Shown piece after piece: positions 1-40,796 of a stretch of 40,796 nt of DNA (positions are counted from its first letter, which is position 1; each line of letters starts with the position of its first letter). The translations under genes were made by a program, and so were the position numbers. The notes beneath the pieces are model-generated. The model was not told where the DNA came from. It saw only the letters and a program-made list of their open reading frames with translations, and made no database searches. The DNA comes from a virus, in the IMG/VR virus record IMGVR_UViG_3300043419_000382, positions 1 to 40,796 of that record; one strand, written 5' to 3'.

Positions 1-1056
1 TTAAATGATTTCTTACATAGAAAATGTCATGAAAGGAATATAGAAATTCTTGATAGCGAAATAAATCAAGTAATATTAGATGAGCAGGGGTATGTTTCTA
101 AGTTAATCGATCTACAAGGTCAATCTCATGCTTACGATTTTTATATTGACAGTAGCGGATTCAAAAGAATCATTGCATCAAAGTTAGAAGCTAAGTGGGT
201 TGATGTTACTGATCAGTTACCGATGAACAGTGCTATTGCTTTCCCAACAGGCTATACCGAAGATATTCCTTCTTATACAGAAGCCACAGCACTAAGCAGC
301 GGCTGGGTATGGAGAATCCCTACTCAAGAAAGATACGGAAACGGTTATGTATTCTGCGATCAGTTCATAAACGAAACAGAAGCCTATGATGAGGTGAGTC
401 AATACTATAAGAATACCTTAGGCATTACAGACGATTTAAAAGTGGGCAAGCGAGTAAAGTTTGGTGCCGGATATCTTGAAAAGTTTTGGATTAAAAACTG
501 TGTAAGTATTGGACTAAGCGGAATATTTGTTGAGCCATTAGAGGCCAGTAGTATAGGAACAACTATTCAACAGTGTTTTATGCTGGCTCCTAACATTGCC
601 TTTTACAACCGAGGCGAAGAACTTACTGCAAATATCTATAATAAACATATGAGTGTAGTTGCAAAAAACATTATAGATTATATTCAACTACACTATTTTA
701 CAGATAGATCTGATACAGAGTTTTGGCGTTGGTGTCAGCATGAAATCAAATTAACTGATTTTAACAAAGCTCACCTTGAATATTTTAAAGAAAACTTTCC
801 TAACGTCTACTGTTTTAACGATCCTATGATTTTGTTTTCATACAATAACTATGCTCAAGTTATGCACGGGTTAGGAATGTTCAATAATGAAAAAATATTA
901 AAGTTTTATAATGAACACATGAGTCACTGGAGAAAGATTACTAACAACACTATTGAAATAAATGATTCGATGGATCGAGAAGTTGAGGTGTTTTCTCACC
1001 GAGAATCTTTAAACAGATTAAAAGAAAGATATAATGAAATACAAATCAAACTCTAA
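1..1056 (+). CDS. Flavin-dependent tryptophan-halogenase-like protein, 5' end cut by window edge
   Basis: The reading frame is open from base 1, so the ATG at 223 is internal and the true start lies outside the window. The visible 351 residues match the C-terminal two thirds of the tryptophan halogenase family (FADH2-dependent halogenation of indole rings via HOCl). Supporting motifs are DSSGF (about nt 148-162), GWVWRIP (nt 301-321, the family's WxWxIP motif) and VEPLEAS (nt 529-549), which aligns with the substrate-side EPLES motif; Ala replaces the usual Ser. The N-terminal FAD-binding GxGxxG and the catalytic Lys lie outside the window, so activity cannot be judged. The gene overlaps the next halogenase by 23 bp, which suggests translational coupling. 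A broader FAD monooxygenase role is possible, but WxWxIP favours a halogenase. Confidence 0.88.
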   Translation, partial: LNDFLHRKCHERNIEILDSEINQVILDEQGYVSKLIDLQGQSHAYDFYIDSSGFKRIIASKLEAKWVDVTDQLPMNSAIAFPTGYTEDIPSYTEATALSSGWVWRIPTQERYGNGYVFCDQFINETEAYDEVSQYYKNTLGITDDLKVGKRVKFGAGYLEKFWIKNCVSIGLSGIFVEPLEASSIGTTIQQCFMLAPNIAFYNRGEELTANIYNKHMSVVAKNIIDYIQLHYFTDRSDTEFWRWCQHEIKLTDFNKAHLEYFKENFPNVYCFNDPMILFSYNNYAQVMHGLGMFNNEKILKFYNEHMSHWRKITNNTIEINDSMDREVEVFSHRESLNRLKERYNEIQIKL

Positions 1057-2587
1057 TATTATTGTTCTAGGAGGCGGAAGTGCAGGATGGTTAACAGCGT
1101 TGTTCATCCAGCGTAACTGGCCAGATACACACGTTACTGTAGTAGAGAATCCCAAACAGCCTCCTATCATTGCAGGTGAAAGTGGAACTACTACATTTGT
1201 TGGTTTATTAAGACATCTCAAGATAGATTCCGACGACTTTATTCGTAAAGTTAATGCTACTCCTAAGCTAGGAGGAAAGTTTGAAAACTGGACAGGTGTT
1301 GGATCAAAGTTTATACACTGTTTGCAAACCGATTATGCACCATGGCTAGACGGATGGACTGAATATGTTAACAGTGCTCCTACAGAAGAGCTAAATCTAG
1401 GAACAATGTATTCAATACTTAATGCAGAACAAGAAAAAGACGTATATCTTAAAACACTCTTAGCAAATGATATTCCCCTTGCAAAAGCATTCTATGCTAA
1501 TCAGTTCATTGAAACAAATAAAGTTCCGTTTGGTGCAACTAGTGAACTGCCGTGTGTAGCAATGTGGCATTTTGAAAGCAGGGCTGCTGCTGCATATTTT
1601 AAAAACATTGGCCTAGCTAGAAACATAACCTTAGTAGAAGGTGAATATCAGCAATCACATCAGGATCTCAATGGAAATATTACCAGTATACAGTTAGATC
1701 AAGATCAACTTCTAAAAGGAGATTGGTTCTTTGACTGTTCTGGATTTGCAAGATTGCTTATGGGTAAAGTTTTAGAAGAACCTGTTGTTGATTATACTAA
1801 TTATTTTCCGGCAAGAGCAGTAGTTGCTTGGTGGGACTCGCCCGAATATACCACTACAACAAACGCTAATGCTATGAAGTTTGGTTGGTCTTGGAATATT
1901 AATCTAAGACATCGTTCTGGAAATGGTTACATTTATGATCCCGACCATATCAATTTAGATCAAGCTATTCAAGAAGCTGAAAAGTTCTATAACAAGAAAA
2001 TTGATCCTATTGCAAACTTTCAGTTTACTCCCGGCATGATGAAAAAAGCATGGAGGAATAATGTTATTGCAATCGGCCTTAGCAGCGGATTTTTAGAGCC
2101 TCTAGAAGCTAATGGTGTAGCTGTGATTATTGAGAGTCTTTATAGTTTACAAGACCACTGGAAACCTTTTGAATCTCGTATTGACCCAGAAAGGGTTGAT
2201 AGATTTAATGAGCGGGTTTGGAATATTACTGAAGACATCAAAGATTTTCTAGCTCTTCATTATAGAGGAAAACGATCAGATACTGATTTTTGGAAGAGTC
2301 ACATGTACGATTCTAATCGAATACCTGCAACATTGTCCGAAAAGTTATTGGCTTGGAAGAGTTATTATCTAGGACAAAAAGGAGAACCGTGGCTATATGG
2401 CTATAGCCCAACCGCATGGCTTATGGTTCTACAGGGATTAAGAGTATTTGATCACACCGTATTGAGAAATATACACAAAAATGCTCTAACCGTAGGTCAA
2501 AAACTACTAAATATCAACGAATCCCGATATAAGGAACTTGTTACTCCATTTTGGACTGTAGACGAGTGGATTCATAGAACAGCATAA
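1034..2587 (+). CDS. Flavin-dependent tryptophan-halogenase-like protein (complete)
   Basis: A 517-aa protein, about the usual family length. The N terminus carries the FAD-binding GGGSAG at residues 13-18, then AGESGTTTF (48-56), which corresponds to the GExT region of halogenases. NATPK follows, with Lys78 at the position of the catalytic lysine that forms the chloramine or guides HOCl. DCSGF is at 234-238 and FLEPLEAN at 353-360. The WxWxIP signature is altered to GWSWNIN (284-290), with Asn in place of Pro. It starts inside the end of the upstream halogenase, so the two probably form one transcription unit. Three halogenase-like proteins occur in this window; this one and the partial one share the EPLEA variant, whereas the minus-strand copy has EPLES. 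The substrate (free Trp, peptide or other indole) cannot be read from sequence. Confidence 0.88.
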   Translation: MKYKSNSNIIVLGGGSAGWLTALFIQRNWPDTHVTVVENPKQPPIIAGESGTTTFVGLLRHLKIDSDDFIRKVNATPKLGGKFENWTGVGSKFIHCLQTDYAPWLDGWTEYVNSAPTEELNLGTMYSILNAEQEKDVYLKTLLANDIPLAKAFYANQFIETNKVPFGATSELPCVAMWHFESRAAAAYFKNIGLARNITLVEGEYQQSHQDLNGNITSIQLDQDQLLKGDWFFDCSGFARLLMGKVLEEPVVDYTNYFPARAVVAWWDSPEYTTTTNANAMKFGWSWNINLRHRSGNGYIYDPDHINLDQAIQEAEKFYNKKIDPIANFQFTPGMMKKAWRNNVIAIGLSSGFLEPLEANGVAVIIESLYSLQDHWKPFESRIDPERVDRFNERVWNITEDIKDFLALHYRGKRSDTDFWKSHMYDSNRIPATLSEKLLAWKSYYLGQKGEPWLYGYSPTAWLMVLQGLRVFDHTVLRNIHKNALTVGQKLLNINESRYKELVTPFWTVDEWIHRTA

Positions 2588-2590
2588 ATA
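2583..2590 (+). promoter_or_regulatory. T4-type late promoter, CATAAATA
   Basis: An octamer matching the T4-like late consensus NATAAATA overlaps the stop codon of the plus-strand halogenase and lies 20 bp before the ATG of the 54-aa gene. A strong Shine-Dalgarno (TAAGGAG, 2598-2604) follows. It would express the small gene late and independently of the halogenases. Confidence 0.55.
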
Positions 2591-2610
2591 TATACTGTAA
2601 GGAGAAAATA

Positions 2611-2775
2611 ATGGCAACTTATAAAATGATTCTTAGAAAACCTGAGCCGCCAAATTCAATGGCAATCATGGAAGATACTTGTGAAGCAAAAAACATGGAC
2701 GAAGCTCGCAAGATCTTCGAAGAGCGTCACGGTAATCAAAGAAACGTAGCTGGCCCTATCAAAGTCGCTGGTTAA
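2611..2775 (+). CDS. Small protein of unknown function, 54 aa
   Basis: ATG at 2611, preceded at good spacing by TAAGGAG (2598-2604), opens a 54-codon frame ending with TAA at 2773-2775. The protein is charged, begins MATYKMILRKPEPP, has one Cys and no Trp, and its middle (EAKNMDEARKIFEERHG) looks like a single amphipathic helix. No signal peptide or membrane segment is seen. It has its own NATAAATA late promoter and runs head-on into the oxygenase gene at 2759-3397, the two 3' ends overlapping by 17 bp. The family is not recognised. Because it lacks Trp, it is not an obvious peptide substrate for the adjacent halogenases. The strong ribosome site and promoter make it a probable real gene. Confidence 0.7.
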   Translation: MATYKMILRKPEPPNSMAIMEDTCEAKNMDEARKIFEERHGNQRNVAGPIKVAG

Positions 2776-3397
2776 ATCGTTTCATCAGATCGTTAACATC
2801 TGATATCTGTTTCAACTCATTCTGAACTGCCTGGCTAGTGTATTCAAAAGGCAAGCCCAAACAAGGTCTTGTATCCCACTTTAGCCAGGCATCGTCGCCT
2901 TTAGCATCTACATACTGCAAAAACGCTTGTATTTGCCTTTTAGCAGGCAAAGGATCTCGCCAATGTTCATGCAGACGACCACTGTATATTGCAATATCAC
3001 CGACTTCTAGATCAATGCAGTGTGTTACTCCATTAGAGTTTTTTACATAAAGTGGCCAATCACAGTCTTTTTCTAAGCAAACAGAAACAGTAACTTCGGA
3101 ACTAGGGCGATCAACATGCTTTTGTAATTCCGATCCCTGATAATAAATTCTAGCATACGAGTACGTCGGAAACAAGGTCATGCCTACAGCCTTTTCAACT
3201 TGGGGTTGTACCCAGACACTCAGCGTTTCCATCATCAGAGGACTGTATCTGGCAAATGTATTATCACATAAGTCTGCTAGATTGGCATTAGGATATAACT
3301 GTTTGCAAACCGTTTCCATCATCTCGAACTCTAATGCAATAAATTTACAGAGTTCGGACGAAACTGCATTTTTTATTATTAAAAAATCTTCTTTCAT
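2759..3397 (-). CDS. 2OG-Fe(II) dioxygenase, prolyl-hydroxylase-like
   Basis: A 212-aa protein with the double-stranded beta-helix pattern of 2-oxoglutarate/Fe(II) dioxygenases. YYQGSELQKHVDRP places the metal-binding HxD at His94/Asp96. The distal His is His143 or His145 in GRLHEHWRD, and Lys153/Arg154 sit about ten residues later, where prolyl 4-hydroxylases bind the 2OG carboxylate. Expected chemistry is hydroxylation of a side chain or small molecule using O2 and 2OG; the substrate is unknown. It is the last gene of the long minus-strand operon, with a 4-bp ATGA overlap with its upstream neighbour and a 17-bp convergent overlap with the 54-aa gene. Three cysteines fall in or near the N-terminal third (residues 17, 31, 44). 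Confidence 0.85.
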   Translation of the reverse strand: MKEDFLIIKNAVSSELCKFIALEFEMMETVCKQLYPNANLADLCDNTFARYSPLMMETLSVWVQPQVEKAVGMTLFPTYSYARIYYQGSELQKHVDRPSSEVTVSVCLEKDCDWPLYVKNSNGVTHCIDLEVGDIAIYSGRLHEHWRDPLPAKRQIQAFLQYVDAKGDDAWLKWDTRPCLGLPFEYTSQAVQNELKQISDVNDLMKRFNQRL

Positions 3398-3951
3398 GTT
3401 AGTGGCATTAAACTCATATTGACAAATGGTCTTTCAACATAATTTGATATTAATGGACTATTTGGTATAGTATGTATATCAAATCCTATAGTAGTTCTAA
3501 CACCATCGTAAGGTTCTACAGCTTCAACCTTATGTCGTCTATTCCCCTCTGCAAAATATATTTGTCCAGGTACATTTGAAATCTCATAGTTTTCAAACAT
3601 AGTTTTAGTATTCTTAGGATCTATAGAAATATACCCATGATAATCGTATGAATGATCATGCCAATCTAATATTTTTAAATCCTCATATTTGATGTAGTTG
3701 ATCCATGCTTCGAACCATAAAGGTCTCTCATTTCCTAACTCCGATCGAACCAAGTCTCTCATCTCTTTATAGATAGAATAGAATATTGTCGAAGGTGCTG
3801 TTAAAGCAAAAATATTGTACTTAGAATAAGACCAAGTTGAATCACTTTCAGGAAATAGTTTTTTAAAGTTACTATGTGCAATATCTAAATCTGCTTTTAT
3901 TAGATCGAGATTTTCTACAATGGTACTGCTTTGATATAATCTATAAGTCAT
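3394..3951 (-). CDS. 2OG-Fe(II) oxygenase-like protein with a His-rich metal motif
   Basis: A 185-aa protein. The core reads WHDHSYDYHGYISI (about 97-110), then PGQIYFAEGNRRHKV with His140, and Arg152 in VRTTIGFDI. The spacing, with Arg 12 residues after the distal His, fits a 2OG dioxygenase jelly roll. The first metal site is HDH (His98, Asp99, His100) rather than plain HxD, so which residues bind iron is uncertain. It resembles putative phage 2OG oxygenases in layout, but family assignment is weaker than for its neighbours. Both ends overlap neighbours by 4 bp, consistent with coupled translation in the operon. Substrate unknown. Confidence 0.7.
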   Translation of the reverse strand: MTYRLYQSSTIVENLDLIKADLDIAHSNFKKLFPESDSTWSYSKYNIFALTAPSTIFYSIYKEMRDLVRSELGNERPLWFEAWINYIKYEDLKILDWHDHSYDYHGYISIDPKNTKTMFENYEISNVPGQIYFAEGNRRHKVEAVEPYDGVRTTIGFDIHTIPNSPLISNYVERPFVNMSLMPLT

Positions 3952-4556
3952 AGTAACATATTTCCAAGATTAATATTAATCACACATCGGTATTTGTTGT
4001 GTTGGACAGGACTAGAACTATGATAGTATTTTCCCGGAAACACCAATAACTTTCCACGTTTTGGAGTTACTCTATGCCGAATCGTAAAGTTGCCTGACTG
4101 GATTTTTATAACATCGTCAATACCACTATCATATGTTTCGTTTACTTCGTTGAATATAACAGTATCGCCATCAGAGTCATTAACATAATAGATAGCGTTC
4201 CAATGCGGGAAGAAACTATCTATGTGAGGCATATGGTATTCCTGCGTTGATCTACAGTTGGGTAGGGTCATGTTAGCCCGCATCCTAAATAATCTGTTAA
4301 AGGGTACTTCTGCGCGACTAGTGATGCTGAGTACTAGGGGATATATCAAGTTAAAGAAGTTGCTAACAGGCTTACTATTCTCAAAGAAGAAATGATTAAA
4401 CCCTGCATGATTGTTCGGATCATCTATAAAACAATCATCACCCGATACCATATTTTTATTAAACAACCAAGGAAACTCAAAACTAGTCATGAGTTCTTCT
4501 AGATGATTTTGATAATCTACAGGGATTATGTTTTCTATTTCAATAATATCTTTCAT
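3948..4556 (-). CDS. 2OG-Fe(II) dioxygenase-like protein
   Basis: A 202-aa protein. The start is placed at the ATG at 4556, because this gives a 4-bp ATGA overlap with the upstream stop and aligns with its paralog at 6491-7069. A longer frame to 4637 would overlap the upstream gene by 85 bp. The metal motif is MPHIDSF (His111, Asp113), with the distal His179 in KYYHSSSP and Arg190 for 2OG. The strands between read NAIYYVNDSDGDTVIFNE and GKLLVFPG, a typical prolyl-hydroxylase-like core. The order EFPW, LFRMR, HxD, YYVND.DGDTVIF, KLL.F.G..YH is shared with 6491-7069, which points to duplication inside the operon. All residues needed for catalysis appear to be present; the substrate is unknown. 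Confidence 0.83.
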   Translation of the reverse strand: MKDIIEIENIIPVDYQNHLEELMTSFEFPWLFNKNMVSGDDCFIDDPNNHAGFNHFFFENSKPVSNFFNLIYPLVLSITSRAEVPFNRLFRMRANMTLPNCRSTQEYHMPHIDSFFPHWNAIYYVNDSDGDTVIFNEVNETYDSGIDDVIKIQSGNFTIRHRVTPKRGKLLVFPGKYYHSSSPVQHNKYRCVININLGNMLL

Positions 4557-5179
4557 TTTTTCTTTCTTAGATTTCCGGATATCGATATACGATACTCGTC
4601 CGAACTGGTAAAAGGGTATACCATATGTTGAAGACATGAGGGAAATAAGAAGATTTGTCCCTCATATAGTTTATCTACTGGAAATTCTACTTCTCTTATT
4701 TCTCCAAACATGTTATTATAGAAAAAAGAAAACATTCCTGCTCTCGGACTGTTTGATTCAACACTGCTCTGTTGATTTATTTCTTCTAAAATATAGTAAG
4801 GAACTTGAATCCATAATGCAAAACTATAACTACCATCATGGGCATGGATAGGATTAAACTCATTTTTCTTTTGAAAGTTAACCCAATAGTTATATAACTC
4901 TAGATTATTTGAACTCAGATCTTTAGTAGTTCGTGTAATGTCCCAGTTCGAAGTATAATCTTTGCATAGACCTAATAGATACTGTTCTAGAGCAGCTTGA
5001 TTTTTACCTAACTTATATTCTTTTTCAATATTACCTGCAAGATTGTAGTTTATTTTATTTTCTGTGGAAGATAGATCTAACGATAGTACTTCTTCTTTTA
5101 GATTTTCAAAAAGTTCTTTAGGAACAGTATCTCTAATAAATCCAAAGTTGGCAAAGTTTCCAAATAATGCTGTTGTCAT
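4553..5179 (-). CDS. Putative 2OG-Fe(II) oxygenase (PF13759-like)
   Basis: A 208-aa protein. YNYWVNFQKKNEFNPIHAHDGS (about 96-117) is the hallmark W.N......N..H.H..S segment of the putative 2OG-Fe(II) oxygenase family common in marine phages. The distal half has FLFPSCLQHMVYPF (His185) and EYRISISGNL (Arg197, 12 residues later). His112 and His114 are the first-site candidates; Asp115 follows directly. An insertion between the two halves (about 128-165, including a Ser-rich stretch) makes it differ from the compact relatives at 7750-8373 and 9167-9775. It overlaps both neighbours by 4 bp. Substrate unknown. Confidence 0.78.
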   Translation of the reverse strand: MTTALFGNFANFGFIRDTVPKELFENLKEEVLSLDLSSTENKINYNLAGNIEKEYKLGKNQAALEQYLLGLCKDYTSNWDITRTTKDLSSNNLELYNYWVNFQKKNEFNPIHAHDGSYSFALWIQVPYYILEEINQQSSVESNSPRAGMFSFFYNNMFGEIREVEFPVDKLYEGQIFLFPSCLQHMVYPFTSSDEYRISISGNLRKKK

Positions 5180-5790
5180 ACTGCTATTCCAAAAAAGTTA
5201 ATGGTTAGTCTTGCAGTATCTTTTGAGTTACCAAAAAATCTATCAACGCTATGCCAGTGATGCGGATCAAACATAACACATCTATTGTATTCATTTTCAA
5301 CAATCATATCTTGTTTGAAAAAAGAACGTTGTTGTTCTTTATATCTAACATAAGATTGTCTGTCTTCGGGCAACGCATTTAACTCTTCATGAAAAACTTT
5401 TTTAAAATCTTCAGTGAATGGTAAAACTTGATTATAGAATATTGTTCCAGAATTATCTGGAGGCGAAGGATTAAGATAAACAACTCCTGCAATATTATAA
5501 TGTGGTTCATCCTGATGCAACCAGCCCAAAGTGTATGTTTCGTCTACTAGTGTAAAGTTTGCTTTTAAAAACTGAAAAGATGTACAACCATGTACATGCT
5601 TGATTAATTTCGATGCAATAGATTGAAATAGATTGGCATTGATCTCATTTAATAATTTTGATTGTTCACCCGGCCACGGAGCTAACTCGTCTCTCGAAAA
5701 CTCTTGTCTAAGAGCAAAGTGCCTCCATAGATCGGGAGATTCTAAAAAGTTATCAACTACTTTGATCGGCATGGGAAATATTTTTTTCAT
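5176..5790 (-). CDS. 2OG-Fe(II) oxygenase-like protein (DUF6445-like), copy 1
   Basis: A 204-aa protein closely related to its upstream neighbour at 5787-6494. Shared signposts are a VVDNF/MVFDNF opening followed by DPDLWR-type residues, W.G...KLL.EIN, DETY..GW, HxD, NIAGV.YLNP, and FDP..WHS..FFG....RLT..FF. The predicted iron ligands are His92 and Asp94 (WLHQDEP) plus His180 in FDPHHWHSVDRFFG; Arg194 lies in the 2OG-binding place. It resembles the family I know as DUF6445, which carries the same fold, though I could not check this. Start ATG overlaps the upstream stop (ATGA). Tandem duplication with the neighbour is clear at the protein level. Confidence 0.78.
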   Translation of the reverse strand: MKKIFPMPIKVVDNFLESPDLWRHFALRQEFSRDELAPWPGEQSKLLNEINANLFQSIASKLIKHVHGCTSFQFLKANFTLVDETYTLGWLHQDEPHYNIAGVVYLNPSPPDNSGTIFYNQVLPFTEDFKKVFHEELNALPEDRQSYVRYKEQQRSFFKQDMIVENEYNRCVMFDPHHWHSVDRFFGNSKDTARLTINFFGIAV

Positions 5791-6494
5791 TTTGCTTTAA
5801 TAAAAAATACCTGTGTTAGTCTAGATTCAGCATGTGTTGAGCCAAAAAACTTTTCAGCGCTGTGCCAGTTACGCGGATCAAAAATAATACAACGATTATA
5901 AACACTTTCAATAGTTGTTGTTTTCTTAAAAGACTGAACCTGCTCTTCTCTGTACTTAGAGTACTGTTCTCGTTCTTCAGGAGATGCTACTAAAACATCA
6001 TTCATAAACATTTCAGTGTAACGCTCACCGTTAAAATCGTTCTGATCTTGATATATCACAGTTCCTGCACCTATCGGAGCATCTGGATTAAGATAGATAA
6101 CTCCTGCAATGTTTAGTTTTGGATCGTCATCATGAACCCAACCCCGTCCATAAGTTTCGTCGATAACTTGAAATCCTGTTTGTAGTTCTACAAACTCTGT
6201 GAATCCGTAGGGTTCCATTATTGCCAGCAACTTACGCATTGTTACACGAAATATTTCTTGATTTATTTCATGCAATAGCTTAGTTCTTAGTCCTGGCCAA
6301 CTCCCTCGATCGCCCTTAAAAAACTCTTGACTCAATGCAAACTCTCTCCAAAGATCAGGATCCTCATAGAAGTTGTCAAATACCATTGTAGGTATGTAGG
6401 GATTGAGAAATCTATTTTTGATTCCAGAGTTTTTAATAAACTCCGAACTTCTAGAATTCATTTTTATGAGTTGATCTATATGTTTAGTAATCAT
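5787..6494 (-). CDS. 2OG-Fe(II) oxygenase-like protein (DUF6445-like), copy 2
   Basis: A 235-aa paralog of the next gene, with about 30 extra residues at the N terminus before NPYIPTMVFDNFYEDPDLWR. Predicted iron ligands are His121 and Asp123 (WVHDDDP) and His211 (FDPRNWHSAEKFFG), with Arg225 for 2OG. The central segment about 150-195 is variable relative to the copy. The 4-bp ATGA overlap with the upstream gene supports the chosen start, although an internal Met at 12 or 37 could also serve. Likely a hydroxylase of unknown target. Confidence 0.78.
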   Translation of the reverse strand: MITKHIDQLIKMNSRSSEFIKNSGIKNRFLNPYIPTMVFDNFYEDPDLWREFALSQEFFKGDRGSWPGLRTKLLHEINQEIFRVTMRKLLAIMEPYGFTEFVELQTGFQVIDETYGRGWVHDDDPKLNIAGVIYLNPDAPIGAGTVIYQDQNDFNGERYTEMFMNDVLVASPEEREQYSKYREEQVQSFKKTTTIESVYNRCIIFDPRNWHSAEKFFGSTHAESRLTQVFFIKAK

Positions 6495-7069
6495 CTTGGT
6501 TTACCTACAAAGTTAATAGTTAATGCCAATCTCTTTGTAAACATTTTTGGACAGGTACTTGCATGATAATGCCAACCATTAAACAACAAAAGTTTTCCTT
6601 GATCGGGCATACTCTTGTGCATAACGTGATACTTTTCAGCAGCTTCTATTTCATGAAAAATAACAGTCTCTCCATCGGACTTATTAATATAGTATACAGC
6701 AGTGTAGTGTTCTTGGTCAAAGTCTCTATGCGGATTGTTGTATTTGTAAGGCTGACTAGGTAACAGATACTTTGTGTTTAATAAAAACCCCAGACGCATA
6801 CGTAACATCTGATGTATTTCAAAACCTGTTTTTTCTACCATTGCATCAACTAATGGTTTGAAAAAATCAGCATAAGGATTCGTTTCATTATTAGGATGAT
6901 ATATTAGATTAACAAATCCCGGAGTTGAATTATGAGATTCGTTTGCACGTTCAAATGTAGTATCTTCTAAAAAATGCCAAGGAAACTCAACACGAGTTAC
7001 TAGATTATAAATCTCATCTTGATATTTTTTATCAACAATGTCGTGTATTTCAATAGGTTTAAATGTCAT
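6491..7069 (-). CDS. 2OG-Fe(II) dioxygenase-like protein
   Basis: A 192-aa paralog of 3948-4556. NNPHRDFDQEHYTAVYYIN holds the HxD pair His114/Asp116. GKLLLFNGWHYHAST supplies the distal His (His167 or His169), and Arg180 is the probable 2OG anchor. DGETVIFHE corresponds to DGDTVIFNE of its paralog. AGGAT (about 8 bases before ATG) serves as ribosome site, and the ATG lies 11 bp inside the end of the upstream cupin-like gene. Expected role is hydroxylation of a protein or small-molecule target; nothing in the sequence names it. Confidence 0.82.
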   Translation of the reverse strand: MTFKPIEIHDIVDKKYQDEIYNLVTRVEFPWHFLEDTTFERANESHNSTPGFVNLIYHPNNETNPYADFFKPLVDAMVEKTGFEIHQMLRMRLGFLLNTKYLLPSQPYKYNNPHRDFDQEHYTAVYYINKSDGETVIFHEIEAAEKYHVMHKSMPDQGKLLLFNGWHYHASTCPKMFTKRLALTINFVGKPR

Positions 7070-7778
7070 GATTTATCCTGTAATAGTTTCTATCAATTTG
7101 ATGATCGTGTGGATCAGTAGCAAATCTATTCCAACAAGGAATACTCATGCTTAATCTTTTTCCTTTTGGTTCAGCAACATGATACATTCTCGAAGGGATG
7201 TACAATGCATCTCCAGGCTCCAGATCAACTTCAATGGCAAGATCTAAATCCTTATGATCTAGTTGACCATTCATTGTACCTGTTCTATAGAGGTATGAAA
7301 TCCTGTTGTTATATATTTTCCAACGAGTAGTGCCTTCAACTTGAATAATGAAGTTACAAGGATAATCGTCGTGAATTCCGAAAGATTTTGCATCTGTTAA
7401 ACCACAATAAACATGTATGGCTGCATTTACATTAAACATTGTTTCAAATATTTTTAATAAATGCATGGTCTTTTCATTATAAAAACCATAGTTCATAATA
7501 ATCAAACTATTGCCTTGATGAAACTTTTCAAATAAAAATCCTTTGTCTTGTACGGCTCTATCCCATATCCATGCTTTTTTACTTCTTGGAATATCAACTT
7601 TCTTATTATACGGATCAATCATTTCGAAGTCATAGAGATAGGGATTATTCAAACATTTCTCTACATCATTCCAGGTTAATAGGTCACTAGGATTTTCTAA
7701 TAGCTTCTTAAAATAATGAGGCTTGTCATTGATTAGTAAGTTTGTTTCGTTAAGTATTCTTTGGCCAATATCGTTCAT
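7059..7778 (-). CDS. JmjC/cupin-like oxygenase
   Basis: A 239-aa protein from the ATG at 7778, chosen because AGGA stands at good spacing before it. The frame extends to 7850, but that start would overlap the upstream gene by 101 bp and lacks a convincing ribosome site. The core GIHDDYPCNFIIQVEGTTRWKIY (His136, Asp138) followed by LEPGDALYIPSRMYHVAEP (His200) is the HxD...H plan of JmjC and cupin-like hydroxylases such as ROXA/NO66 (protein histidyl or arginyl hydroxylases). This is a different subfamily from the other oxygenases in the operon. In bacteria, cupin-like proteins of this type are often neighbours of tryptophan halogenases, as here. The target is unknown; a protein side chain is the family-based guess. 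Confidence 0.8.
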   Translation of the reverse strand: MNDIGQRILNETNLLINDKPHYFKKLLENPSDLLTWNDVEKCLNNPYLYDFEMIDPYNKKVDIPRSKKAWIWDRAVQDKGFLFEKFHQGNSLIIMNYGFYNEKTMHLLKIFETMFNVNAAIHVYCGLTDAKSFGIHDDYPCNFIIQVEGTTRWKIYNNRISYLYRTGTMNGQLDHKDLDLAIEVDLEPGDALYIPSRMYHVAEPKGKRLSMSIPCWNRFATDPHDHQIDRNYYRINHDI

Positions 7779-8373
7779 CGTCTGTCCTAATGAGTTTAAT
7801 GTTAAAAGAAATACTGATTCTATTTTCGTCGGATTCGTTTCTTTCCACACCGTGTGGCAACCATCCAGGAAACATTATTAGTTTACCTGTTTTTGGTTTA
7901 AATGTTATTGCACTAGCACTGATAGGGGTATATCTATCCACTACTGCTTGAGAAGCTATGATAAAATCTTGGCTGTAACTTTTATAAAATGTAATATTTC
8001 CCTGCCCTTCGGATGCTTTTATATAGTAAGCTCCAGACACGAATGAGTTATCGTGTGTATGAACAGAGTTAGTATGTCCTCGTTCATTAATATTGATCCA
8101 AAAGTTTTCCATCAATATAAAACACAGATCTTCTCTGTAACCAAAATCTCTAACAGCATTTTCTGCCTGTGCTTTTATTTTAGATTCTAATACTACCATC
8201 TCTGGATGTGTTCCTGGTCGAAAGTCTTTACTTTGCCAACCACCCTGATTGCTTAATCGTCGACCAACAGGATCTTCGTCTCTTAGCCTATAGGCCAGTT
8301 TTTCTAAATCAGCATTTTCTAAATCAGTATCTTCCCACCACAACGGTGTAGGGAAATAGAATTCCATATTCAT
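7750..8373 (-). CDS. Putative 2OG-Fe(II) oxygenase (PF13759-like)
   Basis: A 207-aa protein and the clearest member of the putative 2OG-Fe(II) oxygenase family here. It opens with FPTPLWW, then has GGWQSKDF (44-51), FWININERGHTNSVHTHDNSF (His105, His107), SGAYYIKA, GKLIMFPGWLPHGVERN (His174) and ENRISISFNI (Arg185). This order and length are standard for the family, which is frequent in marine T4-like phages. Its ATG overlaps the upstream stop by 4 bp. Function is inferred only from fold: Fe/2OG-dependent oxidation of an unidentified substrate. Confidence 0.87.
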   Translation of the reverse strand: MNMEFYFPTPLWWEDTDLENADLEKLAYRLRDEDPVGRRLSNQGGWQSKDFRPGTHPEMVVLESKIKAQAENAVRDFGYREDLCFILMENFWININERGHTNSVHTHDNSFVSGAYYIKASEGQGNITFYKSYSQDFIIASQAVVDRYTPISASAITFKPKTGKLIMFPGWLPHGVERNESDENRISISFNIKLIRTDDERYWPKNT

Positions 8374-9170
8374 CTAAATAAATCTCTCATTGTTTTATTT
8401 TTCAGTACTTCGTGACTAAATGCAAATGCATGACTCCATCTAAAGTCTATGTTTTTAGATATGCTGGCTAAATGACAGACATTAGCTTGATACATTGTCA
8501 TAGTACCTATCTTGTTAGGAATAGCTCCAACCATTTCAAACCCCCATCGAGCAAGTTCTTCATCTGACATATTAAACCAAGCATCTGCTCTAGTAGGCGT
8601 TTCTGCAATAGCACGCCATTCTTCAAACATTTTATGGTTAGTATCTACTTGAAAATCGTAAATATAATCTTTGATTTCACCGTGATACTTATAGAGTTTG
8701 GTACTGCTATCTGCAATATTGTGGTCCGTGAACCACATGTTAGCAACTAAACCATGAGCATAATCAATATGAGGGATCCTCCAACAACTAATAGGTCTAG
8801 CTCTTTCTTTAAAGTAGACGTTCCCCCATTCATGTATCTGCGGATCATAAGTGTCTTGTCTAATATTCTTAAGATAAAAATCTCTGATCAAGAAACAAAT
8901 ATTTTTTGAAACCCACTCGGGCACATGAATAGTATCGAAAGGATTCGGATCAAAGTTATCGGGGTGGTTGTTATCTTTTTGTATAGGAAAACTTTTAATT
9001 AGATTTTTAAAAGTATCTAGGTGGGCAGCGTCAAACGGTAGCTCTGTTGTCCAAAAGCCTATACCATAATCTAATGAAGTGTACTCAGTATTCCACTGAT
9101 CCAACGATTTGATTTTTATAACCTTATCGAAGTTATTTGCATCAGGATAGCAGAATTTAAAATCATTCAT
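8370..9170 (-). CDS. 2OG-Fe(II) oxygenase-like protein, 266 aa
   Basis: Longer than the neighbours. CWRIPHIDYAHGLVANMWF contains the HxD pair His134/Asp136. GTMTMYQANVCHLASIS supplies His233, and Arg244 in DFRWSHAFAF sits 11 residues later, as expected for 2OG binding. An insertion of about 70 residues between the metal half-sites (about 150-220), rich in acidic and aromatic residues, could form a lid or substrate-binding part. The N-terminal 120 residues are not recognised. Four-base overlaps with both neighbours show operon coupling. Assignment rests on the spacing of the putative ligands, so it is less firm than for 7750-8373. Confidence 0.72.
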   Translation of the reverse strand: MNDFKFCYPDANNFDKVIKIKSLDQWNTEYTSLDYGIGFWTTELPFDAAHLDTFKNLIKSFPIQKDNNHPDNFDPNPFDTIHVPEWVSKNICFLIRDFYLKNIRQDTYDPQIHEWGNVYFKERARPISCWRIPHIDYAHGLVANMWFTDHNIADSSTKLYKYHGEIKDYIYDFQVDTNHKMFEEWRAIAETPTRADAWFNMSDEELARWGFEMVGAIPNKIGTMTMYQANVCHLASISKNIDFRWSHAFAFSHEVLKNKTMRDLFR

Positions 9171-9775
9171 TTTATATTAAATGTCATTACCAATCTTTCT
9201 TGATCGGTATTATTAGGCTGCACGCGGTGCCGCATCCATCCAGGAAAGATTAATACATCATTAGTTTCTACAGGTATTTCTCTATAAAGAGTTTCGTCGG
9301 GCTCCATAGGAAAAGTATTCATATGGTATTCTAACGGATCTTTGAACTCAATGTTTCCAGAACCAGGCGGACATTTTAGATAGCAACTAACTACAAATGT
9401 AGAATAGTTATGATTATGTTCTGAAGTTAAACCTTGTGATAGGTGTTTATTACACCAAGATTGTGTTACTTCAGATTGCCTATATTTAAAACGATATGTA
9501 TCTTTTAAATGCTCTAGTTTAAGTCCTAGCCAGTTTTGAAAATCAGACAACTCTTCCCACCCATGTGGTTGTAGATGCTGATCTACAGATACTGTAGAAA
9601 CAGCCTCGCCGTATTCTAACTTTGAATTTATTTCTACTAATGAAAATAGGTGTTCTATTTTTGGGTCTAGACTTTTTAGGTCAAAGTTATACCTGTATTT
9701 CCACACTAGAGGGGGAAATAAAAATATTCCGCCATCATTAAGCTGAAGCAACAGCAGTTTCTCCGTGTAGCTCAA
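9167..9775 (-). CDS. Putative 2OG-Fe(II) oxygenase (PF13759-like), non-ATG start
   Basis: About 202 aa. The body matches the putative 2OG-Fe(II) oxygenase family: FPPLVWKY near the start, SEHNHNYSTFVVSCYL (His120, His122), GSGNIEF, DVLIFPGWMRHRVQPNN (His183) and ERLVMTFNI (Arg194). No ATG lies near the N terminus. The listed start is TTG at 9775; a second TTG at 9751 has GGAG at better spacing, so the true protein may be 8 residues shorter. Either start lies inside the end of the upstream 82-aa gene, suggesting coupled translation. Substrate unknown. Confidence 0.8.
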   Translation of the reverse strand: MSYTEKLLLLQLNDGGIFLFPPLVWKYRYNFDLKSLDPKIEHLFSLVEINSKLEYGEAVSTVSVDQHLQPHGWEELSDFQNWLGLKLEHLKDTYRFKYRQSEVTQSWCNKHLSQGLTSEHNHNYSTFVVSCYLKCPPGSGNIEFKDPLEYHMNTFPMEPDETLYREIPVETNDVLIFPGWMRHRVQPNNTDQERLVMTFNIK

Positions 9776-9986
9776 TAGCTAACGTTAATCCCATAACAAC
9801 ACCTTCCATCTTGAGAACATCCGTTGCAAGATCCTGTCTCTTGGCAAAATCAATAGATGTAATGCCATATGGGTTTAGTTTTACATTGGCAAAATCCTCT
9901 TCAAGTTTAGCCAACTCTGCTTCTTTGGTAGTTTTTTCAGAAGACACTTGAGATAGTGTATTTTTTAGTTGTTCGATGTAGTTCAT
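9738..9986 (-). CDS. Small helical protein of unknown function, 82 aa
   Basis: The ATG at 9986 is preceded by GAGG within AAAGAGGATTAAA. Residues 1-35 are rich in Glu, Lys and Leu with heptad-like spacing, suggesting a short coiled coil. NPYGITSIDF (38-47) breaks it and a second helical part follows (KRQDLATDVLKMEGVVMGLTLAIE). No Trp, Cys or signal peptide. It lies 1 bp downstream of the 263-aa unknown gene and overlaps the next oxygenase. It may be an assembly or adaptor protein, but there is no direct evidence. Family not recognised. Confidence 0.75.
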   Translation of the reverse strand: MNYIEQLKNTLSQVSSEKTTKEAELAKLEEDFANVKLNPYGITSIDFAKRQDLATDVLKMEGVVMGLTLAIELHGETAVASA

Positions 9987-9987
9987 T

Positions 9988-10779
9988 TTAATCCTCTTTA
10001 TTTTTGTTAAGTATTCTTATAGACCTAGTCAATCTTTCTGACAGACTATCGCTATGAAGGAATACACAGTTAGCAGCATAGTTAAATGCCCTCTCTCTTT
10101 CTAGATCTTCAGATCTAGCATTTTCTATAGAAACATCATAAGTTGAAAGACTCAGATGTTTTCTCGAAACTGGTATTAGTTGACACAGAGGAGTTCCTGC
10201 TTTTATCAGTGTCTTTCCCTCTAGTACTTTCCAGAATAACTGAATGTTTAGTACATGTGCATATTTTGTATCTAAGAATCCCGTAGCCGATATAAATCTA
10301 CTTTCATTGTTATACGACACCGGCATCTGCAATAACAATACATCGTCAGATGCTTCCACACGCCAGGGAGTTTCTAACTTGATTACAGTTTTTAATGTTG
10401 TATCTGGATCATCAAGTAATGGTTCTACTTGAGATTTTGTATGAGACGAAACATATGCATCACGGCCGGAACTGATTTTACTAAATCTATACGGTTCCAT
10501 CCATTCAACCGACGTGCCGTCGCCGTTGGTTTGAATAATAAAATCAGCAGGTGCTGTTACAATCCATCCCGTAGATACAAGTTTTTTAATACCCGGGCAG
10601 TTTTTAGAACTTAGAGTCTCTGGTTTGTCTCCTACCTGATCATCGGCTAAGAAGTTTCTTTTAACTGCTGCTGATTTAACAATAGGAAATATTTCGTTGA
10701 CACCGGGTTCAAGAGAGTAGAATCTTATATAAGGCTTCTTACTCCATCTTGAAAATAACTTTTTAAATAGCGTGATCAT
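9988..10779 (-). CDS. Unknown beta-rich protein between halogenase and oxygenases, 263 aa
   Basis: After a basic N terminus (MITLFKKLFSRWSKK) the protein has PYIRFYSLEPGV, KNCPGIKKLVSTGWIVTAP (about 59-77), TVIKLETPWRV, DVLLLQMPVSYN, a block ending LNIQLFWKV, and IKAGTPLCQLIPV before a helical C-terminal tail. The alternating hydrophobic pattern and the AGTPLCQLIPV element suggest a beta sandwich. From memory the order recalls DUF6065-type proteins, also of unknown role, but I could not confirm this. No metal triad or nucleotide motif is visible. It overlaps the halogenase end by 17 bp, so it is co-transcribed and perhaps a partner or substrate carrier of that enzyme (inference). Confidence 0.7.
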   Translation of the reverse strand: MITLFKKLFSRWSKKPYIRFYSLEPGVNEIFPIVKSAAVKRNFLADDQVGDKPETLSSKNCPGIKKLVSTGWIVTAPADFIIQTNGDGTSVEWMEPYRFSKISSGRDAYVSSHTKSQVEPLLDDPDTTLKTVIKLETPWRVEASDDVLLLQMPVSYNNESRFISATGFLDTKYAHVLNIQLFWKVLEGKTLIKAGTPLCQLIPVSRKHLSLSTYDVSIENARSEDLERERAFNYAANCVFLHSDSLSERLTRSIRILNKNKED

Positions 10780-12379
10780 CTTTTCCGCCGTAGATATTAT
10801 CTCTTAAAAATTCATAATGGCTAGGTAATGTTTTTACATAATCAACGATGAAATCTCTGTATTCTTCATATCTACGTTTAGTATAGTTAATCTCTTCTTC
10901 CTTTTGAGACTTCTTTAATCGATCTCCACTAAAGTATATTAGTTCTTTAGTAGAAATAGATTTAACTCCCATGCCGGCGGCAATAAACATGTTGCCGATA
11001 TATTCACTAACATAACTTTGATTGCCTACTAGGTTACCCATTAGGTTAGGATATTGTGCCTGTATCAACATTTGATCTCCCATCATTTCAGGGCAGTACT
11101 CGTTAATTTGGGTACACCATCTCCAATAAGGAGTATCTGTTCTCTTTGATAATGCATAGTGTTGAGATACAAAGTCTCTAAACTTAAGAACATCGTATTC
11201 TACTGCAAAGTTAAAACCTTCAATCTCAGTTCTTGTAAGGTAACCTTCTCTACGATTTAAGTTTTCAACCAGCTTGATAATGTTTTCATGTGTAGTTAGC
11301 AAGCCTGTTGATTCTAATGGCTCGACAAATCCGTAGCTAAGTCCAACACCTACAACATTGTTGATCCATGCACGACGTCTACGTCCGTGTCTAATATTCA
11401 CCATAAACATTTCTGCTTTTTCTGCAATCTCCGGACTGTGCTTTTCGGCAAGATGTTTTCTAAACTCTCGCTGTGCATCTTCTGGTGTTACAAATCTTGA
11501 TGAAAATACATAACCTGTGCCAATACGATTCCATAAAGGAATATTCCAAACCCAACCATTGTCTAATGCATGGCAGTCTGTGACATTATGCATTTCACGC
11601 TCTCGATCGATATAGGGTAATCTACATGCCCATGCCATATCATTTGCTAGATATTTGTCAAAGGGTTTGAACTCTGATCCCATCCAACCTTCTAATAGAA
11701 TAGACTTAAATCCAGTACAGTCTACCCATAAATCAGATTTGAGAGTAGAACCATCAGACATAAAAATCTCAGCAATGCTTCCAGATTGGTCTTTTTTATA
11801 GCTATGAACATCACCGATAAGATGCTTCACACCATTTGGTAATGCAATTTTTTCTTTAAGATATTGACCAAATAGTTGTGCATCTAAATGGTAGGCAGTA
11901 TCAAATGCAAAGTCGTAGTTTCTTAATATATTTTTTTCGTCTTTTGTCTGCTTGTTATATTTTGCAAGAAAGGTGTTGCCAGTAACGTAAAACTCAGCAA
12001 ATGTGTTTGGTGAATATTCTTCAGGATAAAGTGTAGCTAACTCACTCCAGGCCTGTGTGCCGTGTGGTTTATCAGTAAAGTCTAATCCTGCACTAAATGG
12101 ATACTCAAAGAAAGATCCATCAGGTTCTCTGAAGTTTGTAAATCGAATAGAGTTTTTATAGGTTGCATTACAAGCGGCCATCCAATCTTCATCTCTGAGA
12201 TCTAACAATCTTAGAAACTTATTGATATGTCCTAGTGTACTTTCACCAACACCAACAGTTCCAACTTTTGAAGATTCAACCAATGTAATATCGAGATGTG
12301 GGCATAATTTAGATAATGCTGCTGCTGTCATCCAACCAGATGACCCGCCACCTACGATTGTTACTGTTTTTACTTGCAT
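10763..12379 (-). CDS. Flavin-dependent tryptophan-halogenase-like protein, first gene of the operon
   Basis: A 538-aa protein, the most canonical of the three halogenases here. It has GGGSSG at 10-15 (FAD Rossmann motif), VGVGEST at 42-48, CNATYK with Lys75 at the catalytic-lysine position, DCTGF at 220-224, the full GWVWNIP signature at 275-281, and FVEPLESTG at 351-359, the active-site motif with Glu356/Ser357. It would use FADH2 from a separate reductase, none of which is seen in this window, to chlorinate or brominate an indole or aromatic group. AAGGAC serves as ribosome site, and an exact TATAAATA late promoter ends 25 bp before the ATG, so this gene leads the 14-gene operon. It follows the adhesin genes after a terminator. 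Confidence 0.93.
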   Translation of the reverse strand: MQVKTVTIVGGGSSGWMTAAALSKLCPHLDITLVESSKVGTVGVGESTLGHINKFLRLLDLRDEDWMAACNATYKNSIRFTNFREPDGSFFEYPFSAGLDFTDKPHGTQAWSELATLYPEEYSPNTFAEFYVTGNTFLAKYNKQTKDEKNILRNYDFAFDTAYHLDAQLFGQYLKEKIALPNGVKHLIGDVHSYKKDQSGSIAEIFMSDGSTLKSDLWVDCTGFKSILLEGWMGSEFKPFDKYLANDMAWACRLPYIDREREMHNVTDCHALDNGWVWNIPLWNRIGTGYVFSSRFVTPEDAQREFRKHLAEKHSPEIAEKAEMFMVNIRHGRRRRAWINNVVGVGLSYGFVEPLESTGLLTTHENIIKLVENLNRREGYLTRTEIEGFNFAVEYDVLKFRDFVSQHYALSKRTDTPYWRWCTQINEYCPEMMGDQMLIQAQYPNLMGNLVGNQSYVSEYIGNMFIAAGMGVKSISTKELIYFSGDRLKKSQKEEEINYTKRRYEEYRDFIVDYVKTLPSHYEFLRDNIYGGKDDHAI

Positions 12380-12404
12380 GAAATGTCCTTTATAAAGTGC
12401 CAGT

Positions 12405-12412
12405 TATTTATA
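12405..12412 (-). promoter_or_regulatory. T4-type late promoter, TATAAATA, leading the halogenase-oxygenase operon
   Basis: A perfect match to the T4 late promoter octamer on the minus strand, between the terminator at 12438-12459 and the halogenase ATG (12379). The position is right for a short leader carrying the AAGGAC ribosome site. It implies expression together with virion genes. Confidence 0.7.
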
Positions 12413-12437
12413 GCGGAGATTCTGCAGAGAGAAGAAA

Positions 12438-12459
12438 AAAGGCACCCTAAAGTGCCTTT
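12438..12459 (-). terminator. Rho-independent terminator after the 165-aa gene
   Basis: Read on the minus strand, an 8-bp stem (AAAGGCAC / GTGCCTTT) with a 6-base loop runs into a T-tract. A second perfect inverted repeat, TTTGCTCTAGAGCAAA (12461-12476), lies between it and the stop codon of the 165-aa gene. The hairpin is followed by T residues on both strands, so it could act in both directions. It separates the fibre genes from the halogenase-oxygenase operon. Confidence 0.8.
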
Positions 12460-12481
12460 GTTTGCTCTAGAGCAAAGTTGT

Positions 12482-12979
12482 TTAGGATCCTTGAAATCCT
12501 CTCCATCCGCGATATCTCTTCCATGCTGGAAGTTCTGTAGTTGAAGGAATCGGTGTTCTGTTCTCACTAGGTTCTTCGGTACCCAATCTAGCCAACTGCT
12601 CCTCGGGAGTAGTTAAATTTGCTGCTTCTGTAGACTTAGGAATAATAGCCTTGATTGCCGAAACGTGCTGAAACCATTCTCCATCTTGGCTAATAGTACC
12701 GTTGGTTCTTATTTCATGAAACAACATGTCTAACTGTTGTCCGTATTCCCCGTATGCTACCTTACGTGCAACAGAGTTATTGGTAAACGGACCGTCTCTT
12801 TCAACCCAAATCATAGTTCGTTGACTCGGGCTATATTCTAATGTCCAATCTAGCGTGATTTCGTCAGGAGCATCAACCCACTGAATCGTGGCATCGGGGC
12901 CATTATAAATGTCATAATCTTGACCTGGTTCAACAATCTGTTGTACCCAACCTTGATATCCAATAAGTGCTTTTTTCAT
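12482..12979 (-). CDS. Phage virion-associated protein, Trp-rich, 165 aa
   Basis: Starts MKKALIGYQGWVQQIVEPG, an opening I associate with a conserved hypothetical protein of T4-like marine phages found near fibre genes. The middle (VAYGEYGQQLDMLFHEI, about 74-90, then EWFQHVSAIKA) resembles the short helical YGxQLDxLxH pattern of tail-fibre or tail assembly chaperones. Seven Trp residues (11, 34, 45, 58, 102, 153, 159) are many for its size. The last 15 residues are basic and aromatic (PAWKRYRGWRGFQGS). AGGAGA precedes the ATG and a late promoter overlaps the end of the upstream fibre gene. A chaperone or fibre-tip part is a guess from context. Confidence 0.7.
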   Translation of the reverse strand: MKKALIGYQGWVQQIVEPGQDYDIYNGPDATIQWVDAPDEITLDWTLEYSPSQRTMIWVERDGPFTNNSVARKVAYGEYGQQLDMLFHEIRTNGTISQDGEWFQHVSAIKAIIPKSTEAANLTTPEEQLARLGTEEPSENRTPIPSTTELPAWKRYRGWRGFQGS

Positions 12980-12998
12980 AACTTGTTAATCTCCTAGA

Positions 12999-13853
12999 TT
13001 ATTTATATTCTTCAACTAATACGATTCCCGGACGACCATCAGATCCTCTATGTCCAGTAAAATATCCACCAGTACCGCCTGTACCTGGTGCAGCGTGTCC
13101 TTGGTGATTATGACTAAAATGTCCACCTTGTGGGTGTCCACTGGGGGCCGGTCCTCCGAAGTGACTAGTGCCACCTGGTCCAAAACTATGATGATGTGAT
13201 CCGCCCGATCCTGTGTGTATATTTAAATCGCCGCCTGAACCTGACCCACTTACACCACCAGAGTGCTGATTTTGTCTATTAGCACCATGTCCGCCACTGG
13301 CTGAACAGTATGGTCCAAATGATGCTGAATCTCCATTGCCGCCTGCGCTGGAGTAGTATGTACCGCTACCGCCGCCACCTACGTATACAGATACCGAGCT
13401 GATACTAGTAACATCTAAAATTCTTTCGCTGTATCCGCCTGCGCCGCCCGACTCTCCGTGCCCAGAAGCACCGCCTCCGGCGCCTTGACATTTAATTCTT
13501 ACATATCTAACGCCACTTGGTTTATTCCAAGTACCGCTACTTGTAAAAACACTCATACCGGAAAATCCAGCTACTGAATATTCTAAACCATTATTGGCAC
13601 TGTTTGTTCTTAGTACAGTATTTGCAGATCCGATAGAAGATAAACCAGTTCCGCCTCTTGATACTGGGATTGAGCCAGTTACTCTAGTTCCTGCAATGTT
13701 GACTGATGCCGATGCTAACTTTGTTGAAGTAACTGCACCAGCAGTAATATCTGCACTAGGAATGGATCTATCAGCAATCTGTGTTGTGGTAATAGAACCA
13801 TCAACAAAAGATGTGCCTGTTAGATTTTTTAATGCTTGGTAGTTAAACGCCAT
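12999..13853 (-). CDS. Glycine-rich tail fibre/adhesin, paralog 1 of 3
   Basis: A 284-aa protein. The N-terminal 60 residues carry short fibre-type repeats (ITTTQIADRSIPSADITAGA, TSTKLASASV). PVSRGGTGLSS follows, a sequence common in phage fibres just before the distal domain. From FTSSGTWNKPSGVRY (about 103-117, with the protein's only Trp at 109) the rest is a Gly/His/Ser-rich domain with GGGG runs, ending GHRGSDGRPGIVLVEEYK. Gly-rich tips of this kind bind host receptors in T4-like adhesins (for example gp38 of some T-even phages); receptor binding here is inference. AGGGAAA precedes the ATG. It is one of three tandem copies that differ most in the N-terminal repeats and in the middle of the Gly-rich tip. 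Confidence 0.85.
   Translation of the reverse strand: MAFNYQALKNLTGTSFVDGSITTTQIADRSIPSADITAGAVTSTKLASASVNIAGTRVTGSIPVSRGGTGLSSIGSANTVLRTNSANNGLEYSVAGFSGMSVFTSSGTWNKPSGVRYVRIKCQGAGGGASGHGESGGAGGYSERILDVTSISSVSVYVGGGGSGTYYSSAGGNGDSASFGPYCSASGGHGANRQNQHSGGVSGSGSGGDLNIHTGSGGSHHHSFGPGGTSHFGGPAPSGHPQGGHFSHNHQGHAAPGTGGTGGYFTGHRGSDGRPGIVLVEEYK
13000..13007 (-). promoter_or_regulatory. T4-type late promoter, TATAAATA
   Basis: An exact TATAAATA on the minus strand formed by the last codons and stop of the upstream fibre gene, 20 bp before the ATG of the 165-aa gene, with AGGAGA between. Confidence 0.6.
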
Positions 13854-13864
13854 GTTTTTCCCTA

Positions 13865-14722
13865 TTAATAATATTCTGTAATAACAACAATTCCGGGGCG
13901 TCCATCTGAACCTCTGTGTCCACTAAAGTAACCACTTGTGCCACCTGTACCGGGTGCCGAATGACCTTGGTGATTATGACTAAAATGGCCACCCTGCGGA
14001 TGTCCACTTGGGGCTGCGCCACCAAAATATGTAGAACCGCCCATACCCGATGAGCGTTGCTCGTGGCCGCCACCTGCGCCGCCATATAAATTTAGATCGC
14101 CGCCTGATCCAACACCAGGCAATCCACCATTATGATTGTTGTGTCGGTTACATCCGTGACCTCCACCAGCTGACACATATGGTCCGAAGCTTGAACTATT
14201 TCCGTTGCCGCCTGCATTATTATAGTATGTTCCGCCGCCGCCGCCACCGATTGTGACGGATGCAGAGCTAATGCCTGTTACATCAATAATCTTTTCTGCG
14301 TATCCGCCAGCTGCGCCCGATTCGCCATGGCCACCGCCACCGCCACCGGCTCCCTGAACTTGTACTTTGATATATCGAACATTTGATGGTCTAGACCATG
14401 TGCCGTTACTAGTAAATACAACCATTCTGTATATACCACTAGGTTGAAATTCTAAAGCATTATTTGAAGAGTTGGTAGCCAATACCCTAGATGCTCCGGA
14501 AAACCCGCTTAATCCAGTACCACCGCGTGCAAAAGGAACCGATCCTGTAACTGTTGAAGTACCGAGATCAATCGAACTAGTTGCTAGTTCGCTTTCTGTG
14601 ATTGTAGAATTTGAAAGTTTTGCAGTAGTGATTGCATTGGTATTTGCATCATTTCCTAGTACTGTTGAGTTAACAAGAGAACTAGAAGTTAAATTCTTTA
14701 ATGCTTGATAGTTAAATGCCAT
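13865..14722 (-). CDS. Glycine-rich tail fibre/adhesin, paralog 2 of 3
   Basis: A 285-aa protein with the same plan: MAFNYQALKNLT opening, fibre repeats, PFARGGTGLSG, then FTSNGTWSRPSNVRY with a single Trp at 109, and a Gly-rich tip with a GGGGGG run near 163. The distal segment SGHPQGGHFSHNHQGH is identical to paralog 1. The preceding part (GCNRHNNHNGGLPGVGSGG) differs from both other copies, which share GANRQNQHSGGVSG. This patchwork suggests recombination among the copies. The intergenic gap is 11 bp and holds AGGG as ribosome site. Confidence 0.85.
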   Translation of the reverse strand: MAFNYQALKNLTSSSLVNSTVLGNDANTNAITTAKLSNSTITESELATSSIDLGTSTVTGSVPFARGGTGLSGFSGASRVLATNSSNNALEFQPSGIYRMVVFTSNGTWSRPSNVRYIKVQVQGAGGGGGGHGESGAAGGYAEKIIDVTGISSASVTIGGGGGGTYYNNAGGNGNSSSFGPYVSAGGGHGCNRHNNHNGGLPGVGSGGDLNLYGGAGGGHEQRSSGMGGSTYFGGAAPSGHPQGGHFSHNHQGHSAPGTGGTSGYFSGHRGSDGRPGIVVITEYY

Positions 14723-14736
14723 TCTTTATCTCTTTA

Positions 14737-15588
14737 TTAATAAAAACTTGTAACAATAATAATCCCAGGACGACCGTCTGAGCCCCTATGTCCGTGAAAG
14801 TGTGCGCCTGCACCACCTGTTCCTGGAGCGCAATGTGTTTGGTGATTGTGTGCAAAGTGGCCTCCTTGTGGATGGCTACTCGGTGCACCACCGCCAAAGA
14901 AAGTATCAGCATTTGATTGAGCACTATATGCATGATGACTAAATCCGCCGCCTTGGTGTAGGTTTAGTTGTCCACCGGATCCAGCACCACTTACACCGCC
15001 AGAGTGTTGATTTTGTCTATTGGCACCGTGACCCCCACCTGCTGACAAGTATGGTCCAAAACTAGACCCATCCCCGTTACCACCAGCACCTGAATAATAT
15101 GTTCCGCCACCGCCGCCGCCAATAGTAACACTAACCGAACTAATGCCAGTAACGTCTAAATATCTTTCGCTGTATCCACCTGCTCCGCCACCTTCTCCGT
15201 GTCCCGATCCGCCGCCACCCCCAGCTTGACATTGTACTAGAATATATCTAACACCGGCTGGTTTAGTCCACGTTCCACTGCCAGTAAACACCTGCATACC
15301 TTGTATGCCATGATTGTTAAACTCTAAGCTAGAACCATTACTGTATAATGCTCTATATGCGCCACCAAAAGACGATACACCGGTACCACCTTTTGAAACC
15401 GGTAATGTACCAGTAACTGCACTCGATCCTAAATCAACAGCACCTGTTGCCAACTTACCTGAAGTTACTGCTCCAACTTCTAGCTTTGTTCCAGTAACAG
15501 CACCATCGGCATAATCTGCTGTGTCTAAAGAACCATCTACAATAGCATCGGAGGTGATATTCTTTAGTGTTTGATAATTAAACGGCAT
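14737..15588 (-). CDS. Glycine-rich tail fibre/adhesin, paralog 3 of 3
   Basis: A 283-aa protein, first of the three in transcription order. It opens MPFNYQTLKNITSDAIVDGS, has PVSKGGTGVSS, then FTGSGTWTKPAGVRY with the only Trp at 107. The tip shares GANRQNQHSGGVSG with paralog 1 but ends with its own version, GGHFAHNHQTHCAPGTGGAG, before the common HRGSDGRPGI end. AAGGAT precedes the ATG. The expected role is host attachment at a fibre tip; whether all three copies are built into one virion is unknown. Confidence 0.85.
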   Translation of the reverse strand: MPFNYQTLKNITSDAIVDGSLDTADYADGAVTGTKLEVGAVTSGKLATGAVDLGSSAVTGTLPVSKGGTGVSSFGGAYRALYSNGSSLEFNNHGIQGMQVFTGSGTWTKPAGVRYILVQCQAGGGGGSGHGEGGGAGGYSERYLDVTGISSVSVTIGGGGGGTYYSGAGGNGDGSSFGPYLSAGGGHGANRQNQHSGGVSGAGSGGQLNLHQGGGFSHHAYSAQSNADTFFGGGAPSSHPQGGHFAHNHQTHCAPGTGGAGAHFHGHRGSDGRPGIIIVTSFY

Positions 15589-15597
15589 TTTTTATCC

Positions 15598-16056
15598 TTA
15601 AATCGCTTCTAATAACCAGCCTCTAGTATTATCATAATAGACCATTCTAACACTAGCACCGTTAGTACTAATAGTCATCGTGTCGTTTTGACGCATAATA
15701 GGTCTACCGTTATTTGCTATAGTGCAGTTGTTAGTACCAAAAGTTCCGGCAACATCAGTAACTTTAACAAAGTCGCCTGGATTAGGACTTGCTGGTAAAG
15801 TTAATGTAACAGCACTAGAGCTTGTATTTACCCAATAAGATTTGTTTGAGGTTACAGTTGTACTAGAACTTACATCAACTCGCTGATAGTCGTTTACTGG
15901 ATGCCATGATGATCCATTATATACTTCCAACTGATTAGTAGTACTATTGTAAAATGTAATTCCAGCATTAACTGCGGATGGACGTTCAGCGGTAGTTCCC
16001 ATAATCATATTGGGTACACTTGCACTCTGAATTCCTAAAGAAACTATTCTTCCCAT
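15598..16056 (-). CDS. Short fibre/virion structural protein, 152 aa
   Basis: Opens MGRIVSLGIQSASVPNMIMGTTAERPSAVNAGITFYNSTTNQLEVYNG; the ITFYNSTTNQLEVYNGSSW element is the phage fibre motif seen as RYNTGSKSLEIWDGFTW in 30176-31228. The second half (about 60-150) is a beta-rich domain, with SSAVTLTLPASPNPGDFVKVTD, like the phage-fibre 'pectate-like' end domains. No enzyme motif. AGGGGAA lies before the ATG. Probably a small fibre subunit or connector for the glycine-rich adhesins just downstream. Confidence 0.78.
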   Translation of the reverse strand: MGRIVSLGIQSASVPNMIMGTTAERPSAVNAGITFYNSTTNQLEVYNGSSWHPVNDYQRVDVSSSTTVTSNKSYWVNTSSSAVTLTLPASPNPGDFVKVTDVAGTFGTNNCTIANNGRPIMRQNDTMTISTNGASVRMVYYDNTRGWLLEAI

Positions 16057-16068
16057 CTTATTCCCCTA

Positions 16069-16389
16069 TTAAGCTGTTGATGTTTCGATACCGTAAACCA
16101 TTGCGGTAACGTTGATCGCACTAGATCTTACAACAATCAGCTTGCCTGCTTGAACTACAATACCTGTACGTTCTAAAACACCGTTTGCAGTAATCTGCGA
16201 ATCGTATTCAATGAATTCAGCATTAGTAGGAGTAGCAGAAGCTGCTATTGCGATTCTAATGTTTGCTGCTGTTGCACCTCTGTTTACTAAGTTGATAGAC
16301 ACAACTGAAAATGTATCTGCCGGTACTGTGTAAACTGTAGTATTGGTAGCAGCCGAAAGGTCTGCTGATCCTAAAATTCCTGTTGCCAT
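16069..16389 (-). CDS. Small virion structural protein, 106 aa
   Basis: Shares a pattern with 29839-30171 and 36885-37262: an opening beta strand, a central V.I.LVNRG.T.AN.RIA-type segment (about 29-48), then LE..GIVVQAGKLIVVRSSA. Such short beta-sandwich proteins accompany fibre genes in T4-like marine phages. No signal peptide or membrane segment; rich in Ala and Thr. GGAGAA precedes the ATG. Structural role is by context only. Confidence 0.72.
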   Translation of the reverse strand: MATGILGSADLSAATNTTVYTVPADTFSVVSINLVNRGATAANIRIAIAASATPTNAEFIEYDSQITANGVLERTGIVVQAGKLIVVRSSAINVTAMVYGIETSTA

Positions 16390-16402
16390 TTAATATTCTC
16401 CA

Positions 16403-19400
16403 TTAATTATTTAAAAAGTAGTTCCAAGCTACTGGGTATCCTGTTACCCCTCCACGGAAGTCGAATCTAGCCTTCATTTGGATAGCTCCGCCTGTGGTTG
16501 TTGTAATCTGATTAGTGTTGATAAACACATAACCTGCCGTTACACTATTTACGTTCAATGAAGCACCACCACCACCGATCTGTGAGCTAATATATGCTTT
16601 AATAGCACGCTGGGTTGGTACAACGCTGTCCGAATCCGAAGTAAAGAACGGATCTGTTGAGAACTCAGTAATACTTGCCGATGCACCGCCTAAGGTCACC
16701 TCGCCAAGTGTAAGTTCTTGTAGACCTGCAATGTTGAATGCATCAGCGTTCAATGTTGCAATACCAGTTGATTGTTCAATAGTAAACAAATCGCCTACTC
16801 TGAAGTTACCATCTTGGTCTGTACTTGTAAAGAATACTCGTCCTCCGTTTCCTTCTACAGTTTCATTTGCCTGTATTGGATCCTGTGTAGGAGTATTTGG
16901 ATAGTTAGTTTCTGTGAAACTGCCAGTTCCAATATCTAAGAAATCATGACCAGTTAAACGAACCTGACTATAACGAATTCTTGTTGTAACATCATCACCG
17001 TGTTCTGGGGATTCATTTACTGCAAGAGTTGGGCTAACCTGGAACTGTGCAGTATAAGACCCGTCGTAGTTACCTCTAAACGATAGAACGTTAACTAGTT
17101 TAAATGTTCTGCCTGGAAGATCGCCGAATACTACGTTTGATCCAGCTACTGGACGTTGAGTTAATCTACGTACAGCAACATAAGATCCGCTTTGGTAGAA
17201 ATCACCGTAACCATTACCTGTTAATACTTCTGCTCCAGCAGCAACATACCCTACACCTCTGTTAGTCATGCTTGGCATTGCTAGTGCGCCTTTGCCTAAT
17301 CTAACTGTAAATGGTGCTTCGTAGATGTTGCTAGGATCAGTAATAGTCATTGTTGGTGCAGATGCATAACCAGATCCCGGTTCGACAATACGTACTGCAA
17401 AAATCTTTTCTTGCGATACATATGCTCTAGCTCTTGCTTTTGCACCAGTTCTAACATAACTTGCAACTGTTCCTGCTGTAGATCTTTGAACAGCAACAAA
17501 CTGTCCATATCTATTTGGATTACCGAATGCAGCACTGCTAAATCCATTAGCAGCAGTGCTCATTGTACGACTTGTCCACACAATACCGTCTTCAGATGTA
17601 GCGCCAGCAGTTGTTTGACTAACTGCTAAGAATACGCCCTGTCCGTATGTAATGTCGGTCCACAAAGCTGTAGCAGGCAATGTACTAGCTGTCCATGTAA
17701 TACCATCTAAGCTATATGCTGCAACAGTACCACTTGTTGCAGAAACTGCAACAAATCTTCCGTTACCGTAGGTTACTGAACTCCAGTTGCTTGAGCTAGG
17801 AAGAGTTCTTGCAGTCCATGTTACTCCACCGTCTGTAGAACTTGCTGCTGAGTTAGATCCAGAAGCTATTGCTACCCATGTACCTGCACCATACGCAAGA
17901 CCTGTCCAGCTTGCGCTGGATGGTAATGCTCCACCAGCTGTCCAAGAACGGCCACCTGTAGTAGAGTAGGCAGTAGTTGTAGCAGAGGAAGCTACTGCAA
18001 CAAATCTTCCGTTACCATAAGCTACTTCGTTCCAGCTTGAGCTAGTAGGCATCGTGCCGCCTTCTGTCCAAGTTGCGCCTGCATTGTGTGAGTATGCGTT
18101 GGTTCCGTTTTGAGCAACTGCAACCATAGCAGATGCTGTCGGAGTTGCTGTGCCTGTACCAGATCCTGCTCCTGTGGCCACAAATCTAGTGCCAATAGTT
18201 CCTGCACTTGCACCGATAGCAGTCCAGTTGGTAGTTCCAATATCTAGGATAGTATATGTTCTACCAACAATAAAGCTACCTGCGTTTTCGGTAATAGTTA
18301 GAACACCGTTTGCAACAGTAGTCCACGCTGTAGAGCTAGGTAATGTTCCACCTGCACTCCATGTAATACCATCTATAGAACGTGCTGTAGCAGTTGTGTT
18401 GTTAGCGATTGCAACATATGCACCACCTTGAGCACTGCCTTCTGTATCAAATGCTTGAATAGCACCTGTAGTTGAGTTCACAGAAGTGATTGTCAGTGTT
18501 ACATTGTTAGTGGTTGATACGCCGCCTACCGAAGTTCCGGCAATAGTAATAGTGTCAAGTCTTTCGTAGCCTGTTCCGGCAGCATTAACCTCTACTGAAT
18601 ATGCTAGACCTTTGCGTGTAACATTAAATGTTGCACTAATGCCACTACCACTTGTAGTTCCAGAAACTGCTGAATAGGTTACATAAACGTCGCCGTATGT
18701 TGAATCAACCCAAACACTGCTGCTCGGTAATGTGCTGGCTGTGGCTGCAAAGCTAGGGCCAGTAAACGAAACTGCTGGTTCAATAGTATAGGTAGTAGAT
18801 GCATCTGGAACAACTAATGCAGTTCCCGGAATCATATGATCCCAACCGCTAGCACCTGTGCTTTCTTTAACTACTGCTGCAACCTTAGTACCTGCATTGT
18901 AAGCACTGATTACACCATATTGTCCGACACCTGTTCCACCTGTTAGCACAACTTTCATTCCTACATATGCAGTACTGATTTCTTGATCAGTCGCAGCAAC
19001 AGTAATGCTTGTTGTTGTACCACCTTGTGCTGTGTTAGAGTTAGTTACATACCCTTCGCCGCCATACTGACCGCTAGAATCGTTACCTAAATCAAGTAGT
19101 CTAACTTGGAATACTGCATCGTCACGGAATTCGTTTCCTTCAGAGTCAGCATTAAGACCTGCACCTGTAATATTCCAATCAACTTCTGAGTAGTTAGTTC
19201 CTGCGTTATCAAATTCAAATGCAACAACTTTATTGCTGTCAGTAAACACTGAACCAACAGTTGCAGTAAACTGATATCTATTGTCAACAATACCAGTGTT
19301 TGGTGTTTCTGAGCTGTCGAATCCTTCTGCTACAGAACCAAAATCTCCATAAGAGTTGTTACCGTTTGTACCACGGATACGACCGCCATTCTCTGATAGA

Positions 19401-22400
19401 TAACCAATATGTGAATAGTATGTAAACACAGAAACAAGTTCTGCACGACCGTTATTAGTTACCCATGCACCGATACCATCACTGATAATCTGTGTAAAGT
19501 CGTTAGACACGATAGATCTGTTGCCGCCATTGTGTAATGCACCGTCGATCTTTTGTCCTACCGCAGCGTTACCAAATGTACAAACGTTTTGAACATATGG
19601 ACTACGGCTAGTGATCCAAGTACGCTCATCGGCTGGGCCCCAACCTGGATCTAGAGAAACATAAGCACCAGCAGTAACACGACTAGTACCGTATTCGTTA
19701 GTAGATGTTAAATCGCCGTATAGACCTTCAAGTGTTTGGTTGCGGATACCAGTACCATTTCTTAGATAGTACATGTCTTCTTCTAAACTGCCGATAACAG
19801 AGTTAGCATAATAGCGAGCTGCCAATAATGATTTGTAGTTTCCGGTATAGACTAGATCGTGTTTTACTGCATCAACATAAGACACCACATCTCTTAGGCA
19901 CAGGTCACTGTTGTAATATAGATCAAATGTCATTGATCCAGTTGCAGCAGTTAGTACCTTTGCTGTTCCTGTTCTAGACTCACCAACAGTAAATGTTGTT
20001 GAACTTACAACGTTTAAAACATAGTAAGTTGTTCCAGTTTCGATTCCACCAAATGTTGTTCCAGTGAATCTAATAGCTGTTCCTCTTTGTAACCAGCTAG
20101 TGCTGGAAGTAGTAATAACATTAGTACCAGAAGATGTTACAGTTGCTGTACCTGTATAGGTTGCAGAAATGTATGCATCAATTTCGGCAGCAATAAAGTC
20201 TTTATTCAACTCTAACTGACGAGCAGCATAGTGTGTATTACGCAGTGGGTTTAAGACGTTTGTTCCTTCAACTGAACCTGTGAATACAACATCATCGAGT
20301 AGTTGCATTAGAGTATCAATTCTAGACTGTGCAATTGTATTGCCGCCTACGTTTGCTCTAGCCTGTGTTCTTACATATTCAAAAGCTGCTCTTGTAGCAG
20401 TCTTCTGGCCTAGATCAAATACATCGTTGGCACTGGCTCTTAGATATGCATAAGCTGCCTTAAGAGTTTGGAAGTTGCCGGCAAACATGAAGTCATAGCC
20501 AACAGCATCAATAATCATCTTTGCATCTCTTTCGCACTTTGCAGAGTTGTAAACTAAACTTGGATAGTTTGAAGACAAATAGCTGGTCATGTTAGAAACA
20601 ATGGTATTTCTAGCAGCACTTAGAGTTGTAAATGCTGTAACCATTGCACCACTTGCCCACGATGTTGCAGGAGTATTAATAACTTTGCCTACAACAGTTA
20701 GCCCAGTACCGTTAGTTAATGTTATTGCAGATCCGGCAAAGGATGTTGCTAGAGTAAACGAGCTAATACCTGCGCTAACAATGTAATATTCAACACCGGA
20801 TGTTAATCCATTTGCGGTTGAAGTTGGTGTAAATGTATCACCAACTAGCAATCCGTGTGCAGATGCTGTATTGCATGTGTTTGAACCAGTAATGCTAGTT
20901 ACTGTGATAGTAGGTGCTGCCGAAGTTCCAGACGTTACGATTGCAATAATGTAATCTAAACATTGGTTGATAAATGTTACTGAACCTGCTGAACCGGCAG
21001 TGTCTTTGAACTGAACTGCATCTGTAGCATACCCGCCTGTGCTGATTGCCTGCGCTGCTTCTCCTAACATCTCTTTCAAGAAGTTATAGGCTGCAACAGT
21101 TGCAGTTATCTCTTCAGAGTCAATCATCATAGCGCCGTCAACACCGTCGAAATATGCTAGACCTGCGTTAATACTTTGTGTGTATCCGCCGTAGGTTAAA
21201 TCATAAATCAATGCATCAACAATATATCCAACGTCTCTCTTACATGCAGTAGTGCTGTACTTAACACCTGGATATTGTTCTGCTAGGAAAGCTACAACCT
21301 GTTCTTGGAAATAGCCTTTGTTTTCTTTAATATTTTTTCTAGAATTACCATAACCTACCAAATAGCTAGTGTTATAGTTAGTTGGATCTGGATATGATGC
21401 TCCAATCATAGTTCCTAAGCGGAAGTCTACATTAGTCTGCACAGCACGAACTAATCTCTTAGCCAGTGTAGATTCAGATGTGTCGCCGTATGGGAATAAC
21501 TTAACTTGAGATTCTGCATTTCCAGATGTCTTTGTAACCGTTGCTCCAGTGATAATATCACCAACAACTGATTCTAATCTAGACAATGCGCCCATAGAAT
21601 ACTTTGCATCAAAAATGCTTGTTGTAGCGCCTCTTGGACCTGCGTTTGTGGAACGAACTTCGTCACCCAGAATACAAGTTTCGGCTGGAACAATGATTGG
21701 AAGAACTTCTCTATAGCGTCCTGTTTTAACTTCGATCACTTTAGATGGAATGTATTGTGCAGGAACATTATCATCAACTCCTGCTGTAATAGCATCTGTG
21801 ATGATTCCGACTAATCCAGTGATGTCCGATAATACTCCAGTTTCAGCTGCAATACTAGCGTCTGTCCATTGTGCAACGATGGCTGTTGAGTTGTCACCAT
21901 TTTCTATTTGATAGATTGTTGATGGAGATTCTTGTGCAAGTACATTAGCAATAACAGATAAACCATAGTTAATAGCTGCAACTGTTTCAGCCTCTTGACC
22001 AAGTGTATATACTCTTGGAGCATCGTTTACATAGCTTAATGCTGCATCTCTAGATTTTTGGTTACCGCCATGGCGAATATCGTGTATCAGAGAATCAACA
22101 ATGAATCCCATATCACGTTCGCACTTGTTATCATCATATGTAAATCCAACAGTAAATGGTGTTAGGCCGTTAGTAACTTGATAGTCAATCCATTCAACGA
22201 TTTCGCGTTGAATAAATGGTCGGTTAAGTTCAAGTAAACGAGCTGCATCAGGATTACGTGGACCTTTTTCTAACTGTTCACAAGCATAGCGAATACTTGC
22301 CCACGGCTTATCAAGCGTAAGTCCGTGTACTGGTGCTGTACCATCGGTTCCGTGGTTAGCAACAAAATAAACTTGATCAACTTTACCTAGTGTTGTCCAC

Positions 22401-23950
22401 TCTGGAATTAAAGATTCACTAACAGTTAAAACTTGACCTTCAATACCGACTGGTAGTCTTGTAGGACCAGCGCCGCCGAAGTAGACTAAATCACCACGTG
22501 TTGTTAATAGATCAGTTTCGTCTCCGACTGAGAAAATGTTCCAGTATGTTCCAGTACTGTCACGATCGGGTCTGCTTAAAGCTGCTCCGCCGCCTTGTGC
22601 GCCGATTGTAGATCCGTCATCACCTTCAGAATGATGATCGTTAATACAGATATAGGCATTAGAACCGTATCTTACAATGTCACCTAGGTGATATTCAACA
22701 TCATCAGTCCACTCGCCTAACCATTTGATACCTGCACTTAGTTTTTCCCAATAGGTTGTGTTAGGAGGCATTGCTGCGGCCAAACCACCCATTGACCCTG
22801 AACCAGTACTCGGTGTAAATGTTGCTCCGGCAGGTGTTGTAGTAATAGTAAATTCAGTTAGACTGATTACTGATTTTACATAATAATGTGCGTTTGGTAA
22901 GACATTACCGAAAGTTGTTCCGGTAAACATAATAGTCATACCAGCTACCATACCAGTTGTAGCAGATGTAGTGAATCTATTTGTAGATGACGAACTAGCT
23001 GTTACAGTTATTGCAGTTCTAGGAGAATCTGCTTTGGCAAGATAAGTGTGACCATTTAGTCTAACAACACTACCAATCTTGTATGAGGTAGAGTTAGACC
23101 AGTCATTGTAATATCTAAATCCTTCTGAGAACAAATCCCAGTCAGTTGTTCCAGTTGTTGGAACAGAGTTAACATGATTTGTTTTTGCAACATACTGGTT
23201 ACCACCGTAGCGAACAACATCGCCAGGTTGATAAGTTGTTGCTGAACTCCAGTCACCGCCAAACTCTACGCCTTCGTTAAACTGATTCCAGTTAGCTTCG
23301 TCTGTAGCAAAAGTTCCGGTAGAAACGTGTGCAGCAATACAAATCCATGTACCAGCACCGTACTTAACAACATCATTAACTCTGTAACGGATGGATGAAC
23401 CACTCCAATCGCCGCGATACTGTAAACCTTCGTTGAACTCGTCCCAGTTAGATTGGTGATCTTCTAGTCCCAATAGAGTAGTTGCAGCAGATGTGTGGCC
23501 GGTGTTACATACATATGTAATACCACCGTACTTTACAAGATCGTTAGGCTTGTAACGTGTGCCTGTAGCCCATGTATCTTTCCAATCAAATCCTTCAGCA
23601 AACACATCCCACTTGGCAAGATCTTGTTCTAAACCAAGAGTAGCTGTTGCGGCAGAAGTATGAGATTCGTTAGTAACGTAGACAGTGCCGCCGTATTTTA
23701 CTAGATCGCCTAGTTTATAGAATGTGGATGTAGTCCATACATCTTTCCATTCTTGACCAGCGGTCATTTGATTCCATTTAGTTGGAACAAAGTCAAGATC
23801 TGTATAGAAGTTAGAATCTGCGACATGACCTACGGTACAGATATAGGTGTTACCACCAAATCTGATTACGTCATCTTTGTAATAAGATGTGCTAGCGACC
23901 CAGTCGCCTTTCCACACAAATCTAATTCTACCTAATTTAAATTCTGCCAT
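16403..23950 (-). CDS. Giant tail-fibre/virion structural protein, 2515 aa
   Basis: The N-terminal 430 residues hold about eight aromatic repeats of the form KG(D/E)W....Y..GD.V.YGG..Y.C...H, like carbohydrate-binding module repeats. The part from about 530 to 1370 has four copies of a C.RD....DA...D....GN..S..AA..Y module (near residues 607, 900, 1137 and 1349). A conserved block VSLDPGWGPADERTW (about nt 19630-19675) follows. Nucleotides 17550-18430 encode short repeats with DGITWTA..LPSS..W....YGNGRFVAV, similar to BNR/sialidase-like propeller repeats. The C terminus has TDQDGNFRVGDLF and FFTSDSDSVVPTQRAIKAY, typical of T4-like cyanophage structural proteins. Probably a long fibre or baseplate-linked adhesin. 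It has its own late promoter and a CGGAG ribosome site. Confidence 0.85.
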   Translation of the reverse strand: MAEFKLGRIRFVWKGDWVASTSYYKDDVIRFGGNTYICTVGHVADSNFYTDLDFVPTKWNQMTAGQEWKDVWTTSTFYKLGDLVKYGGTVYVTNESHTSAATATLGLEQDLAKWDVFAEGFDWKDTWATGTRYKPNDLVKYGGITYVCNTGHTSAATTLLGLEDHQSNWDEFNEGLQYRGDWSGSSIRYRVNDVVKYGAGTWICIAAHVSTGTFATDEANWNQFNEGVEFGGDWSSATTYQPGDVVRYGGNQYVAKTNHVNSVPTTGTTDWDLFSEGFRYYNDWSNSTSYKIGSVVRLNGHTYLAKADSPRTAITVTASSSSTNRFTTSATTGMVAGMTIMFTGTTFGNVLPNAHYYVKSVISLTEFTITTTPAGATFTPSTGSGSMGGLAAAMPPNTTYWEKLSAGIKWLGEWTDDVEYHLGDIVRYGSNAYICINDHHSEGDDGSTIGAQGGGAALSRPDRDSTGTYWNIFSVGDETDLLTTRGDLVYFGGAGPTRLPVGIEGQVLTVSESLIPEWTTLGKVDQVYFVANHGTDGTAPVHGLTLDKPWASIRYACEQLEKGPRNPDAARLLELNRPFIQREIVEWIDYQVTNGLTPFTVGFTYDDNKCERDMGFIVDSLIHDIRHGGNQKSRDAALSYVNDAPRVYTLGQEAETVAAINYGLSVIANVLAQESPSTIYQIENGDNSTAIVAQWTDASIAAETGVLSDITGLVGIITDAITAGVDDNVPAQYIPSKVIEVKTGRYREVLPIIVPAETCILGDEVRSTNAGPRGATTSIFDAKYSMGALSRLESVVGDIITGATVTKTSGNAESQVKLFPYGDTSESTLAKRLVRAVQTNVDFRLGTMIGASYPDPTNYNTSYLVGYGNSRKNIKENKGYFQEQVVAFLAEQYPGVKYSTTACKRDVGYIVDALIYDLTYGGYTQSINAGLAYFDGVDGAMMIDSEEITATVAAYNFLKEMLGEAAQAISTGGYATDAVQFKDTAGSAGSVTFINQCLDYIIAIVTSGTSAAPTITVTSITGSNTCNTASAHGLLVGDTFTPTSTANGLTSGVEYYIVSAGISSFTLATSFAGSAITLTNGTGLTVVGKVINTPATSWASGAMVTAFTTLSAARNTIVSNMTSYLSSNYPSLVYNSAKCERDAKMIIDAVGYDFMFAGNFQTLKAAYAYLRASANDVFDLGQKTATRAAFEYVRTQARANVGGNTIAQSRIDTLMQLLDDVVFTGSVEGTNVLNPLRNTHYAARQLELNKDFIAAEIDAYISATYTGTATVTSSGTNVITTSSTSWLQRGTAIRFTGTTFGGIETGTTYYVLNVVSSTTFTVGESRTGTAKVLTAATGSMTFDLYYNSDLCLRDVVSYVDAVKHDLVYTGNYKSLLAARYYANSVIGSLEEDMYYLRNGTGIRNQTLEGLYGDLTSTNEYGTSRVTAGAYVSLDPGWGPADERTWITSRSPYVQNVCTFGNAAVGQKIDGALHNGGNRSIVSNDFTQIISDGIGAWVTNNGRAELVSVFTYYSHIGYLSENGGRIRGTNGNNSYGDFGSVAEGFDSSETPNTGIVDNRYQFTATVGSVFTDSNKVVAFEFDNAGTNYSEVDWNITGAGLNADSEGNEFRDDAVFQVRLLDLGNDSSGQYGGEGYVTNSNTAQGGTTTSITVAATDQEISTAYVGMKVVLTGGTGVGQYGVISAYNAGTKVAAVVKESTGASGWDHMIPGTALVVPDASTTYTIEPAVSFTGPSFAATASTLPSSSVWVDSTYGDVYVTYSAVSGTTSGSGISATFNVTRKGLAYSVEVNAAGTGYERLDTITIAGTSVGGVSTTNNVTLTITSVNSTTGAIQAFDTEGSAQGGAYVAIANNTTATARSIDGITWSAGGTLPSSTAWTTVANGVLTITENAGSFIVGRTYTILDIGTTNWTAIGASAGTIGTRFVATGAGSGTGTATPTASAMVAVAQNGTNAYSHNAGATWTEGGTMPTSSSWNEVAYGNGRFVAVASSATTTAYSTTGGRSWTAGGALPSSASWTGLAYGAGTWVAIASGSNSAASSTDGGVTWTARTLPSSSNWSSVTYGNGRFVAVSATSGTVAAYSLDGITWTASTLPATALWTDITYGQGVFLAVSQTTAGATSEDGIVWTSRTMSTAANGFSSAAFGNPNRYGQFVAVQRSTAGTVASYVRTGAKARARAYVSQEKIFAVRIVEPGSGYASAPTMTITDPSNIYEAPFTVRLGKGALAMPSMTNRGVGYVAAGAEVLTGNGYGDFYQSGSYVAVRRLTQRPVAGSNVVFGDLPGRTFKLVNVLSFRGNYDGSYTAQFQVSPTLAVNESPEHGDDVTTRIRYSQVRLTGHDFLDIGTGSFTETNYPNTPTQDPIQANETVEGNGGRVFFTSTDQDGNFRVGDLFTIEQSTGIATLNADAFNIAGLQELTLGEVTLGGASASITEFSTDPFFTSDSDSVVPTQRAIKAYISSQIGGGGASLNVNSVTAGYVFINTNQITTTTGGAIQMKARFDFRGGVTGYPVAWNYFLNN
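19614..19663 (-). repeat. 50-bp exact repeat, copy in the 2515-aa fibre
   Basis: These 50 bases are identical to 27189-27238 in the neighbouring giant fibre gene. They encode the VSLDPGWGPADERTW block, whereas flanking codons for the same amino acids differ. This could be a recent gene-conversion or recombination site. Confidence 0.8.
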
Positions 23951-23969
23951 TTATATACTCCGTATACGT

Positions 23970-23977
23970 TATTTATC
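23970..23977 (-). promoter_or_regulatory. T4-type late promoter, GATAAATA
   Basis: Minus-strand NATAAATA in the 36-bp gap, 20 bp before the ATG of the 2515-aa fibre gene, followed by CGGAG. Confidence 0.6.
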
Positions 23978-23986
23978 ACCCAAATA

Positions 23987-26900
23987 TTATCTATGTTTGA
24001 AAGACCTGTAGAACATAGATTGTGCTAACATTGTTCCATTAATACCAGCTTGCGCACCATCAAAGTTTGCAACTACTGGAATCACTACTGACCCACCAAT
24101 AGTATTTGTAATCAAGTTAGGACCTACCTTAACCAAACCAGCAATAAAACTAGCTGTAGCAATATCTGATCCACCAACACTTAGTCTATTGGCCAAATAA
24201 GACTTAATAGCTCGTTGTGTAGGAATGATATTATTACTATCTGCTGTGAACAGCGGATCTGTTGAAAACTCTCTAACTACTGCGCCCGAACCTCCTAACC
24301 TAACACCACCTAAACGTAGTTCAGATAGTCCGTTTAGATCAAAATAGTCTGCACTAATAGTTACAACACCAGTGGCCTGTTCAACTGCAAACAGTTCACC
24401 TGCTCTAAAGTTACCACTTTGGTCAGTACTTGTGTAAAATACACGACCTCCGTTAAACTCTGCTACTTCATTTTCAGGAGCAGAGAAGAATTGTCCTGTT
24501 GAGTAAAGAGTAGGATAGTTAGTTTCGTCAAAGTTTCCAGATCCAATGTCTAAGAAGTCATGTCCTGTAATACGACATTGACTATATCTCTCTCTAACTT
24601 CTACAAATGTTCCGTGTGTTGGGCCATTGTCTGTGTTAAAGTTAGGACTCAACTGAATGTAGGCTGACAAGCCACCTCCGTTTACATTCAACAAAGGTGT
24701 AATAACAACAGCAGTATAGATTTGATCATTACCGTCAAATCTTAGCTGAGCTCCTGGTCCAGGATAACCACTCAAATCGCTCAATGTAATGTATCTATTT
24801 GCAGGAATCATATCTGCAAATCCATCACCTGAGATTGTAACTCTAGTTGTTGAGGTCTTATATCCAACACCTCTGTTTAACCAGCTAGGTTGTCCCAATA
24901 CTCCGTCTCCAATTCTCATATCAAAATAAGGATCTGTGGACTTGTTAGGGTCAAATATTTCAACAGTAGGTGCTTCGGTGTATCCAGAACCCGGATCCCA
25001 AATCTTAATTCCACCAATTCTGCCGCTAGCAATGTCTAATCTACCTTTGAATGTAGAGCCAACATTAACTTTATTAACTTTATCTGTCTGATCGCTGCTG
25101 ATCAAAATCCAAGTTGGTGTATTATTACTGATATCTCTGATTGTAGAATCGTCTAAGGTTACATCTGGATTACCATATGCTGCATCAATCCAGTTTAATT
25201 CTGTAGTTAACGTTCTGCCTGTCCAGTAAATGCCGTCTTCGGACGTTGCTGCAAATGTTGTCGGGCCAGATGTAGGATCTCCTGCAACGTCAACTCCTCC
25301 AGTATCACATACTGCTAAGAATACACCGTTAGCGTGTCTAACACGTTTCCAGTTCATTTTTGTTGATCCGTCTGGTGTTGGCATAGTTGCTGCATACCAC
25401 TCAATGCCATCAAAGCTATATGCGGCATCACCCTGACTAGTTATTGCTACAAATCTATTGTTACCGTAAGAAACACCTACCCAATCTCGTTGACTAGAGT
25501 CTGCAATCACGTCCATAATGTAACCAGTCCACGATGCGCCACCGTCTGTAGACACTGCACACATATTTCCACTGTTTGCAATAGCTACAAATCTACTCTT
25601 ACCGTAGGTTACATCGACCCATTCGTTGATAGTTGAGTCAGGTGCTGTTGGTAAACTATTTGATACGGTCCAAGTTGTACCGTTAGTACTAATGCCCACG
25701 CTATTCAAGTTACCAGAAACTGCTAAAAACTTTCCTTCTGCATATATTACAGAGTTCCAGTTTCTTGAAGCAATAGATCTTGCGGTCCATGTTAAACCGT
25801 CATTAGAACTTGCTGCTGCGGCAGCACCGTAGGCAATAGCTACAAACTTGTTGCCGCCACCGGCAACACACTTCCAGTTTCTACTAGAAGGCATAGTAGC
25901 ATCTACCCATGTTACACCATCCGACGATGCTACAGCACTGGTTCCAGTTGATGGTGTAATAACAAATCGTCCGCTAGCTGCATGTCCAGTATAGGTAAAT
26001 CCTGTAATAGAGTTAGTACTGTCGTTGGATATAGAAGTTACTGTTATAGTAATGTTGTTATCTGGAGTTACTCCGCCAACGTCTTCGCCTAATAAAGTTA
26101 TAGTCTGTCCAACTGCATAGCCTGCGCCTGTAGATCCGCCACTAACAACTGTGTAAGTTCTACCAGTCTTAGTAACGTTAAACGCTGCTGTAGAAGGTGG
26201 AAAATCAATAGTTGTACCTGTACCAGCATCACCGAGCACATTAGTAAACGATTCTGTAGTTTCACCCCATGCTATACCAGCCCAATACGTGCTTACTGGT
26301 AGCAAAGGCTGTGAAGAGTTATATGGGGGAGCACTAACAATCAATCTTGGTTCAATTCTATAGGTTGTTGAACTATCAAATACAGTAGCCAACGGCCATC
26401 CCGGAGTTACATGATCCCATCCCGGTTGATCATCTGTTTCTCTCTTAACTGTAACAACCTTAGTACTGGTGTTATAGCTTGTGATAACACCGTATTGTCC
26501 AGTACCAGTACCAGAAGTAATGATTAATCTCATTCCTAAATAGTTAGCTTCTTCATTTGGATCATTGGTTGCGATAACAATCATTCCGGAACTATCGCCA
26601 CCCTGAGCGTTATTTCCTGCAATAACAAATCCTGCACCACCTGCAATAGATGAATCCTGAGGATTAACTAACTTTGGATAAAATATCGCTTTGTCTCTAA
26701 AATCTTCTTGTACAACATCTGCTGTTGCACCAGAACCAATAATAGAATATGTAGCTTCTGTGTAGTTTTGTCCGGCGTTTTCAAACTCCATGATCAGAAT
26801 TTCGTCATTTACTTCACCGGCAAATGCTGCAATAACTGATGCTTCTTGATTTCTGTTATTAACTGAACCGGATCTTGGAGTTTCTAATGGATCGTTACCA

Positions 26901-29452
26901 ACTGCAACAGATCCAAATACTCCATAACTGTTATTACCGTTAGTTGCACGAATCTTACCACCGTTCTCTGCTAGGTATCCTACTTGAGAATAATATGTGA
27001 ATACAGAAACAAGTTCTGCACGACCATCGTTTAGGACCCATGCTCCGATACCGTCGCTGATAACCTGCGTAAAGTCGTTAGATACAATGGATTTATTGCC
27101 GCCATTATGCAATGACCCGTCAATCTTTTGACCAACAGCAGCATAACCAAAGGTAGTAACGTTTTGAACATAACACGATCTTGAAGTAATCCAAGTACGC
27201 TCATCGGCTGGGCCCCAACCTGGATCTAGAGAAACATATGCTCCGCCAGTTGGTTTAAAAAATAAGCTGTAAGACACTGAAGATTCTAACTCACCGTTCA
27301 ATCCTTTTAGTGTCATATTTCTAACACCTGTTGAGTCTCTTACATAGAACATATCTTCTAGTGCAGATCCGAGCACAGCATTCTTATAGTATCTAGCAGC
27401 CATTAAAGATTTATAGTTGCCTGTGTACTGCAAGTCGTGTACTAGTGCTTCAAGGTATCTAGTTGTGTCTCTGCGGCAGAGGTCTGAATCAAATACATAG
27501 TTAGGGTAGAAGAACTGCATAAATGCAACCCCTTCTTCAGCTAAAAATGAAATGTTGTCTTCTATTAATGTTGCTGCGGATATTCTAACAGTTTCTGTAG
27601 TGAAATCGTTTGATCCGGATGTTTCTGGTTTTGTTCCAGTACCATCGACGTAGAAAGTAATATAATCGATAATGTTGTCGATTAGTTCTCTAACTACTTG
27701 GCTAGTAGCTTCGTCAGCAAGTTCATCGGAAAGAACTTGAGTTTCTGTATTGCCTTCTGTAGGTAATACTTCAATACCTGTAATAATATCAGGAATCAGT
27801 TCTCTCATTCTTAACAATACATCGATTGAATATGACGAATCATTAGCCAATGCAGCTATTGGACTGTTTGCTGTAACAGTTACAGCTCTTAAATCACCAG
27901 TTTGCTTTGATCCAACAAGAGCTGTTCTTGCAGGAACAATGATAGGTAATATTTCTTCGTATACACCTGTACTAATATGAATGTTTGTAAAACCACTGTA
28001 GTTGTCTTTTTCAACCTGTTCACATGCATATCGAATAGTTTTCCATGGCTTAAACGGACTGCCGCCACGTTCAACACTGTCAACTCCGTTAGGAGCAACA
28101 AATCGACCTCTAGTAATGTTGTTGAAAGACTTATAGTAAAGACTATCGTTTTCATCAATAGTTAATATTTCTTTACTGTTACCGATTTCAACAGCAGTAG
28201 CGCCTAGAGTACTTCCGTCACCTTGCAATGTTCTTTGAAGGTCGTATGTTAATAGGTCACCTAAAGATCTTAGACCAGTATTTGGGCCTGCCTGAACTAA
28301 CAAATCCCAATAGTTGTAACCAGAACCATTGTCGCCTGGAAGATTTTGAGTGTCGGCATCATGTTCGACGGTACATCTGTAGGTAGATCCGTCAAGTATA
28401 ACTATATCGCCTACTGCATAGTGTTCGCTTGAATTCCAGTAGTTTCTCCAGTTGTCTCCGGGAATGACTACTTCCCAGTTACTGCTGTCAAGATAATCTA
28501 ATGTACTACCATCAGTAACTGAATCTTGAGTCGCTATAAACAGTTGACCTCCACGTTTTACAACATCGCCAGTCTTATATTGAAGAGCAGAATCCCACTC
28601 TCCTTTAAAGTTTACTCCTTTAGAAACTACATTCCAGTTGGCATAGCCGATATCAATGTCGCCGGGGGCAATGTTGGCATTATTTGTTGTACTGTAATAC
28701 AAATATCCGCCGTGTCTAACAAGATCGCCTATTGCATATTGTGTATCTGCTGCCCAATCACCTGCAAAGTTATAACCAGGAAACTCTGTTGACCAATAGG
28801 AACTTGTTATTGTTGTGCTGCTTGTATGACCTGTTGTACATCTTAAGATTGTGCCACCATACTTTACAAGATCATTAGCTTTGTAACGTGTAGCTGTTGC
28901 CCAACTACCCTTAAACTCAATGCCACTGAAATAAACTGACCATTTTGATTGATCATTTTCTAATCCAGTAGTAACAGTGCCCGAAGTGTGTCCAGTGATG
29001 CAACGATAAACAATACCATTATACTTTGCAATATCACCAATGCCATATCTAGTAGCAGGAGTCCAATCGTTAGTCCAAGATTGCCCTGCGGAATAGATAG
29101 TTAAATCTAACAGATTATCATCAAAAACTGTTGTTGATGTAAAGTCCGAAACCACAAGGTAGATATTTCCGCCATAGGAAACAATATCTCCGAGACCATA
29201 TTTTGTATTAGGAGTCCAATCGCCGGTCCATTCATAACCATCGGTCATTTTTACCCATGCTGGACTTTGTGCAGTATCGCCTGGAAAAACAAAATAAAGG
29301 TCGGTATAAAAATCTGCATCAGCTGTATGCTGTCTTACACAGACGTAAGACTTACCGTTATAACGAACTATGTCGTCTCTGATATATGCAGTACCGTTTG
29401 TCCAGTTTCCTTTCCAAGTGTACGCAAATTTACTAATCTTAAACTCTGCCAT
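23987..29452 (-). CDS. Giant tail-fibre/virion structural protein, 1821 aa
   Basis: A paralog of the 2515-aa fibre. The first 400 residues hold about seven aromatic KG.W....Y..GD.V.Y.G..Y.C...H repeats. A middle part has EILPIIVPARTALVGS and a single C.RD module (about nt 27390-27485) where the larger paralog has four. Then come VSLDPGWGPADERTW (sharing the 50-bp exact repeat), VISDGIGAWVLNDGRAELVSV and propeller-like repeats (DGLTWTARS, SRNWNSVIYAEGKFLAV; nt 25200-25950). The C terminus ends TDQSGNFRAGELF and LFTADSNNIIPTQRAIKSY. The conserved ends and the variable number of modules suggest that both proteins attach alike but differ in reach or binding. No enzyme motif was recognised. Confidence 0.85.
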   Translation of the reverse strand: MAEFKISKFAYTWKGNWTNGTAYIRDDIVRYNGKSYVCVRQHTADADFYTDLYFVFPGDTAQSPAWVKMTDGYEWTGDWTPNTKYGLGDIVSYGGNIYLVVSDFTSTTVFDDNLLDLTIYSAGQSWTNDWTPATRYGIGDIAKYNGIVYRCITGHTSGTVTTGLENDQSKWSVYFSGIEFKGSWATATRYKANDLVKYGGTILRCTTGHTSSTTITSSYWSTEFPGYNFAGDWAADTQYAIGDLVRHGGYLYYSTTNNANIAPGDIDIGYANWNVVSKGVNFKGEWDSALQYKTGDVVKRGGQLFIATQDSVTDGSTLDYLDSSNWEVVIPGDNWRNYWNSSEHYAVGDIVILDGSTYRCTVEHDADTQNLPGDNGSGYNYWDLLVQAGPNTGLRSLGDLLTYDLQRTLQGDGSTLGATAVEIGNSKEILTIDENDSLYYKSFNNITRGRFVAPNGVDSVERGGSPFKPWKTIRYACEQVEKDNYSGFTNIHISTGVYEEILPIIVPARTALVGSKQTGDLRAVTVTANSPIAALANDSSYSIDVLLRMRELIPDIITGIEVLPTEGNTETQVLSDELADEATSQVVRELIDNIIDYITFYVDGTGTKPETSGSNDFTTETVRISAATLIEDNISFLAEEGVAFMQFFYPNYVFDSDLCRRDTTRYLEALVHDLQYTGNYKSLMAARYYKNAVLGSALEDMFYVRDSTGVRNMTLKGLNGELESSVSYSLFFKPTGGAYVSLDPGWGPADERTWITSRSCYVQNVTTFGYAAVGQKIDGSLHNGGNKSIVSNDFTQVISDGIGAWVLNDGRAELVSVFTYYSQVGYLAENGGKIRATNGNNSYGVFGSVAVGNDPLETPRSGSVNNRNQEASVIAAFAGEVNDEILIMEFENAGQNYTEATYSIIGSGATADVVQEDFRDKAIFYPKLVNPQDSSIAGGAGFVIAGNNAQGGDSSGMIVIATNDPNEEANYLGMRLIITSGTGTGQYGVITSYNTSTKVVTVKRETDDQPGWDHVTPGWPLATVFDSSTTYRIEPRLIVSAPPYNSSQPLLPVSTYWAGIAWGETTESFTNVLGDAGTGTTIDFPPSTAAFNVTKTGRTYTVVSGGSTGAGYAVGQTITLLGEDVGGVTPDNNITITVTSISNDSTNSITGFTYTGHAASGRFVITPSTGTSAVASSDGVTWVDATMPSSRNWKCVAGGGNKFVAIAYGAAAAASSNDGLTWTARSIASRNWNSVIYAEGKFLAVSGNLNSVGISTNGTTWTVSNSLPTAPDSTINEWVDVTYGKSRFVAIANSGNMCAVSTDGGASWTGYIMDVIADSSQRDWVGVSYGNNRFVAITSQGDAAYSFDGIEWYAATMPTPDGSTKMNWKRVRHANGVFLAVCDTGGVDVAGDPTSGPTTFAATSEDGIYWTGRTLTTELNWIDAAYGNPDVTLDDSTIRDISNNTPTWILISSDQTDKVNKVNVGSTFKGRLDIASGRIGGIKIWDPGSGYTEAPTVEIFDPNKSTDPYFDMRIGDGVLGQPSWLNRGVGYKTSTTRVTISGDGFADMIPANRYITLSDLSGYPGPGAQLRFDGNDQIYTAVVITPLLNVNGGGLSAYIQLSPNFNTDNGPTHGTFVEVRERYSQCRITGHDFLDIGSGNFDETNYPTLYSTGQFFSAPENEVAEFNGGRVFYTSTDQSGNFRAGELFAVEQATGVVTISADYFDLNGLSELRLGGVRLGGSGAVVREFSTDPLFTADSNNIIPTQRAIKSYLANRLSVGGSDIATASFIAGLVKVGPNLITNTIGGSVVIPVVANFDGAQAGINGTMLAQSMFYRSFKHR
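27189..27238 (-). repeat. 50-bp exact repeat, copy in the 1821-aa fibre
   Basis: Identical to 19614-19663 (see that entry); lies at the same place in the protein alignment. Confidence 0.8.
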
Positions 29453-29464
29453 GTTTTATTCCGT

Positions 29465-29827
29465 TTAGTTATCTGATGAAATACCCTCTGGGTATGTATA
29501 TGTTTTGTTAATCCGTTGTACTAATCGTCCTTGATCGTCAATGTAATACAACATACTTCTATTATCCCAGCGATATTGTGGATATCTCATGTTAGCAAAT
29601 ACAACATTGTGAGTATCGTCGATTCCTTCAAAGAAGTCAACTCCTGCTTCAAAGTCATCAAAGTTTTCAGCAGATGCACCGGGTAAATTTATTTCAACTG
29701 TATCATTGTCTGTTAACTGGTCACTGCGTACAAAATATAGTTCGCCATCATCGTTTCTTCTTAGTGCATAAAAATACTGAGGACTATCTCCCAATATGTC
29801 TGCAGGTGTTCTACCAAAATATGACAT
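29465..29827 (-). CDS. Virion structural protein, 120 aa
   Basis: Begins MSYFGRTPADILGDSPQYFYALRRNDDGELYFVRSDQL, followed by acidic repeats (NFDDFEAGVDFFEGIDD) and a YRWDNRSMLYYIDDQGRLVQRINKTY end. From memory, similar proteins lie beside fibre genes in T4-like cyanophages. Acidic overall; no enzyme or membrane motif. AAGGAG is not seen here; the gap holds GGAAT before the downstream ATG. Structural role rests on context. Confidence 0.72.
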   Translation of the reverse strand: MSYFGRTPADILGDSPQYFYALRRNDDGELYFVRSDQLTDNDTVEINLPGASAENFDDFEAGVDFFEGIDDTHNVVFANMRYPQYRWDNRSMLYYIDDQGRLVQRINKTYTYPEGISSDN

Positions 29828-29838
29828 CTAATGGCTCC

Positions 29839-30171
29839 TTATGATATCTCAACATAGCTAACAACTGCGTCAACACTGTTTTCAACGCTGCTGTCAATTC
29901 TTAAACCAGAAGTTTCCGGTAAAATAAGTTTTTCGCCGCCCGTTATCAGTTTAACTGCGGTGTTCGGAGGTATGATAACGTTTTTAACAAACAGTGCTGC
30001 GGTACTGTTTTCATCTACAATATAAACATTTACGTTAACAGTATCATACACAGTTGTGTTTGCTAGATTACAACCAATAACTGTAGCTCTAACACCTTCT
30101 GCAATCTGCAGAACATCTGTCGGAACTGTACCTATTTCTGTTGAAGTTACCATTCTAAATACGGTTGGCAT
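29839..30171 (-). CDS. Small virion structural protein, 110 aa
   Basis: Related in layout to 16069-16389 and 36885-37262: VIGCNLANTTVYDTVNVNVYIVDENS.. then VIIPPNTAVKLITGGEKLILPETSGLRI. The closest match is 36885-37262 (VNVYLVKSGNSAS, PAGETVFFSDERIILDSGDSVWV). A small beta-sandwich protein, probably virion-associated. It starts 5 bp after the upstream fibre gene, with AGGAT before the ATG. Confidence 0.72.
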   Translation of the reverse strand: MPTVFRMVTSTEIGTVPTDVLQIAEGVRATVIGCNLANTTVYDTVNVNVYIVDENSTAALFVKNVIIPPNTAVKLITGGEKLILPETSGLRIDSSVENSVDAVVSYVEIS

Positions 30172-30175
30172 TTTA

Positions 30176-31228
30176 TTATCCTAAAATTAATGCATAGATA
30201 GCTGCGATTTCATTAGCATCTGTTTCGCTAACAGCACCAGAACTACCTGCAGGGCTTGCCCATGTAAATCCGTCCCAAATCTCTAAAGACTTAGAACCGG
30301 TGTTGTATCGTGTCATACCGACCGGAGCATAAGAAGTTGGACGTTCACCTTCTGTTCCTACTGGCGGAACAAAACCATTTGTTCCTGAAATCTTAAAATA
30401 GCCGTTGCCAGTATGAATAATCTGTGTTACTGCATTAACTGTGATATTTGTAATCACGTTGTCTGCAAACTTAAAGTTACCTACTCTAACACCGCCAGTT
30501 CCGTTGCCATCAATGTATATATCCGATCCGCTAGTGGTGGTGATTTCATTGTTACCAAACAATAAGTTTCCAATGTTTAGTGTTGGAAGATTTAATGTAT
30601 TAGCGTACAGATTATTTGTGTAAACAGACCTCCACTGAAATGCTTCCGATCCTAGATCGTAAGTGTTGTCTGTTTGCGGGATTAAACTACTTTGGATACT
30701 GGCATTTATTACAATGTTGTCTGTTAAAGAGTCACCAATAGTGATATTGCCACCGATTGTTACATTTCCTGTAGCCGAAATACTACCAGTAACTTCTAGG
30801 TTACCTGTAATGTTTGTGTTTCCTACAATATTTAAAGTTCCTGTGCCGTTAGGCCTAAACTCTAAACTAGCATTTGATACAGTAGTAGCAATTGTATTGC
30901 CCTGAATCTCAATATCGTCAACCTGTAGTCGGGAGTGATATATTGTCGGTTCATTACCGCTCGGTTGAAAGGAAATGGTTTGGAGGTCGCTAGTAATAGT
31001 ATTTCCAGATATATGGAAGTTACCTACGTCTAGTTGGGTGTCTACTGTTAGTGTTGTTGTTCGGGTAGTGCCGTTAACATCTAAGTCAGCTGTTGGAGAG
31101 GATGTGTTAACTCCAATTCGAGAGTTAACAACATCAAGATAAAGTAGGTCGGTCTCAAAGGCAAGGTCCACGCCATCTCTGACGAGGTTCGACTTTAAGA
31201 GCGGCCCGGAAATACGACCAATAGCCAT
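30176..31228 (-). CDS. Fibre/virion structural protein, 350 aa
   Basis: Opens MAIGRISGPLLKSNLVRDGVDLAFETDLLYLDVVNSRIGVNT, a start familiar from T4-like cyanophage structural proteins. The middle has repeated beta strands (ITGNLEVTGSISATGNVTIGG) as in fibre shafts, then PQTDNTYDLGSEAFQWRSVYTNNLY, a common fibre motif. The C terminus (MTRYNTGSKSLEIWDGFTW) ends with a short helix AAIYALILG. It is a paralog of 31349-32827, which has the same start, DLG..W motif and end. AAGGAGAG precedes the ATG, and a 120-bp leader with a late promoter lies upstream. Confidence 0.82.
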   Translation of the reverse strand: MAIGRISGPLLKSNLVRDGVDLAFETDLLYLDVVNSRIGVNTSSPTADLDVNGTTRTTTLTVDTQLDVGNFHISGNTITSDLQTISFQPSGNEPTIYHSRLQVDDIEIQGNTIATTVSNASLEFRPNGTGTLNIVGNTNITGNLEVTGSISATGNVTIGGNITIGDSLTDNIVINASIQSSLIPQTDNTYDLGSEAFQWRSVYTNNLYANTLNLPTLNIGNLLFGNNEITTTSGSDIYIDGNGTGGVRVGNFKFADNVITNITVNAVTQIIHTGNGYFKISGTNGFVPPVGTEGERPTSYAPVGMTRYNTGSKSLEIWDGFTWASPAGSSGAVSETDANEIAAIYALILG

Positions 31229-31323
31229 TAGCTCTCCTTGTACCTCCGTGTTTCACGGATAACCACCTTGCATTGCGGGTTTACCACAGTTGAATGCTGC
31301 AAAAATTTGGTCGATCTTTGCAT
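31228..31323 (-). CDS. Possible 31-codon leader ORF
   Basis: An ATG at 31323 opens 31 codons whose TAA shares a base with the ATG of the 350-aa gene (TAATG). The product is basic (ends RETRRYKES). No ribosome site precedes it, and the ATG is only about 6 bases after the late promoter octamer, so it would be leaderless or nearly so. It may be a chance frame in a leader RNA. Confidence 0.25.
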   Translation of the reverse strand: MQRSTKFLQHSTVVNPQCKVVIRETRRYKES

Positions 31324-31348
31324 TAAAGTTATTTATCAATATTGGAAA
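31229..31348 (-). promoter_or_regulatory. 5' leader with hairpin beside the ribosome site
   Basis: This 120-bp gap has GATAAATA at 31330-31337 and, near the ATG, a perfect TCCGTG / CACGGA stem with a 3-base loop (31245-31259). The stem ends 5 bases before the AAGGAGAG ribosome site (31231-31239 region). The hairpin could affect translation or mRNA stability of the 350-aa fibre gene. Confidence 0.5.
31330..31337 (-). promoter_or_regulatory. T4-type late promoter, GATAAATA
   Basis: Minus-strand NATAAATA about 100 bp before the ATG of the 350-aa fibre gene, in the second-longest intergenic leader of the fibre block. Confidence 0.6.
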
Positions 31349-32827
31349 TTAACCCAATAGTAGAGCTCTAGTAATAGCCAAATCAGTCATTAGATTTGTA
31401 CTAACAACTTCTCCCGGACCTGTTGAAATAATGTAGATATTTCCGTCGTAACATTCTAGGTACTGTAACTCAGTATTCCACCGAGTTTCACCGACTTCTG
31501 TATAACTTCTTTCTGCAGATGTACCGGAAGGAATAACCATACCGTTAGAGCCAACAAACTTCACATAACCAGTTCCGGTTGATCCTAGTGTAAATGGAGT
31601 ATTAGTCAACGCTTCACCGTTTGTATATTCTGCGATTAGATCGACATCACTGTAGATATAGGGTTTGATAACATTATGATACCACAACTGTTCATTCAGA
31701 GTTCCGCTGGTTCTGTTAGATATTTCTGCAACTAATACAGCATCGTCGGAGTTGATCACTCCGGGATTATCAAGATCATTTCTTATATCTCCAAGTTGTG
31801 CTATTCTTGTTGTAACAACAGTACTTCCCCCGCCTAAGAAATATTCATCCCCGCTTGCAGGATTAAACCAAAATGCTGCGAGCGGATTTCCAGATAAGGC
31901 TGCTAACATACCTGCTCCCACAGCCGTAGGATTTAGTGCTGAAACAGATACTAGGTTTGTTAGATTATTACCTTCGATCTTGATCTGTTCAATGTAGTTA
32001 ACGCCAGTTGACGGATTAATCAATAGATCTTCGTTAGATTGCATAGCAAAAATGTTACGATTTATACCGTCGATGTGTACTTGTCCGCTGACTACTGCTG
32101 CGCTAGGTATAACATTATTGATCTGAGTCATATCTGGAGAATAGATATCATTCCAACGCTTTAACGGAGTTCCTAGATCATAGAGATTGTTTGTTCCTGG
32201 AATAATACTTTGGTTAAAATCTGGAGTTATAGAAACTACATCAAGAACATTATCGCCTACAATAATAGTACTAGCCGATCCTAAATCTCCCTCAACTAGA
32301 ATATTGCCAGTTACAGAAAGATCACCTGTTAGAAAAGTGTCTGCTTGTAGTTCTATTGTACCAGTTCCATTAGGATTTAAAACAATATTTTGATTAGTTA
32401 AACTACCAACAACATTAGTTTTAATGTCGAGTGCATCACTAACTATTCTATTATAAAATATATCTTGTCCGTTAGTAGGCATTATATGTAGCGCACCAAC
32501 CTGAGTTGAGAAATAACCAGCAGCATTAATGATTACATTGTCTACATTTAACTGTCCTGTTACAGATGCAACATTTGTTCTAATATCTGATGAAATATCA
32601 AGATCATAAATCGGAGAATCAGTGTTAATACCGACTCGCATGTTGTTTACATCGAGGTAGAGTAAATCCGGATCGGCTACACCGTTTCTAAAAGTTAAAT
32701 CTGCACCATTTCGGATTAAGTTTTCTTTTAAAAGTTTTCCGCTAATGCGGCCAAGCTGTGCAACATAGCCCGATTCACTGCCGCCGCTATCTTCGCCTAG
32801 TTCGCTATCGCCAAATATTTCACTCAT
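31349..32827 (-). CDS. Fibre/virion structural protein, 492 aa
   Basis: Begins with an acidic, Gly/Ser-rich tail (SEIFGDSELGEDSGGSESG), then LGRISGKLLKENLIRNGADLTF and LLYLDVNNMRVGINT, the same block that opens the 350-aa paralog. NLYDLGTPLKRWNDIY (about 220-235) is the fibre DLG..W motif. The region 290-400 is an insertion not found in the paralog (including NPLAAFWFNPASGDEYFLGGG). The end (GETRWNTELQYLECYDGNIY ... AITRALLLG) again matches. AAGGAG precedes the ATG. Likely a fibre or baseplate-attached part, no enzyme motif. Confidence 0.82.
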   Translation of the reverse strand: MSEIFGDSELGEDSGGSESGYVAQLGRISGKLLKENLIRNGADLTFRNGVADPDLLYLDVNNMRVGINTDSPIYDLDISSDIRTNVASVTGQLNVDNVIINAAGYFSTQVGALHIMPTNGQDIFYNRIVSDALDIKTNVVGSLTNQNIVLNPNGTGTIELQADTFLTGDLSVTGNILVEGDLGSASTIIVGDNVLDVVSITPDFNQSIIPGTNNLYDLGTPLKRWNDIYSPDMTQINNVIPSAAVVSGQVHIDGINRNIFAMQSNEDLLINPSTGVNYIEQIKIEGNNLTNLVSVSALNPTAVGAGMLAALSGNPLAAFWFNPASGDEYFLGGGSTVVTTRIAQLGDIRNDLDNPGVINSDDAVLVAEISNRTSGTLNEQLWYHNVIKPYIYSDVDLIAEYTNGEALTNTPFTLGSTGTGYVKFVGSNGMVIPSGTSAERSYTEVGETRWNTELQYLECYDGNIYIISTGPGEVVSTNLMTDLAITRALLLG

Positions 32828-32837
32828 AGGTTACTCC

Positions 32838-35800
32838 TTAATCCCACGATCCGCCAGTTTGTTGCCAATGATCATCTGTAAAGATCAGCGTACACATGCC
32901 GGTGTTCACTTGTTCTGAACCAACATAATAAGTAAATGGATATAATATTCCGTTTATAAACTGACTACCCCCGGCGCGACCGTGATTAACATATACCTTG
33001 ATATTTTCTGGAGACGTTGTGTTCGGTGTAGGAACTAGATACATGATTTGCCCTTCAACACCGTCTGCTAGGTAATAGTTATTCTCATCAAAATTGTTAG
33101 TAAGTTTGTTAATAGATTTGGCCAAATCTAGTGGTGTTCTATCTTGTTGAATTGAGGCAACTGATATAGCCGAAGTATTTCCAGGAGTACCACCTAAATC
33201 ACCGGCATCTAAAAATCCTAGCCCGTCATTCAACGTACTATTGCCAGATGTGGCAGTAACAGTATATGCGGCTACTCCGCTAGTAACCACTACTGTAAAA
33301 GTAACTACGCCTAGTGTAAATGGGCCGTAGTTTCCATCTACGATTGGGCTGGGATATGTAGCGTCTGACAGAGCGGTTGCAGTACCAACATCATCTGCAA
33401 TACCAACTTTTTCCACTGTGCCTTTAACCACAGCACCTGGCAGTGTTGTCTTACCAGTGTTATCAAAGGTAAAGTTATACGCCCCAGCAGATGTAGCCAG
33501 TTTGATTTCGCTGTTCTTAACCGTTAAGGCAGTTTGTACAGTATCTGTGTTGTCTATAATCTTTAGACTGATAGTGCTGTTACCATCACCACCTGGAATA
33601 CTATAACTACTGCTACTACCATACGGTCCGAGAATGTTTCCAGGAATATTCAGTCTACCATCGTCATTAAAATCAAAGTTTTTCCCAGATTGCGGAAAGT
33701 TGATTTGAAACTGTCCTCGTCTTAATTCTGTTTCTCCAAGTACAGTATTTGTATTGTCTGTGACCTGTTGATAAACACCAAATCCATCATCGTCATAGTC
33801 GCGGGCACGAACATATATGTCTGTATCAATCAATCCTAACAGACCTTTGTTAGTTGGTACAGATAGCCACCCATCAGTATTAAACTGCCAAGTTTTGTAG
33901 ATGAATCCTTCACCCGAATTATACACAGTTTGAATTGAAACTGTGCCGTCATTCTTAACCTGTACATATTGATCGTCTGTGCCTAAGAATAAATCACCAG
34001 TAGTGCCATTGATACTGCCTGCGGCAATATGAATGTGCGGAGCATCGTAGTTAGTAGTAGGATAGATACTTACATATTGTCCTGCTGATTTTAGAGTAGG
34101 ATTAGGCACTAGATTAATAGCACCAAAGTTGCCGTTACCGTCTCCATTGCCTTGAATATCTACACCATTGAATGTGATATCACCTAGATTTAAAGGCGCA
34201 ACGTTATATAATGATCCAGTGTCGGCGTCGCCATCGCCATCAAATCCACTGTTACCGTTTGTGCCAATCCAGTTGATTTCAGTACCTGTAACAAACAATC
34301 CAAAGATGCTGTCGTTGTAGACAACGGTGTATTCACTACCTGTGCCAAAGAATGCTTCACCGTCACTCACGGTGTCAACATTATATGGTAACGCCCAGTC
34401 TTCGTCTTGAACCGGTGCGCCATTCTGTCTGGCTTCACGACTATCGCCCTGCAGGTTAGTAAAGATATAGTTAGCTGTATCGTATTGATCGGCTCCACCG
34501 TCATAAATGTTGTTGTCTGGATTCGCATCTGTTGGCAGTGTTCCGCTAAGAGTAACGCTGCCGTTTATAAGACCACCTAGATCTACACCATTAATAGTAA
34601 CGGTAATATCATTAGTAGGAGATGTTCCGTCGACACTAGTACCTGGTACAACAATAACGTCACCTACTACATAGTTAGATCCCTGTTGGCTATATCCGTC
34701 CCACTGCGGAACTCCGTCAACCTCATTTCGATATAATGCAAATATAGCACCTGAACCAACTTGATAGTTTGTACCAGTAACATTAGTATAAACTGTTAGT
34801 GCGCCGCCGTCAGCAGTTCCACTTACAGTCAATGCGAGTGTCGGATCAACTTGGACTACTGTAAGGATTAAATCGTTAACTCCATCAACACCGCCTAGTG
34901 CTGAACCTAGGATCTTAATCTTATGTCCAACAATATAGTCGGAACCGCCGTTAGTTACAGTAACGGAATAAACACCAGGATCGCCATCATTGGCTATTAC
35001 ATCAAACATGGCACCCGAACCTTGTCTAGTTGTGCCTTGTAAGTTTGTCCAAAGTTGTTTACTAAACTTGAAGTCAACAAACTTCGATCCTGCTAGATTA
35101 CCAAAGTTAGAATAGTTGTCGTAGAACGCTTGACGCATAGTGTCCGCAGAGTTAAAGTTTCCTTCAACACCTTGATCTAGGATAACATTATCAATAACTG
35201 CTTCGGCAAAAGTTTTTAGTGTGGCAAGCGCCACCGGATCCACGCTATCGGAACCATAGACGTTTATTAAGGCAATAATGCCAGAGTTGGCCAAGCCTGA
35301 GACTCTAAAGAAGTCATTATCGGTGCTGGTATCGATTTCACTGGTAACTTCTGTTGAGGTGTCTTGATAAATCACTAACTTACTGATAGTTGGTTCATCA
35401 GCGTACATCCTACCATATTGAACTTTGAATCCTTTGTAGGGATCTAAACTAACAGTGCCCTCTCCAGTATAGGCAGTAGTCTGAATTGTACCGTCTGGGA
35501 ATTGTATATTACCGTTGTCTAAAAATGTCCATCCTGCTTGATTGTCAACATCAATCATAACACCATAAGTATCGTTTTCGTTTTGAATCGATGTAAGTTT
35601 AAAATAGTTCTGTTCAGTATCAGTATTATCTACTCTTAAAACTCCTCTATCGGTTAATGTTGCTTCCCAGTCTCCATTAGATAATATATTGCCTCCGCTG
35701 CCATTGCCTCTAAAATCACTAGCTGCATCACTATCGTCTGGATCATCTTGTTCGTCGTCTTCACCGGGATTAATAACAGTCTTAGCAATAAGTTTACCGC

Positions 35801-36344
35801 CAATATTTTCTAGCTTAACATTACCAATATAAATTGTTCCTTCAGCAACATAAAGATGTCTAAATCTTTGTGTCGGACTTCCTAGGTCAACACTGTTGTC
35901 AGTCTTAGGTAAAATATCTCCGCCCACAAAGGCATTGCTTTCTAAAGTAATAGGTTGAGTTACTGATATCGAAGAACTATCAACTGTGGATATCGTTGAG
36001 CCTACAAACTCAAAACTTCCAAACCCGCCGGTTGAAATAGTTTGAAGTGCAGAACTTGGAAATGTGCAAAATACGTTTTTTGACCCTACTGGAAAGTTTA
36101 TTTTGCTTCCGTTGTTAGACGACGATATTATCGTGTCTCGGGTTAGTGTTGTTCCAAAACTAGTGTATGTTCCGATTCCGATTTCCCAGTTACCAGCAAC
36201 GTCTGTTATACCGTAGTAGGTAGTGTTACCATCACCGATAGCTTCGAAACTTTGAAATCCATCTACGGTATTTTCTAAAGTAAAATCAGATAAACCGGTT
36301 GTTCTTGATCGTACTTTTACACGATCAGCTAATATTAGGGCCAT
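32838..36344 (-). CDS. Large tail-fibre protein, 1168 aa
   Basis: Opens MALILADRVKVRSRTTGLSDFTL, with FQSFEAIGDGNTTYYGI, NWEIGIGTYTSFGTTLTRDTI and SSSNNGSKINFPVGSKNVFCTFP. This is the well-known N-terminal domain of many phage fibre proteins. Next come DILPKTDNSVDLGSPTQRFRHLYV (DLG..R motif) and a very acidic linker (EDDEQDDPDDSDAASD, about 194-209). A long beta-rich middle includes repeated DYIVGHKIKI/NYVVGDVIVVPG turns with GVDG.NDL.LTV. The C terminus ends TLIFTDDHWQQTGGSWD. Probably a fibre shaft with an attachment domain at the N terminus. GGAGATG precedes the ATG. Confidence 0.85.
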   Translation of the reverse strand: MALILADRVKVRSRTTGLSDFTLENTVDGFQSFEAIGDGNTTYYGITDVAGNWEIGIGTYTSFGTTLTRDTIISSSNNGSKINFPVGSKNVFCTFPSSALQTISTGGFGSFEFVGSTISTVDSSSISVTQPITLESNAFVGGDILPKTDNSVDLGSPTQRFRHLYVAEGTIYIGNVKLENIGGKLIAKTVINPGEDDEQDDPDDSDAASDFRGNGSGGNILSNGDWEATLTDRGVLRVDNTDTEQNYFKLTSIQNENDTYGVMIDVDNQAGWTFLDNGNIQFPDGTIQTTAYTGEGTVSLDPYKGFKVQYGRMYADEPTISKLVIYQDTSTEVTSEIDTSTDNDFFRVSGLANSGIIALINVYGSDSVDPVALATLKTFAEAVIDNVILDQGVEGNFNSADTMRQAFYDNYSNFGNLAGSKFVDFKFSKQLWTNLQGTTRQGSGAMFDVIANDGDPGVYSVTVTNGGSDYIVGHKIKILGSALGGVDGVNDLILTVVQVDPTLALTVSGTADGGALTVYTNVTGTNYQVGSGAIFALYRNEVDGVPQWDGYSQQGSNYVVGDVIVVPGTSVDGTSPTNDITVTINGVDLGGLINGSVTLSGTLPTDANPDNNIYDGGADQYDTANYIFTNLQGDSREARQNGAPVQDEDWALPYNVDTVSDGEAFFGTGSEYTVVYNDSIFGLFVTGTEINWIGTNGNSGFDGDGDADTGSLYNVAPLNLGDITFNGVDIQGNGDGNGNFGAINLVPNPTLKSAGQYVSIYPTTNYDAPHIHIAAGSINGTTGDLFLGTDDQYVQVKNDGTVSIQTVYNSGEGFIYKTWQFNTDGWLSVPTNKGLLGLIDTDIYVRARDYDDDGFGVYQQVTDNTNTVLGETELRRGQFQINFPQSGKNFDFNDDGRLNIPGNILGPYGSSSSYSIPGGDGNSTISLKIIDNTDTVQTALTVKNSEIKLATSAGAYNFTFDNTGKTTLPGAVVKGTVEKVGIADDVGTATALSDATYPSPIVDGNYGPFTLGVVTFTVVVTSGVAAYTVTATSGNSTLNDGLGFLDAGDLGGTPGNTSAISVASIQQDRTPLDLAKSINKLTNNFDENNYYLADGVEGQIMYLVPTPNTTSPENIKVYVNHGRAGGSQFINGILYPFTYYVGSEQVNTGMCTLIFTDDHWQQTGGSWD

Positions 36345-36387
36345 TACGCATCTCCAAATCCTTGATACGTATATTTACCCAAATATA

Positions 36388-36888
36388 TTAGTTCTGGAAA
36401 CCGTACAATAGAGTGATATTTTTATCTAAGGGTACAGGGCTAGTAAACTCTATATAAGTATCGCCTGATCCCAAGTAGTTGTACAGAAGATTGTAGTTAG
36501 TATCCGATATTTGAAATACATTTTCTACCAATACTAACACACTGTTTTCTGTAGGAGGTGTTTGATCCATTGGACCAAAAATAGTAGTTGTATCGTCGCC
36601 TGGTCCAAGTGTTTGTTTTTGTATTCCACTAACACCCGGTGCTGTTACAATTTCCCAAACTCCAGCTACATAAGCTTCAATACTGTTAGTGTCTGTATTA
36701 TAACGAATGTAGCCATTAGCGCCGCCGGGGGTATCAACGCCGCTAAGTTGTGGGCGTTCTAGGCTAGTTCCTTTAGGCAATCTTAACGCACCTGTAAGAT
36801 CTAAAACTGCACGGCCGTAGGCATTGATCAGCAAAGCATTATCGTTTGCCGAAAACTTTGATAAGGTTTTAGTCTTTAGATATTTCAT
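36388..36888 (-). CDS. Virion structural protein, 166 aa
   Basis: Starts MKYLKTKTLSKFSANDNALLINAYG, then RLPKGTSLERPQLSG and GYIRYNTDTNSIEAYVAGVWEIV, the fibre RYN....IE.Y..G.W motif also present in the 350-aa protein. The second half holds a beta-rich domain with TENSVLVLVENVFQISDTNYNLLY. It overlaps the upstream gene by 4 bp (ATGA). Likely a small fibre or baseplate part; no closer name can be given. Confidence 0.75.
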   Translation of the reverse strand: MKYLKTKTLSKFSANDNALLINAYGRAVLDLTGALRLPKGTSLERPQLSGVDTPGGANGYIRYNTDTNSIEAYVAGVWEIVTAPGVSGIQKQTLGPGDDTTTIFGPMDQTPPTENSVLVLVENVFQISDTNYNLLYNYLGSGDTYIEFTSPVPLDKNITLLYGFQN

Positions 36889-37262
36889 ACTGGCAATGTA
36901 CTCACAGTAACTGTAATCAAGTTTGCAGCATCTGCGCCAACCCAGACAGAATCGCCGCTATCTAAAATGATTCTTTCATCACTGAAGAATACTGTTTCTC
37001 CTGCCGGAACTGGTAAGTTGCTGACAATAATATTGCTAGTGCTTGCACTATTCCCTGACTTAACAAGATAGACGTTGACATTTGCAAGATCAACAGTTTC
37101 GTCAGTTAGGTCCGGAGTTCCTGTATTACACAACACTATTGTAGTGATTGCAGATGTTTGGCCGATTACTGCACCACCGATTACTGCACCGGTTGTACTA
37201 GCTGTAAAGATTCTAGTAGGACTAGTAATCGTTGATGTTGTAATTCTTCCTTGTGTTATCAT
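36885..37262 (-). CDS. Small virion structural protein, 125 aa
   Basis: Thr/Ile-rich opening (ITQGRITTSTITSPTRIFTA), then IVLCNTGTPDLTDETVDLANVNVYLVKSG and VPAGETVFFSDERIILDSGDSVWVGADA. The same layout occurs in 29839-30171 and more distantly in 16069-16389, making a family of three scattered among the fibre genes. Ribosome site AAGAG; 4-bp overlap with the next gene. Structural role by context. Confidence 0.74.
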   Translation of the reverse strand: MITQGRITTSTITSPTRIFTASTTGAVIGGAVIGQTSAITTIVLCNTGTPDLTDETVDLANVNVYLVKSGNSASTSNIIVSNLPVPAGETVFFSDERIILDSGDSVWVGADAANLITVTVSTLPV

Positions 37263-37271
37263 ATTTTTCTC

Positions 37272-38276
37272 TTAGAATATCATGCTGAACAGCAGAGCTT
37301 TATTCTTGCCAATAAGCTCGTCAGTTCTTTGTGTGTTAACGTAGTTTAGTCCACTAGTTCCGATACCAGGTGTTGATGAATACAATAAAACAGATCCGCT
37401 AACACTAGCTGGCACAACATTAATTTGATCTAGCTGGACTGCATATGACGTTTGTACTTTACCTGTGCCTGTGGTTTCTAACTTAATATTTGCGTTTGTG
37501 TTTGATGCTTGCAATACAACAGCATCGGGCATCAAAATATCGTACGGCGTTGGATCTTCTGTAAAGATACTTAATCCACCGATTTCAACTCTGTTTTCAA
37601 AAAACGAAGTTACAGTTTTATCACTAACAACTACTCCTATTTGACTTTCAGTAGGTTGATTAGTGTAAGGTCCGATTGGAAAATCACCAACATCTAAAGG
37701 GTCAGTGCTGTCAAAAGATACAACTCTGCCTGTACCCCTTAATATTTGAAATGTAGGATTACTTTGAATAGCATCGTCTACATATTTTTTATTTGGAATA
37801 TCATCATCATCGGTAATCTGCTGCTCATAGTTTAATGTGCCTGTTACCTTAACGACCCCAATGCCCTGTCCAATCAATGTAAGATCGCCGCTGTCTGTAT
37901 CTGTATTGGTTACAATTTTTCTTACTCTCAATCCACTGTCAGCATAGTTAAACGGACCGGGTGTTGTTCCGTGCCCTATTAACCAAACATCTGCGGCTTC
38001 ATCGTAGACCAATGATGATGGAGTAAGTGTTCCACGATCAACTTGAATACCGGCATACTCCATTGTTACACCAGCACCAGTTTCACCGTAGTTTACAATA
38101 ATAACATTATCATTAACATTAAGATTTTCAGCCGAGACAGTTAATGTATCGCCTTCAACTATTAGGTTTCCGGTGATTTTAACAGTACCAACACCCGGCC
38201 CAGTATCCAGTTTAATCTGGCTACCTTCTAAGGTTTTTATGTTATAGTCACCGTTGACGTTTACAAACTGTCCCAT
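37272..38276 (-). CDS. Virion structural protein, 334 aa
   Basis: Begins MGQFVNVNGDYNIKTLEGSQIKLDTGPGVGTVKITGNLIVEGDTLTV, with NLNVNDNVIIVNYGETGAGVTMEYAGIQVDRG, a fibre-associated block I associate with T4-like cyanophage structural proteins. PNKKYVDDAI (about 164-173) is a motif found near the ends of fibre domains. The C terminus (ASNTNANIKLETTGTGKVQTSY) is beta-rich. AGGAT precedes the ATG; the gap to the upstream gene is 14 bp. No enzyme motif. Confidence 0.8.
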   Translation of the reverse strand: MGQFVNVNGDYNIKTLEGSQIKLDTGPGVGTVKITGNLIVEGDTLTVSAENLNVNDNVIIVNYGETGAGVTMEYAGIQVDRGTLTPSSLVYDEAADVWLIGHGTTPGPFNYADSGLRVRKIVTNTDTDSGDLTLIGQGIGVVKVTGTLNYEQQITDDDDIPNKKYVDDAIQSNPTFQILRGTGRVVSFDSTDPLDVGDFPIGPYTNQPTESQIGVVVSDKTVTSFFENRVEIGGLSIFTEDPTPYDILMPDAVVLQASNTNANIKLETTGTGKVQTSYAVQLDQINVVPASVSGSVLLYSSTPGIGTSGLNYVNTQRTDELIGKNKALLFSMIF

Positions 38277-38290
38277 ACTTAAATCCTAGA

Positions 38291-38674
38291 TTAGATTCTT
38301 GTTAAAATTAACAATGTTTCTGTAGAGTCATCACTTAGTGACCACTTGTATCTGTTTCCAGAAAAGTCGGATGCAGTTCTAAAGTTAATCTTTCTTAATG
38401 TAACTGGTTGACTGCCGTTGATTAGACCAACAATAGTCATTGTTCCTTCAACCGTTGGGTCCATGTTAGTTCCTTGGACCATTTTGTAGACCTGGGCAGC
38501 ATTCGGCGGAGATGTCGGTACTGTTTCTAAGCACTTAAATCTTCTTGCTCCGACTTGATTAACAATATAACCAGCAGCAGCTGATCCACCTGTTGGGTAG
38601 ATTCTAACTGGGATATGAGGTGTTGCCGAGGAACCTAAAGTTCCAAATAGTCTTTTTGGTAGTTTATTCGCCAT
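38291..38674 (-). CDS. Virion structural protein, 127 aa
   Basis: Start placed at the ATG at 38674 because AAGGAGAAATCAA precedes it directly. The frame extends to 38725, but that extra part contains no ribosome site and encodes an unlikely Cys/His-rich leader. The protein begins MANKLPKRLFGTLGSSATPHIPVRIYPTGG, is basic and beta-rich, and ends with a DDSTETLLILTRI strand. No named family recognised. It is the first gene after the late promoter at 38740-38747, leading the fibre block. Confidence 0.75.
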   Translation of the reverse strand: MANKLPKRLFGTLGSSATPHIPVRIYPTGGSAAAGYIVNQVGARRFKCLETVPTSPPNAAQVYKMVQGTNMDPTVEGTMTIVGLINGSQPVTLRKINFRTASDFSGNRYKWSLSDDSTETLLILTRI

Positions 38675-38739
38675 TTGATTTCTCCTTGAGTGACGTTCTA
38701 GGTCTGCATGGTGGCACCCACACAATCTTCTAGATACTT

Positions 38740-38747
38740 TATTTATC
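38740..38747 (-). promoter_or_regulatory. T4-type late promoter, GATAAATA
   Basis: Minus-strand NATAAATA overlapping the stop codon of the glycosyltransferase gene and about 65 bp before the ATG of the 127-aa gene. Confidence 0.6.
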
Positions 38748-39411
38748 TATTAATGTTTTGATTAAAATCGTCAGTTGTACTTAATGACGCTCCCTTGCCT
38801 GTGTAAAAAGGATCCAATCTAACTACAGTTGCTGTTACTGATACGATATCTACAACTTTTGTACATATAAACATGTCAACGGCATGAGCACCTATCTGTT
38901 TTGCTCGTATAACCAGTTTTTCTGCTGCTGTGGGCTTTATCAAATATCCGTACTGTCCTATGTAAAAGTTTCCAAAGTCTTTTTCTCTGTAAACTGTATC
39001 TGGTTTAAAATATTCTATAGGTTTATCTAATACTACGGTAATATCATTTTCGTAAGAATCTTTCCAAAATACACACGGGTCTAATCTACAGATGTCTACA
39101 AAGTTGTCTTCAATATCGTCTGGGAGGTTTCTTATAAACATTCCATCATGTTCTAAAATTGCAATAGTTTCATTTAATTCGATGCACTTTTTCCATAACA
39201 GAAAATGGCTCATAAAACAACCGTGGTGTCCTAACTTATGTGTTTGGGGAGGTCTAACTTTGTGCTGTTTAAAAATATGCCTACAATCATTGCCTGGAAC
39301 TGCTTCAAACAAGTTAGCATCTAACCCGAAGTTTCTTGCGATAGCTATATTTTTGTTTCCTAGTTCTTGTCCTAGTTTATGATTACCTAATACTATGTGG
39401 AAAGACTTCAT
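38743..39411 (-). CDS. Glycosyltransferase, family 25-like
   Basis: A 222-aa protein with the family-25 (LPS/collagen glycosyltransferase) signature: GHHGCFMSHFLLWKKCIELN (61-80), TIAILEHDGMFIRNL (82-96) and, later, GQYGYLIKPTAAEKLV. The usual acidic EDD is EHD here (Glu87, His88, Asp89). Such enzymes transfer a sugar from a nucleotide sugar. It lies between the capsid gene and the fibre genes, so possible targets are virion proteins or the host surface glycan (inference). No signal peptide or membrane helix; cytoplasmic. The gap to the upstream gene is 1 bp, with only a weak ribosome site. Confidence 0.85.
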   Translation of the reverse strand: MKSFHIVLGNHKLGQELGNKNIAIARNFGLDANLFEAVPGNDCRHIFKQHKVRPPQTHKLGHHGCFMSHFLLWKKCIELNETIAILEHDGMFIRNLPDDIEDNFVDICRLDPCVFWKDSYENDITVVLDKPIEYFKPDTVYREKDFGNFYIGQYGYLIKPTAAEKLVIRAKQIGAHAVDMFICTKVVDIVSVTATVVRLDPFYTGKGASLSTTDDFNQNINR

Positions 39412-39412
39412 T

Positions 39413-39682
39413 TTAGTTTCTACTCAAAAGTGACATCAGCTCAATCTTTTCAACCGTAGCTAAAATGCGATTAATGGCGTCTATTTCCGCTTGTCCTTTC
39501 TCTAGATAAGCCTTGCTATGTGTTTGCCTAAAATAGACCATTGCAATGCTATAGTTTTGGATATGATGTTCTACAATATGTTCTATTTGATTAACATCGT
39601 GCGCAAACATCGGAAATCGTTTACGCCAAGCAGAACACTGTTGACGTACTGTTGGAAAATCTTTTTCTGACTCAATCTGCAT
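39413..39682 (-). CDS. Protein of unknown function, 89 aa
   Basis: A helical, basic protein beginning MQIESEKDFPTVRQQCSAWRKRFPMFAHDVNQIEHIVEHHIQNYSIAM; five His lie within residues 28-50, and a second helix runs through AEIDAINRILATVEKIELMSLL. It lies after the capsid terminator and 1 bp before the glycosyltransferase, so it is probably co-transcribed with that gene. No late promoter octamer was seen directly before it. Family not recognised. Confidence 0.65.
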   Translation of the reverse strand: MQIESEKDFPTVRQQCSAWRKRFPMFAHDVNQIEHIVEHHIQNYSIAMVYFRQTHSKAYLEKGQAEIDAINRILATVEKIELMSLLSRN

Positions 39683-39703
39683 ACACAGATATTTAAGTCA
39701 AAC

Positions 39704-39727
39704 AAAAAGGACCCGAAGGTCCTTTTT
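39704..39727 (-). terminator. Rho-independent terminator with UUCG loop after the capsid gene
   Basis: On the minus strand a 10-bp stem (AAAAAGGACC / GGTCCTTTTT) is closed by a TTCG tetraloop and ends in five T. This is the common T4-type terminator form and lies 19 bp after the capsid stop codon. Confidence 0.9.
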
Positions 39728-39746
39728 GATTGTGTTACATCTAAGA

Positions 39747-40796
39747 TTAGATGAAAGATGCGTTAGCAACTGTTACACGGCCTAGGTAGTCCGCAGCGTT
39801 ACCTAGAGAACTTGCTGTGTTTGTTAACTCAACATATCCATAACGAGTCATGAAGGACACGACTGGTTCGAATGTTGCTGGGTCTAAAACAACACCAGAG
39901 CTCATTAGCGGGATGTATGGGCAATAGAATGCCGCTGCATCAGACTCGCTTGCACCTTTGTAACCGACTAGAACTGTATCGTCGTCAGCATATGTGTTGA
40001 CATAGATCTTCATTGCGCTGTTCAATGTACCAACAAACTTGGTGTTTGTAGGTGCTTCGAATGTACCTTCTGTTGTTCTTGCGAATGCAGAAGTTGTAGC
40101 AGATTGAAGAATTGTCAATGCTGTTGGGGATACAACTGCCCAGTTACCTGCACCACGACGTGTGCGTTGAGCGATTGTGTTAGATACACGGTTGATAGCA
40201 ACTGCTAGAGCAGCGTGCTCGTCACCAACGAATGTAGCTGTACCGCTTACAGCAGCTTGGTCAAATGCAACAGTGTTACCTGCACCAGAAGCTAGTGTAG
40301 CCAAGCTACGTAGAACTTCTTGGTCGATTTCAGCTGTGATTTCTTGAGCCAAAGCAGCCATGATTTCTGCTTCGATGTCAATGCCTTGTTGGGCTTGTGC
40401 ATCTTGTGCAGCTTCGAATGTCCAGCGAGCTGACAACTTACGTGTCTTAGCTTCAACTGTTTGCTTCAAGATCTGAATGGACATTCTGTTACCAGCAACG
40501 CCTTCTTTGGCAGCAGTTGCATCTGCCTTGCCGTTTGCGTTACCGGAGTAACCTTCAGCAATCTTGAATGGGCTTAGTGCCTCTTCTCCAGCACTAGCGG
40601 ATCCACCAGCACTTCCTGTGAAGCTATCTGCATAGCGAACACGTAGAGTATGGATTTGACCGACTGGGCCAGTCATAGGCTGTACGCCTACCAACTCGTT
40701 AGCAATAACGGTTGGCATTACACGTCTAATGACGGGTAGAATAACACGATTAAGTGTTGCAACGTTGCCGGCGGATGTTGCACCAGCAGTAGCAGA
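39747..40796 (-). CDS. 23: Major capsid protein gp23-like, N terminus cut by window edge
   Basis: The minus-strand frame is open to the window end, so the ATG at 40718 is internal; 349 C-terminal residues are visible. LPVIRRVMPTVIANELVGVQPMTGPVGQIHTLRVRY matches the conserved start of the mature T4 gp23 shell protein (HK97 fold). Further support comes from SARWTFEAAQDAQAQQGIDIEAEIMAALAQEITAEIDQEVL and the end domain with PYIPLMSSGVVLDPATFEPVVSFMTRYGY. It forms the prohead hexamers. The N-terminal part cleaved by the gp21 protease is outside the window. A terminator follows, isolating this highly expressed gene from the downstream genes. Confidence 0.95.
   Translation of the reverse strand, partial: SATAGATSAGNVATLNRVILPVIRRVMPTVIANELVGVQPMTGPVGQIHTLRVRYADSFTGSAGGSASAGEEALSPFKIAEGYSGNANGKADATAAKEGVAGNRMSIQILKQTVEAKTRKLSARWTFEAAQDAQAQQGIDIEAEIMAALAQEITAEIDQEVLRSLATLASGAGNTVAFDQAAVSGTATFVGDEHAALAVAINRVSNTIAQRTRRGAGNWAVVSPTALTILQSATTSAFARTTEGTFEAPTNTKFVGTLNSAMKIYVNTYADDDTVLVGYKGASESDAAAFYCPYIPLMSSGVVLDPATFEPVVSFMTRYGYVELTNTASSLGNAADYLGRVTVANASFI

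Follow-up and report, generated by a model that had tools for sequence, protein, structure and literature searches.

The viral DNA described here (the window, meaning the whole stretch of 40,796 nt that was analyzed) carries a minus-strand unit of fourteen abutting ORFs (2759-12379), in which the largest gap is 1 bp. The unit encodes a VirX1-type halogenase, a protein with a predicted dUTPase-like fold, an 82-aa protein, ten 2OG-Fe(II)-like oxygenases and one JmjC protein. We consider it fairly likely that this operon is a late cassette that tailors the receptor-binding tips of the phage itself, in which the enzymes would hydroxylate and halogenate an unusually conserved region of the neighboring adhesins. 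The linkage to adhesins is the new point, as the gene cluster itself is already present in sequenced cyanophages. This linkage offers a concrete, testable substrate for VirX1 and for the cyanophage 2OG oxygenases, which are listed as auxiliary metabolic genes without a tested function (PMC9602691). The features are as follows.

1-1056, plus strand: hal3, third Trp halogenase (profile match; truncated on its 5′ side at the edge of the window)
1034-2587, plus strand: hal2, Trp halogenase (2.9e-89), convergent with the operon
2759-3397, minus strand: ox10, phrog_2954 oxygenase-like (this phrog is labelled 'ferrochelatase'); triad HxD..H in 32/32 sequences
3394-3951, minus strand: ox9, phrog_2696 oxygenase-like; triad HxH..H in 33/33
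3948-4559, minus strand: ox8, P4H-like; HxD in 48/48, distal His in 41/48, the rest being gaps
4553-5179, minus strand: ox7, PF13759-type; triad HxH..H in 13/13
5176-5790, minus strand: ox6, DUF6445-type; triad intact here, lost in 5/18 sequences
5787-6494, minus strand: ox5, DUF6445-type; triad HxD..H in 46/51
6491-7069, minus strand: ox4, P4H-like (PF13640), paralogue of ox8; triad HxD..H in 50/50
7059-7778, minus strand: JmjC_2 (PF08007) oxygenase (6.9e-16); ATG at 7778, ORF open to 7850
7750-8373, minus strand: ox3, TIGR02466/PF13759 (PDB 2rg4, 3.3e-12); triad HxH..H in 50/50
8370-9170, minus strand: ox2, phrog_1644-type; triad HxD..H in 53/53
9167-9775, minus strand: ox1, PF13759-type; triad HxH..H in 51/51
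9738-9986, minus strand: u82, 82-aa protein; motif KLNPYGIT.IDF conserved in 47 sequences
9988-10779, minus strand: u263, 263-aa protein (phrog_7084, 2.9e-48), predicted dUTPase-like fold
10763-12379, minus strand: hal1, VirX1-type flavin-dependent halogenase, 538 aa (Pfam Trp_halogenase, 7.8e-105)
12412-12405, minus strand: T4-type late promoter TATAAATA, perfect motif match about 25 nt before the hal1 ATG
12459-12438, minus strand: terminator-like hairpin between the operon and the chaperone-like gene
12482-12979, minus strand: u165, 165-aa chaperone-like protein (phrog_1787)
12999-13853, minus strand: glycine-rich fibre-tip adhesin 3, probable substrate (PF21722, 8.2e-10; phrog_863, 1.6e-54)
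13865-14722, minus strand: glycine-rich fibre-tip adhesin 2, probable substrate (PF21722, 9.3e-11)
14737-15588, minus strand: glycine-rich fibre-tip adhesin 1, probable substrate (AlphaFold model, Pam3 fibre match)

The fourteen genes and their gaps of at most 1 bp had been recognized in a first-pass annotation, and all ORFs are indeed present and abutting. Its eight 4-bp overlaps come down to seven exact ones with the listed start codons, a count that depends on these codons, as it is uncertain where the genes at 9167-9775 and 7059-7850 truly start; the remaining overlaps are 7 bp or more. The extent it gave, 2759-12412, covers the genes, but coding ends at 12379 and position 12412 is the 5′ end of the promoter. 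The single halogenase it counted inside the operon stands, whereas the two on the plus strand (1-2587) had been overlooked. With the late promoter motif shortly 5′ of the first gene, the sequence supports one unit expressed late, behind a T4-type promoter. Among 54 distinct intergenic regions from relatives, 18 have this motif at the equivalent position, and u165 has a separate one (13007-13000, minus strand). Terminator-like hairpins in the region are no more numerous than expected by chance.

Profile matches and triads bear out the gene families named in the first-pass annotation, and the metal-binding residues on which it had made its reading depend are in place: alignments find an iron-binding triad in all eleven oxygenases (HxD/E..H in seven, HxH..H in four), with little or no variation in ten oxygenase families. 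A late operon of a halogenase and oxygenases with intact metal sites is therefore supported. Pfam families (PF13759, PF13640, DUF6445 and JmjC_2) match seven oxygenases plus the JmjC protein; ox2, ox9 and ox10 gave no significant Pfam match, and these match phage families and contain the triad. The HxD/E..H arrangement of the 2OG-Fe(II) superfamily is found in ox2, ox4, ox5, ox6, ox8, ox10 and the JmjC protein. Instead of this, ox1, ox3, ox7 and ox9 have an invariant HxH..H (147/147 sequences), which by alignment is also present in the solved PF13759 relative 2rg4; these four are probably non-haem iron enzymes, with 2OG use unproven. The JmjC protein scores 58.4 bits against JmjC_2 (cut-off 22), conserves the IHxD motif and the distal His, and by sequence has the NO66 histidyl hydroxylase as its nearest PDB chains. 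The oxygenases that are clearly related are ox5 and ox6 (paralogues with 45% identity), ox4 and ox8, and ox1, ox3 and ox7 (with ox9 weakly so). With at least six profile groups present, an origin of all the oxygenases by recent tandem duplication is rejected.

The first enzyme of the operon, hal1, aligns with VirX1 (PDB 6qgm) over residues 2-532 (1.2e-199) and contains GGGSSG (the FAD-binding GxGxxG) and GWVWNIP (the WxWxIP motif), while the catalytic Lys (in TxK) and Glu (in EPLE) are conserved across an alignment of 135 halogenases. Judged by this full-length homology and these motifs, it is a VirX1-type flavin-dependent halogenase and an orthologue of VirX1, whose structure sequence matches the Syn10 gene of the equivalent slot exactly. 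According to PMC8407142, halogenating activity is known for this Syn10 orthologue, which is described as the first virus halogenase characterized, with a large open active site and a tolerance for many small aromatics; small molecules were the substrates in the published assays reviewed there, and no natural substrate is named. Downstream, hal2 has WSWNIN where WxWxIP is expected, and its place and orientation are the same in relatives. In long relatives, halogenases usually number four or five.

The association with adhesins was assessed in 79 IMG/VR contigs retrieved by the adhesin alone. U165 and the halogenase are present in all 68 contigs extending well beyond the third adhesin, and the other 11 stop at the contig end; in 68 of 68 contigs reaching that far, three tandem adhesins and the chaperone-like gene lie directly upstream of the cassette. 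Searching 50,697 phage records for the adhesin by tblastn matched 10 records (about seven distinct isolates), all with an adjoining halogenase. The adhesin scan favors close relatives, its queries being exact peptides of the window's own protein. The order adhesins, u165-like gene, halogenase and oxygenases recurs in eleven isolates, with Syn9 and Sf-CH3 placed among them by match coordinates, and is kept down to about 50-60% protein identity. Around the same adhesin–chaperone–halogenase core there are between 3 (Sf-FR1) and 11 oxygenases, a variation more in keeping with independent modifications than with a linear pathway.

The row of eleven oxygenases, which the first-pass annotation had thought unusual, is real but not unique: the block also occurs in Syn9/Syn10 (the source of the solved VirX1), S-CREM1 and eight more isolates, and the literature consulted does not describe it as one functional unit. 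Syn9/Syn10 and S-CREM1 share the order glycine-rich proteins, u165-like gene, halogenase (55-63% identical to that of the window), u263, u82, ox1 and ox2, followed by further oxygenases, JmjC, ox4, ox5, ox8 and ox10. The window differs from them in its jumbo lineage, three adhesins, extra ox6 and ox7 and downstream convergent halogenases. The S-SSM7/S-SSM6a cluster (PMC7824862) likewise has a halogenase and ox5- and ox8-like oxygenases, with tandem proteins upstream that are about 265 aa long and rich in glycine and cysteine, but it is dominated by carbamoyltransferase and sugar-nucleotide genes, and no JmjC, u263 or u165-like match was found within the stretch examined. S-SCSM1 has many oxygenases (24 genes) of overlapping Pfam families, whose ORF numbers indicate loci spread genome-wide; they were read as host-metabolism genes, with no mention of a halogenase (PMC9602691).

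The virus had been called T4-like, which is correct for the superfamily but not in the sense of a typical marine T4-like phage. By sequence, its capsid protein (sharing 75% identity with that of a 469-kb phage and 83-93% with those of related contigs of 84-278 kb) places it in a T4-superfamily jumbo-phage lineage. A typical cyanomyovirus origin is ruled out, as the capsid protein is nearest to jumbo phages. No psbA that might hint at the host was found in seven records.

The adhesins have the tip-domain fold of gp24/gp38-like glycine-rich fibre-tip adhesins, as suggested by PF21722 and by an AlphaFold model of adhesin 1 (pLDDT 74.7, moderate confidence), for which the best PDB match is the cyanophage Pam3 fibre 7ypx (E 1.9e-8, TM 0.51-0.57). 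A small chaperone-like gene also adjoins the glycine-rich tip in Pam3 (gp24-gp25) and S16 (gp38), and u165 takes the position of the Pam3 fibre chaperone gp25 beside gp24 (PMC9608196). While such tips are described as hypervariable, with modifying enzymes not reported (PMC9608196), the domain in the window is flanked by the cassette and is the most conserved part of the protein, its loops lacking a confident placement in the model. Among 93 adhesins, 42% of its positions are at least 90% conserved (partly due to conserved glycines; 32% when only non-glycine positions are counted), versus 11-14% in the N-terminal regions. Co-variation of adhesin residues (positions 228, 230 and 238) with the presence of ox7 was considered and set aside, as the signal is not clearly above the background of other cassette genes.

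In the scheme we envisage, the three tandem adhesins (12999-15588), once made, would be held by the chaperone-like protein (12482-12979). Before the fibre receives its tip, conserved side chains of the glycine-rich tip region, among them invariant His, Asn, Gln, Glu and Tyr, would be hydroxylated by as many as eleven non-haem iron oxygenases and halogenated by VirX1-type halogenases, which would tune host binding. Because every oxygenase would have a residue of its own, genes could be gained or lost singly, and the putative dUTPase-fold protein and the 82-aa protein may serve as accessory or scaffold subunits. The first-pass annotation had proposed modification of either a virion protein or a host-derived compound. 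The former is best supported, because the operon is strictly linked to three glycine-rich tail-tip adhesins; the latter has little support, because the block lacks scaffold or transport genes and combines 3-11 oxygenases with the same core. It is quite possible, if still somewhat doubtful, that several T4-superfamily lineages use enzymes to diversify the chemistry of a conserved receptor-binding tip instead of its sequence, with about a dozen dedicated hydroxylases and up to four or five halogenases acting on three paralogous adhesins. If true, tip tailoring would mean that a set of enzymes oxidizes and halogenates a phage receptor-binding protein; it would bear on host recognition and offer enzymes for protein tailoring.

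Natural-product clusters can combine oxygenases with halogenases. During infection, the cassette might produce a small molecule (an antibiotic, a toxin or a signal) that carries halogen and several hydroxyl groups, in line with the antibiotic protection proposed for PrnA-like genes (PMC9964418, PMC2984593), the halogenated metabolite proposed for the S-SSM6a cluster (PMC7824862) and the range of small aromatics taken by VirX1 (PMC8407142). We regard this as unlikely, since the ORF list and profile searches place no scaffold-building, ligase or transport gene in the block, the variable oxygenase number is unlike a fixed pathway, and the linkage to fibre-tip genes is strict. JmjC_2 relatives include hydroxylases of ribosomal proteins, and the target could be another protein, either the giant fibre proteins encoded at 16403-29452 or a host protein of the ribosome or surface. 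Immediately upstream are large fibre proteins that contain six CBM_5_12 stretches, and some JmjC and halogenase homologues lie away from adhesins; the constant neighbors in distant isolates are nevertheless the adhesins and the chaperone-like gene, which makes such a target improbable. An auxiliary metabolic role, as proposed for cyanophage 2OG oxygenases (PMC3037559, PMC9602691), would consume 2-oxoglutarate and affect NtcA nitrogen signaling, or serve DNA repair. We find this very hard to credit, given the late promoter within the structural region, a halogenase without a role in the scheme, eleven distinct conserved families that would be superfluous for consuming one metabolite, and the four HxH..H oxygenases, whose use of 2OG is unproven. 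That an insertion hot spot beside tail genes collected cargo without a common substrate, as the different enzymes in a comparable region of S-SSM7 might suggest, is highly improbable given the conserved order, the abutting and overlapping genes and the strong purifying selection on the cassette enzymes (dN/dS about 0.01-0.1 in the closest pairs).

Speaking against tip tailoring, some homologues occur apart from these adhesins. A VirX1-like halogenase lies alone among replication genes in S-B64, one in Sf-CH11 adjoins a different tail protein, and divergent JmjC genes lie within replication regions of Syn30 and S-P4; adjacency as such might stem from insertions at one hot spot next to tail-fibre genes. 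As to the type of substrate, the small molecules used in the VirX1 assays speak against a protein, and the large open active site of VirX1 speaks for one, as does NO66, a protein histidyl hydroxylase and the nearest to the JmjC_2 protein by sequence. A PADLOC defence-gene search with seven proteins returned no match. The AlphaFold model of u263 (mean pLDDT 69.5) has dUTPases as almost all of its best PDB matches (E about 1e-4), suggesting a dUTPase-like fold. The protein is also found without the cassette in L033-L040. A bacterial source was rejected, as its close matches in genome assemblies fall on phage-like contigs (L159, L160) that carry this module too, and the other bacterial and archaeal matches are distant lone homologues.

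The halogenase-oxygenase operon is genetically linked to a set of fibre-tip genes. Three glycine-rich adhesin genes stand in tandem there. A query with the adhesin alone returned 79 contigs, of which 11 end at the third adhesin; all those that extend past it (68/68) carry the 165-aa chaperone-like gene and a halogenase, in a search by exact peptides that is biased toward close relatives. A tblastn search of isolates with the adhesin agrees with this linkage. The model of adhesin 1 (pLDDT 74.7) matches the Pam3 fibre. Recognition of the host receptor is ascribed to the glycine-rich tip of that fibre, which folds with the help of a chaperone encoded next to it (PMC9608196). Tips of this type are described as hypervariable (PMC9608196), whereas here conservation peaks in the glycine-rich domain: among 93 adhesins, 42% of its positions are at least 90% conserved, versus 11–14% elsewhere, and E132, Y139, N190, H195, N209, H218, H239, P240, Q241 and H249 are nearly invariant.

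As the first-pass annotation described, fourteen minus-strand ORFs run from 12379 down to 2759, the largest gap being 1 bp. Its 4-bp overlaps are present, at seven exact junctions with the listed starts instead of eight. It placed the end of the span at 12412; coding ends at 12379, and 12412 opens a late promoter:

12412 (start), minus strand: T4 late promoter TATAAATA, a perfect match, ~25 nt ahead of the halogenase ATG
Directly ahead of the 12412 promoter: terminator-like hairpin

The window holds two exact copies of TATAAATA, below chance expectation, and both precede module genes, one the halogenase and the other the 165-aa gene that starts at 12979. Among 54 distinct intergenic regions of relatives, the motif stands at the matching halogenase position in 18 and ahead of the 165-aa gene in 30, against a background of 0.058 per kb. 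Given these placements, here and in relatives, late transcription of the module has good support from the sequence.

Pfam and PHROGs searches bore out one tryptophan halogenase and one JmjC_2 protein. The ten proposed 2OG-Fe(II)-like proteins were recovered in part, in families PF13759, PF13640 and DUF6445; ox2, ox9 and ox10 gave no significant Pfam match and match phage families (PHROGs). The PHROG labels ferrochelatase, endonuclease V and minor coat protein are at odds with the motifs of oxygenases, apparently through misannotation. Beyond the annotated span, two further halogenases lie on the plus strand (1–2587); ten long related records have two to five each, mostly four, and record G002 has five, one located elsewhere. 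The Syn10 gene adjoining the 263-aa gene (u263) equals the halogenase VirX1 of PDB 6qgm except for its first residue, which makes the operon halogenase a VirX1 orthologue in the same slot. U263 may adopt a dUTPase-like fold, at weak model confidence. Two jumbo-lineage contigs carry a second, divergent copy past the convergent halogenases (L153, 7601–8431; L152, 12847–13677), and L033–L040 have a homologue without the cassette, flanked in L033 by radical-SAM-like, QueD-like and glycosyltransferase-like genes, as named from sequence reading. An unlisted 54-aa plus-strand ORF (2611–2775), with AGGAG ahead of its ATG, sits between hal2 and the operon's convergent end and overlaps the ox10 3′ end by 17 bp; a Pfam search with it gave no match.

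A lack of metal-binding residues in most of the oxygenases would refute the first-pass annotation; judged by sequence, they retain them. Aligned with relatives, the proteins show conserved triads: HxD/E..H in ox2, ox4, ox5, ox6, ox8, ox10 and the JmjC protein (a conserved IHxD motif), and HxH..H in ox1 (9167–9775), ox3 (7750–8373), ox7 (4553–5179) and ox9 (3394–3951), invariant in 147/147 sequences. The latter group possibly has a three-histidine iron site, and '2OG-Fe(II)' is therefore a family label with a putative co-substrate. The triad is intact in 46/51 ox5, 13/18 ox6 and 41/48 ox8 sequences (the ox8 remainder being gaps). Ox6 copies in L098, L047, L058, L137 and L126 have lost residues of the iron triad and kept the ORF; these are possibly non-catalytic partners of ox5. 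Cassette genes show dN/dS of ~0.01–0.1 in the three closest pairs; with greater divergence, at a dS close to saturation, the ratio rises to as much as ~0.24. Profile comparison divides the oxygenases into at least six groups without clear mutual similarity, which rules out one gene copied ten times.

Cyanophage oxygenases are reported to be numerous and have been assigned, untested, to host metabolism or repair (PMC3037559, PMC9602691, PMC9964418). Halogenases have been read as antibiotic genes (PMC2984593, PMC9964418) or, in S-SSM6a, as belonging to a cluster for a metabolite or polysaccharide (PMC7824862). Within a largely open-access literature excluding the original VirX1 paper, we found none tying the cassette to adhesins. 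We infer every step after expression: the adhesin would be held by the chaperone while oxygenases and halogenases modify conserved tip residues, perhaps with one oxygenase per site. The variation in oxygenase number, from three in Sf-FR1 to eleven in the window, fits one enzyme per site. By PDB comparison, the solved structures closest to the JmjC protein are those of enzymes that hydroxylate protein histidines.

Dozens of IMG/VR contigs repeat the arrangement G G G t H u s 1 2 3 J 4 5 6 7 8 9 10 plus convergent halogenases, with G for an adhesin, t for the 165-aa gene, H for a halogenase, u for u263, s for the 82-aa gene, J for the JmjC gene and 1–10 for ox1–ox10. Some of the apparent gaps in these maps are overlap-filter artefacts. 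Shorter or longer modules occur in isolates Syn9 and Sf-CH3 (from match coordinates), Syn10, S-CREM1, P-TIM40, S-RIM44, Sf-FP1, Sf-FR1, S-WAM1, S-SZBM1 and P-RSM6. NZ_RMVE01000006 (L159, filed under Nonlabens), with a gene order resembling P-TIM40, and NHGE01000052 (L160, filed under a Euryarchaeota MAG) also carry the module and are likely phage contigs within those assemblies. In S-SSM7 (L156, 1–3801), tandem proteins of ~265 aa, rich in glycine and cysteine, precede an ox5-like gene and another complement of tailoring enzymes, perhaps a parallel adhesin-modification island.

The window is a fragment, recorded in IMG/VR. Its capsid protein shares 75.5% identity with the Phosso protein, from a 469-kb phage, and 68–72% with those of other jumbo phages. 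Same-cassette contigs of up to 278 kb have capsid proteins mostly 83–93% identical to it; the available sequence of the 265-kb G002 gave no capsid match. Near the capsid gene lies a minus-strand glycosyltransferase family 25 gene (38743–39411; PF01755, 8.6e-17), present in only 1/10 related records, and 16403–23950 (minus) encodes a fibre protein of 2515 aa that contains six carbohydrate-binding stretches of the CBM_5_12 type.
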